Shown here piece by piece: positions 1 through 44,099 of a stretch of 44,099 bases of DNA. The stretch lies in NCBI GenBank assembly GCA_021786375.1, contig JAJYNL010000064.1:1-44099 (forward strand), in the 5' to 3' direction. The translations under genes were made by a program, and so were the position numbers. The notes beneath the pieces were generated by a model, which saw only the letters and a program-made list of their open reading frames with translations, did not search any database and was not told the origin of the DNA. Position 1 is the stretch's first letter; each line of letters starts with the position of its first letter. Origin of the DNA: Actinomycetes bacterium (GTDB lineage: Bacteria > Actinomycetota > Acidimicrobiia > Acidimicrobiales > Acidimicrobiaceae).

Positions 1-1
1 G

Positions 2-52
2 CTCTCCCAGGCGCAATCGCTGCCCCAGCTGCTCCTCAAGCTGATTCCCTAG
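2..52 (+). CDS. C-terminal end of a flagellin-like protein (partial, runs off the left edge)
   Basis: Only the last 16 codons are in the window, reading LSQAQSLPQLLLKLIP and then TAG. Flagellins typically end in a helix of the type (L)-A/S-Q-A-N/Q-x-(L/V)-P-Q-x-x-L-x-L-(L/I), which this tail resembles. A strong hairpin follows at once, and a PilZ gene and flgB-C-fliE come next, which fits a flagellin gene. The D0 helix match covers too few residues to be certain. Other axial proteins such as FlgL usually end differently, but they cannot be excluded from this fragment. Confidence 0.4.
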   Translation, partial: LSQAQSLPQLLLKLIP

Positions 53-61
53 GCAGACCCC

Positions 62-92
62 GGTGGCCGGGGCTTTCTAAGCCCCGGCCACC
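62..92 (+). terminator. GC-rich hairpin terminator after the flagellin-like gene
   Basis: A perfect 13-14 bp inverted repeat (62-74 with 80-92, loop TTCTA or TCT) begins 10 bases after the stop codon of the upstream gene. No T-tract follows, which is usual for high-GC actinobacteria. It probably ends or stabilises the upstream transcript and separates it from the PilZ-flgB genes. Confidence 0.6.
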
Positions 93-197
93 CCTTCACC
101 TCGTGCGCCCGGGCTGCCTACCTCGCGGCCTGCGGCGCTTGCCAAGCCCAAGCCCATCCAAACCACGCTGCGCCACCCACACCCGGAGTCCGCCCGG

Positions 198-899
198 ATG
201 AAAGCTCCCCAAGTGGAACCCTACAACCAGCACCCTTCGGCCTTCGGCCATCCGCTCGCGGTCGGAGAGCTGCTGGTCATCCGCTTCAGGGAGCCCCCGC
301 CCTCCGCTATCCGCCGCCCAGGCGCCAAGCTTGCTCTTACCGCCTCGGCAATCGTGGCCGGGGCAACGCCAGACTCCGTGGTGGTGCGCCTGGTGCTCCC
401 GCCCGGCCCCGACGAAGCCGGCGGCTGCAAAGCCATAGCGGTGCTGGCTCAAGGGCGCGGGAGTCTGGTGGCTGAGGTGCGAGCGATCCCCGTCACGATC
501 GCCGGCGAGCGACTTCTGGAACTGCGCCTCCTGTCTGGGTGGCGGCGGGTCGACAGGCGGGAGTCCCTTCGCATCAACTGCGCGCTGCGAGCAAGGGTCG
601 CCCCGGAGGGTGCACATGCTGAGCTGGCGTTCGTCTCCCGGGCCATCGACATCTCGCACCTAGGCGTCGCAGTCGCCTCCACGCCGGAGATGGGGGAGCA
701 TTTCTCCCGCGAGGGATTCGCGAGATGCTGGCTGGACCTGCTCGGGGCGACCCTCGAGCTGCACTGCAGGGTGGCATCAGTTGGATACGACCGGATCGGC
801 CTCGCCTTCCGGAGGCCCGACGCGCACGCCCAGCGGATCATCGGCGCATACCTCTTCCGGTTGCAAGTACAGGAACGACCCCGCGAAGAGCAAGAGTAG
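198..899 (+). CDS. PilZ-domain c-di-GMP-binding protein (YcgR-like)
   Basis: A 233-residue soluble protein. An N-terminal beta-rich domain (about 18-110) resembles the YcgR N-terminal half. The C-terminal PilZ domain (about 114-225) has both ligand motifs: an arginine cluster R116-R117-V-D-R120-R121 giving RxxxR, and D151-I-S153-H-L-G156 giving (D/N)xSxxG. Proteins of this kind bind cyclic di-GMP and, as YcgR, act on FliG/MotA to slow the flagellar motor. Its place just before the flgB operon and the presence of fliG and motA downstream suit a motor brake. That function is inferred; c-di-GMP binding is strongly indicated by the motifs. The ATG has GGAG about nine bases upstream. No membrane segment is visible. 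Confidence 0.88.
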   Translation: MKAPQVEPYNQHPSAFGHPLAVGELLVIRFREPPPSAIRRPGAKLALTASAIVAGATPDSVVVRLVLPPGPDEAGGCKAIAVLAQGRGSLVAEVRAIPVTIAGERLLELRLLSGWRRVDRRESLRINCALRARVAPEGAHAELAFVSRAIDISHLGVAVASTPEMGEHFSREGFARCWLDLLGATLELHCRVASVGYDRIGLAFRRPDAHAQRIIGAYLFRLQVQERPREEQE

Positions 900-926
900 C
901 AAAACAGGATGTTTGCAAAATACACC

Positions 927-954
927 TAAAGGCTTCGCCGCGGTATTCCGAAAG
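927..954 (+). promoter_or_regulatory. Possible sigma-28-like promoter before flgB
   Basis: In the 134-base gap between the PilZ gene and flgB there is TAAA (927-930), 16 bases, then TCCGAAAG (947-954). The sigma-28 consensus is TAAA-N15-GCCGATAT/A, so the -35 core matches and the -10 box matches at about five of eight positions. It is much weaker than the element at 11135-11161 and is offered only as a candidate. Confidence 0.25.
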
Positions 955-1033
955 ACTGTCCAGAGCATGGACCGCTCGAATTACACACCAGGGAAGGGCT
1001 GCTCGGAAGTACATCACATTCGAGAGGTACCAC

Positions 1034-1381
1034 TTGTCGAACCTGGCAATCAACACCCTCGCCTACGCCCTTGACGGGCTGGGCATGAGCCAGCGGGCCA
1101 TAGCTAACAACATCTCAAACGTCGACACCCCCGGCTTCACCGCCACCAACGTTGATTTCGCCTCCTCGCTGCAGCAGGCGTTGGCCTCCCCAAACCCGGC
1201 CGCTACGGCGACCGTCTCGGTCTCTCCGAGCCCTAATCCCCCAAACTCTTCGGGCAACAACGTCAGCCTTTCGGGCCAGATGGTCGCGCTGGAGAACGCG
1301 ACCATGTCCTATCAGGCCGATATCAGCCTGATAGAGCAGCAGTTCAAGCTGCTCTCGGGCTCGATGGGGGGCCAGTTCTGA
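1034..1381 (+). CDS. flgB: Flagellar basal-body proximal rod protein FlgB
   Basis: A 115-residue protein, normal for FlgB. The N-terminal rod motif is clear: an amphipathic helix, then A-I-A-N-N-I-S-N-V-D-T-P-G-F, the signature shared by rod and hook proteins. The C-terminus carries the second helix that closes the D0 coiled coil. The reading frame stays open far upstream, but homology begins at the TTG at 1034, which has GAGAGG six bases before it, so I use that start. The stop overlaps the flgC ATG (TGATG). FlgB forms the proximal rod with FlgC and FliE, exported through the flagellar type III apparatus. First structural gene of the operon. Confidence 0.9.
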   Translation: MSNLAINTLAYALDGLGMSQRAIANNISNVDTPGFTATNVDFASSLQQALASPNPAATATVSVSPSPNPPNSSGNNVSLSGQMVALENATMSYQADISLIEQQFKLLSGSMGGQF

Positions 1382-1818
1382 TGTCACTTTTCCCGGCCAT
1401 CTCCATTGCCGGCACCGGCGTCAGCGCCGACCAGACCTGGTTGGACGCCATCGCGTCAAACGTCGCCAACGCCAATGACACGGTCAGCACCAACCAGCAG
1501 ATATATCAGCCTCAGGAGATCGTGGTAGCCGCCCAGCAGCCCTCCGCCCCGCTCTCGGAGGTGCCGAACTCGACTGGAGCGTCGCTCGGCTCCGGCGTGG
1601 CGGTCACCGGGGTTACCACCTACTCCGCCAACGGCCAGCTGACCTACGACCCCACCAACCCGCTCGCCGACGCGCAGGGCAACGTCCGCCAGACCGGTGT
1701 CAACCTTGGCCACGAGCTTGCCACCATGGTCGAAGCGCAAACCTCGTACCAGGCGAACGTTTCGGTCATCAATCACGCCAAGACCGCCTACATGGCGGCC
1801 ATGCAGATCGGAGCCTAA
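1381..1818 (+). CDS. flgC: Flagellar basal-body rod protein FlgC
   Basis: A 145-residue protein of normal FlgC length. The N-terminus has the S-I-A-G-T-G-V-S-A-D-Q-x-W-L-D-A-I-A-S-N-V-A-N-A-N pattern, the rod-protein motif in its FlgC form. The C-terminus ends with E-A-Q-T-S-Y-Q-A-N and a final amphipathic helix, the second half of the D0 coiled coil. It starts one base inside the flgB stop and is followed two bases later by fliE, so the three rod genes are probably translationally coupled. Its product builds the proximal rod of the flagellar drive shaft. Confidence 0.95.
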   Translation: MSLFPAISIAGTGVSADQTWLDAIASNVANANDTVSTNQQIYQPQEIVVAAQQPSAPLSEVPNSTGASLGSGVAVTGVTTYSANGQLTYDPTNPLADAQGNVRQTGVNLGHELATMVEAQTSYQANVSVINHAKTAYMAAMQIGA

Positions 1819-1820
1819 GG

Positions 1821-2132
1821 TTGATACCCGCCATTCCCTCCATCGGACCGATCGCTCCGTCCGCCGCCGTCCAGCCGGCAACGCAGGCCGCCAACGCGCC
1901 TGCGACCGCAGGAGGCTCCTCCTTCGGCGACATCCTCGCCAACGCGGTTGACGCCATGCAGGGCGCCCAGTCCACCGCCCAGGTTCAGAGCGCGCAGGTG
2001 GCGGCGGGCAGCGGGAACGTGACGGATGCGATGATCTCCTCGACCCAGGCGGTGCTGGACGCCCAGCTCTTCGTCTCGCTGCGCAACTCGGCCACAAGCG
2101 CCATCAACCAGCTCCTCTCCACCCCGTTCTAG
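1821..2132 (+). CDS. fliE: Flagellar hook-basal body complex protein FliE
   Basis: A 103-residue protein. The first 30 residues are Ala/Pro-rich and variable. The remaining FliE domain has F-G-D-I-L-A-N-A-V-D and ends with the family pattern V-L-D-A-Q-L-F-V-S-L-R-N and a short helical tail. FliE joins the MS ring (FliF) to the rod and is the first rod component exported. The start is TTG at 1821, two bases after the flgC stop, with GGAG upstream inside the end of flgC. The TTG start may keep its level low, in line with the few copies per basal body; that point is inference. Confidence 0.92.
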   Translation: MIPAIPSIGPIAPSAAVQPATQAANAPATAGGSSFGDILANAVDAMQGAQSTAQVQSAQVAAGSGNVTDAMISSTQAVLDAQLFVSLRNSATSAINQLLSTPF

Positions 2133-2165
2133 CCGCCCTACCGGGATTTCAAAGGTCACGACACA

Positions 2166-3689
2166 ATGGCAACCAACAACGCCCTCGCGCGCGCCCAACA
2201 GAATACGACCCGCTTCCTCCAGGCCTTCTCCATGGCTCAGCGGGTGGTGATCATCGTCGGTGTCGCTGCGGTCGTGGTCGGCTCGCTCTTCTTCATGAAG
2301 GTCACCTCCAAGCCGAGTTACGCGCCGCTGTTCACCAATCTCTCCGCCAGTGACGCTGCGGCGATGACCCAGAAACTCCAGTCGGCAGGCGTCCCCTATC
2401 AACTCGCCAACGGGGGGGCAACCATCCTGGTACCGCAGTCGGTGGTCTATCAGGAGCGAATCGACATGGCCCAAGCCGGTCTCCCGGCAAACTCCACCGT
2501 CGGTCTCGCGCTGCTGGACAAGGTGGGCATAACCACCAGCCAGATCACCCAGCAGGCGGACTACCAGCAGGCCCTGCAGGGGGAGCTGGCCAGCACGATC
2601 GAGTCGATCAACGGGGTCACCAACGCCCAGGTGAACCTGGCGCTCCCCCCGACCGACGTCTTCGCCATCTCCCAGAGTCAGAATCCGTCGGCCTCCGTTC
2701 TGGTCACGCTGTCGCCCGGTGCCTCCCTCAGCCCTCAGCAGGCTCAGGCCATCGTCCACCTGGTCGCATCCTCGATCCCCAACCTCTCACCAGGGAACGT
2801 GACCGTCGTCGACCAGAACGGGAACATCCTGGCGGCGCCCGGCTTCGACAACACCGCCTCGCTCGACACCAGCTCCACCACCGCATTCGACTCCCAGCTG
2901 GAGTCGGAGCTGACCTCGCTGCTGCAGAACGCTGCCGGCGCGGGCCACGTCGCCGTCAAGGTCGCAGCACAGCTCAACTTCAACCAGACCACCACCAAGA
3001 GCCAGACCATCCAGACCAGCCCCAAAGGCACGCCGGTCACGGTACCGACCCAGACCTCCTCCTCCACCCAGACCTATACCGGCAACGGCACGGTGCCCGG
3101 CGGGGTCCTGGGTTCGATCACGCCGGCTTCCGGCAACAACCAGACCTCCAACTACAATCAGAAGCAGACCCAGACCAGCTATGCCGTCGGGCAGGTCAAT
3201 CAGACCACCCAGCAGGCGCCCGGCCAGATCCAGCGCCTTTCGGTCGCCGTCCTGATCGACTCGGCGGTGAAGGGTATAAACGTCGGGCAAATAAAGTCGC
3301 TGGTGGCGGCGGCAGCCGGAATCAATCCACAACGCGGCGACACCGTCTCGGTGGTTCGCATGCCCTTTGCCCCACCTGCCTCCGCAGCCAAGGCTGCGAA
3401 CTCGCTGATGACCGGCGTCCTGCCTATGGCCAAGACCGCTCTTCTGGCCCTCGCCCTAGTGGCGGTGGTCCTCCTAATCCTGCGCAGTGGCGGCAGGCGC
3501 AACGCCCAAGCCGAGCTGGACGAGGATGAGGAGGGCTACGCCGCGGCTCTTCCGACCGGGGAACTTGCGGCCATAGGGGCGGGGATCCCGGCCAACAAGG
3601 TGCGCGTGGCCGAGGTGGCCGACTTCATCGAGAACCGTCCCGACGACGTGGCCAAGCTGCTGCGCGTCTGGATGACGGCGAGGCAGTGA
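2166..3689 (+). CDS. fliF: Flagellar MS-ring protein FliF
   Basis: A 507-residue membrane protein, slightly shorter than the enterobacterial form. It has a first membrane helix at about 27-46, ring-building motifs with the conserved Y-x-x-L-F-x-N-L region just after it, a periplasmic part with a long Gln/Thr/Ser-rich stretch (about 275-350), a second membrane helix at about 423-441 and a cytoplasmic tail. The last 25 residues (V-A-D-F-I-E-N-R-P-D-D-V-A-K-L-L-R-V-W-M) form the FliG-binding helix. FliF oligomerises in the membrane to make the base of the motor and houses the export gate. The stop overlaps the fliG start, as expected for partners made in fixed ratio. Confidence 0.96.
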   Translation: MATNNALARAQQNTTRFLQAFSMAQRVVIIVGVAAVVVGSLFFMKVTSKPSYAPLFTNLSASDAAAMTQKLQSAGVPYQLANGGATILVPQSVVYQERIDMAQAGLPANSTVGLALLDKVGITTSQITQQADYQQALQGELASTIESINGVTNAQVNLALPPTDVFAISQSQNPSASVLVTLSPGASLSPQQAQAIVHLVASSIPNLSPGNVTVVDQNGNILAAPGFDNTASLDTSSTTAFDSQLESELTSLLQNAAGAGHVAVKVAAQLNFNQTTTKSQTIQTSPKGTPVTVPTQTSSSTQTYTGNGTVPGGVLGSITPASGNNQTSNYNQKQTQTSYAVGQVNQTTQQAPGQIQRLSVAVLIDSAVKGINVGQIKSLVAAAAGINPQRGDTVSVVRMPFAPPASAAKAANSLMTGVLPMAKTALLALALVAVVLLILRSGGRRNAQAELDEDEEGYAAALPTGELAAIGAGIPANKVRVAEVADFIENRPDDVAKLLRVWMTARQ

Positions 3690-4696
3690 TGCGGTCCCAA
3701 GAGCTCACCGGATCGCAGAAGGCCGCGGCGATCCTGGTGCAATTGGGCACCGAACGAGCCGAGAGGATCCTGCGCGGGATGAGCGAGGCCGAAGCGGTGG
3801 CACTCACTGTGGAAATAGCCAACCTCCCCACGCTAAACGCCGAGCAGATCGCAAAGGTTATGGACGAATTCGTGGAATCCGTGTCTGCAGTCGCCGCGGT
3901 GGCACAGGGTGGATTCGAGGTGGCGCGGGAAATCCTCGCCACCCGCGTTAGTCCCAAGGATGCCGACGAGCTTCTCGAAAAGCTGGTGGGAGAGGAGGAC
4001 CGCAGCCCGGTGGGATTCCTGGCGGAGGTCGAGCCCAACAAGGTCGCGTCGTTCCTGGCCTCCGAGCATCCACAGACGATCGCCCTGCTGCTCGCGTCCC
4101 TGCCGCCGGACGTCTCCGCCGCCATCCTCTCGGCCCTGCCCGAGGACGACCAGGCCGACATCTCACGCAGGATCGCGCTCATGGACAGCGTGGAGCCGTC
4201 GACGGTGAATGCGGTTGCCTCGGTGCTGCAGCAGAAGGTGTCGATGGTCTCCCGTGGCGAGGCGGCGACGGTACGTTCCGGGGTCCAGTCCCTGGTCGCC
4301 ATCTTGAACAAGGTCGAGCAAGGGGTGGAGCGCGGGATCCTGACGGAGCTCGAGGAGCTCGACGGGGACCTTGCAGACCGGGTGCGCAGCCAGATGTTCG
4401 TCTTCGACGACATCATCACCCTGGACGACAAGACGCTCCAGAAGGTGCTCCGCCAAATACCGGTGACCGACCTGGCAGTCTCGCTCAAGGGCTACGGGAG
4501 CAACTTACGCGAGGTGGTTATGCGCAACCTGTCCGAGCGCGCCGGCGAGGATCTTCTCGAGCAGATGGAGAACCTCGGCCCGGTGCGGAAGAGCACGGTC
4601 GAGATCGCGCGCATAGGCGTGGTGAAGGTCATCCGCGAACTCGAGGCCAAGGGCGAGATCATCCTGGCCCGTGGCGACGAAGAACTCATCAGTTGA
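3689..4696 (+). CDS. fliG: Flagellar motor switch protein FliG
   Basis: A 335-residue protein of standard length. It has an N-terminal FliF-binding domain beginning L-T-G-S-Q-K-A-A, a middle domain with the E126-H-P-Q129 motif used in FliM binding, and a C-terminal domain with M236-F-V-F-D-D and charged torque helix residues such as R, E and D around 255-315. FliG makes the C ring under the MS ring and receives force from MotA. A GTG lies one codon upstream (3686), but the ATG at 3689 forms the usual TGATG junction with fliF and is preferred. The FliM and FliN partners are not encoded in this window. Confidence 0.96.
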   Translation: MRSQELTGSQKAAAILVQLGTERAERILRGMSEAEAVALTVEIANLPTLNAEQIAKVMDEFVESVSAVAAVAQGGFEVAREILATRVSPKDADELLEKLVGEEDRSPVGFLAEVEPNKVASFLASEHPQTIALLLASLPPDVSAAILSALPEDDQADISRRIALMDSVEPSTVNAVASVLQQKVSMVSRGEAATVRSGVQSLVAILNKVEQGVERGILTELEELDGDLADRVRSQMFVFDDIITLDDKTLQKVLRQIPVTDLAVSLKGYGSNLREVVMRNLSERAGEDLLEQMENLGPVRKSTVEIARIGVVKVIRELEAKGEIILARGDEELIS

Positions 4697-4703
4697 GGAA
4701 GGA

Positions 4704-5333
4704 ATGGACGAAGTGGTTCCCCAAAATGCCGTCGTAGTGCCACTGACGTTTCCAGCGGTCGAGGAGCTTGCCGCGAACGGCGGCCCGGCCGCCCTGCGCA
4801 AGCCCGTTGACACGTTGGTCGACGAGGCCTTCGCCGCCGGCCTGGAGCAGGGCCGCCACGAAGGCGCCGCGGATGCCCAGGAGTCGCTCAGGCAGGCGCT
4901 CGCCGAGACGGAGCCTCGCCAGGAGCTCTTGGCCTCCCTCATCCAGGCCTTCGGAGCCCAGACCTCCCAGTCGCTCGCGCTGCGAGCCCAGGATGTGCTG
5001 GAACTGGCACTCGAGCTCACGGAAGCGCTCCTGGGATCACGCCCAGACCAGGGGATCGAACGCATGGCCGCCGAGCTCCCGAAGGTATTGGCACAGCTGG
5101 ACGTCACAACGGAAGTCGAGATAAGGATCCATCCCCGCTCAAGGGGGCACCTTTCCGAACTCCTCGAGTCCTTGCCGGTGGCGTTTCCGGCCCAGCTGAA
5201 AATCGTCGAGGACGAGCGCCTGGCTCTCGCCCAGGCCGTGGTCAGGTTCGGAGCCACCCGGGTCGACCTTGGCCCGGAAGCAGCTCTGCGCAGGCTGCGA
5301 GAGACCTTCGAGCAGTTGGTGCATACCAAGTGA
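4704..5333 (+). CDS. fliH: Flagellar assembly protein FliH
   Basis: A 209-residue protein. The N-terminal third is helical and includes A-G-L-E-Q-G-R-H-E-G, a short form of the glycine-repeat helix typical of FliH. The rest matches the C-terminal FliH / V-ATPase E-subunit domain. FliH forms a dimer that restrains and positions the FliI ATPase at the export gate. The start is the ATG at 4704, preceded by GAGGAAGGA and lying seven bases after the fliG stop. An in-frame start inside fliG exists but has no homology support. The last bases overlap the fliI GTG by four (GTGA), consistent with co-translation of the two partners. Confidence 0.88.
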   Translation: MDEVVPQNAVVVPLTFPAVEELAANGGPAALRKPVDTLVDEAFAAGLEQGRHEGAADAQESLRQALAETEPRQELLASLIQAFGAQTSQSLALRAQDVLELALELTEALLGSRPDQGIERMAAELPKVLAQLDVTTEVEIRIHPRSRGHLSELLESLPVAFPAQLKIVEDERLALAQAVVRFGATRVDLGPEAALRRLRETFEQLVHTK

Positions 5334-6640
5334 TCCCCGCTTCCTGGAAGGACGAGCTCAAACGATCGCTTCGCCCCGTGCCCGAGGGAAGGGTGTGCCG
5401 CATGGTTGGCCTGCACCTGGAAGTCGAGGGTGTAGACGCGGCCGTTGGCGAGGCGATCCGAGTGGAGATCGACGGCTCGGAAAAGATCCTGGCCGAGGTC
5501 GTCGCGATCAGCGACGGAAGGCTGGTCTGCATGCCATTCGGAGAGATGGCGGGGGTGCGCTTCGGCGCCACCGCCGTGCCTCTCAACCGGGCCCCGGCCG
5601 TGGCGGTTGGACGGTCGATACTCGGACGGATAGTCGACGCCAACGGCTCCCCCATCGACGGGCAAGGTCCGATCGAGGCCGAGGACATGGTCGGGGTGCT
5701 CAACGCCGCTCCGGCCCCCCTGGTCCGTCCCATCATCACCGAGCAGATGCCTCTGGGGGTTCGCGTCGTCGACACCATGGTGCCATGCGGCAAGGGGCAG
5801 CGGCTGGGCATATTCGCGGGTGCCGGAGTCGGCAAGTCCTCGTTGGTCTCGATGGCGATACGCGGGACCAAGGCGCCGGTAAAAGTGCTGGCCCTAATCG
5901 GCGAACGCGGCCGTGAAGTAAGGGAGTTCATCGAGCGCGACCTGGGCGAGGAGGGACTGTCCAGCGCCGCGGTGGTCGTCGCCACATCCGACCAGCCCCC
6001 CCTGATGCGAATTCGCGCCGCCCTAACCGCCACCCGGATCGCGGAGTGGTTCCGCGATCAGGGCGAGGACGTACTGCTAATCATGGATTCCCTCACCCGC
6101 CTGGCGATGGCCCAGCGCGAGGTGGGCATCTCCACAGGCGAGCCACCGACCATGCGCGGGTATCCACCGTCGGTCGGATCACTCATGGCGAGGCTCCTGG
6201 AAAGGGCGGGAAGCTCCGATCAGGGCTCGATCACAGCCCTCTACACCGTCCTGGTGGACGGGGACGACATGCTCGATCCCGTCGCCGACGCAGCCCGTTC
6301 CATCCTGGATGGGCACATCACGCTTTCGCGAGCCCGGGCGCAGATGTCCCGCTATCCCGCAGTTGACGTTCTTGACTCCGTATCGCGCCTCGAATCGTCA
6401 ATCCTGACCGATGACCAGCGCCTCCTGGTCCAGGCCGCACGAAGGATGTTGGCGGTCTACCAGTCCTCCGTCGACCTGATCGAGGTGGGGGCATACCGTG
6501 CCGGCGTCAATCCACAGCTGGATCTGGCCATAGCGCTTCGAGAACGCCTCGAAGAGGTCTTCTGCCAGGACGTGCACGAGCTCAGCCCACTGGAGACCTC
6601 CTGGTCGCGGCTGGCAGAGGCCATGGGGGGTGCGGGGTGA
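5330..6640 (+). CDS. fliI: Flagellum-specific export ATPase FliI
   Basis: A 436-residue F1-beta-like ATPase. The Walker A motif is G164-A-G-V-G-K-S-S171, Walker B is D247-V-L-L-I-M-D253, and the conserved G-E-R-G-R-E-V-R-E-F block is present, as are the T-x-x-E-P-P-x-x-R-G-Y-P-P-S and Y-x-V-L-V-(D/E)-G-D-D segments typical of FliI. The enzyme hydrolyses ATP to help feed substrates into the flagellar export channel. The start is GTG overlapping the fliH stop by four bases. The stop in turn overlaps the fliJ GTG by four, so fliH, fliI and fliJ form a coupled export module. Confidence 0.97.
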   Translation: MIPASWKDELKRSLRPVPEGRVCRMVGLHLEVEGVDAAVGEAIRVEIDGSEKILAEVVAISDGRLVCMPFGEMAGVRFGATAVPLNRAPAVAVGRSILGRIVDANGSPIDGQGPIEAEDMVGVLNAAPAPLVRPIITEQMPLGVRVVDTMVPCGKGQRLGIFAGAGVGKSSLVSMAIRGTKAPVKVLALIGERGREVREFIERDLGEEGLSSAAVVVATSDQPPLMRIRAALTATRIAEWFRDQGEDVLLIMDSLTRLAMAQREVGISTGEPPTMRGYPPSVGSLMARLLERAGSSDQGSITALYTVLVDGDDMLDPVADAARSILDGHITLSRARAQMSRYPAVDVLDSVSRLESSILTDDQRLLVQAARRMLAVYQSSVDLIEVGAYRAGVNPQLDLAIALRERLEEVFCQDVHELSPLETSWSRLAEAMGGAG

Positions 6641-7071
6641 GCGCCAAGAAGGGAAAGCTGGCCGTGGCCCTCCGGCTGGCCGAGGCCGAAAAGCGCCTTG
6701 CTCAGCTCGCCGTCGCCGAGGCAGCTAGGCGGCTTCAAGCGGCCCAAGAGGCCGAGGGGCTGGCTGTGGCCAGCACCTACTCACTCAGCCAAAACCTCCT
6801 GGTCCAGCCGGGAAGATCCGACCTGGCCCGGGCGGCACAGCTTTCGCAGTCCGCCGCACACCAGGAAGGACGGCGCACCGAGCTCCGCACGGCGGAGCTG
6901 TCGGCCTCGCTCATGGCTCTCCAAGATCGGCAGGCCTGGACCAATGCCGTAAGCAAGCTGATGGAAAAGCGCCGCCGGGAGGAGCTTTACCTGGAGGGAC
7001 GCCGCGCGACAGCCGAACTGGTCGAAGGGGCGGTGCGGCGCATGGGAGGCTACGATGACCTTCGTTCCTGA
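6637..7071 (+). CDS. fliJ: FliJ-like flagellar export chaperone
   Basis: A 144-residue, almost entirely alpha-helical coiled-coil protein rich in Ala, Glu, Arg and Gln, with repeats of the type R-L-A-E-A-E-K-R-L-A-Q-L. Length, fold and place directly after fliI fit FliJ, the stalk subunit inserted into the FliI hexamer that also escorts unused export chaperones. Sequence conservation in this family is low, so context carries much of the call. It starts at a GTG overlapping fliI by four bases, and its end overlaps the next gene by 17 bases. Confidence 0.75.
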   Translation: MSAKKGKLAVALRLAEAEKRLAQLAVAEAARRLQAAQEAEGLAVASTYSLSQNLLVQPGRSDLARAAQLSQSAAHQEGRRTELRTAELSASLMALQDRQAWTNAVSKLMEKRRREELYLEGRRATAELVEGAVRRMGGYDDLRS

Positions 7072-8098
7072 TGCCGTCACCCGCCTCCAGGACCTCGGAG
7101 CAACCTTCCAGCAGCTGGCGGGCCTCTCGTCCCCCGGGCAGATGCCCGCTCCAGGGCAGGCGACGACCCTCGGCTCGTTTACGGACTTCGCCTCGCTGCT
7201 CGGACAGATAGAGCGCCAACTGGCACCGGCCCAGGCAAGCCCGGCGTCCACCTCTGCGGCTCCCCCGCCAACGCCGGTACTCGCGATGGACGCCTCGACA
7301 GCCACAAGCGCCATGTTGGCGCCCACTTCCAACGCACCCGGCCCGGGATCCTTCGGCTCCCAGGTTGTCTCTGACGCCGGACGCTACCTTGGCGTGCCCT
7401 ACGCGTGGGGTGGCACATCGCCCAGCACGGGATTCGATTGCTCCGGCCTGGTACAGCATGTCTTTGCCGATCTAGGAGTCTCATTGCCCCGCACGGCGGC
7501 TGAGCAGTCCCAGGTCGGTGTCGCCGTCTCCGGGTTGCGCCAAGCACAGCCCGGAGACCTGATTTTCTACGGGTCGCCGGCGGAGCATGTGGGCATATAC
7601 GTTGGCAACGGCCTCATGATCAACGCGCCCGAGACGGGACAGGATGTCTCAGTCGCCCAGGTAGGGAATCCCACCTCCATTCGCCGGGTCTCGCCCGGCG
7701 CGGAGACGAGCACATCGATACCCGCCTGGATGGCCAGCGCCTTTTCCTCGGCAACCCAGGCTTACGGACTCCCCTCCGGCCTCCTGCAGGCCGTCGCCCG
7801 GACCGAGAGCGGCTTCAACCCCGGCGCCACCTCGCCCGCCGGAGCCCAGGGCCTGATGCAGATAATGCCTTCCACGGCAGCCGGTCTCGGAATCAACCCG
7901 CTCGATCCGATCCAATCCATCTATGGAGCCGCCGATCTCCTGGCACAAAAGATCAAGGCCTTCGGTTCAGTCCCCTTGGCGGTGGCGGCCTACAACGCCG
8001 GCGATCAGGCGGTGCGCCGCTATGGCGGAATCCCCCCGTATCCGGAGACCGTCAACTATGTGAACACCGTGATGAGCGGCATGGAGGTGAGCGGGTAA
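7055..8098 (+). CDS. Flagellar-operon NlpC/P60 + lytic transglycosylase fusion protein
   Basis: A 347-residue bifunctional peptidoglycan hydrolase. Residues 1-95 are Ala/Pro/Ser-rich with no Sec signal or membrane helix. Residues about 98-215 are an NlpC/P60 cysteine peptidase: F-D-C129-S-G-L, H178 in E-H-V-G-I-Y, and a polar third residue near N-A-P-E-T-G. Residues about 222-345 are a family-1 SLT domain with catalytic E251 in R-T-E-S-G-F-N-P, then G-A-Q-G-L-M-Q-I-M-P and A-Y-N-A-G. One domain would cut stem peptides, the other glycan strands. It lies between fliJ and fliK, overlapping both, where a FlgJ-type wall-penetrating enzyme is needed. Lack of a signal peptide suggests export by the flagellar apparatus; that is inference. 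The SLT-after-NlpC order is unusual. Confidence 0.88.
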   Translation: MTFVPDAVTRLQDLGATFQQLAGLSSPGQMPAPGQATTLGSFTDFASLLGQIERQLAPAQASPASTSAAPPPTPVLAMDASTATSAMLAPTSNAPGPGSFGSQVVSDAGRYLGVPYAWGGTSPSTGFDCSGLVQHVFADLGVSLPRTAAEQSQVGVAVSGLRQAQPGDLIFYGSPAEHVGIYVGNGLMINAPETGQDVSVAQVGNPTSIRRVSPGAETSTSIPAWMASAFSSATQAYGLPSGLLQAVARTESGFNPGATSPAGAQGLMQIMPSTAAGLGINPLDPIQSIYGAADLLAQKIKAFGSVPLAVAAYNAGDQAVRRYGGIPPYPETVNYVNTVMSGMEVSG

Positions 8099-9339
8099 TG
8101 CCGATTCCCCAAGCAACGGCGGGTTCGGCGACGCAGGAGATCGCCGGCAAGGCAAGGAGGAAGGCGGGCACGGGTTCCGAGCACGACTCCTTCACCGGGC
8201 TGCTCGAGGCCCTGGCGGCAACTTCGGTAGGCCAGGGCCCGTTAGCACCTCTTGGCAGACCGGCCGGCAATCGCAACATCCATGGCGCGCGAGCAGCGGA
8301 GGTGGAGACCGCGTCCCCGTCCCCCGGGGTAGCTCCGCCCAAAGCCCCCGACTCTCCGATAACCACGGTGCAGTCCGGACCGCGCACCGTCGAGGCCGGC
8401 CGGGCCGTCGCGGCCTCTGCCAAAAGCCCCTCCCTCGCGACCTCCCCCAAGACGGCGGCGCTGAAATCCTCGCTCACCGGCAACGCCACCCGCATGGAGG
8501 GGGTCACCTCCGCCGAGCCCAAGGTCGTCACGGATCAGCCCCAGCCAAGCGCTCCGCCCGCAAGCCCCGCCAAGCCGGCACCGGGCGAAGCCGGACCGGC
8601 AGCCCAAGCCCAGGCCACCAGCACCGCGATGCGGGTGGCGGTGACTGCCCCCGCCACCGGGCCCACTGTCCTCAAGCCCGCCAAGCCAGGTGTTGCGGCC
8701 GGCGGAGACGCCACCGTGGGGCACGGCGCCCATGGGCCATGGGGGACGGGCCAGCCGCCCGGCATCGCTGCGGCGACATCTGTGCCGACCCAGCATCCCG
8801 GCCTGCCCCAAGCTGCTCCCGGGCCTGCGTCGATCGCCATCCCGCCGTCGGCCCTCCAGGCTATGGCAGCACACGCTCCTCCTCCCGAGATCCCCTCTAC
8901 GCTGCCCGCCCAGGCCCGGGCCGCTATCGGCAATCAGGTGGCATCTGCGGTCAGCGGGCAGATCCGCACCGAAGCCGCCGGTGCCAGGACGACCCTTCAG
9001 CTTCGCGTCTTCCCGGAGAGCCTGGGCGAAGTGGTGGTGCGCCTGACCACTTCGGGAGGCTCACTCACAGTCCACCTCTCGGGAAGTTCCGCAGCGCTCG
9101 GTCAGATGCTTCATGCATCACGAAGCGAGATCGCCGCCTCCCTCCAGTCCGCAGGAGCCGCCAACGTCTCGATCGAGTTCGGCCTCTTCGGCGGAGGCGC
9201 CCGGCATCATGGCGGGCACCCCCAGCCCGAAGCACCTAATCCCATCTTCGTCAACCCCGGGTGGCAGGCATCCTCCGTCCACCCTGAACAGGCATCCGAA
9301 AGCCGGGGCGGGAGGCACCGCCTCGACCTGCTGGCATGA
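8098..9339 (+). CDS. fliK: Flagellar hook-length control protein FliK
   Basis: A 413-residue protein. The first 290 or so residues are low-complexity, rich in Pro, Ala, Gly and Thr, as expected for the flexible ruler part. The C-terminal domain (about 295-375) has the hook-length pattern: L-Q-L-R-V-F-P-E-S-L-G-E-V-V-V-R-L, then V-H-L-S-G, then a helix with L-x-x-A-G-A-A-N-V-S-I. That domain touches the export gate FlhB to switch substrate from hook to filament. It starts one base inside the preceding stop (TAATG). The following flgD and flgE genes encode the hook cap and hook that it measures. Confidence 0.87.
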   Translation: MPIPQATAGSATQEIAGKARRKAGTGSEHDSFTGLLEALAATSVGQGPLAPLGRPAGNRNIHGARAAEVETASPSPGVAPPKAPDSPITTVQSGPRTVEAGRAVAASAKSPSLATSPKTAALKSSLTGNATRMEGVTSAEPKVVTDQPQPSAPPASPAKPAPGEAGPAAQAQATSTAMRVAVTAPATGPTVLKPAKPGVAAGGDATVGHGAHGPWGTGQPPGIAAATSVPTQHPGLPQAAPGPASIAIPPSALQAMAAHAPPPEIPSTLPAQARAAIGNQVASAVSGQIRTEAAGARTTLQLRVFPESLGEVVVRLTTSGGSLTVHLSGSSAALGQMLHASRSEIAASLQSAGAANVSIEFGLFGGGARHHGGHPQPEAPNPIFVNPGWQASSVHPEQASESRGGRHRLDLLA

Positions 9340-9364
9340 GACCTAAAGAGAAAGGTACCCACAG

Positions 9365-9778
9365 ATGACCATGGTCAACCCGGTTTCCAGTGGCGCCGCG
9401 GCCCAGGCGCAAAACTCCAGCGCCGGCAGCGGCCTCACTTCGCTCAGCGCTGGCGACTTCCTGAAGCTGCTCGTAACCCAGCTGACCAATCAGGATCCGA
9501 CCAACCCGCTCGATCCCACCCAGATGATCTCCCAAACCTCGACTCTGACAATGGTCGAGGACATAACCCAGATGAATCAGGCCCTTTCCGCCATGGAGAG
9601 TGGCCAGCAGCTTTCACAGGCGGTCTCGATGCTCTCCAAGCAGGTCTCGTACCAGCTGCCCGGCACATCGGCCACCCAGTCCGGAACGGTGTCGTCCGTC
9701 CAGATGGTTTCCGGGACTCCGACGCTCATGGTCAACGGAAGCCAAGTGCCCCTCAGCGCCATCACCTCCGTCAGCTAG
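9365..9778 (+). CDS. flgD: Flagellar hook-capping protein FlgD (short form)
   Basis: A 137-residue protein. The N-terminal FlgD core is unmistakable: D-F-L-K-L-L-V-T-Q-L-T-N-Q-D-P-T-N-P-L-D followed by M-I-S-Q-T-S-T-L-T-M-V-E. After residue 95 only one small beta segment remains, so the Ig-like and full Tudor domains of the 220-residue proteobacterial form are absent, as in several Gram-positive FlgDs. The protein sits at the tip of the growing hook and guides FlgE assembly. AAAGG precedes the ATG at 9365; the ATG two codons later is an alternative. Confidence 0.92.
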   Translation: MTMVNPVSSGAAAQAQNSSAGSGLTSLSAGDFLKLLVTQLTNQDPTNPLDPTQMISQTSTLTMVEDITQMNQALSAMESGQQLSQAVSMLSKQVSYQLPGTSATQSGTVSSVQMVSGTPTLMVNGSQVPLSAITSVS

Positions 9779-9845
9779 TCACGGATTGGCCGGCTGATCC
9801 GGCCCCTGAACGCTCCATCAAACAGCCCAACGAAAGGAACCCAAC

Positions 9846-11114
9846 TTGACCCGCTCTCTCTCCGCCGCCATCTCAGGGATCGACGCAAATCAGTCGATGC
9901 TGGACACGATCGGCAACAACATCGCCAACGTCAACACGGTCGGCTACCAGTCCTCCGACGTCCAATTCGCCGACCTGCTCTATCAGCAGGCGGGAGGGGC
10001 CGGCTCACCGGTACCGGGTGTAACCGGCGGCACGAATCCAATCGAAATCGGCTCGGGCGTGCGAGTGGCTTCCACTCTCACCAACTTCGCCCAAGGGACC
10101 ATACAGCAGACCGGGGTGCAGACCGACCTGGCCATCCAGGGGCAGGGCTTCCTGGTGACCAGCCAGGGCGGCAGCACCTACTACACCCGGGCGGGAAACC
10201 TGCAGCTCGACGCACTCGGCGAGCTGGTCACACCCGAGGGCCAGGTCGTGCAGGGCTGGGTCCCCGGCGCCAACGGCCAGATCAACACCTCCGGCCCCCT
10301 CTCCAACCTGGTAATTCCACAGGGCCAGGCGGCGAACCCCCAGGTCACCAAGAACATCACCTTGGGAGGCAACCTGCCGACCTGGAGCGGCACCGGGACT
10401 CCGCCTTCCTACACCGCAACCGTGACCGCGTACGACTCCCTCGGCGGCCAAATCCCCATCACCATCACCTTCGCCGCCACCACCACTCCGGACACCTGGA
10501 GCGTCGTGGCCACCGCGCCAAACCCTGGAGGCGGGACCGATACCCTCACGCCCACCGGCACCACCATCAGCTTCGATCCCACTTCCGGGCAGCTGACCTC
10601 GTCAGCGCCGATCACCCTTTCGGGCTTCACCGGATACCCCGACCTGCCGGCCGGGTACTCCATGAACCTCGACTTCCCCGCCCCCGGCACGCCCCAAGCG
10701 GTAACCCAGTTCGCCGGGACATCGTCGATCCAAGTGACCAGCCAGGATGGCTTCCCCTCGGGCTCGCTGAACGGCTTCACCATCGGATCCGACGGCACTA
10801 TCACCGGGAACTACTCCAATGGGCGATCCCAGGCCCTTGGCCAGGTGGCTATCGCCACCTTCGCCAATAATGAAGGGCTGGCCAAGGTCGGCGGGCTGAG
10901 TTACCAGGCCACGGTCAACTCCGGTGCCGCCCAGCTCGGAACCGCGGGCGCCGGCGGACGTGGAACGTTGGTCGGCGGTGCGGTGGAAGGCTCGAATGTG
11001 GACCTTGGCACCCAGCTCACCGACCTGATCGTCGCCCAGACGGCCTACCAGGCGAACACCAAAGTCGTCTCCACCACCGCGACCGTGTTGCAAAACCTGG
11101 TACAGACGGCGTAA
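9846..11114 (+). CDS. flgE: Flagellar hook protein FlgE
   Basis: A 422-residue protein of standard FlgE length. The N-terminus has the rod/hook signature G-I-D-A-N-Q-S-M-L-D-T-I-G-N-N-I-A-N-V-N-T-V-G-Y (split here across the TTG-proximal helix), then A-I-Q-G-Q-G-F and Y-T-R-A-G-N-L-Q-L-D. The middle (about 170-310) is a Thr/Pro/Gly-rich surface domain. The C-terminus has G-A-V-E-G-S-N-V-D-L and the closing helix with Q-T-A-Y-Q-A-N-T-K. It polymerises into the hook, the universal joint. The start is TTG at 9846 with AAAGGA upstream; no ATG fits the homology. Confidence 0.95.
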   Translation: MTRSLSAAISGIDANQSMLDTIGNNIANVNTVGYQSSDVQFADLLYQQAGGAGSPVPGVTGGTNPIEIGSGVRVASTLTNFAQGTIQQTGVQTDLAIQGQGFLVTSQGGSTYYTRAGNLQLDALGELVTPEGQVVQGWVPGANGQINTSGPLSNLVIPQGQAANPQVTKNITLGGNLPTWSGTGTPPSYTATVTAYDSLGGQIPITITFAATTTPDTWSVVATAPNPGGGTDTLTPTGTTISFDPTSGQLTSSAPITLSGFTGYPDLPAGYSMNLDFPAPGTPQAVTQFAGTSSIQVTSQDGFPSGSLNGFTIGSDGTITGNYSNGRSQALGQVAIATFANNEGLAKVGGLSYQATVNSGAAQLGTAGAGGRGTLVGGAVEGSNVDLGTQLTDLIVAQTAYQANTKVVSTTATVLQNLVQTA

Positions 11115-11134
11115 GCAACGCAAGAAGCATGGCC

Positions 11135-11161
11135 TAAGGGCAGGCTGATTCCTGCCGATAT
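11135..11161 (+). promoter_or_regulatory. Sigma-28 (FliA/SigD-type) promoter for flbD-motA-motB-fliL
   Basis: TAAG (11135-11138), exactly 15 bases, then GCCGATAT (11154-11161). The motility sigma factor consensus of the SigD type is TAAA-N15-GCCGATAT, so only one base differs. Transcription would start about 7 bases on, leaving a short leader before flbD at 11190. It predicts that stator genes are made late, with the filament genes. The spacer also contains a small GGCAGG/CCTGCC inverted repeat (11139-11156). Confidence 0.72.
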
Positions 11162-11189
11162 ATAGGGCGTTCATCGGAGCAGGAGACCC

Positions 11190-11441
11190 ATGATCAGGGT
11201 TACGCGCCTTCAGGGCGCCACCATGGCCATAAACGCGGAGCTGATCGAGAGGATCGAGTCCACCCCGGACACGGTCATAACTCTCGTCGGAGGCGCGCAC
11301 TACGTAGTCGCCGAGCCAGTCGAGGAGCTGCTCGAGCGGATCGTCGAGTATCGCGCCTCCATAATCCGCCGGGCCAACCGGCCCGCGGACGAACCCAACT
11401 CGAGCAAGCTGCACCTGATGGATGACGACGGCGGCGGCTGA
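11190..11441 (+). CDS. flbD: FlbD family flagellar protein
   Basis: An 83-residue protein. The N-terminal 60 residues match the FlbD family: M-I-x-V-T-R-L at the start, N-A-E-L-I-E-R-I-E-S-T-P-D-T-V-I-T-L and a final helix with E-L-L-E-R-I. The tail of about 20 residues is Asp/Gly-rich and variable. This small Gram-positive family lies between flgE and motA in many genomes (swrD in Bacillus, where it raises motor torque). The same order here supports the call. It is not the Caulobacter NtrC-like FlbD. GGAG precedes the ATG by about six bases. Confidence 0.88.
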   Translation: MIRVTRLQGATMAINAELIERIESTPDTVITLVGGAHYVVAEPVEELLERIVEYRASIIRRANRPADEPNSSKLHLMDDDGGG

Positions 11442-11478
11442 ACAAGGCGCTCAAGAGACTAGGGAAGGCGCATAGGAA

Positions 11479-12270
11479 ATGGATTTCGCAACGCCGATCG
11501 GAATCGTTGTCGCACTGATAGCGATCCTGGTGTCGATGGTCTTGGACAGGGGCAACCCTGCGTCCTTGATCGCCCCGCCGGCCATCTTGCTGGTGCTCGG
11601 AGGGACGATCGGGGTCTCGCTGGCCGGCGTCCGCCTGAAGGACCTTGGCAACCTGGTCGGGGCACTCAAGTCCGCGATCTTGGCAAAGGTTTCCTCGCCG
11701 GATCAAAGCATCGCCGACATGGTGCGCTTTGCCGACATTGCGCGCAAGGAAGGGGTGTTGGCCCTGGAGAACGCGGTCCGCAGCGTGGACGACCCCTTCC
11801 TCAAGAAGGCGGTGCAGCTGGCGGTGGACGGAGTCGAGAGCGAGCGCATACGTGACCTCCTGGAGGCCGAGATCGAGGCGATGGAGGCCCGCCACAAGGC
11901 AAGCGCCCGGTTCTTCAAGTCGATGGGCGGCTACGCGCCCACCATCGGCATCCTCGGAACCGTCATCGGCCTGATCCACGTCCTGGCCAATCTCTCCTCC
12001 CCGAACACCCTCGGCCCGGCAATCTCCAGCGCATTCTCGGCCACGCTGTGGGGAGTGATGAGTGCGAACGTCTTCTGGCTGCCCATCGAGACCAAGCTCA
12101 CACGCATCTCCGAGCTGGAGGTACAGACTCGCTCGATCATCATCAGCGGGGTGCTGGCCATCCAGTCCGGCTCCAGCCCGCGCGCCTTGGAGGAGCAGCT
12201 TCTCTCCTACCTCGCACCGAGAGAGCGGGCGGCGAGCCAGACCACCAGGACAAAAAAGCAGGCCGCATGA
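11479..12270 (+). CDS. motA: Flagellar motor stator protein MotA
   Basis: A 263-residue protein with four membrane helices, at about 6-23, 30-50, 148-168 and 178-200. The cytoplasmic loop between helices 2 and 3 has the conserved acidic/basic block (about 70-140, including R-x-x-x-D and E-x-x-x-E runs), used to push FliG. The P-T-I-G-I-L-G-T-V-I-G-L motif of helix 3 and the S-A-F-x-A-T-L-W-G sequence of helix 4 include the proline/threonine residues lining the ion path. It forms an A5B2 proton or sodium channel with MotB, whose gene overlaps by four bases. Confidence 0.95.
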   Translation: MDFATPIGIVVALIAILVSMVLDRGNPASLIAPPAILLVLGGTIGVSLAGVRLKDLGNLVGALKSAILAKVSSPDQSIADMVRFADIARKEGVLALENAVRSVDDPFLKKAVQLAVDGVESERIRDLLEAEIEAMEARHKASARFFKSMGGYAPTIGILGTVIGLIHVLANLSSPNTLGPAISSAFSATLWGVMSANVFWLPIETKLTRISELEVQTRSIIISGVLAIQSGSSPRALEEQLLSYLAPRERAASQTTRTKKQAA

Positions 12271-13049
12271 GTAGCGCCCGGCTGCGCAGGCACCACGAGG
12301 AAGCGGAGAACTCCGAGCGCTGGTTACTCACCTACTCCGACATGATCACCCTCCTCCTCGCACTCTTTGTCGTGCTGTTTTCCATGAGCAGCATCAACCT
12401 GAAGAAGTACCTCGAATTCAAGACGGGTATCGTCCAGAGCTTCGCCTCGGACAGCCAGCACTCGATACTTCCCAAGTCGAGCGGCCTGATGCCTCAGGTC
12501 TCGCTTTTCGCCAGGCCGGCCGCGATGTTCGGCCCCGCACTAGCCAGCCTGTCGCGCTCGGCGGCGGCGCCGAACTCAGCCGAGTCGAGTACGGCTCTCG
12601 CCAACCAGATCCGGGCTGCGCTGGCCAGGCGCGGGGTCTCCGGCAGCGCTCAGGTCTTCGTCACCGCCCGCGGTGTAGTGGTTCGAATCCTCTCCGACCA
12701 CGTCTTCTTCGCCACGGATTCCGCCACCTTGGAGGCCGCCGGCAACTCGGTGGTTGACGCGGTGGCGTCGGTGATCGCGCCACTGCCCAACGACATCTCG
12801 ATCGAGGGCTACACCGACAACCAGCCGATAGTGGGAGGCCCCTACTCCTCCAACTTCGAACTCTCGGCCATGAGAGCGGTCGACGTGCTGCTCCGCCTGG
12901 AGAGAGTCGACGGGATCAGCCCCAACCGCCTATCGGCCACCGGATACGGAGAAACGCATCCCGTGGTTCCCAACACCAGTCCCGCCAACATGGCCGAGAA
13001 CCGGCGGGTGGACATCGTCATTCTCAGCTCGCAACCGCCCGGACTGTAG
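12267..13049 (+). CDS. motB: Flagellar motor stator protein MotB
   Basis: A 260-residue protein. A short basic N-terminus is followed by one membrane helix (about 24-43) that starts L-L-T-Y-S-D25-M-I-T-L-L-L-A; D25 is the essential ion-carrying aspartate. The plug/linker region follows. The C-terminal OmpA-like domain (about 145-258) has G-Y-T-D-N-Q-P, N-x-x-L-S-x-x-R-A and N-R-R-V-D-I-V, which bind peptidoglycan. The ATG at 12267 overlaps the motA stop (ATGA); the frame is open further upstream but without homology. It anchors the stator to the wall. Whether protons or sodium are used cannot be settled by sight. Confidence 0.95.
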   Translation: MSSARLRRHHEEAENSERWLLTYSDMITLLLALFVVLFSMSSINLKKYLEFKTGIVQSFASDSQHSILPKSSGLMPQVSLFARPAAMFGPALASLSRSAAAPNSAESSTALANQIRAALARRGVSGSAQVFVTARGVVVRILSDHVFFATDSATLEAAGNSVVDAVASVIAPLPNDISIEGYTDNQPIVGGPYSSNFELSAMRAVDVLLRLERVDGISPNRLSATGYGETHPVVPNTSPANMAENRRVDIVILSSQPPGL

Positions 13050-13074
13050 CCGCAGCAAGGACAAGGAGGTACCC

Positions 13075-13560
13075 ATGGCCAAGGATAAGGCCGCCGAGGA
13101 TGCCAAGAAGGGGGAAAAGCCCGACCATCAGAAGGGGGGCAGGCGGAAAAAGCTCGTCTTCATCTCGGTCCCGGTACTCCTGGTCGCCGGGGCGGGCGCC
13201 TACTTCGGCATGGGAATGCTGAGTTCCAAGCCCGCCAAGGCGGCTGTCCAGCAGCCGGTGAACTACGACATCGGCCCGATAACCACCAACCTCAGTGATG
13301 GCCACATCATCCAGGAGCAGATGACCGTGGTCGTGGCAGGGGACGTGACCTCGGCGGAACTGAAGACCGACCAGCCCCAGATCACCAACATGGTGATCGA
13401 AACCCTCTCGGGCTGGTCATACAACGCGCTGCTCTCGCCCTCGGGTAAGGGCGAGCTGCGGAATCAGATCGAGACCCGTCTGGACGCTCTTCTGAAGACC
13501 ATCCCCGGAACCAAGGCCACGGTGGACGAACTCTACTTCACCAACTTCATCATGCAGTAA
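13075..13560 (+). CDS. fliL: Flagellar basal body-associated protein FliL
   Basis: A 161-residue protein. A charged Lys/Glu-rich cytoplasmic tail (1-26) precedes one membrane helix (about 27-47). The extracytoplasmic domain has the FliL pattern: an early beta strand with I-G-P-I-T-T-N-L, later E-T-L-S-G-W-S, a helix with L-R-N-Q-I-E-T-R-L and the ending V-D-E-L-Y-F-T-N-F-I-M-Q. FliL forms a ring round the stator and supports high torque. A strong AAGGAGG lies six bases before the ATG. The last 11 bases overlap the end of the convergent MFS gene, so no terminator separates them. Confidence 0.93.
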   Translation: MAKDKAAEDAKKGEKPDHQKGGRRKKLVFISVPVLLVAGAGAYFGMGMLSSKPAKAAVQQPVNYDIGPITTNLSDGHIIQEQMTVVVAGDVTSAELKTDQPQITNMVIETLSGWSYNALLSPSGKGELRNQIETRLDALLKTIPGTKATVDELYFTNFIMQ

Positions 13561-15025
13561 CGCGAGCCGAACGCCCGGTGCCATGGCGGATGCGGGTCGC
13601 CGAGAAGACGGCGGAGAGTACCAACAGGCCGGCCGAGGTGTAGAAGGCCGTGTGCAGACCGTCGGTGAATGCAACCGCGAGTTGGCCACTCAGCTTTGCC
13701 GAGCCCACGAAGATGGCAAAGGCCAGGCCTCGGCTGATGCTGTGGGATGCAACCAGGATCGCCACGGCGAAGGAGAAAACCATGCCGACGTTCGCAAAGG
13801 TACGCAGCATCCCCGATGCGATGCCGAAGCGCGTCGCGGGAACGGCCTTCATCACCGCAGAGTTGTTGGCCGGGAAGAAGCTCGAGGAGCCGGCGCCGTT
13901 CACCACGCTGGCCACCACCACTAGCACCAGGCTGGTGTCCACCTTCAAATGGGCGTACATCACCATGGCCACCACCTGCACCGCCAAACCTATGGTCGCA
14001 GGCACCACCGGTGCGGTGCGGTCGGCGAGGCGGCCGGCGAAGGGACCGATCACGCCGCCAAGCATATAGCCGGGGACCAGCAGGAGCGAGGCGTTGAGAG
14101 GTGACAGCCCTCGTGGGCCCTGGAGGTACATGATGACCAGGAACAATACCGCGTAGTTTGCAAGCCCTTGAAACAGGGACGCAAGCAGGGTGGGTGTAAC
14201 CGTCGGTATCGAGAAGATGGACAGGTCCAGCATCGGCTCGGTCCGGCGCTTCTCATACAGGGCGAAGAGTACCACCAGCACCAGCCCGCCGATGAAAAGG
14301 CCGGTTATGGTTGGGTCCAGGTTCTCCGAAGTCAGCCGGGTCGCTGCCCAAAGCACGCCGAAAAGGCCTGCTCCGAGGAGCACCATGCCCACGATGTCCA
14401 GCTTGTGGCGACGGCGCTCGCCCACATCATGCAGCACCTTGACCGCCAGCGCCAGCGCGGCGAGTCCAATAGGGACGTTGATCCAGAAGATCCAGCGCCA
14501 AGAGACGTAGGTGACGATCGCGCCGCCGAGAACGATCCCCAGAACCGCGCCGAGACTCCAGCCGACCGAGTTGAAGCCGTAGGCGCGGCCCCGCTGGGAG
14601 GGCGGGAAAAGGTCGGCGATGACCGCCCCACTATTGGAGGAAACCAAAGCGCCACCCAGCCCTTGCAGGATCCGGAAGCCGATGATCGACGTCTCGTTCC
14701 ATGAAAGGGCGCAGGCCGCTGAGCCGACGATGAAGATCAGGAAGCCGGCCTGGTACATCCGGACCCTGCCGTACATGTCACCCAGCCTCCCCACCTGGGT
14801 CGCCAGGAGAGTGATCACCAACAGATAGCCGATAACCACCCAGACCACCGATGCCAGCGATATGCGCAGGCTGTGCTGAATCTCAGGGAGTGCGAGAACG
14901 ACGATCGTCGTGTCCACCGCAGTTATCAGAACCCCTGTCATCACTACGGCCATGGCCAGCGCGAGATGCCGGCCGCCGGCATCGGACCGTGTAATCGGCG
15001 TCGCCGTATGCCTACCAGCCCCCAT
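13550..15025 (-). CDS. DHA2-type (EmrB/QacA) MFS efflux transporter
   Basis: A 491-residue integral membrane protein with about 14 hydrophobic helices. Visible family marks are D-T-T-I-V in helix 1 (motif D1), G-R-L-G-D-M-Y-G-R between helices 2 and 3 (motif A), R-I-L-Q-G-L-G-G-A in helix 4 and G-W-S-L-G-A-V-L-G in helix 5 (motif C, antiporter type). Such proteins export drugs or metabolites in exchange for protons; the substrate is unknown. I chose the ATG at 15025 because the first helix then begins about 20 residues in. A longer version from 15130 is open but has a poor ribosome site. It is convergent with fliL and lies 540 bases downstream of the Rrf2-type gene on the same strand. Confidence 0.85.
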   Translation of the reverse strand: MGAGRHTATPITRSDAGGRHLALAMAVVMTGVLITAVDTTIVVLALPEIQHSLRISLASVVWVVIGYLLVITLLATQVGRLGDMYGRVRMYQAGFLIFIVGSAACALSWNETSIIGFRILQGLGGALVSSNSGAVIADLFPPSQRGRAYGFNSVGWSLGAVLGIVLGGAIVTYVSWRWIFWINVPIGLAALALAVKVLHDVGERRRHKLDIVGMVLLGAGLFGVLWAATRLTSENLDPTITGLFIGGLVLVVLFALYEKRRTEPMLDLSIFSIPTVTPTLLASLFQGLANYAVLFLVIMYLQGPRGLSPLNASLLLVPGYMLGGVIGPFAGRLADRTAPVVPATIGLAVQVVAMVMYAHLKVDTSLVLVVVASVVNGAGSSSFFPANNSAVMKAVPATRFGIASGMLRTFANVGMVFSFAVAILVASHSISRGLAFAIFVGSAKLSGQLAVAFTDGLHTAFYTSAGLLVLSAVFSATRIRHGTGRSARVTA

Positions 15026-15352
15026 AAAGCCCCGCTCTTCTCGACGCGCTCCCGATATCGTCCGGTGGCGCACCCGGCTCAATGCTATCGCCGGGGAGGC
15101 GTTTCGAAGAAAGTCACGCATGCGCTCCATTTGAATGCAATCGAGGCAATCGTCGTTGGCGCTGGGCGCATCCTGAGAAAGCCAGCGGATACCCGAGCGT
15201 ATCCGCCGTCATCGGCACGGTGCGGCCCTGCCGGCACAATCGAAAGCTTTTATTACCGCGCTGAAGTGGTTTTAATCGAGCCAAGCCATTCCAGCGCGAA
15301 TGGTTCGTTCCCGAAATTCCTCTCCCATCTGACCAGACCCTTAAAACACTTT

Positions 15353-15381
15353 GATATATCTTTAGATTCTAAATATCACAA
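15353..15381 (-). promoter_or_regulatory. Candidate promoter with internal palindrome for the MFS gene
   Basis: On the minus strand there is TTGTGA (15376-15381), a 17-base spacer, then TATATC (15353-15358), close to the housekeeping consensus. The spacer contains the 13-bp inverted repeat TTTAGA-T-TCTAAA (15361-15373), a good place for a repressor. Transcription would start near 15346, giving a leader of over 200 bases before the MFS gene. Confidence 0.45.
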
Positions 15382-15542
15382 TGCAACCCTCCGATAGGTA
15401 GAGGATTGCATACAGGGGGGCGGGAAAGTGCGGCAGCAGGCGTCGCGAAAGTGTCGCTGAATCGGAAAGGAAGTGCGAAGTGCGGTCAGCTACGCAGAGG
15501 GGGGCACAACCGGGGAACTGGAGCCGATTGGCGACATATCAC

Positions 15543-15565
15543 CCCCGGCCCGCAGCAGGCCGGGG
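15543..15565 (-). terminator. Hairpin terminator after the Rrf2-type gene
   Basis: A perfect 8-bp stem, CCCCGGCC/GGCCGGGG (15543-15550 with 15558-15565), with a 7-base loop begins three bases after the regulator's stop codon on the minus strand. No T-tract follows. It would separate the regulator from the MFS transcript. Confidence 0.55.
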
Positions 15566-15568
15566 CCC

Positions 15569-15994
15569 TTACGCACCTTCGAGCGCGCGGTACTGCCCAA
15601 TCAGGTCGGAGAGAGTCAGGGACTCGAGCGACGTCCTCATTGCCCCGGCACCTCGCTCCCACGGGACGTGCAAGGCGCAGACACCCATTTCAGGGCAGTC
15701 GACTCCACGCAGGCTGCAATGCCCGAGATCAATCCTGCCTTCGACCGCGTCCACCACGGCCATTACCGAGATCGAAGCCGGGTCCTCGGCCATGCAGTAC
15801 CCCCCGGCTGGACCGCTCTTGGAGGTGATGAAGCGTGCTCGCTCCAACACCCGGGTGAGCTGGCGAACCGCAATGACGTCGAGACCCGTGGCGTCGGCAA
15901 TTTCCTGCGCATGGGTCATGCGGCCTCGGGTCGCCGCAAGAGCCATCAGCACCCGCAGGCTACCGTCGAGGCGGCGCGTAGCGACCAGCTGCAA
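15569..15994 (-). CDS. Rrf2-family transcriptional regulator with Fe-S-type cysteines
   Basis: A 141-residue protein. The N-terminal winged helix (about 10-75) has I-A-D-A-T-G-L-D-V-I-A-V-R-Q-L-T-R-V-L and the G-P-A-G-G-Y wing of Rrf2 proteins, then V-M-A-V-V-D-A-V-E-G. Three cysteines, C93, C100 and C106, lie where IscR and NsrR hold their cluster, although the first gap is one residue longer (C-x6-C-x5-C). Such regulators sense iron, nitric oxide or redox state through a [2Fe-2S] or [4Fe-4S] cluster. The start is TTG with GGAGGA four bases before it. It is transcribed away from the diguanylate cyclase gene; which genes it controls is unknown, but a palindrome in its own promoter suggests autoregulation. 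Confidence 0.87.
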   Translation of the reverse strand: MQLVATRRLDGSLRVLMALAATRGRMTHAQEIADATGLDVIAVRQLTRVLERARFITSKSGPAGGYCMAEDPASISVMAVVDAVEGRIDLGHCSLRGVDCPEMGVCALHVPWERGAGAMRTSLESLTLSDLIGQYRALEGA

Positions 15995-16125
15995 CGATTC
16001 CTCCGAGTTCGCTCAGACCCGATCTGTTACGCCACGCTGCCAACTGCTCTGCTCCGAAAGCTCGCCACCAGGTGCAGAGGCCCGGCGCCGGACCGGAGGA
16101 GTCTTTGGCGGCGGTCGTGCCAAAA

Positions 16126-16154
16126 ATTCTAACCGCAATTCGAAATATTTTGAA
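16126..16154 (-). promoter_or_regulatory. Promoter of the Rrf2-type gene overlapped by a palindrome
   Basis: Minus-strand TTCAAA (16149-16154), 17 bases, TAGAAT (16126-16131). A 16-bp palindrome with one symmetric mismatch pair (16139-16154, TTC-G/A-AAATATTT-T/C-GAA) covers the -35 box and half the spacer, the classic position for an autorepressor. It lies 39 bases before the divergent diguanylate cyclase start and could affect that gene too. Confidence 0.5.
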
Positions 16155-16192
16155 GCTTCCAACCGCCTTTTTACCTCGGAGGGCAAAGGGCG

Positions 16193-17284
16193 ATGAAGCT
16201 GATCTCTCACATTGACGCCGCCCTCCTGGATTCGAGCAAATGGAGTTGGGCGGCGAGGCGGCTTGCGGGGAGCGACACCGTGCTGCCCCCCGTTTCGGTG
16301 CTCCTCGGGCGCTTGGGAGCATTCCTGCTGATGGCGGTTGCGGTCTCCCGGTCGCAAGTTACCACGGCAAGAATGGGCGGCCCCTTCATCGCCACGTTCA
16401 CTCTTGCGCTTGCGGTTCAGCTCCCTTTTCTGCGCTCGATCAAGCGCCACCCCGACCGGAAATGGCTGGCGATCTCACTCCTGATCGACCTGCCGGTGCT
16501 ATTCACCGCCCTCGCCGTGACCGGCGGCCTGGACTCACCGATCATGATCATCTCGGTCTGCTGGGTCGTCTTCGGGATCCTGGCCTTCCCGATCTGGCTC
16601 GCCACCCCCTACGCCTTGGGCGTAATGCTGGTCACGGGAGTCCAGGACTCGGACAACAAGGCATATCGCTACACCTCCCCCCTGTTCGACACCTTGCCGC
16701 ATGCGACGGCGCACATGATCGTCGCGGTCGCGACGGGAATCATCGTCTTCATCTCACTGCTCATTGCCAACTACCGTTCCCTCAACCGCCAGGTCGACCT
16801 GGAGAGCATCTCGCGAATCGACGCCCTCACACAGCTCCCCAACCGCCGCGCCTTCGAAGAGCGCTTCGCCGAGATGGTCAGCCTCGCCGAGGCCTGCGGG
16901 GAGGAGTTCTGGGTGGCAATAGTCGACGTGGACAACCTCAAGTACGTGAACGACAGCTTCGGGCACGAAACAGGGGACATCTGCCTGGTTGCCGTCGCCA
17001 CCGCACTTTCCGAGGCGACCAACGGGCGGGGCAACGCCTTCCGCATCGGCGGCGACGAGTTCGCCGTCCTCTTCCCCATCGCCTGGTCCGGACAGATCCT
17101 CAGTGCCTTGGGCGCCTTCAGCGATCGTTACCTGCGCTGGCGCAGGTTCTCCAGCACCATCACGGTTTCGGTGGGAGCCTCGCGCGGTAAGGGGCGATCG
17201 GCGCTACGTGCGGCGGACGAGGCGCTCTGCAAGGCAAAGTCCTCGGGGCGAAACCGCCTGAGCGTCAAGGAGTCGAACCCATGA
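16193..17284 (+). CDS. Membrane-bound diguanylate cyclase (GGDEF)
   Basis: A 363-residue protein. Residues about 38-200 hold some six hydrophobic helices, a membrane sensor of no recognised type. The C-terminal GGDEF domain (about 205-358) begins with R-I-D-A-L-T-Q-L-P-N-R-R-A-F, then D-V-D-N-L-K-Y-V-N-D-S-F-G-H, and has the intact active site R-I-G286-G-D-E-F290. It should make cyclic di-GMP from two GTP. The RxxD inhibitory site that normally precedes GGDEF is absent (the stretch is R-G-N-A-F-R-I), so product inhibition there is unlikely. GGAGGGCAAAGGG precedes the ATG. The next gene begins ten bases later and encodes a GGDEF-EAL protein, probably in one operon. Confidence 0.92.
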   Translation: MKLISHIDAALLDSSKWSWAARRLAGSDTVLPPVSVLLGRLGAFLLMAVAVSRSQVTTARMGGPFIATFTLALAVQLPFLRSIKRHPDRKWLAISLLIDLPVLFTALAVTGGLDSPIMIISVCWVVFGILAFPIWLATPYALGVMLVTGVQDSDNKAYRYTSPLFDTLPHATAHMIVAVATGIIVFISLLIANYRSLNRQVDLESISRIDALTQLPNRRAFEERFAEMVSLAEACGEEFWVAIVDVDNLKYVNDSFGHETGDICLVAVATALSEATNGRGNAFRIGGDEFAVLFPIAWSGQILSALGAFSDRYLRWRRFSSTITVSVGASRGKGRSALRAADEALCKAKSSGRNRLSVKESNP

Positions 17285-17294
17285 GAGGCCTGGC

Positions 17295-20249
17295 GTGAGA
17301 AAGGACTTTGAGGCGACCAAGGCGTGCACCGGCCGGGACGGAATAGACGCACCGACGGTGGCGGCACCGGAACTATCCCACCCGCTTCCGGACGGCCTGC
17401 TTTTCATGGACAACGACGGCCTGATCCGCAAGGCGAACAGAGCCGTTGCCGAGCTTGCGGGCTACACAACCGAAGACCTCGAAGGGCGGCCCGTGGAATT
17501 CCTGGTCGCCCTAAGCCGGCGCGAGCGCCACGCATACTTGCGGGAAAGCTATGTCCAATCTCCCGCCGCTCGCCCCATGGGCCCCGGCCTTGAGATCGGC
17601 CTGCTGACCAAGTACGGCTCCGAGGTCCCGGTGGACATTGCGCTGCTCCCCTTCGAGATGGGCGAGGTCGCCGGCTGCCTGGCCGTCGTGCGCGACGCCT
17701 CGAGGCGTGACGCCATCGCCCGGCAGCTCTCACGAGCGCGCCACGATCTCTCTCTCGGGCGCCATGAGCTCGCAAAGCTGCAGCATGACCTGCGGGCACT
17801 GCTATTCGCCTCAGGTGGGCCGGGGGCGACGCTCGGCCCGGACGGAAGGATTCGGCACGCAAACCGGGACCTCTGCACCTTGCTGCGAATCCCACCGGCA
17901 AGTTTGCAAGACACCAACCTATTCGATCTGCTCAGGCTCGACGACACCGAAGGCATCCTGCACACGCTCCTTTCCGAGAAGCGCCTGGTGGGACCAGTGG
18001 CCGCATCCATGGCCAAGGCCCAACCAGGCGGCGGGCCGGGCGCACCAATCCGGCTTCACCTGCTCCCGCTGGTCTCAACCAGCGGTGACGGGGTGAGCGA
18101 GATACTGGTCACGGCGGTGGACACCGAGGTGAAAGCGGGCGTACCCGTCGCGGAGTCCTGGCTTGTCGACCTGGTCAGCGCGGGAGCGTCCGCGCGCACG
18201 CCCCTTCATTTCCTTCGTGCCGCCTGTCGAATTGCCGACGGTCTCCTCCCCGGTGCACGCTGCGACTTCTTCACCCAACTCGAGGACGGCTCGTCACTGG
18301 CCCTGGGGCATGAGGACGACTCCGCACACGGGACTCCGATCAGCGCTGATCTGGCTCTCGGCTTTACCAAGGTCTTCGATCGCGAACAATTGCGCCGATG
18401 GGCGGCCGGCTACGCCGGACGGGAACCGCTCCTCTTCGAGGCGGTCGCCGCCGGAGAGGACGCGTTACCGAGACTGGTCTTCGCACTATGGGAAGACCTC
18501 GACGGCCGCGACTCCTTTGAGCACTTCGACCAGCTCGAAACCTTCTTGCACACTCTGGAAGCCCTGTACGCGATTGTCACCCGCACCTGGCTCCAAGAAC
18601 TGGCGGCCGCGACCATCTCTGCGTTCGAGCACGCGGTCGTACTGGCCGACTTCAGTGGCCGGCTGGTGCACGCCAACCCCGAGGCGCTCGCCTCGCTCTC
18701 GGTTCCCGATGGTGGCGAGGAGGCCAGGCGCGGCTGGCTGAATTATGTCTCGTGCAGCCCGCCTCTCTTCTCGCCCGCCTTTCTCGAGATGCTTGCCGCG
18801 GACGGAGGGGCCCGCCTCACCGGTAGGGTCGAACGGCCCGGTCGAACGCCTCTGCCGGTGGAGATTTCCGCACGCGCCCTGTCATCTGCCCACTCCGCAC
18901 CGGATACGGTGCTGCTTATCTTGAGGAACGCATCCCGCCTGGAGGAGATGGAGGGCTTCGCCCACCACGTCGCGCTCTATGACGGAATAACCGGCCTGCC
19001 GAACTTAGGCCTGGCCACCGGGCGCCTGGAACAGGCGCTTGGCCGCCGTAACCCCGAGACAGTGGGCCTCCTCGCGATCCAGGTCACAAGGCTCGAACGG
19101 ATCCGGGTGGCACTGGGACCGACCATCGCGGACGAAATCATCCAGGAGCTGGCCGCCCGCCTCGTCTCATCCGCCCGGGCCGGCGAGATCGCGGCTCGTC
19201 TTGGTACCGACGACTTCTCGCTCCTCCTACTTGGCATCGAGGGCAAGCACGATCTGGAACGGCGCGCCGAACTGCTGTCTGAACGGCTACGCAGGCCGAT
19301 ACTTACATCCGGAGGCGAAGTATTCGCCACTTTCAAAATCGGCGCTGCCCGGGGAGCGGAGGGGTGCTCAGCCGAGGACCTGCTCTCCCGCGCGTCTGCC
19401 AGGTCGCGAAACGACAGCGGTACGCAGGCCCATGACCCGCTCGTGACCGTGCGGCTCGACCGTGACCGCGCCTCGGCCAGCATCGACCTCGAGATGGCCC
19501 TGCACCGAGCAGTGCTCAATCGCGAGTTCATCGCCCACTTCCAGCCTCAGGTCTCACTTGCGGGCCGCACCACCGTCGGCGCCGAGGTCTTGGTGCGGTG
19601 GCAGCGGGTTCAAGGAAGCCTCGTCCCCCCATCCGAGTTCCTTGCGACCGCCGAAAGGGTCGGGATCGTCTCGGATATCGGGCGCATGATGCTCGAACAG
19701 GCCCGCGGCACGCTTGGCGAATGGGGCGCCCAAGGGCTGGATCTCACCTTGAGTGTCAACGTTTCGGGGCACCAGTTGCTGCAACCCGGTTTTCCCAACC
19801 TGGTGACCGAGATGATCGCCGCCTCGTCATTCGAGCCCGGCCGGCTGACGCTCGAGGTAACCGAGACCGACCTCATGGCCGACCTCGGGGTTGCCACCGC
19901 ACAAATGCGCCGGCTCCGCGATCTGGGCGTCGGCTTGGCCATCGATGACTTCGGGACCGGCTACTCCTCGCTGACCTACCTGCGCAAGCTGCCCTTCACC
20001 GAGATGAAGCTGGACCGGTCGTTCATATCGGGACTCGGCTCAGATGCAGGCGACGAGGCGATCGTTTCCTCCGCGGTCACTCTCGGGCAAACGTTCGGCA
20101 TCCGCACGGTGGCCGAAGGAGTGGAGACCGAGCTCCAGTACTCGAGGCTCACGGCCCTGGGCTGCGACGCCGCCCAGGGCTACCTGTTTGGCAAGCCCAT
20201 GCCTCTCAGGGAACTTGAGCGGCGCCTCGGGATTCGCGCCAAAAGCTGA
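17295..20249 (+). CDS. PAS/GAF-like/degenerate-GGDEF/EAL c-di-GMP phosphodiesterase
   Basis: A 984-residue soluble multidomain protein. Visible in order: a PAS domain (about 30-145), a second PAS (about 175-280), a GAF-like region (about 298-430), a third PAS (about 437-550), a GGDEF domain (about 560-710) and an EAL domain (about 730-978). The GGDEF signature is replaced by G637-T-D-D-F641, so cyclase activity is unlikely. The EAL domain looks active: E764-V-L, S-V-N-V-S-G, L-E-V-T-E-T-D, D884-D885-F-G-T-G-Y-S-S-L, E-M-K-L-D and A-E-G-V-E-T are present. It should hydrolyse cyclic di-GMP to pGpG under control of the sensory domains. Start GTG, ten bases after the cyclase gene. Its end faces nuoN with an 11-base gap. 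Confidence 0.93.
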   Translation: MRKDFEATKACTGRDGIDAPTVAAPELSHPLPDGLLFMDNDGLIRKANRAVAELAGYTTEDLEGRPVEFLVALSRRERHAYLRESYVQSPAARPMGPGLEIGLLTKYGSEVPVDIALLPFEMGEVAGCLAVVRDASRRDAIARQLSRARHDLSLGRHELAKLQHDLRALLFASGGPGATLGPDGRIRHANRDLCTLLRIPPASLQDTNLFDLLRLDDTEGILHTLLSEKRLVGPVAASMAKAQPGGGPGAPIRLHLLPLVSTSGDGVSEILVTAVDTEVKAGVPVAESWLVDLVSAGASARTPLHFLRAACRIADGLLPGARCDFFTQLEDGSSLALGHEDDSAHGTPISADLALGFTKVFDREQLRRWAAGYAGREPLLFEAVAAGEDALPRLVFALWEDLDGRDSFEHFDQLETFLHTLEALYAIVTRTWLQELAAATISAFEHAVVLADFSGRLVHANPEALASLSVPDGGEEARRGWLNYVSCSPPLFSPAFLEMLAADGGARLTGRVERPGRTPLPVEISARALSSAHSAPDTVLLILRNASRLEEMEGFAHHVALYDGITGLPNLGLATGRLEQALGRRNPETVGLLAIQVTRLERIRVALGPTIADEIIQELAARLVSSARAGEIAARLGTDDFSLLLLGIEGKHDLERRAELLSERLRRPILTSGGEVFATFKIGAARGAEGCSAEDLLSRASARSRNDSGTQAHDPLVTVRLDRDRASASIDLEMALHRAVLNREFIAHFQPQVSLAGRTTVGAEVLVRWQRVQGSLVPPSEFLATAERVGIVSDIGRMMLEQARGTLGEWGAQGLDLTLSVNVSGHQLLQPGFPNLVTEMIAASSFEPGRLTLEVTETDLMADLGVATAQMRRLRDLGVGLAIDDFGTGYSSLTYLRKLPFTEMKLDRSFISGLGSDAGDEAIVSSAVTLGQTFGIRTVAEGVETELQYSRLTALGCDAAQGYLFGKPMPLRELERRLGIRAKS

Positions 20250-20255
20250 ATTACC

Positions 20256-20270
20256 GCTCCTTACAGGAGC
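20256..20270. terminator. Small hairpin between the convergent EAL and nuoN genes
   Basis: GCTCC(T)/(A)GGAGC with a 3-base loop straddles the nuoN stop codon in the 11-base space between two convergent genes. It could work in both directions but is short and lacks a T-tract. Confidence 0.3.
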
Positions 20271-21850
20271 ACCTTGGCCATCTCCGCCATGTGCAGGATG
20301 TAGTTGGGGAAGATGCCGAAGATGACCGTGCCGGCCACGCCGATGCCCACCACTATCTGTGCTTCGACCGGAAGCGATACCTTCTCGGCCAGAGGGGCCG
20401 AGGCCACCTCGGTCTCTCCTTCGCTGGCCACGCCGGTCGTGGCGGCCATTGCCACCTGCGGCTGGCGAACCAGGGAACGCCGCCTGGGCCCGCGCGCGTA
20501 GGCCACCGCCACCACTCTGAGATAGAAGAAAGTCGCGATCACGGCGGAGAGCATGGCGATCACGGCCAGAACGTAGGAGTGCGCCGCCACTACGGCCGAG
20601 ACAACAGCGAACTTGGCCACAAGACCGGTGGTCAAAGGTGCTCCGGCCTGGGCAACCAGGAGAACGGCCAGGAAAAAAGCGATCCCCGGATTGCGCGACG
20701 CGAGCCCACGGAGGTTCTCCAGCGGCACTCGCCCGGTCTCGCGATCCTCGAAAGAGTTGACGATGGCGAAGGTCGCGACGACCATGAAGGCGTAGGCCAG
20801 TAGGTAATAGATCGAAGCCGAAGTGCCTTTGCTGGTTGCGGCCTCCACGCCGAGCAGGACGAAGCCGGCGTGGTTGATCGAAGAGTAGGCGAGCATACGC
20901 TTCAGATCGTTCTGGACAACAGCAAGCACTGCGCCGACCAGCAGCGTAAGTGCCGCCAGTGCCCAAATGATCGGCTGCCAATCGAGGCGCAAGGTGGGGA
21001 AGGCCGAGACCAGGATGCGAAGCAATCCCGCGAAGCCGGCCGCCTTTGCCACCGCGGCCATGTAGCCGACTGACGCCGAAGGAGACCCCTGATAGACGTC
21101 AGGCGTCCAGAGATGGAAGGGAACCGCAGCCACCTTGAAGCCAAGACCCACGATAAGCAGCGACATACCGGCCAGCAGCACGCCATTGGACGTGATCGAA
21201 TTCGAGGCCAGGAATCCAGCGATTTTGGCGATGTTGGTGGAGCCGGTGGCCCCGTAGGTGAGGGCGATCCCGTAGAGGAATAGCGCGGAGGAAAATCCAC
21301 CAAGGATGAAGTACTTCAACGCAGCCTCGCCCGATGCGCCGGAGCGCTTCTCGAAGCCGGCAAGGACATAGAGGGCGATCGAGAGAATCTCGAGGCCGAG
21401 GAAGATCACGATCAGATCCCCGGCGCTCGCCAGAAGCATCGCACCGGAGGCCGAAAGCAGCAACAGCCCCTGGAATTCCCCGGTGCCGGAACGGCCCTCG
21501 GAAAGGTACGCGGATCCCAGCAGGGTGCCCAGGAAGGTGGCGGCCGAGATGGTCACCAGCATGAAGACGGCAAAGCCGTCGATGGTGAGCGACGAGGCTA
21601 TGGCCCGGTACGGACCATGGTCAGCGAAGTTCGCCCACATGGTGGCCGAATCGGCGAAGGCGATCAGGGCAGCTAGCGCGGCCAGGATCGACGGGGTGCG
21701 GGTGTGGCGCGTAGATGGTAAGAGCGAGGTGGTGAGCATGACCACCAGCGCCCCAACCACGAGCACAATCTCCGGACCGATCGCCTTGTAGGAGATGGTG
21801 GGGAAGGTGATCGCCGGTCCGGATGAGATCACTGCGAATAGCTGCTCCAT
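20261..21850 (-). CDS. nuoN: NADH-quinone oxidoreductase subunit N
   Basis: A 529-residue antiporter-like membrane subunit of respiratory complex I with about 14 helices. Family marks include G-x-E-I-V-L-V at the first helix, L-E-I-L-S-I-A-L-Y-V-L with the conserved glutamate of helix 5, K-Y-F-I-L-G-G-F-S-S-A, P-F-H-L-W-T-P-D-V-Y-Q-G-S-P and L-K-R-M-L-A-Y-S-S-I-N-H-A-G. It moves protons as part of the membrane arm. The ATG at 21850 has AGGAAGG upstream and lies seven bases after the nuoM stop; an earlier in-frame start would overlap nuoM. Last gene of the operon. A Gly/Val-rich charged loop before the final helix is longer than usual. Confidence 0.96.
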   Translation of the reverse strand: MEQLFAVISSGPAITFPTISYKAIGPEIVLVVGALVVMLTTSLLPSTRHTRTPSILAALAALIAFADSATMWANFADHGPYRAIASSLTIDGFAVFMLVTISAATFLGTLLGSAYLSEGRSGTGEFQGLLLLSASGAMLLASAGDLIVIFLGLEILSIALYVLAGFEKRSGASGEAALKYFILGGFSSALFLYGIALTYGATGSTNIAKIAGFLASNSITSNGVLLAGMSLLIVGLGFKVAAVPFHLWTPDVYQGSPSASVGYMAAVAKAAGFAGLLRILVSAFPTLRLDWQPIIWALAALTLLVGAVLAVVQNDLKRMLAYSSINHAGFVLLGVEAATSKGTSASIYYLLAYAFMVVATFAIVNSFEDRETGRVPLENLRGLASRNPGIAFFLAVLLVAQAGAPLTTGLVAKFAVVSAVVAAHSYVLAVIAMLSAVIATFFYLRVVAVAYARGPRRRSLVRQPQVAMAATTGVASEGETEVASAPLAEKVSLPVEAQIVVGIGVAGTVIFGIFPNYILHMAEMAKVLL

Positions 21851-21857
21851 GTGAGCT

Positions 21858-23390
21858 TCAGCCCCTTCCTGCTTGGGTATGCGCAGCTGCTGATGGCCCA
21901 GGCTGTGCGGCCTGGACATGGGCGACCAGGGCATCCACCGTCGGGCTAATGCGCGAAAGAATTGGCCGCGGATAGACGCCGAGCGCTATCACGATCACGA
22001 TCAGCGGGACCAGAACCAGGATCTGGGACCGCTTCAGGTCCACCGCCCGCTCTTCCGGGATCAGGCCGGGTTCCTTGGGAGTTCCATGGAACACCCGCTG
22101 ATACGCCCAGAGCATGTAGATCGCTCCGATGACCACGCCGGAGGTGCCCACCACCGCCCACCAGCGGTGGGTCGAGAATCCGCCCACCAGGATCAGGAAC
22201 TCGCCCACGAAACCGGACAGGCCGGGGAGGCCGATCGAGGACATGACGAAGAGCGTGAAGATACCTGCCATCACCGGCGCCCGCGACTGCAACCCGCCCA
22301 GGGAATCCATGTCAAAGGCATGAGTGGAGTAGAAGAGATAGCCGACCAGCAGGAACAAGGCGGCGGTGTACACGCCGTGGTTGATCATCTGCAGCACACC
22401 GCCCGCCACGCCTGCGCGGCTCAGGCCGAAAATGCCCAGCACGATGAAGCCCATGTGGCTCAGCGACGAATAGGCGAGCATCCTCTTGATATCGCTTTCG
22501 GCCGCCGCCACCACGCCTCCGTAGATGATGCCGATCACCGCCAGCGTCAGAAGCAGCGGACCGAAGGTCACGACCGCGCGCGGGAAGAGCGTAAAGTCGA
22601 AGCGCAGAATGCCGTAGGTGCCGAGTTTGGCCATGATCGCCGCGAGAACCACGACTCCTGCGGTTGGGGCTTGTCTGTAGGCGTCAGGTGACCATGTGTG
22701 GAAGGGAAAGATCGGGGCTTTGACCGCGAATGCAGCCGTGAAGGCGAGAAAGAGCCAGTCCTCTGTGGTTGAAGAGAGACGGGTATGGGCCAGCTGCGAG
22801 ATGTTGAAGGTCATCACACCGGTCTGGCTGTCATGGATGAAGACCAGCGCAAGCATTCCTACCAGAAGAAGCGCGGATCCGAGGAAGGTGTAGACGAAGA
22901 ACTTGATCGCCGCTGCGCCGCTTCGCTCGTAGCCCCAGGAGCCGATGAGGAAGTAGGTCGGGATGAGGGTCAGCTCAAAGGTGACGAAGAATGCGAAGAG
23001 GTCCAGACTGGCGAAGCTGCCCATGCAGGCCGCCTCAAGCAGGAGCATCCACGCCGCGAAGCTGTGCCCGTTGACGCGCTCTCGTGCCCCTAATAGGGCA
23101 AGCGGGAAGATGATGGCGGTCAGGACCACCAGGAATATGGAGATCCCGTCAACTCCCAGCCTCCAGGAGATCCCGAAGGTCGGTATCCAGTTGTAGGAAG
23201 AGACCCCCTGGTATCCGGCAACTCCGGGCTTGAACTGGACGGCGAGAACGATGGCCAGAACCGCCTCCACCACGGAAACAATGATCGCCAGCGGATACAC
23301 CGCCTTGCCCCTTGCGCTCTTGGGGATCAGGGCCGCCACCAGCGCCGCGATAGCGGGCAGCAGTACCAGCACTTGTAGCTCAGAACTCAA
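21858..23390 (-). CDS. nuoM: NADH-quinone oxidoreductase subunit M
   Basis: A 510-residue antiporter-like proton-pumping subunit of complex I with about 14 helices. Visible motifs: G-V-D-G-I-S in the third loop, F-F-V-T-F-E-L-T-L-I-P-T-Y with the essential glutamate, K-F-F-V-Y-T-F-L-G-S, F-P-F-H-T-W-S-P-D-A-Y-R-Q-A-P and D-I-K-R-M-L-A-Y-S-S-L-S-H-M-G-F. The start is TTG at 23390, 42 bases after nuoL, the widest gap in this part of the operon. Ends in a short cytoplasmic Ala/Gly-rich tail. Confidence 0.97.
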   Translation of the reverse strand: MSSELQVLVLLPAIAALVAALIPKSARGKAVYPLAIIVSVVEAVLAIVLAVQFKPGVAGYQGVSSYNWIPTFGISWRLGVDGISIFLVVLTAIIFPLALLGARERVNGHSFAAWMLLLEAACMGSFASLDLFAFFVTFELTLIPTYFLIGSWGYERSGAAAIKFFVYTFLGSALLLVGMLALVFIHDSQTGVMTFNISQLAHTRLSSTTEDWLFLAFTAAFAVKAPIFPFHTWSPDAYRQAPTAGVVVLAAIMAKLGTYGILRFDFTLFPRAVVTFGPLLLTLAVIGIIYGGVVAAAESDIKRMLAYSSLSHMGFIVLGIFGLSRAGVAGGVLQMINHGVYTAALFLLVGYLFYSTHAFDMDSLGGLQSRAPVMAGIFTLFVMSSIGLPGLSGFVGEFLILVGGFSTHRWWAVVGTSGVVIGAIYMLWAYQRVFHGTPKEPGLIPEERAVDLKRSQILVLVPLIVIVIALGVYPRPILSRISPTVDALVAHVQAAQPGPSAAAHTQAGRG

Positions 23391-23432
23391 TTTCCACCAC
23401 CGCTATCCATCCAGAGACCTGAAGCGCACCCA

Positions 23433-25331
23433 TTAGAAGCTCGCCCTTGTGAGCACGAAGCCGAGGATCAGAACCACCCCGAAGCTGATCACCAGCGCGT
23501 AGGAGCGGACGTAACCGCTCTGCAACTTGCGGACCTGGCCCGCAGTACCTGCCACCAGGGTCCCGGTCCCCTTCACCGCACCGTCGATCAGGGCGTTGTC
23601 CACAACCGAGTTCATCGAGCGGGCAAGAACCTGTGAACCGCCAGAGAAGACCTTGTCCAGGAAGAGATCGATTCCCCATGCCTTGACCAGGAAGCGTGGC
23701 TCGAGCGAGGCGTTTTCGGACCGCGAGGCCCAAGCACGCCACGCCAAGAGAATGCCGACGATTGCGAAGACCGCATCTCCGGTCTCCAGGATCGCTCGTG
23801 TCCCAGTCCCGAAGCCCAAGGCGGTCTCGGCGGAACCGAAGACCGGCGACAGCCAGTTCGCAAGGAAATCCGTCGAGGAGGTGAAGCCCAAGTTGAGAAC
23901 GCCGGCGACCACCGAGGCGACCGCGAGGACGACCAGTGGGACGGTCATGATCGCAGGGGACTCATGAGGCTGGGCATGATGATCCGAACCCGCCAGAGCC
24001 TTTGCATAGCGAGCATCCCCGAAGAAGACCAGATAAACCTCGCGGCCCATGTAGTAGGCGGTCAAAACCGCGGTCAAGGCGCCCAGTGCCCACAGCCAGG
24101 GAGACTTGGAGTATGCCCCCAACAGAACGTCGCCCTTGGAGAAGAAACCCGAGAAAGGAGGCAAGCCCGCGATCGAAAGCCAGGCGATGATGAATGTGAA
24201 TCCCGTGATCGGCATCAGCTTGTACAGGGCGCCCATCTTCTTGATGTCCTGCTCGTCGTGCATGGAATGGATGACCGAACCAGCCCCGAGGAAGAGCAGC
24301 CCCTTGTAGAAGGCGTGTGTGATCATGAGGAAGATCGCCGCGACGTAGGCTCCCGACCCGATCCCCAGAAACATGTAACCCAACTGCGAGACGGTCGAGT
24401 AGGCGAGAACCTTCTTTATGTCATTCTGGCTCGTAGCCGCGGCGGCCGCCACGAAGGCCGTGGCCACGCCGAAGATGGCAATGACCGTTCCGGCGCTCGC
24501 GGAGAGATGAAGGATCGGCGAGATCCTGGCCATCAGATAAACGCCCGCGGTGACCATGGTGGCCGCGTGGATCAGGGCGGAGACCGGGGTCGGGCCCTCC
24601 ATCGCGTCCACCAGCCAAACGAAGAGTGGGATCTGGGCCGACTTGCCGGCCGCGCCCACGAAGAAGAGAAGGGCGATGGCGGTCGCATCCGTCGAGGAGA
24701 TGACCCCGTGGTGGGCGGCATTGAAGGCGCCCGTGTAGTTCAACGTACCGGTGACCTTGAAGAGCAGGAACATGCCCACCATGTACCCGAAGTCACCGAT
24801 CCGGTTGACGATAAATGCCTTCTTCCCCGCCGCAGCGGCGGTATTGCGATGGAACCAGAAGGAGATCAGCCAGTACGAGCAGGCGCCGACCCCCTCCCAG
24901 CCCAGGAAGGTGAGGACGAAGTTGTTCGCCAGAACCAGGGTCAACATCGAGAAGACGAAGAGGTTCAAGTAGACGAAGAACGTCCTGAAGCGCGGGTCGT
25001 GATCCATGTACCCGATCGAGTAGGCGTGGATCAGCGCGGCGACGCCGGTGACGAAGAGAATCATCGCCGCCGAGAGGGGATCGAGATAGAAGCCCCAGGC
25101 GATCTTCAACCCGCCCACCTGGAACCAGGTGAAAAGGTTGCCGGTCTCCAGGCGCGGCACCCCCATTGACAGGAGGTGGAGGTACTCGATAATGGCGATG
25201 ACGAATGCGCCGCCCACCACCGCAGTGGCCAGCCAGCCGACCAGGCGCTTGGGCAGATATCTCCCGAAGAGAAGGTTGATGGCGAAGCCGAGGAGCGGAA
25301 GCCCCGGTATCAGAAAGACAAGTCCTCGCAT
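23433..25331 (-). CDS. nuoL: NADH-quinone oxidoreductase subunit L
   Basis: A 632-residue subunit, the distal proton pump of complex I, with about 16 hydrophobic helices and the long lateral-helix region toward the C-terminus. Motifs seen: L-D-P-L-S-A near residue 85, F-L-G-W-E-G-V-G-A-C-S-Y-W-L-I, F-I-V-N-R-I-G-D-F-G, F-V-W-L-V-D-A-M-E-G-P-T-P-V-S-A-L-I-H-A-A-T-M-V (split by its helix break) and D-I-K-K-V-L-A-Y-S-T-V-S-Q-L-G. All charged residues of the proton path that can be judged by eye are present. One base separates it from nuoK. Confidence 0.98.
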   Translation of the reverse strand: MRGLVFLIPGLPLLGFAINLLFGRYLPKRLVGWLATAVVGGAFVIAIIEYLHLLSMGVPRLETGNLFTWFQVGGLKIAWGFYLDPLSAAMILFVTGVAALIHAYSIGYMDHDPRFRTFFVYLNLFVFSMLTLVLANNFVLTFLGWEGVGACSYWLISFWFHRNTAAAAGKKAFIVNRIGDFGYMVGMFLLFKVTGTLNYTGAFNAAHHGVISSTDATAIALLFFVGAAGKSAQIPLFVWLVDAMEGPTPVSALIHAATMVTAGVYLMARISPILHLSASAGTVIAIFGVATAFVAAAAATSQNDIKKVLAYSTVSQLGYMFLGIGSGAYVAAIFLMITHAFYKGLLFLGAGSVIHSMHDEQDIKKMGALYKLMPITGFTFIIAWLSIAGLPPFSGFFSKGDVLLGAYSKSPWLWALGALTAVLTAYYMGREVYLVFFGDARYAKALAGSDHHAQPHESPAIMTVPLVVLAVASVVAGVLNLGFTSSTDFLANWLSPVFGSAETALGFGTGTRAILETGDAVFAIVGILLAWRAWASRSENASLEPRFLVKAWGIDLFLDKVFSGGSQVLARSMNSVVDNALIDGAVKGTGTLVAGTAGQVRKLQSGYVRSYALVISFGVVLILGFVLTRASF

Positions 25332-25332
25332 G

Positions 25333-25638
25333 CTAACCCTTCAAGATGTGTAGGTCGTCGGCCGTAGCACCCAAACGCCGGCGGAAGATGGAGACGATGA
25401 TTCCGAGGCCCACGACGACCTCGGCCGCCGCCACGACGAGCACGAAAAAGACGAGCACTTGACCGGCGATGTCGCCCAGCATCCGCGCGAAGGTGACGAA
25501 TGTGAGATTGACCGCGTTGAGCATCATCTCGATGCACATGAACATCACGATGACGTTGCGCCGGACGAGCACCCCGATTATTCCCAGCGAGAAGAGAACC
25601 GCCGCCAGGATCAGGTACCAGCTACCAGGGACGCTCAC
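25333..25638 (-). CDS. nuoK: NADH-quinone oxidoreductase subunit K
   Basis: A 101-residue protein of standard length with three membrane helices. The two buried glutamates of the family are in [12 protein letters not shown] and [11 protein letters not shown], as expected for the part of the proton channel next to nuoJ and nuoN. It overlaps the end of nuoJ by four bases. Confidence 0.96.
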
Positions 25639-26237
25639 CTATCCACCGCCTTTCCTTCGACCATCTTGGAGTCCTCCTCCTCGGCGTTGGTCGTAACCAC
25701 ACGCCGTGCCAGGTAGACCGCGGCCAGAACCGCGATGACCAAGAGGACCGCCGTCGCCTCGAAGGGCAGCAGGTAGGTGGAGAAGACCTCCGCCGCGATC
25801 CTTTGCACGTTATCGTACGAGTTGCCCACCGGGCCATTCGCCGCATGGGCCCCGGTAGCCCAGGTGGTCCTCGCCAGCAGGAGCACCTCACCCAAGGCGA
25901 TCACGCCCGCTGCCGCTGCCAACGGCCTCTGGGCGCGCAAGGACTCTCGCCCGAAGACCTCCTGGCGGTCCACGCCGAGCAGCATGATCACGAAGAGGAA
26001 GAGCACGACAATTGCACCTGCGTAGACAATCACCTGAACAGCCGCCAGGAACTGGGCGTCCTGCTCGATGAAGAGCACCGCGATGCCGAACATGGTGAGC
26101 ACCAGCGAAAGCGCCGAGTGCACCGGATTACGCGAGGCGATAACGCCGAAGGCACCCCCGATCACCATCAACGCCGCGGCTGCAAAGGTGATCAGGTCCG
26201 GCTTGGCGATCGCGGCCAGCAAATATGTGGGCTCCAT
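25635..26237 (-). CDS. nuoJ: NADH-quinone oxidoreductase subunit J
   Basis: A 200-residue membrane subunit with five helices. The family block N-P-V-H-S-A-L-S-L, then [21 protein letters not shown] (helix 3, with the pi-bulge tyrosine region) and the final helix F-E-A-T-A-V-L-L-V are clear. The C-terminus extends about 25 residues in a charged tail. It overlaps nuoK by four bases and nuoI by one. Confidence 0.96.
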
Positions 26238-26920
26238 TACCGGACCCTCCCGCCGGCCTTGCGCGGAATGCGGTCGGCCATCACCTCGCGAACGAGGAAC
26301 TCCGGCGTGGCCTGCTCGGGCGGGAGATCACTCTGCCCCCGCTCCGGCGCGCGCGTTCCGTAGCCGAGCTCGTTGGACCAGTGCACGATGCCCTCGTAGT
26401 CGGGATCCCCGCTCGACGAGGTCGCTCGCATCCATCCCGAGTCGAGCTTGTCGTCGCCTTCGCGCCAATCCTCCCAAGGCTGCTGGCGAGGCTTGCCGTC
26501 GTCGTCAACCACCAACTCCGCCTTGGTATATATCGCATCCTCGCGCGAGGTGAACGAGAACTCGAAAAGCTTGGACTCGGTGATCGCCTCGGTCGGGCAC
26601 GCCTCAACGCAAAGGTCGCAGTGAATACACCTCAGGAAGTTGATCTCATAGACGAACCCGTAGCGCTCCCCGGGGGACACCGGATCCTCGACCGGATTGT
26701 CCTTGCCCCGGACGTAGATGCAGCCGACCGGGCAGACGCCCGCGCACAATTCGCAGCCGATGCACTTCTCCATTCCGTCCTCGTACCGGTTGAGTACATG
26801 GCGCCCATGGAAGCGAGGTGGCTTCGGCCGCTTCTCCTTCGGGTACTGCGTGGTGATCCGAGGCTCGGCCAGCTGCTTGAACGTGACCTTGAACCCCTTC
26901 AAGCCGTCAAGAACGCCCAT
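26237..26920 (-). CDS. nuoI: NADH-quinone oxidoreductase subunit I (2x[4Fe-4S])
   Basis: A 227-residue peripheral subunit. Two ferredoxin motifs bind clusters N6a and N6b: C53-x2-C56-x2-C59-x3-C63-P and C98-x2-C101-x2-C104-x3-C108-P. It passes electrons from the NuoG side to cluster N2 in NuoB. The C-terminal 90 residues (from about 130) are acidic and Trp/Asp-rich, longer than the about 180-residue E. coli protein; such tails are common in actinobacteria. It lies six bases after nuoH. Confidence 0.97.
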   Translation of the reverse strand: MGVLDGLKGFKVTFKQLAEPRITTQYPKEKRPKPPRFHGRHVLNRYEDGMEKCIGCELCAGVCPVGCIYVRGKDNPVEDPVSPGERYGFVYEINFLRCIHCDLCVEACPTEAITESKLFEFSFTSREDAIYTKAELVVDDDGKPRQQPWEDWREGDDKLDSGWMRATSSSGDPDYEGIVHWSNELGYGTRAPERGQSDLPPEQATPEFLVREVMADRIPRKAGGRVR

Positions 26921-26926
26921 TCGGCA

Positions 26927-28135
26927 TCAATCTCCCTCGGGGCGGATCGGCTCCGCCGCCGGTAGCTTGCGGAAGGTCGTGATCACCTCGGACTCGGAGC
27001 CGGTCTCGCGCCCGATGATGATCGCCCTGTAGAGGACAGCCCCCGCCGCCGCGAAGACGACGAAGAGGACCAGGCCGTAAATCCGGCTGACCTGCATTGC
27101 AGCGACCACCAGCAGCCATGCCAGCGCCCCCGGAATCAGCAGCTTCCAGCCCAGGTCCATCAGCTGGTCATAACGAAGGCGCGGCAGGGCGGCGCGCACC
27201 CAGACGTAGAAGAAGAGGAGCGCTCCGGTCTTGATGAGGAACCACAGGATTGGCCAGATAAACGAGGGGCCGCCCAGATTGGGTCCGTCCGGGCCGCCCA
27301 GGAAGAGTGTCACGATCACGGCTGACATCGTGATGGCGTTCATGAACTCGGAGAGGAAGAAGAGAGCGAAGCGGATCGAGGAGTACTCGGTCACATATCC
27401 GCCGACCAGTTCCTGCTCGGCCTCGGTCAGGTCGAAAGGCGGCCGGTTGAGCTCAGCCGTGGCCGCCACCAGGAAGATAAGGAATGGGACAACCCCAAGC
27501 CGGATGATGTTCCACTTGGGGAAGATGTGGAAGAATGCGCCGGCCTGGGAGGTGACGATGGCACGCGTGCTCAACGAACCGGTGATCAGCACGACGGCAG
27601 CCACGGACAGGCCCATGGCGGCCTCGTACGATACCATCTGGGCCGAGGCGCGCACCGAGCCGAGCAGCGGATACTTCGAGCCCGAGGACCATCCGGCGAG
27701 CATTATGCCGTACACGGAGATCGAGGACATGGCGAGCAGGAGAAGAATCCCGATAGGCGGATCGGCTACCTGCAGCTGTACCGTGTGCCCAAAGATGTGA
27801 ACCACACCGCCGACCGGCACAATGGTGAAAGCTACGAGCGCGGGGACCAGCACCAGATAAGGCGCGAGCTTGAAGGCGAAGCGGTCCGCCTTCTCGGGGA
27901 TCAGGTCCTCCTTGAAGAAGAGCTTGATACCATCCGCCAGGGTCTGCAATAGCCCCCAGGGTCCGGCCCGGTTGGGGCCGATGCGATTCTGCATATCCGA
28001 GATCAACTTGCGCTCGAACCAGATCATCAGCATCACCGCAACCATCAGCGCGGCGAAGGCCACCAAAACCTTCACCAGCACGATGACGATGACGCCTATT
28101 GATATGTGGCCAAGAAAGAGCGGATCCTGACCCAT
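26927..28135 (-). CDS. nuoH: NADH-quinone oxidoreductase subunit H
   Basis: A 402-residue membrane subunit that forms part of the quinone chamber, with eight or nine helices. Motifs: E-R-K-L-I-S-D-M-Q-N-R-I-G-P-N-R near the start, L-A-D-G-I-K-L-F-F-K-E-D, S-V-R-A-S-A-Q-M-V-S-Y-E, the L-N-R-P-P-F-D-L-T-E-A-E-Q-E-L loop and W-V-R-A-A-L-P-R-L-R-Y-D-Q-L-M. The ATG at 28135 overlaps the nuoG stop (TGATG); an upstream in-frame start lies inside nuoG and is not needed. Confidence 0.97.
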   Translation of the reverse strand: MGQDPLFLGHISIGVIVIVLVKVLVAFAALMVAVMLMIWFERKLISDMQNRIGPNRAGPWGLLQTLADGIKLFFKEDLIPEKADRFAFKLAPYLVLVPALVAFTIVPVGGVVHIFGHTVQLQVADPPIGILLLLAMSSISVYGIMLAGWSSGSKYPLLGSVRASAQMVSYEAAMGLSVAAVVLITGSLSTRAIVTSQAGAFFHIFPKWNIIRLGVVPFLIFLVAATAELNRPPFDLTEAEQELVGGYVTEYSSIRFALFFLSEFMNAITMSAVIVTLFLGGPDGPNLGGPSFIWPILWFLIKTGALLFFYVWVRAALPRLRYDQLMDLGWKLLIPGALAWLLVVAAMQVSRIYGLVLFVVFAAAGAVLYRAIIIGRETGSESEVITTFRKLPAAEPIRPEGD

Positions 28136-30699
28136 CAGTTGCTCCCCACTTTCACGTGCGTGGCCCAAGACCCCGACCTGACCAGCTGGAGAAGGTTGGC
28201 CCCTTTACCGAGCCTGCCCTGTACCACGCCTTCAGGAAGCGCCTTGTCCGCCCTCGCAACTACCAGAACCTCCACGCCGTGATCCCCGGTCAGCTTGACC
28301 TCCGAACCGTCCGCCGCTCCGATCGACTCGAGCGTGGCCGGAGCCACCCGAACTTCTGCTTGCGCAGTCAGCTGCGACAGGATCGGTGCCGCCGCCAGTT
28401 GGGGAGTTGGCCGGTACATCCTGCGGGTCAGCAGGAGTCTCAGCCTCCCCTCCACAGGCGCGCTCACCGCAGCGGCATCGACCGTGAACTCAGGAAGGTT
28501 CGGCGCAGAGACAGAGGGTGCTCCGCCGTCGACTTTTGTAGCCGGACCCGCTTCTTCGCTGGCGAATGGCTTTGCAGGCCCCTGATGGTACGGCGCGATA
28601 AGTCCTGGAGTGGCGATCGGATCGAGCTTTCGTGGCCCCGACCCGATGGAGATTGCCTTGCGCCCCAATGGAACTACAAGCCCATCCGGGTAGCGGTTCG
28701 AGGCAAGGTCGGCATACGAGACGCCACGGTAGAGCGCCAGCTCGCCACTCATCTCGGCGAAGATCGCCTCCGGAGCTGTCCGGCCGGAGGGGGCCCCGAT
28801 TTCACGGGCGATTTCGGCGGCAATCAAGTAGTCCGGCTTGGCCTGCCCCTTGGGCACGGTCACCTGCCCGAGACGGGTCACTCTGCCTTCGAAATTGGTC
28901 GTGGTCCCTGCGGACTCGCCAAAGGCGGCGAGGGGCAGGATCACATCGGCGTAGTCCGTAGCGGAGTTCTCGAACGAGTCGATGACCACCACGGTCGCGT
29001 TTTCCAGAGCCGCCTTGACCAACGCGGTATCGGGCAGATCGGCAAGAGGATCCACCCCGAGCAGGAAGAGGAGCATTGGCTCGTCGGCCGCGCGCGCAAT
29101 TATTTCGCGGGCATCGTCGGAGGCAGGCGCGGCTACGCGGCCTGGCAGCCAACCGGGAACCGCCCCAAGATCCATGGCGCCGAAAATGTTTGCGCGCGAG
29201 TTGGAGAAGAGGAACTTGGCCGCGGGCCACTTCTTTGAGCAGACCGACGCCAAGGATCCATAGACCGCAGAGGGATCGGCGAAGTTGGACTTGCCAACCA
29301 GGAAGACGGCTCCTTCACCCGCGTCGCCGGCGGATGCGTTGACCGCTGCCGCCAGGCGCTCCGCCGCCGCGCCGCCGCTCCGCAGCGAGGCCGCGAGCCG
29401 AGCCGCCGAGAAGGGGAGCCGCTCCGTAGCCAGCGGAGAGATGGAGGTCTCGAGTTCGGAAACCTCGATGATGCGCAGGCCCTTCTTCACCGCCTCGTTG
29501 AGGCGGAGGAAGAGCACGGGAAGCTCCTCGCGCACGTCCGAGCTCGCCACCACCAGCACCTTGGCTTCCAGCGCTTCCACCAGGGTTGCACGCGGCGTGG
29601 CGAAGACCACCGAGGCTGGGACCCCGCCGTCGATATCCGCATCGAACAGGCTGGTGCCGATGGCCGTCTTCGCAAGCTTCACGAAGGAGTAGATGCCCTC
29701 GTTGGTGAAGCCCGCGCCACCAAGGAAGGCGATTGAGCCGGCCCCGTGTCCGGATGTGAAGTTACGAATGTGGGTACCGACGCGGGCGATCGCATCGCGC
29801 CAGGAAACGTCGGCCATCTCGGAGCGGTAACGTACCTTGGGCTCCACCAGGCGCTTATCCGAGTCAAGCGCCTCGTAGGAGAAGCGGCCCAAATCGCAGA
29901 GCCAGGAAGTGTTCACCACGTCAGAGTCGATACCCACGAATCGGGTGACCTCACCGCGGGAGAACTGGACCGCCATGCGGCACCCCAGCGAGCATTGGGT
30001 GCAGGTGCTCTCCGCCTCCTCCAGGTCCCATGGACGCGCCTTGAAACGGTACGGCCGTGCGGTAAGCGCGCCGACCGGGCAGATCTGCACCGTGTTGCCT
30101 GAGAAGTAGGAGGTGAACTCCCTATCGGGGAAGGTGCTGATCTCGGTGTTGTCTCCACGTCCGGCGAAGTCGATGAACGCATCCCGCGCGACCTCGTCGG
30201 CAAAGCGGGTGCAGCGGTCGCACTGGATGCAGCGCTCTCGATCTAGGAGCACCAGCTTGGAGATCTCGATCGGCTTCTCCCAGTGGCGCTTTTCCTCAAC
30301 AAACCGGGACTCCCCGGGGCCGTAGGCCAGCGTCTGATCCTGAAGCGGGCATTCGCCGCCCTTGTCGCATACTGGACAGTCAAGGGGATGGTTTATCAGC
30401 AGGAACTCCAACACCCCGTCCTGGGCCTTCTTGACCTTGTCGGACTTGGTAACGACCTGCATCCCCTCGGCCACCGGCAGGTAGCAGGACGGCTGAAGCG
30501 AGAACCCGCGGGGCCCGGAGACCTCCACCAGACACATCCGGCAGACGCCGACCGAACGCATGCGGGGGTGGTAGCAAAAGCGGGGTATGAACGTCCCTGC
30601 CCGCTCGGCGGCCTCGATGATGAGCTCTCCCGGTTTGGCCTCGATCTCGACCCCGTCGAGGGTGATGTGGACGCTGGCCGGCGTCTCAGCGTTACTCAT
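28135..30699 (-). CDS. nuoG: NADH-quinone oxidoreductase subunit G (with N7 motif)
   Basis: An 854-residue iron-sulfur subunit of the peripheral arm. Cluster ligands counted from the ATG at 30699: [2Fe-2S] N1b at C42, C53, C56, C72; N5 with H104, C108, C111, C117; N4 at C157, C160, C163, C207. A fourth motif C233-x2-C236-x3-C240-x27-C268 matches cluster N7, kept only in some bacteria. The rest is a molybdopterin-oxidoreductase-like fold of structural use, with an Ala/Pro-rich stretch before the last domain. The ATG overlaps the end of nuoF; a GTG four codons upstream sits right on the AGGAGG and is unlikely. Confidence 0.95.
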   Translation of the reverse strand: MSNAETPASVHITLDGVEIEAKPGELIIEAAERAGTFIPRFCYHPRMRSVGVCRMCLVEVSGPRGFSLQPSCYLPVAEGMQVVTKSDKVKKAQDGVLEFLLINHPLDCPVCDKGGECPLQDQTLAYGPGESRFVEEKRHWEKPIEISKLVLLDRERCIQCDRCTRFADEVARDAFIDFAGRGDNTEISTFPDREFTSYFSGNTVQICPVGALTARPYRFKARPWDLEEAESTCTQCSLGCRMAVQFSRGEVTRFVGIDSDVVNTSWLCDLGRFSYEALDSDKRLVEPKVRYRSEMADVSWRDAIARVGTHIRNFTSGHGAGSIAFLGGAGFTNEGIYSFVKLAKTAIGTSLFDADIDGGVPASVVFATPRATLVEALEAKVLVVASSDVREELPVLFLRLNEAVKKGLRIIEVSELETSISPLATERLPFSAARLAASLRSGGAAAERLAAAVNASAGDAGEGAVFLVGKSNFADPSAVYGSLASVCSKKWPAAKFLFSNSRANIFGAMDLGAVPGWLPGRVAAPASDDAREIIARAADEPMLLFLLGVDPLADLPDTALVKAALENATVVVIDSFENSATDYADVILPLAAFGESAGTTTNFEGRVTRLGQVTVPKGQAKPDYLIAAEIAREIGAPSGRTAPEAIFAEMSGELALYRGVSYADLASNRYPDGLVVPLGRKAISIGSGPRKLDPIATPGLIAPYHQGPAKPFASEEAGPATKVDGGAPSVSAPNLPEFTVDAAAVSAPVEGRLRLLLTRRMYRPTPQLAAAPILSQLTAQAEVRVAPATLESIGAADGSEVKLTGDHGVEVLVVARADKALPEGVVQGRLGKGANLLQLVRSGSWATHVKVGSN

Positions 30700-32002
30700 A
30701 GGGGCAACCACCCTCCTTGATATGGACTAAGAATTCGTCCCTGAACATCCGGATTGCCGACGCCACCGAGGATGGTATAGAAGGGCCGAGCACGCAGATC
30801 GTCGTCTGCTGAGGAGGCCACGCGACCCCTGGGGAGATGTTGTCGCAGGCGTCCATCAGAAGATCAAGGTCGGCCTCCCGACCGGCCCCCTGCTCGATGC
30901 GGCGCATCATCTTCTCAATCCATCCGCTTCCCTCGCGGCACGGAGTGCACTGGCCACAGGACTCGCGCCAGAAGAACTTCGCAATGCGCCAGGCCGCCCT
31001 CACCATGCAAGTGTGGTCGTCCATCATGACGATCGAGCCTGAGCCGAGCATCGAACCGGCCTTGGCGACGTCGTCCTGGCTAAGAGGTATGTCGAGCTGG
31101 TCGGGGGCAAACCACGGGGCGGATACGCCACCAGGGATGAAAGCCTTCACCTGGCGTCCGAGCCGCATGCCGCCGCCATACTCGGGACGCTCCACCAGAT
31201 CGCGGAAGGTGAGCTTGGCCATCTCGACCTCGTAGTTGCCCGGGCGGTTGACGTGGCCGGCGAGGGCGAAAATGCGAGTACCGGTGGAACGCCCGACGCC
31301 CAGCGCCGCGAAGGATGCTCCCCCGTTGTTCACGATCCAGGGGATGTTTGACATCGACTCGACGTTGTTGACGATGGTCGGCTCGCCGTAGAGGCCGATG
31401 ACCGCCGGGAAGTAGGGGGGCTTGATCCGCGGGAATCCACGCTTGCCTTCGAGCGACTCGAGCAGCGCGGTCTCCTCGCCGCAGATGTAGGCGCCGGCAC
31501 CTGGATGTACAACCAGATCCACCGAGAACCCGCTGCCGAAGATGTTGCGGCCAATGGCCCCATAAGCGTAAGCCTCGTTCACCGCGGCCTGAAGTCTCTC
31601 CAAGCCCAGTGCGAACTCGCCGCGCACGAAGATGAAGGCACGGGCCGCACCAACCGCGTAGGCGGAGATAAGCGTCCCCTCCACGATCTGGTGCGGATCG
31701 TTCTCGATGAGCATGTGGTCCTTGAAGGTGGCCGGCTCGGACTCGTCGCCGTTCACCACCAGATAGCGCACCGGTCCGGGCTTGAGCATGCTCCACTTGC
31801 GGCCCACCTCGAAGCCGGCGCCTCCACGTCCAAGCAGATTGCTCTTGGACACCTCGTCCGCCACCTGCTCCGGTGTCATCGTGGTAAGCGCCTTGCGCAG
31901 CGCGGTATAGCCGCCGGTAGCCAGGTAGGTCTTTATCCCCCAGGACTCTTCGAGTCCAATCCGGGAAGTGACGATCTTTGGCACCTGATTGGTCTGCTCC
32001 AT
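30692..32002 (-). CDS. nuoF: NADH-quinone oxidoreductase subunit F (NADH/FMN-binding)
   Basis: A 436-residue subunit that takes hydride from NADH onto FMN. The FMN/NADH site shows G58-R-G-G-A-G-F64, N-G-D-E-S-E-P-A-T-F-K-D and G-A-G-A-Y-I-C-G-E-E-T-A-L. The N3 cluster has S-C349-G-Q-C352-T-P-C355 and a fourth cysteine at C403. Between the third and fourth cysteines there is an unusual Pro/Trp insert (P-G-V-A-W-P-P-Q-Q, about 391-399), and the usual A-L-G-D after the last cysteine reads V-L-G-P. It is one base overlapped with nuoE and starts with ATG at 32002. Confidence 0.96.
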   Translation of the reverse strand: MEQTNQVPKIVTSRIGLEESWGIKTYLATGGYTALRKALTTMTPEQVADEVSKSNLLGRGGAGFEVGRKWSMLKPGPVRYLVVNGDESEPATFKDHMLIENDPHQIVEGTLISAYAVGAARAFIFVRGEFALGLERLQAAVNEAYAYGAIGRNIFGSGFSVDLVVHPGAGAYICGEETALLESLEGKRGFPRIKPPYFPAVIGLYGEPTIVNNVESMSNIPWIVNNGGASFAALGVGRSTGTRIFALAGHVNRPGNYEVEMAKLTFRDLVERPEYGGGMRLGRQVKAFIPGGVSAPWFAPDQLDIPLSQDDVAKAGSMLGSGSIVMMDDHTCMVRAAWRIAKFFWRESCGQCTPCREGSGWIEKMMRRIEQGAGREADLDLLMDACDNISPGVAWPPQQTTICVLGPSIPSSVASAIRMFRDEFLVHIKEGGCPYE

Positions 32003-32637
32003 CAGTTGCCCTCCTTGGCCGCCTCAGCGGCTGCCTTGCGCTCGGCCTTGGCCCTGTCCATCTCCTTGCGTTCCGCCAGGACCTCGTCCAGCGGAACCTC
32101 AATGCCGTTTTCGCGCGTGACGCGGGTCAGGGTCCCGTGCGGCGGGACAACGCCGTCGTACTCGCCCGCCCTCAGCTTGGCAATCAAGTCGTCGAAACTC
32201 TCTCCGGTCAGCGGGCCGAAGAAGCGATAGTTGACCTGAACCGCCGGCGCCTTGTCGCAGTGCGCGACGCACTCCACCTCTTCGAGGGTGAACATCTCAT
32301 CCTCGGTGGTCCCGCCCGCCGCGACGCCAAGGCTCGCCTCGGCGTGCTCCAAGAGTTCGCCGCCGCCCTGCAGCAGGCAGGCGACGTTGGTGCACACGCC
32401 CACTAGGAACTTCCCGACCTGCTCGGTATGGAGCATGTCGTAGAAGCTCGCGGTGCCGTAAACCTCGGCCGGCGTGACTCCGGTTAGTTCTGCGATCTCC
32501 TCCATCAGTGGTGAGGTGAGGTGGCCGGCCTGCTCCTGGGCCAGATGGCAGAGAGGGATGAGGGCGCTGCGACGCTTGGGATACAGCGTCAGCAGGTTCT
32601 CGGCTCGCTCCCTCATTTCCGGGCTGAATGCACCCAT
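32002..32637 (-). CDS. nuoE: NADH-quinone oxidoreductase subunit E ([2Fe-2S])
   Basis: A 211-residue thioredoxin-fold ferredoxin. The N1a cluster ligands are C82-x4-C87 and C123-x3-C127 (V-C-T-N-V-A-C and V-E-C-V-A-H-C-D), the standard pattern. The upstream helical part has A-E-V-Y-G-T-A-S-F-Y-D-M. The last 50 residues are a charged Lys/Ala/Glu helix beyond the usual end. The frame is open further upstream inside nuoD, but homology starts at the ATG at 32637, which overlaps the nuoD stop (TGATG). Confidence 0.96.
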   Translation of the reverse strand: MGAFSPEMRERAENLLTLYPKRRSALIPLCHLAQEQAGHLTSPLMEEIAELTGVTPAEVYGTASFYDMLHTEQVGKFLVGVCTNVACLLQGGGELLEHAEASLGVAAGGTTEDEMFTLEEVECVAHCDKAPAVQVNYRFFGPLTGESFDDLIAKLRAGEYDGVVPPHGTLTRVTRENGIEVPLDEVLAERKEMDRAKAERKAAAEAAKEGN

Positions 32638-33992
32638 CAGCGGTCCACCTCTCCCATGACCGGGTCGACTGAAGAAATAATCGCCACCGCATCGGCCACA
32701 AGGCCTCCGCGCATCATCACCGGCAGCGATTGCAGATTGACGAAGGACGGCCCCCGGATATGCATGCGATACGGCTTGGAGGAGCCGTCGGAGACCATGT
32801 AGCAGCCAAGCTCGCCGCGGGGGGATTCGATCGCCACGTAAACCTCGCCCGGAGGCACTTTGATGCCTTCGGTGAAGAGCTTGAAATGGTGGATAAGCGC
32901 TTCCATGGACTCGTCGATGCGCTTGCGCGGTGGAGGGGTGATCTTCTTGTCGAGTACCCGGTAGGGGCCGGATGGCATCTTGTCCAGGATCTGGGTAACA
33001 ATTCGCACCGACTCGCGCAGCTCCGCAAGGCGCACGGCGTACCGATCGAAGGTGTCGCCGACGCTGCCAACGACCACATCGAAGTCGACTTGGTCGTATG
33101 CAAGGTAAGGCATGCTCTTGCGCAGATCCCATGCGACGCCGGTGGATCGCAAGACCGGTCCGGTGGCGGACAGTGCCAGGGCCTGCTCCTGTGTAAGGAT
33201 GCCGACACCTTCGGTGCGCTCCTTGAAGATCGGCTGTCCAGTGAGCATGTCGTTGTATTCATCGAGCCGGCCTGGAATGGTCTGGGCAATCGCCAGGACA
33301 TCGTCCTCCCAGCCATCGGGCAGATCGGCCGCAACGCCACCGGGACGGATGTAGTTGTGATTCATCCGCAACCCGGTCACCTTCTCGAAGAAGCTGAGGA
33401 TCATTTCGCGATCGCGGAATCCAAAGATCATCATCGAGGTGGAGCCGAGGTCCATGCCGTTGGTGGCCATCCACATGAGGTGCGACGAGATGCGGTTCAG
33501 CTCTGACATAAGCATGCGTATCCAGGTCGCCCGCTCAGGAATCTCGACTCCGAGCAAGGCCTCCGTCGCCAACGAGAAAACGAGCTCGTTATGCAATGGT
33601 GAGAGGTAGTCCATTCGGGTCACGTTGGTTGACCCCTGGATGTAGCTGAGCCCCTCGGCGGTCTTCTCCATGCCGGTGTGGAGATAGCCGATCACCGGCT
33701 TGGTGCGGAGCACCGTCTCACCCTGCAGCTCCATCATGAGCCTCAGAACCCCGTGGGTTGACGGGTGCTGAGGGCCCATGTTGATGATCATCGTCTCGTC
33801 TTCGGAGATCTCGACGTCGATGTCGCCGGCATCAACGACCACGCCCTCGGCCAGGCGCAGCACTGCGCCCTCTTCGACCGTCAGCTCTCGCGGAGCGGTG
33901 AACTCCCGCTCGGTCATCTCCTGCGGCCCCTCGAAGGTCTCCTTCGAGAATTCCGCTTCGGCCTGCATTTGCTTGTTTTCCTCGTCAGTCAT
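32637..33992 (-). CDS. nuoD: NADH-quinone oxidoreductase subunit D
   Basis: A 451-residue subunit of the connecting module, related to the large subunit of [NiFe] hydrogenases. Core motifs: M-G-P-Q-H-P-S-T-H-G-V-L-R at about 72-84 (quinone-site histidine), G-Y-L-H-T-G-M-E-K, N-H-N-Y-I-R-P-G-G-V, and the C-terminal D-P-V-M-G-E-V-D-R. About 68 residues precede the conserved core and are strongly acidic (many Glu/Asp), a longer lead than in E. coli-type NuoD. It lies 12 bases after nuoC. Confidence 0.97.
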   Translation of the reverse strand: MTDEENKQMQAEAEFSKETFEGPQEMTEREFTAPRELTVEEGAVLRLAEGVVVDAGDIDVEISEDETMIINMGPQHPSTHGVLRLMMELQGETVLRTKPVIGYLHTGMEKTAEGLSYIQGSTNVTRMDYLSPLHNELVFSLATEALLGVEIPERATWIRMLMSELNRISSHLMWMATNGMDLGSTSMMIFGFRDREMILSFFEKVTGLRMNHNYIRPGGVAADLPDGWEDDVLAIAQTIPGRLDEYNDMLTGQPIFKERTEGVGILTQEQALALSATGPVLRSTGVAWDLRKSMPYLAYDQVDFDVVVGSVGDTFDRYAVRLAELRESVRIVTQILDKMPSGPYRVLDKKITPPPRKRIDESMEALIHHFKLFTEGIKVPPGEVYVAIESPRGELGCYMVSDGSSKPYRMHIRGPSFVNLQSLPVMMRGGLVADAVAIISSVDPVMGEVDR

Positions 33993-34004
33993 GCTTCTCT
34001 ACCG

Positions 34005-34466
34005 CTATCTGATCGCCGGGGAGTGCTTGAACTGCACCGGAACGCGCTCAGCCGAGTAGTCCTTGCGCAGCGGGTGCCCTTCCCACTCTTCGGGCATGAG
34101 GATCCTCGTCAAGTCGGGGTGCCCTGGAAAGACAATCCCCATGAGGTCGTAAGCCTCCCTCTCCATGGCCTCGGTACCCGGATAGTGGTAAAAGAGCGTG
34201 GGGATGGTGGGATCGGACTCAGGAACCTGGACACGGATGCGTACTCGCGAGCGCATCTTGACCGAGGTGAGATTCACCACCACCTCGAAACGTTCGGCCA
34301 CCACTTCGGCGGGAAGCGGGCGGTCGAAGTGCTGAAGATAGTCAACGGCACATAGGTCGGAACAGTACTCGTAACCCGACTTGTGAAGCTCCGCCACCAA
34401 TGCGTCGTATTGCTCCCGGGTTGGGAAGTAGTTCCCAGCCTCGTTCTTGATCACGTCGTCGATCAC
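34005..34466 (-). CDS. nuoC: NADH-quinone oxidoreductase subunit C
   Basis: A 153-residue hydrophilic subunit. Recognisable parts are D-L-C-A-V-D-Y near residue 40, F-E-V-V-V-N-L, the [22 protein letters not shown] signature (split at its loop) and the [10 protein letters not shown] end. It is separate from NuoD, not fused as in enterobacteria. The ATG overlaps the end of nuoB by four bases. Confidence 0.96.
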
Positions 34467-35032
34467 TTGTTGCCCACCATCTTCATGGAGGCGCCGGCTG
34501 CCGCATTCTCCTTGCCCGATATTCCGGTGGGATCGAGGTGAATGCCCAGGCCCTCCCCCTTACGCCGGGTTATGGCGCCGGTACGAATCTTCTCGTGCAA
34601 GGTGAGGATGGCGTGGATGAGAGTCTCGGGTCCAGGCGGGCATCCCGGCGCGTACACGTCGACGGGCACGATCTGGTCGACGCCTTGCACCACCGCGTAA
34701 TTGTTGAACAGTCCGCCGGTGGAGGCGCAAACACCCATAGAGATGACCCACTTGGGCTCCATCATCTGGTCATAGACCTGACGAAGCACCGGCGCCATCT
34801 TTTGGGAGACGCGGCCGGCCACGATCATCAGATCCGCTTGGCGCGGAGAGGCTCGAAAGACCTCCATGCCGAAGCGGGCCAGGTCGAAGTCCCCTGCCCC
34901 CGCGGACATCATCTCGATCGCACAGCATGCGAGACCGAAAGTCGCCGGCCAGACACTGTTACGGCGCGCCCAGCGCACCAGGTTCTCAACATTACCGGTC
35001 AGGAAATTGTGGCTCAGATCCTCAAGACCCAC
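34463..35032 (-). CDS. nuoB: NADH-quinone oxidoreductase subunit B (cluster N2)
   Basis: A 189-residue subunit holding [4Fe-4S] cluster N2, the last carrier before quinone. The ligands are the tandem C36-C37 in [11 protein letters not shown]102 in M-G-V-C-A-S-T-G-G and C131 in A-P-G-C-P-P-G-P-E. Length and motif spacing are standard. An 86-base gap without a gene separates it from nuoA. Confidence 0.97.
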
Positions 35033-35118
35033 GAACTACCTCCTCGAGGATGGATCGGATGCGGGCGCCATTGTCGAAGGACATGGCGCAGGGGAACGGT
35101 GCTTGCGCAGAAGGGCGC

Positions 35119-35562
35119 CTACGCGGCCTCGTCATTGCCGGAAACCCTCTTGATGGTCGAGGTGGCCGTGCGCAGCGGATATGTCTCCTGCAGCTCGTAG
35201 CGCTTGGCGGGGCCCCAGTCCAGTGCGCCGTTGGAGATCAGGTAGACGAAGGAGACGAAAACCACCGCGGCAAATACCACCATCTCGGACAGGCCAAAGG
35301 TGCCGAGCTGCTTGAAGACAACTGCGAAGGGGTAGAGGAAGATGATCTCGATGTCGAAGATAATGAAAATCATCGCAATCAAGTAGAAGCGCACCGGGAA
35401 GCGGGAGACCGGCTCGCGCCGGGGGACGATACCGCATTCATACGGTGCGGATTTTGCCAGCGTCGGCCGCTTTGGAGCAAGGAGCCCCGAGGCGATGAAC
35501 GAGCCCGTGGCAAACAGTGCCCCAAGGGCCAGCATTATCAAGATAGGCAGGTACGGCGCCAT
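35119..35562 (-). CDS. nuoA: NADH-quinone oxidoreductase subunit A
   Basis: A 147-residue membrane protein with three helices, the first gene of the nuo operon. The family loop is Y-E-C-G-I-V-P and then [25 protein letters not shown] (split here only by its helix), with the acidic pair D-x-E. The C-terminal tail of about 25 residues is longer than in E. coli. The ATG at 35562 has GAGGTGAT upstream. The promoter must lie in the 290-base space shared with the divergent reductase gene, which holds a large palindrome. Confidence 0.95.
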
Positions 35563-35668
35563 CGCTAAAACATCACCTCAGACCATTGCAGTGGCGTATC
35601 CGGAGCCTCTCGCGGCACGCGCAAACGGGACTCAACGAGACGCGCCGTACGAAGGCTTCCTCATATTG

Positions 35669-35698
35669 TTTAGCACCAACATTAACGTTGGTGCCAAA
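35669..35698. promoter_or_regulatory. 30-bp palindrome between nuoA and the divergent reductase gene
   Basis: The arms TTTAGCACCAAC and GTTGGTGCCAAA meet over a short centre; 13 of 15 base pairs are symmetric, centred between 35683 and 35684. It stands 107 bases before nuoA and about 158 before the reductase gene, in an AT-richer patch. Size and symmetry suit an operator for a dimeric regulator of both units, though a transcript hairpin is possible. No confident -35/-10 pair is visible. Confidence 0.55.
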
Positions 35699-35855
35699 CG
35701 GGGACCTAGCTGCGTAGGCGGTTTCACCGAGGCCTCGAGTCCATGCCAAGATAGCATTTGACCGTTAAGCGATTTTCGCGTCCAGCTCCGATTCACCCGT
35801 TGGGGGGATCAGGCCGCCCCGGGGGCGGGCGGTGCCGGCGCTTGTCAGGGGAAAA

Positions 35856-37154
35856 ATGCTTCAGACCTGTGACGTACTCATTGTCGGCGCGGGGCCGGGG
35901 GGCGCATCGTGCGCGTTCTGGCTCGCCAAGCTGGGGATCTCCTCGGTGGTGGTGGAGAAGAAGGTGTTCCCGCGAGAAAAGACCTGCGGAGACGGCCTCA
36001 CCCCCAGAAGTGTCCACCAGCTTGAGCAGATGGGGATGTCGGGCTTTCTGCAGTCCAAGCACCGCTATCACGGCCTCCGCACCGTCGCCCTGGGACGTGA
36101 GATGGAGCTCAAGTGGCCGCAGCATCCCGAACTCCCCGACTACGGGTTCGTCGTAAGCCGCTACGACCTGGATGGCGCGGTGGCCGCCAACGCGGCTGAA
36201 GCCGGAGCCACCATCCTTCACGGAGCCGAAGCGGTGGGGGTCGAGCGCGGGCCCGCAGGCGAGGCGGTGATGGTTGCGGTCAGGAGCAAGGACGGCACCA
36301 CGACCGAGTATGCCCCCAGGTACCTGGTGGTCGCTGACGGCGCCAACTCGCGCATCGGAAGGCAGCTGGGCGCGGTCCGAGACCGCTCGCTACCCATGGG
36401 CCTTGCACTGCGCGGCTACTTCAACTCGCCGCTGGGGGACGACGACTTCATCGAATCCCACCTGGACATTCGCACCGTCGATGGTGAGGTCATGCCCGGT
36501 TACGGCTGGATCTTCCCAATGGGCGACGGAAGGGTGAATGTCGGCGTGGGCATTCTCTCGACCCTGGGTCGCTGGAAGGAGGTCAACACCACCAAGGTGA
36601 TGGAGGCCTTCGTCGCGTCGGCTCCCGCCAGGTGGAAGCTCGACCCGGCGGACCCGCTATACGTGGGCACCGGTGGAAAGCTTCCGATGGGCTTTGCCGT
36701 CGGGCCTCGGGTCGGACCCAATTTTCTCATGGTTGGTGACGCCGCCGGAGCAATCAATCCATTCAATGGCGAAGGCATCGCCTACGGTTACGAGACGGGC
36801 CGCCTGGCCGCCGAAGTGATCGCCGATGCTCTAGCCCTCGACGATCCCGGGGTGCTTCGTCGTTACGAGCGGGACCTCGAGGAACGCTATGGAACCTACT
36901 ACCGCGCCGCGCGCGCATTCGTCGGACTGATAGGGCATCCCACCATAATGCGAGCGGCTGTCGGGGCCGGCATCCGTTCGAAGCTGATCATGGATCCGGT
37001 CATGCGCGTCATGGCCAACCTGATGCAGGATGGCCACAACGGCCCGGCGGAGCTCCTTTATCGCGCCGGACTTGCCGCCATTGGCGCAAAGGATAGGCTC
37101 GATCCCCTGGTGAAAGCCAGCCGCGACGTCATCGGAGCGCGTCTGAGCCGGTGA
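35856..37154 (+). CDS. Geranylgeranyl reductase family FAD protein (menaquinone reductase-like, MenJ)
   Basis: A 432-residue flavoprotein. The FAD-binding start is V-L-I-V-G-A-G-P-G-G-A-S, followed by K-T-C-G-D-G-L-T-P-R, the mid-domain V-V-A-D-G-A-N-S and the second FAD motif G-D-A-A-G-A-I-N-P-F-N-G-E-G-I. These mark the geranylgeranyl reductase family. In actinobacteria a member (MenJ) saturates one isoprene unit of the menaquinone tail. Being divergent from nuoA, whose complex reduces that quinone, it fits this role; archaeal-type lipid or chlorophyll-type reductases are the alternatives. The ATG at 35856 has AGGGGA just upstream; a GTG eight codons earlier is also open. Confidence 0.82.
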   Translation: MLQTCDVLIVGAGPGGASCAFWLAKLGISSVVVEKKVFPREKTCGDGLTPRSVHQLEQMGMSGFLQSKHRYHGLRTVALGREMELKWPQHPELPDYGFVVSRYDLDGAVAANAAEAGATILHGAEAVGVERGPAGEAVMVAVRSKDGTTTEYAPRYLVVADGANSRIGRQLGAVRDRSLPMGLALRGYFNSPLGDDDFIESHLDIRTVDGEVMPGYGWIFPMGDGRVNVGVGILSTLGRWKEVNTTKVMEAFVASAPARWKLDPADPLYVGTGGKLPMGFAVGPRVGPNFLMVGDAAGAINPFNGEGIAYGYETGRLAAEVIADALALDDPGVLRRYERDLEERYGTYYRAARAFVGLIGHPTIMRAAVGAGIRSKLIMDPVMRVMANLMQDGHNGPAELLYRAGLAAIGAKDRLDPLVKASRDVIGARLSR

Positions 37155-37256
37155 TAGCTGCAGGGCAGGCCAAATGCCCGGTTTGCGCGGCCCTTGGCTC
37201 GGCCCGAAGGGGTCCGCAGGCAAATAGGAAGCAGCCCGTTGATGCGCACCACCTGC

Positions 37257-37275
37257 GATAACGGCAAACGCTATC
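37257..37275. repeat. Imperfect palindrome upstream of the lipoprotein gene
   Basis: GATAACG-GCAAA-CGCTATC, seven pairs with one mismatch, lies in the 204-base gene-free gap between the reductase gene and the next gene, 83 bases before the latter. It may be a regulator site or a leader hairpin. Nothing else is seen in the gap except a strong GGAAGG before the next ATG. Confidence 0.25.
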
Positions 37276-37358
37276 ATTGCTAACGGTCGCACACCTCGCT
37301 CTCAGGGAGCCGGCGGCAACCATGCAAGCCTGGCAAAGGCTTTATTGGAAGGTTTCGG

Positions 37359-38219
37359 ATGCGTACCCCTGGCTGGAGATTGATTCGCGTGGTCTCGGCG
37401 GTTTCCATAACCGGGCTTGCCGCAGCTTCATGCGGATCAGGGTCTCCGGGCCCCTCCAGCAACGCCATCGCCCGAACCACTACTGCTCACTCGGCACAAG
37501 TGCGCTGGATGATTGCATCGGGAGCGCTACGCCTTCTTTCGGCGTCCGCTCGCCAGGTGATCGAGAGCAACGCCCAAAACCTCGTCATCTACCAGCCGAC
37601 ACAGACGCCGGCAGCAATGGCCGCCATCCCGGTGGCAACCTTCCGCAGTTTTGCCGCGCTTTCGAGTGCACTTGCGGCCGGCACCCTCTCGCCCCGCTTC
37701 AAATATGTCCTACTGGACCTCGAAGCGTGGCGGTTCACCCCCCAAAACGAACAAGCGGACCCGGCTCACTACTATGTGGAGGCAGCCCGGCTCCTGCGCC
37801 AGCACGGGTTGAAACTGATAGCCGCTCCAGGAACCAACGTCTACTCCCACTCCAGCACTTTGCGGGGGCGCAACTACCAGCGTATGCTCGCATCCGGAAT
37901 ATTCGATGTGGTAGCCCCCCACGCAGCCATATTTTCAATTCAGTCCCAAAGCCTCGAATTCGAGCCTTCGGTGTTCGCGTCCTACGTATCGCAGGCCGCC
38001 TCGGCTCTTAGGAGCGCCAACCCCGCCATCGCCGTCTTCGCCGGGATCAGCACCAATCCCCCAGCGGGCACGGCGACAACGAGCCAGCTTGCCGACGTGA
38101 TGAAGTCCGTCTCTTCAGTGGTAAAGGGGTTCTGGCTGAACGTGCCACAGCCCGGCCCGTCCTGTCCCAACTGCAAGGAGCTCAACGTGGCGGCGGCGAA
38201 CGGGTTGCTGGAAAGGTGA
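37359..38219 (+). CDS. Exported putative lipoprotein of an unrecognised family (paralog 1)
   Basis: A 286-residue protein of a family I do not recognise. The N-terminus (1-25) is a signal peptide with a weak lipobox, A-A-S-C25, so it may be lipid-anchored. From about 45 it looks like an alternating alpha/beta domain: beta strand then D120-L-E122-A-W124-R-F-T-P128, E131-Q-A-D-P135, L-I-A-A-P at 153-157, I-Q-S-Q-S-L-E (194-200), G-I-S-T-N-P (229-234), G-F-W-L-N-V-P (257-263) and C269-P-N-C272. Acidic residues at strand ends hint at a TIM-barrel glycosidase-like fold; that is inference. The same motifs recur with near-identical spacing in the protein at 42575-43711. GGAAGG precedes the ATG. It is convergent with the glycosyltransferase gene. 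Confidence 0.75.
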   Translation: MRTPGWRLIRVVSAVSITGLAAASCGSGSPGPSSNAIARTTTAHSAQVRWMIASGALRLLSASARQVIESNAQNLVIYQPTQTPAAMAAIPVATFRSFAALSSALAAGTLSPRFKYVLLDLEAWRFTPQNEQADPAHYYVEAARLLRQHGLKLIAAPGTNVYSHSSTLRGRNYQRMLASGIFDVVAPHAAIFSIQSQSLEFEPSVFASYVSQAASALRSANPAIAVFAGISTNPPAGTATTSQLADVMKSVSSVVKGFWLNVPQPGPSCPNCKELNVAAANGLLER

Positions 38220-38334
38220 CCGCGAAAAGCACCGCCTAACCCGCAGCGCACGCATGGTCCAAGATCGCGCCCTCGCCAAGGACACGGGAGCAGGGGGCGG
38301 ACTCGGGTCCCGCACCGCTTGCCCACGGAGACCC

Positions 38335-40290
38335 CTAACGCAACCGGGGAACCTCGAGACAGATGATTTCGACGCGCCCGCCATCCTGGGCCCCTGACTG
38401 CTCCGGGACCCATCCGACCGCGTCCTCGATCGCCGGGATCGACATCACGCTCTCGATGGCGGCGAAACGCTTCGCGACCCCGAATGGGATGAGAATCGGT
38501 AGCCATAGCAGCTGCGATCGATAGCCATGTCGGATCGCCAATGCCGCGACCACCAGCAGCGAGGGAACGTTCGCCAGTATCAGCAAGAAGGCAAGCTTAG
38601 CCATCAGGGTTGCCCCGCCAGGGAAAAGCGCCAATACCCCTCCAATGCCGACGAACATGACCGGATGCACCACGGCCCGAAAACGGGAGATCGAGAATTC
38701 GGCGGCCATTGCCGATGTGGTCGATACATTGTTGCCTTGCAAGGTGCAGTTCCGCGCAACGACCTGGGCTCCGCCTCTGAACCAACGGACGCGCTGCTTG
38801 CGAAACTCCTGCCAAGACTGGGGGACGTCCTCATAGATCCTGATATCGGTGTCGATGGTCACGCGATATCCCGTGCGTTCGAACTGAATGGTGAGGTCCG
38901 CGTCCTCACCATTCATACCCTCGACGAATCCCCCGTTGGCGCGCGCCACTGAGGCGCGGAAGGCGGTAAACGTTCCGGGTACGCAGGAGATTGCGTTGAT
39001 CCGCGAGATGGCAATGCGGCCAAAGGCAAAGGCGCGCAGACACTCGAAGAGGCGGCCGTAACTGTACCACGCGGTCAAGCCGGGGTGCGGAAGGTCGAGC
39101 GCGCCAACCATGCCTACCTCGGGGTTGGCAAACCACTCCGGAAGCGGCAGGAACACCCCGGAGTCGACGATTGTATCCGCGTCGATCCGGATCACTATCT
39201 CGGTTTCCGCCACGTCCAGCGCGGAGTTGAGGGCAGGGGCTTTGCCGCGATGGGGGCATCTGACGATCGTGCCTCTCGCATGCCGGTAACCCATGAATGT
39301 TCTTGTAATGATATCCACCGTCGAATCGGAAGAGCCATCGTCGGCGACCACCACGTTCACGATCCCGGTATAGCGCCCGGCCGCCTGGTCAATGGCGTCG
39401 AGCGAGGCGTTGATGATCAGCTCCTCGTTGTAGGCGGGCATGATCACGGTAATTGATGGCATGCGCGCAGGCTTCGGCCCTTTGACCGTCCTTTCGCCAA
39501 TTGTCAGCAGGACCAGGTAGGCGATAACCGGGATGGTGGGAAGCGCGAAAAGAATGCCCACGCCGGCGGTAACGCCTCCAGTGAGAATGCGGGCGCTGAT
39601 CCAGATGAAGGCCGTCACCGATACCACGGTGGCGACAAGGCCCGCGAAGGCGAGACGCAAGATGTCGAGCCAGCGAGTTCTCCCCCGGAAAGACGACGCA
39701 ACGGCGCGGGGCAGCGCGAGGGAACCTTGAACCATGGCCATGAAAGCCAAGAAGCCAAGTAGCAGTGCTGTCAGGGCATCTGCCCACCTGAAGAAACCCA
39801 CGGTTACTGAGAAGCGAAACGCGACGACGGCCAGAAACGAGTTGGCAACCACCAGCGAGGCGAGAAAACCTGCCGCATAAGACAATGCGCCAATCCGTCG
39901 CATCAGCGGCGCTCGCAGAAACAGCCCCATCGCAATCAGGCCAATGGCGATAAGGAGTGAATAGGCCATGTAAACCCCACCGAAGAAAGGTGGCAGAGTT
40001 CCCAGACCCGGAATAGCCAGCCTTGCCAGAAGCGTCTCGCCCCTTTGAAGTAATGCCATCAACCAGTGACCGCCCACGAAGAGGCCCGCTGTCATCAGGG
40101 CACCACTACTCACGAAGCCGGCAACCCTGAGGCCCGAAACCGGACTGGGAGTCGGAAGCACCACATTGCGCTTGCCATCACCCCTGTCACCCGAGGCCGA
40201 CTTGGTAAGGGGAAGCACGAGCACGGACAGGACGGAGCCCAGGAGCAGGACGAGTTCCGCAACTCCGACAAGCGAGAACTCAGGCTTCAT
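38335..40290 (-). CDS. Membrane processive family-2 glycosyltransferase with extra TM domain
   Basis: A 651-residue polytopic protein. Residues 1-265 contain about seven hydrophobic helices, an addition not found in standard IcaA/PgaC or HasA enzymes. The GT2 catalytic domain (about 278-505) has I-T-V-I-M-P-A-Y-N-E-E, A-D-D-G-S-S-D (D317/D318), R-I-D370-A-D372, G-E462-D463-A-D and Q499-R-V-R-W503, the D, DxD, ED, QxxRW set of processive polysaccharide synthases. Three helices follow (540-605). It probably polymerises a sugar nucleotide on the inner face and extrudes the chain. Product unknown; beta-1,4- or 1,6-glycans are typical. It is 39 bases after the HlyD-like gene, so the two form an operon. 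No PilZ domain is attached. Confidence 0.88.
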   Translation of the reverse strand: MKPEFSLVGVAELVLLLGSVLSVLVLPLTKSASGDRGDGKRNVVLPTPSPVSGLRVAGFVSSGALMTAGLFVGGHWLMALLQRGETLLARLAIPGLGTLPPFFGGVYMAYSLLIAIGLIAMGLFLRAPLMRRIGALSYAAGFLASLVVANSFLAVVAFRFSVTVGFFRWADALTALLLGFLAFMAMVQGSLALPRAVASSFRGRTRWLDILRLAFAGLVATVVSVTAFIWISARILTGGVTAGVGILFALPTIPVIAYLVLLTIGERTVKGPKPARMPSITVIMPAYNEELIINASLDAIDQAAGRYTGIVNVVVADDGSSDSTVDIITRTFMGYRHARGTIVRCPHRGKAPALNSALDVAETEIVIRIDADTIVDSGVFLPLPEWFANPEVGMVGALDLPHPGLTAWYSYGRLFECLRAFAFGRIAISRINAISCVPGTFTAFRASVARANGGFVEGMNGEDADLTIQFERTGYRVTIDTDIRIYEDVPQSWQEFRKQRVRWFRGGAQVVARNCTLQGNNVSTTSAMAAEFSISRFRAVVHPVMFVGIGGVLALFPGGATLMAKLAFLLILANVPSLLVVAALAIRHGYRSQLLWLPILIPFGVAKRFAAIESVMSIPAIEDAVGWVPEQSGAQDGGRVEIICLEVPRLR

Positions 40291-40329
40291 TGTCCTCGGT
40301 TTCCTTGGCGCGCAAGGGAGTGGGACTGC

Positions 40330-41724
40330 TCACGAAAGCCTCAATGTCCCGACCATTCCCTGCATATAGCCACGGGCGGATTGGCCGTTGGCCTCAAAGA
40401 TCACCGCGTATTCGGCCGTGCCGTTGGCAATCTCGGGGAATGCGCCGATCTGCAGCACTGTGGATCGCAGCGGTGCAAGTCCGTGCACTTCGGGGATGAA
40501 TTCGGCGCGGGCTCCCAGGTGCACCCTTCCTATGGCGCTCTGTGGAACCAGCGCCGTGATCCTCAGCGGCGATGATGTCCGAAGAACGATAACGGGAGCA
40601 AACGCCGACACCGCGGCCTGCGAGATGGCCTGGGTGGGAAGGAAACTGTTGCCCGCCTGAGCCTGAGACAGCCCTCCCTGTGGGGCCACCGATCCAACCC
40701 CATTCGCGGAGACCTGCTCTCCGACGCCACCGGCTACCTCGGCAACCACCCCGGCATTGGGCGCTATGAGCACACCGGCCGCTGCGATCTGCAAGTCGCT
40801 GTTCAGCTGCGCCTGGTCTTTGGCAAGCTGGCTCTGCGCAGCAGAAAGGTCGACGGCATAGGAGTAGGCGACCGAGGGGTTCTGCGCGGCAATCGCGCCC
40901 GCATCCTGCGCGTCGGTCAGGGCCTTTGTTGCGCCCGCGACGGCGATGCTCTGCTGAGCTTGGATGGAGAGGACCAATTGGCGCGCATTGCTCAGGCTCT
41001 GCTCGGCCCCCTGCGCGGAATCGTACAGCTGGACGCACTGCTCCAAGGAGAAACTCGGCCCTGCAGCCGCCGGCCCGCCCGGGCACTGTTGCCTGAAGAT
41101 TCCTTCGACCGTGGAGTACTGAGATTGGAGACTGGCTACCTGTGCGTTTGCACTGGCAAGCTCGGCGGTAAAAGCACTTTCGGCTGTAGTCAGTGCAGCC
41201 TCCGCCGCGTTGATCTCGCCCTGGTAACTGGCGGCGACCGAAGCTGCCGATCCGGCTCCGGCGCCATTAGCCAGCGACTCAAGGACATGCAAGCGCTGCT
41301 CGTCCGCCGCCACTGCAGACCGGTCACGTGCGACCAGCGCGCTCGAGGTAACCGTAGATTCGGAGGCGAGTAGCTGGCCCGCTCGGACACGCTGGCCAAC
41401 CTTGACGTCGAGAGCTCCGAGGGTGCCGCTCTGCTGAAAATTGAGCGGAACCAGCCCGAACGAGGAGACCTGGGCGGGGTAGCTATTGGCGGAGGCGGCA
41501 TTTACAAGGTGCCACGCCTCGGGCGCAATGGCGGCGGCGGCAGCAGCCATCACCAGAGCTCCAGCCAAGTACCTCTTCCGCGGCCGAGCCAGAAGGGGAG
41601 CAGGCACTTCCGGAGCAGGCAGGGAAGGAACCTGGGACACCTCCGGTCTTGACGCAAGACCCCTATCCGGCAAGGCTCCTATGCTGGACACCTCTTCCCT
41701 TATGTCGATTTCGTTCGCATTCAA
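40330..41724 (-). CDS. HlyD-family membrane fusion (adaptor) protein
   Basis: A 464-residue protein. A cytoplasmic N-terminus is followed by one membrane helix (about 53-72). Then come a lipoyl half-motif (G-T-L-G-A-L-D-V-K-V-G-Q-R-V-R-A-G-Q-L-L-A), a long Ala/Gln/Ser-rich coiled-coil hairpin (about 125-320), the second lipoyl half (G-V-L-I-A-P-N-A-G-V-V) and a beta-barrel domain with S-P-L-R-I-T-A-L-V-P. Such adaptors couple a membrane pump or synthase to an envelope conduit. No ABC or RND partner lies here; the next gene is the glycosyltransferase, suggesting a role in polysaccharide export, as Alg44 does for alginate. The TTG at 41724 has AAAGGA seven bases before it; a GTG at 41772 would give 480 residues but a poor ribosome site. 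Confidence 0.82.
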   Translation of the reverse strand: MNANEIDIREEVSSIGALPDRGLASRPEVSQVPSLPAPEVPAPLLARPRKRYLAGALVMAAAAAAIAPEAWHLVNAASANSYPAQVSSFGLVPLNFQQSGTLGALDVKVGQRVRAGQLLASESTVTSSALVARDRSAVAADEQRLHVLESLANGAGAGSAASVAASYQGEINAAEAALTTAESAFTAELASANAQVASLQSQYSTVEGIFRQQCPGGPAAAGPSFSLEQCVQLYDSAQGAEQSLSNARQLVLSIQAQQSIAVAGATKALTDAQDAGAIAAQNPSVAYSYAVDLSAAQSQLAKDQAQLNSDLQIAAAGVLIAPNAGVVAEVAGGVGEQVSANGVGSVAPQGGLSQAQAGNSFLPTQAISQAAVSAFAPVIVLRTSSPLRITALVPQSAIGRVHLGARAEFIPEVHGLAPLRSTVLQIGAFPEIANGTAEYAVIFEANGQSARGYMQGMVGTLRLS

Positions 41725-41772
41725 TGGAGCTTCCTTTCGAGAGACCTCGGCGACGCTGGGATGATCAGTCAC

Positions 41773-42574
41773 CTTCCGCGTTGATCGGGGGCGTAGCCGG
41801 TATCCCGACTAGGGGTATGGGGTAGCTTCGGGAAATGGCAGGCGAAAGCGCCCGTCGCCTAGGCGGCCTGCTTCACCAGTGGTTCGGCATGCGTACACAC
41901 CCAAGCCGGCGAATACAGCACTCCCCGGCGGTTGGCAGTGGCCCCAGGTGCGGGCCGTGAGGTTACCAATGCAACGGCTCAAGGCCGCGACCCGGATGGA
42001 GCGGCCTTCGACATCAGCTGGTGGACAATCCTGCTCGCCGTCCCTGGGAGACGAGGAGATTAAGGGCGAAAATGCCCCAAAGGCGTCCCAATTCGGTACG
42101 CTCCGGAAAGTGGACATTGCGACCCCACTGACAGACGCTGTTCTTGATTCAGCTGCGACAAGCACAATGTACACTACGCAGAGTGGCATTGCTGTCGGAA
42201 GCTTCGCTTAATCTTCATGCCGATGAGCTTGGTCCTTCTTTTTCGTACCAGTGCCCCACCCACCCCGTCTTGCCACCGTCATCCCACCTCATAGGCACCT
42301 TTGTTCAAGGCCGGATACGAAACCAGCCGGCCTAAGCGAAATGCAAGGTCGTTGGCCTTACCCATGATGGCAGCGCGACCTCACTCCTTGCAGCCTTATG
42401 ACGACGGTCCAGCGCACTGCGTGAGCTAACTCGCGCACTGGCGTAATAGGTCATGCGGTTGCGCCGACAAGGGCCCCGGGCACGAGTGCGGGAGCACGCG
42501 CCCCACCGATCCCTAAAGCAAATCGGCCGATTTGTCGACGATGACTACGGAGCCGCCACGTTCCTGGAGGGAAG
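41773..42574. other. Gene-poor intergenic stretch with hairpins and repeats
   Basis: About 800 bases between the divergent HlyD-like gene and the second exported paralog. Small open frames on both strands lack ribosome sites and family features. Visible structure: an AGGCCGG/CCGGCCT hairpin (42308-42333, 12-base loop), two copies of GCGCACTG exactly 21 bases apart (42412 and 42433) around a TGCGTGAG/CTCGCGCA stem (42418-42437), a GTGC-GGGA-GCAC stem-loop (42486-42497) and a perfect palindrome at 42519-42534. It is less GC-rich in parts than the flanking genes. It should hold the promoters of both flanking genes, but I find no clear -35/-10 pair. Confidence 0.5.
42519..42534. promoter_or_regulatory. 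Perfect 16-bp palindrome before the second exported paralog
   Basis: CAAATCGGCCGATTTG is fully self-complementary and ends 40 bases before the ATG at 42575. The position suits an operator or a promoter-proximal site. It contains GCCGATTT, but the only TAAA upstream (42514-42517) is 8 bases away, so a sigma-28 promoter is not supported. Confidence 0.4.
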
Positions 42575-43711
42575 ATGACCTTCTTGAGAGGCCGTGCATG
42601 GTGGTCCGTTTTGGCACTTGGGGGTGCCTCGCTCTCCCTGGGCGTGCAGCCAGGCTCGCTTCGGCAACTGCACGCCGAGGTGTCGGCACGCACGGGACAC
42701 AGCTCCCCTGGAGCCACCAATGCTCGGAAGAGCGCGCACCGGCATTTGGCCCATCGTACGACTGAACGCCGGCCGAGTTCAGCGGCCCATCCAGGGGCTC
42801 CCCATCCGACAATTTCCCCATCGGCGCATGCGCGGACTTTGCATCATGCTCGCACCATGCCGTCGCCGGCAACGGGACCTTCAGGGGCTCAGGCTCCCTA
42901 CACCAACCCACCTATGGCCAGGGCAGCGACAACCCCCGAGCCCGTTGGGCCATCTGCGCCATCCGCCGAGGTCGGGCCCCTTTCCACCCACTGGATCATT
43001 GCCGCGTCGGCCCTTCAGGATCTGATCAGCGCAGGAGGCGGGGTGATTGCCAGGTCGACCTTCGACAACCCGACGACGGTCATTCTTGGGACCTCACCCG
43101 CCATAGACACATGGAACTTCAACCGTGGCGCTTCCGTGAAGAGCCTGCCGCAGATGGAGGCAGCCACAACAGCAACACCGCGAGCGGAGACGGTCCTCTA
43201 TGACCCGGAGGCCTGGCCGTTCACCCCGACATCCGAACAGCTCGACCCGGTTGGGGCCTCTCGAACCGCCCAGGAGATTGCCACGAGCGCACACACGTCC
43301 TTGATCGCCGCACCGGCGCTCGACCTGATGAAGGTGCTCTATCCCGGGATGGCGGCCACGACCGCCTACATCTCCAAGGACATGCCCGGCCAGCTCGCCC
43401 GGTACTTATCCGCCCTCGATATTCAGGCCCAATCCCTGGAAGCAAGCCCCGCCAGCTACGCCCGCTTCGTGCGAGCCGCCGTAGCTGAAGCACGCGCGAT
43501 CAATCCCAGCGTGCGCATATACGCCGGCCTCTCGACCAACCCTGACGGGAAGACAGTCACCTCCCAAGAGCTCTACCAGGACATCCAGGCAACATCAGCG
43601 GACGTTTATGGTTACTGGCTAAACGTGCCATCAGGGGGCACGTACTGCCCCTCGTGCGGAACTCCCAAGCCGGAGATAGCCATCGATCTCCTCAGCGAGC
43701 TACGCAACTGA
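42575..43711 (+). CDS. Exported protein of the same unrecognised family (paralog 2)
   Basis: A 378-residue protein. Residues 1-36 look like a signal peptide or anchor (R-x-R then W-W-S-V-L-A-L-G-G-A-S-L-S-L). Residues about 37-130 are a low-complexity Pro/Ala/His/Ser/Thr linker, as used to cross a cell wall. The folded part carries D210-P-E212-A-W214-P-F-T-P218, E221-Q-L-D-P225, L-I-A-A-P (243-247), I-Q-A-Q-S-L-E (283-289), G-L-S-T-N-P (318-323), G-Y-W-L-N-V-P (346-352) and C358-P-S-C361. First motif to the C-P-x-C pair spans 148 residues here and 149 in the paralog at 37359-38219. A hydrolase or binding protein for the polysaccharide made by the genes between them is a fair guess, not shown. 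GGAGGGAAG precedes the ATG. Confidence 0.75.
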   Translation: MTFLRGRAWWSVLALGGASLSLGVQPGSLRQLHAEVSARTGHSSPGATNARKSAHRHLAHRTTERRPSSAAHPGAPHPTISPSAHARTLHHARTMPSPATGPSGAQAPYTNPPMARAATTPEPVGPSAPSAEVGPLSTHWIIAASALQDLISAGGGVIARSTFDNPTTVILGTSPAIDTWNFNRGASVKSLPQMEAATTATPRAETVLYDPEAWPFTPTSEQLDPVGASRTAQEIATSAHTSLIAAPALDLMKVLYPGMAATTAYISKDMPGQLARYLSALDIQAQSLEASPASYARFVRAAVAEARAINPSVRIYAGLSTNPDGKTVTSQELYQDIQATSADVYGYWLNVPSGGTYCPSCGTPKPEIAIDLLSELRN

Positions 43712-43737
43712 GTCAGAGGATCGACGGCCGCAAACGC

Positions 43738-43755
43738 GAGGCGCCGTGGGCGCTC
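43738..43755. terminator. Hairpin between the convergent paralog 2 and hemL genes
   Basis: GAG(G)CGCC and GGCGCTC form a seven-pair stem with one bulged base and a 3-base loop, midway in the 61 bases between the two convergent stop codons. It could end transcription from both sides. Confidence 0.4.
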
Positions 43756-43772
43756 CCTACTGGGGCATCCGC

Positions 43773-44099
43773 CTAAGGGAGGGAAGACGCGAGCTCGGCG
43801 GCGGCTCCGCTGGCGATGTCTATCGTCCATTCGATGTCGTCCCAACTGTGGGCCAGCGACGGGAACATGACCTCGTAGGCGCCTGGGGCAAAAGCCACAC
43901 CCCTGCGAAGCATGGCATGGAAGAACTTCGAATACAGTCCGGCCGACGCCGCAGCCTGAGACTCCGCATAGCTCCTAACCGGCGTCTTGACGAAATAGAG
44001 GCCTACCAACGGGCCGAAGGTGGGTGCCGAAGCTTCGATGCCAACTGCCTCGAGCACCTTGACCAAGCCGTCCGCAAGAGCCTTCGCCCGACCCTCTAG
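43773..44099 (-). CDS. hemL: Glutamate-1-semialdehyde 2,1-aminomutase, C-terminal part (runs off the right edge)
   Basis: The last 108 codons are in the window; the frame stays open to the edge. The sequence matches the HemL C-terminal domain: G-L-V-G-L-Y-F-like strand (P-L-V-G-L-Y-F), Y-S-K-F-F-H-A-M-L-R-R-G-V-A-F-A-P-G-A-Y-E (split at the turn), F-P-S-L-A-H-S-W-D-D-I-E-W-T-I. HemL, a PLP enzyme, turns glutamate-1-semialdehyde into 5-aminolevulinate in the C5 route to heme and other tetrapyrroles. The active-site lysine lies outside the window. The paralogous Fe-S or omega-aminotransferases differ in this region, so the name is fairly safe. Confidence 0.88.
   Translation of the reverse strand, partial: LEGRAKALADGLVKVLEAVGIEASAPTFGPLVGLYFVKTPVRSYAESQAAASAGLYSKFFHAMLRRGVAFAPGAYEVMFPSLAHSWDDIEWTIDIASGAAAELASSLP

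Follow-up and report, generated by a model that had tools for sequence, protein, structure and literature searches.

Two paralogous, putatively exported TIM-barrel proteins flanking a GT2 glycosyltransferase and a HlyD-type adaptor: a candidate surface-polysaccharide locus in Acidimicrobiaceae

The window analyzed here, i.e., the whole stretch of 44,099 nucleotides, contains four neighboring genes between positions 37359 and 43711. TIM-barrel protein 1 (P0001, 286 aa) is encoded on the plus strand at 37359..38219, with the residues AASC at positions 22-25, a barrel covering approximately residues 46-286, and the D120-x-E122 codons at 37716-37724 (plus strand). Next to it, on the minus strand, are the gene for a GT2 glycosyltransferase with N- and C-terminal membrane segments (P0003, 651 aa; 38335..40290) and, upstream of the GT2 gene, the gene for a HlyD/MacA-type adaptor with a GTG start (P0004, 480 aa; 40330..41772), the two being co-directional with 39 bases between them. 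TIM-barrel protein 2 (P0002, 378 aa) is encoded on the plus strand at 42575..43711 and consists of an N-terminal signal/anchor, an Ala/Pro/Ser/His-rich linker (approximately residues 28-135), and a barrel (approximately residues 130-378), its D210-x-E212 codons being located at 43202-43210 (plus strand). The adaptor gene and the second TIM-barrel gene are separated by a divergent intergenic region of 802 bases (41773..42574), which is probably a control region, and the same divergent TIM/HlyD gene order was also observed at four other loci (L027, L038, L040, and L045). As the initial annotation had described, the HlyD-like and GT2 genes lie between the two paralogues, both on the minus strand. 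The P0001 gene is convergent with this pair and the P0002 gene divergent from it; because both flanking barrel genes are on the opposite strand, a reading of the four genes as a single operon was rejected.

The paralogy of the two barrel proteins was confirmed by a within-genome search, which gave 33% identity over 232 residues (E 4e-28), and their local alignment score was 285, compared to a mean of 37 (sd 6, max 57) for shuffled sequences. Seven motifs previously noticed in both proteins (D-x-E-A-W-x-F-T-P, E-Q-x-D-P, L-I-A-A-P, I-Q-x-Q-S-L-E, G-x-S-T-N-P, G-x-W-L-N-V-P, and C-P-x-C) each occur once per protein and in identical order, starting at residues 120, 131, 153, 194, 229, 257, and 269 of P0001 and at residues 210, 221, 243, 283, 318, 346, and 358 of P0002; the distance from the first to the last motif is 149 and 148 residues, respectively, just as first reported. 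The source genome is a 2.83 Mb draft in 119 contigs and belongs to the family Acidimicrobiaceae; a third barrel copy was searched for in it and not found. With regard to the anchors, the lipoprotein-like appearance of P0001 agrees with its lipobox-like AASC, and the linker of P0002, initially described as Pro/His/Ala, is Ala/Pro/Ser-rich with 10 His. A lipobox was present in 15 of the 30 barrel-family members, with better examples in relatives (e.g., LAGC and LSAC). The N-terminal hydrophobic stretch of P0002 is moderate (mean hydropathy 1.39), and the P0002 group in the source genus has a moderately hydrophobic N-terminus together with an Ala/Pro/Ser/His linker.

Structure prediction by AlphaFold2 with family alignments yielded a TIM-barrel fold for both proteins (pLDDT 88.3 and pTM 0.81 for P0001; pLDDT 94.6 and pTM 0.91 for the barrel of P0002 alone), as the initial annotation had inferred, and the predicted barrel has its eight strands in the expected order. 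The best structural match of the P0001 model was BT_0435 (Z 13.7, 202 residues, 3.2 A), and the P0002 model matched homocitrate synthase and SleL equally well (Z 13.2); the top structure-comparison rows aligned 185-217 residues to barrels. Glycosidases among the fold neighbors include BT_0435, SleL, chitinases, GH128, and Cwp19, and aldolases, homocitrate synthase, isocitrate lyases, and triosephosphate isomerase score level with them. Therefore, the comparison supports the fold without indicating a function. The C-terminal domain of PgaB was among the Foldseek matches (4p7o, E 1e-3), and a search of BFVD structures returned general barrel matches only.

Across 30 barrel sequences, D120, E122, P128, Q197, G257, and W259 are invariant (P0001 numbering). 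In the P0001 model, strand 4 spans residues 116-119 and D120-x-E122 follows directly after it; the top conserved sites are D120, E122, and W124 for strand 4, P157 for strand 5, Q195, Q197, and E200 for strand 6, T232 for strand 7, and W259, N261, and P263 for strand 8. The active sites of TIM barrels sit at the C-terminal end of the strands, and the strand C-ends hold 10 of the 20 top conserved sites (5.3 expected, p 0.017). In the predicted model, the conserved residues gather at the active-site end of the barrel, which is not the unrelated, pocketless fold that, according to the initial annotation, would have refuted it. D-x-E, E-Q, and Q-x-Q are also kept by distant relatives that belong to other families of actinobacteria; one very divergent paralogue in Acidimicrobium ferrooxidans (L039:10596-11441) lacks the first Gln of Q-x-Q.

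Sequence searches placed the barrel family in none of the examined families. Pfam scans of P0001, P0002, and 30 family members found nothing above chance, no NCBIfam model matched P0001 or P0002, a search of the family profile against PDB sequences returned noise only, and a plasmid search revealed no relative. None of the 30 members matched the Pfam GH18 model (PF00704), and no GH18 genes were detected across 42 genomes of the family; a GH128 search of the phylum gave no match, with its controls likewise silent. A profile-profile comparison with GH18 was not significant, its best-scoring alignment being out of register (46% probability, and 36% for the in-register alignment). The designation "GH18-like" should thus be taken as a lead only. 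The predicted barrels recall GH18 enzymes of the SleL/Cwp19/chitinase type, which recur among the fold neighbors, in that a D-x-E follows strand 4 and strand 6 has a Q, whereas the D-x-x-D-x-D-x-E motif is reduced to D-x-E and sequence membership is lacking.

P0003 contains all of the processive-synthase motifs (DDGS 317, DAD 370, GEDAD 461, and QRVRW 499), and membrane segments are located on both sides of its catalytic domain. The key GT2 motif residues, including Q499, R502, and W503, are invariant in 14 homologues, and the GT2 profile matches 6yv7 and cellulose synthases. When compared with curated models, P0003 reached 95.5 bits for the PNAG synthase PgaC/IcaA (TIGR03937, cut-off 422) and 29.1 bits for cellulose synthase (TIGR03030, cut-off 699), and was far below the curated NodC cut-off, so that none of these models names its product. 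A PilZ domain was not found in P0003 in a Pfam scan up to E 1. As a single sequence, P0004 stays below the Pfam cut-offs (Biotin_lipoyl_2, 21.4 of 29.8), and the profile of the adaptor family matches MacA structures (3fpp, E 7e-11); two Cys residues, C230 and C246, are invariant in the adaptor. The adaptor and GT2 genes are adjacent at every locus where both are complete.

We then compared 42 genomes of the family Acidimicrobiaceae, in which the barrel was present in 20, GT2 in 15, and the adaptor in 15. All 15 GT2-containing genomes also have a barrel protein, compared with 5 of the 27 genomes without GT2 (Fisher 1.6e-7, a value inflated by shared ancestry). GT2 and barrel genes are on one contig in 11 genomes, including the source genome, and the GT2/HlyD pair and the barrel are on separate contigs in four; a barrel with no GT2 match was observed in four genomes and in one more whose contigs end at the locus. 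A contiguous HlyD-GT2-barrel operon was found at L033, L039, and L051, and a GT2-barrel-barrel arrangement at L036, the gene order at L033, L036, and L051 being that of L039 as far as the contigs extend. L039 belongs to a genome that we take to be the A. ferrooxidans type strain DSM 10331, and shows a same-strand run of five genes whose ends overlap or nearly touch: an SQD1-like gene (5017-6270), HlyD (6307-7821), GT2 (7818-9713), and two barrels (9697-10563 and 10596-11441). The initial annotation would have been refuted if homologs never occurred near polysaccharide genes; instead, the GT2/HlyD linkage is repeated, and operonic in some genomes. In the barrel tree, P0002 groups with the operon-encoded barrels (support 94/98) and P0001 is on another branch; judging from this branching, P0002 is likely the orthologue of the operon-encoded barrel, with P0001 as an older duplicate. 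A single-sequence search of 296 genomes sampled from the class found no further barrel relative outside the family. A profile search of the phylum detected barrel relatives in a few families, and none of these distant relatives was beside this GT2/HlyD pair, their neighborhoods being unrelated.

An SQD1-like gene adjoins the GT2/HlyD pair or the barrels in A. ferrooxidans and two other family genomes (G004 and G025), and is within a few genes of the pair in G269, which belongs to another family of the same order. The A. ferrooxidans gene (L039:5017-6270) matches Arabidopsis SQD1 (1qrr) with E 9e-154 over 384 residues (residues 2-385). The SQD1-like neighbors at L038, L040, and L091 reach 318-334 bits against the NCBIfam NF041015 cut-off of 575 and are, by these scores, SQD1 relatives and not certified members. 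SQD1 and Agl3 are known to produce UDP-sulfoquinovose (PMC4388408). SQD1-like genes were found in 34 of the 42 family genomes, often away from GT2 and in many cases without any GT2, and that of the source genome is on another contig (C33) and absent from the window; SQD1 was thus not accepted as an obligatory component of the system. Because these genes are widespread and often elsewhere in the genome, it is equally likely that they have a role in sulfolipids or glycoproteins. At the G269 locus, where no barrel match was found, the adaptor carries a fused sulfatase domain and the GT2 gene is followed by another sulfatase gene; a GH26-like ORF is nearby (a weak match, 19.8 bits against a cut-off of 20.2). 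Such gene content is consistent with a polysaccharide locus in which the processing enzymes are exchangeable.

The initial proposal of an undescribed system was overstated, since GT2, HlyD-type adaptor, and exported glycosidase form a known plan (XcsABC, PMC12430437; BgsBA, PMC9495663), and cyanobacterial XcsABC and rhizobial BgsBA are the closest to the plan seen here. In the XcsA-XcsB-XcsC cellulose system (PMC12430437), GT2, a HlyD-like adaptor, and an exported glycosidase are encoded together in some species and scattered in others, much as GT2, adaptor, and the putatively exported barrels are here. However, XcsA has a PilZ domain, which P0003 does not match; XcsC is an endoglucanase, whereas the window barrels are predicted TIM barrels in no Pfam family; and the host is a cyanobacterium rather than an actinobacterium. 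BgsB-BgsA, which makes a rhizobial mixed-linkage beta-glucan (PMC9495663), resembles the central pair as a two-gene operon of HlyD-like adaptor and GT2 synthase, but the described operon is bicistronic and has no exported barrel enzyme; BgsA is subject to c-di-GMP regulation via its C-terminus (PMC9495663). PgaABCD/PgaB, acting on PNAG (PMC5933820, PMC9384988), and AlgL offer a further parallel, in that an exported enzyme cleaves or clears the polymer of the linked synthase. PgaB and AlgL trim or clear polymer in other synthase-dependent systems (PMC9384988; for AlgL, also PMC8829089). Unlike PgaABCD, the window system has no deacetylase domain, and no TPR/porin was seen in it. Finally, the first gene of the L039 operon matches SQD1 over its length (SQD1/Agl3; 1qrr, PMC4388408), whereas the known roles of SQD1/Agl3 are in sulfolipid and archaeal S-layer N-glycan and not in synthase-dependent exopolysaccharide. 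The locus is set apart from XcsABC and BgsBA by its family of barrels, by its host being an actinobacterium, and by the linkage to SQD1, and a literature search found no such locus described for acidophilic actinobacteria of this group.

With moderate confidence, we regard the locus as a synthase-dependent system for a secreted polysaccharide, comprising GT2, adaptor, and exported barrels that act on the polymer by binding and, most likely, cleaving or trimming it. Computed support comes from the paralogy, the TIM-barrel fold, the placement of conserved residues, the GT2 motifs, the adaptor family, and the gene linkage across genera; we infer export, processivity, hydrolase activity, and a role on the polymer of GT2. 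In this system, the membrane GT2 would polymerize sugar and pass the polymer across the membrane, and the MacA/HlyD-type adaptor would couple the synthase to the exterior and carry the polymer outward. One or two exported barrels would bind the emerging polymer and most likely cleave, trim, or clear it, P0001 being tethered through a lipid anchor and P0002 through a long flexible linker. These anchor types are predictions from sequence, and the action at two envelope depths that the initial annotation proposed is a hypothesis. The D-x-E after strand 4 may provide the catalytic acid and its helper, and Q-x-Q (strand 6) and W (strand 8) may line the sugar site in a GH18-like arrangement. The barrels are best read as a family of exported enzymes that process glycans and resemble glycosidases, with a weak resemblance to GH18.

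Anchored proteins of this kind could also hold the polysaccharide at membrane and wall as non-catalytic binders or scaffolds (pseudo-glycosidases). The architecture with a lipobox or long linker, the two barrel copies per locus in several genomes, and the presence of the GH128 subgroup VII oligosaccharide-binding protein 6ubc among the fold neighbors would agree with this, and the A. ferrooxidans paralogue without the first Gln suggests that some members may be inactive. Nevertheless, all 30 sequences have both the D and the E that follow strand 4, and the distant members shown keep them as well, which exceeds the usual demand of binding, and we consider this possibility unlikely. Co-occurrence in 15 of 15 genomes, overlapping-gene operons in several genera, and the identity of the P0002 clade with the operon-linked clade make it rather improbable that the barrels act on another envelope target, e.g., peptidoglycan or a glycoprotein, with the GT2 linkage being a loose co-location within one family, even though five family genomes have a barrel and no GT2, distant relatives are in unrelated neighborhoods, and the wall hydrolases SleL and Cwp19 are among the fold neighbors.

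It is very unlikely that GT2, rather than being a polymer synthase, adds sugar (sulfoquinovose, perhaps) to a lipid or glycoprotein, the adaptor having an efflux function: QxxRW, the mark of processive GT2 enzymes, is kept in 14 of 14 homologues, C-terminal membrane helices are present, and GT2 and adaptor genes stay adjacent wherever both are complete. In its favor are the SQD1-like gene near GT2 in four loci, the wide occurrence of such genes in the family, including GT2-less genomes, and the fact that GT2 and adaptor pass no curated cut-off for polymer synthases or HlyD.

The locus defines a putatively exported barrel family whose acidic residues are invariant and to which no model of Pfam or NCBIfam applies. 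A more specific version of the favored reading, which we consider quite improbable, is that these barrels form a new family of glycoside hydrolases acting on a sulfoquinovose-containing, synthase-dependent exopolysaccharide exported by a HlyD-type adaptor in acidophilic actinobacteria without an outer membrane. Should the SQD1 linkage mean sulfoquinovose in the polymer, the range of this sugar, known from sulfolipids and archaeal S-layer glycans, would come to include bacterial slime. The locus also raises the question of how an adaptor of the HlyD type works with a synthase in a bacterium that has a single membrane, and it offers a testable gene set for the surface polysaccharide of mineral-oxidizing acidophiles, including the complete five-gene operon of A. 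ferrooxidans.

An FAD-dependent oxidoreductase gene of the geranylgeranyl-reductase type (window 35832-37154, plus strand) separates the barrel/GT2/HlyD locus from a putative NADH dehydrogenase gene cluster at about 26-35.6 kb of the window, named from its sequence. SQD1-like genes (UDP-sulfoquinovose synthase family) directly adjoin the HlyD/GT2/barrel locus at 5017-6270 (plus strand) of L039 in the genome taken as Acidimicrobium ferrooxidans, 8184-9464 (minus strand) of locus L038 and 13585-14757 (plus strand) of L040 in genome G004. In most relatives, the SQD1-like gene lies at another genome site, away from this locus, and likewise in the source genome (contig C33, 13059-14216).

The L091 locus of G269, from another family of the order, carries a sulfatase domain fused N-terminally to the HlyD adaptor, a GT2 homologue divergent from this fusion, a second sulfatase after the GT2 homologue and an SQD1-like gene beyond (features at 7411-10287, minus strand, and 12475-13983, plus strand). 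Upstream are a weakly matching GH26-like ORF (5293-6387) and an RCC1-repeat beta-propeller protein (2971-5289); another RCC1-repeat beta-propeller protein is encoded close to the GT2/HlyD locus in L039 (11520-13271), which places such proteins by this locus in two different taxonomic families.

In three other Acidimicrobiaceae genomes (L047 of G011, L049 of G007 and L050 of G010), the GT2/HlyD pair is located away from the barrel gene, within a conserved cluster of two GT4-type glycosyltransferases, acyl-CoA dehydrogenases, a methyltransferase-like protein, a PspA/IM30 protein and an FtsW/RodA-family gene. One of the barrel copies in G004 (L040, 6768-7508, minus strand) reads as a truncated ORF with a TGA within the homologous stretch, a paralogue in decay or misassembled.

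The family of the adaptor at window 40330-41772 (minus strand) has two invariant cysteines, C230 and C246, and the barrels share a nearly invariant C-terminal CPxC (residues 269-272 of P0001, the barrel protein at 37359-38219). In these exported proteins, the cysteines may pair as disulfide bonds or bind metal.
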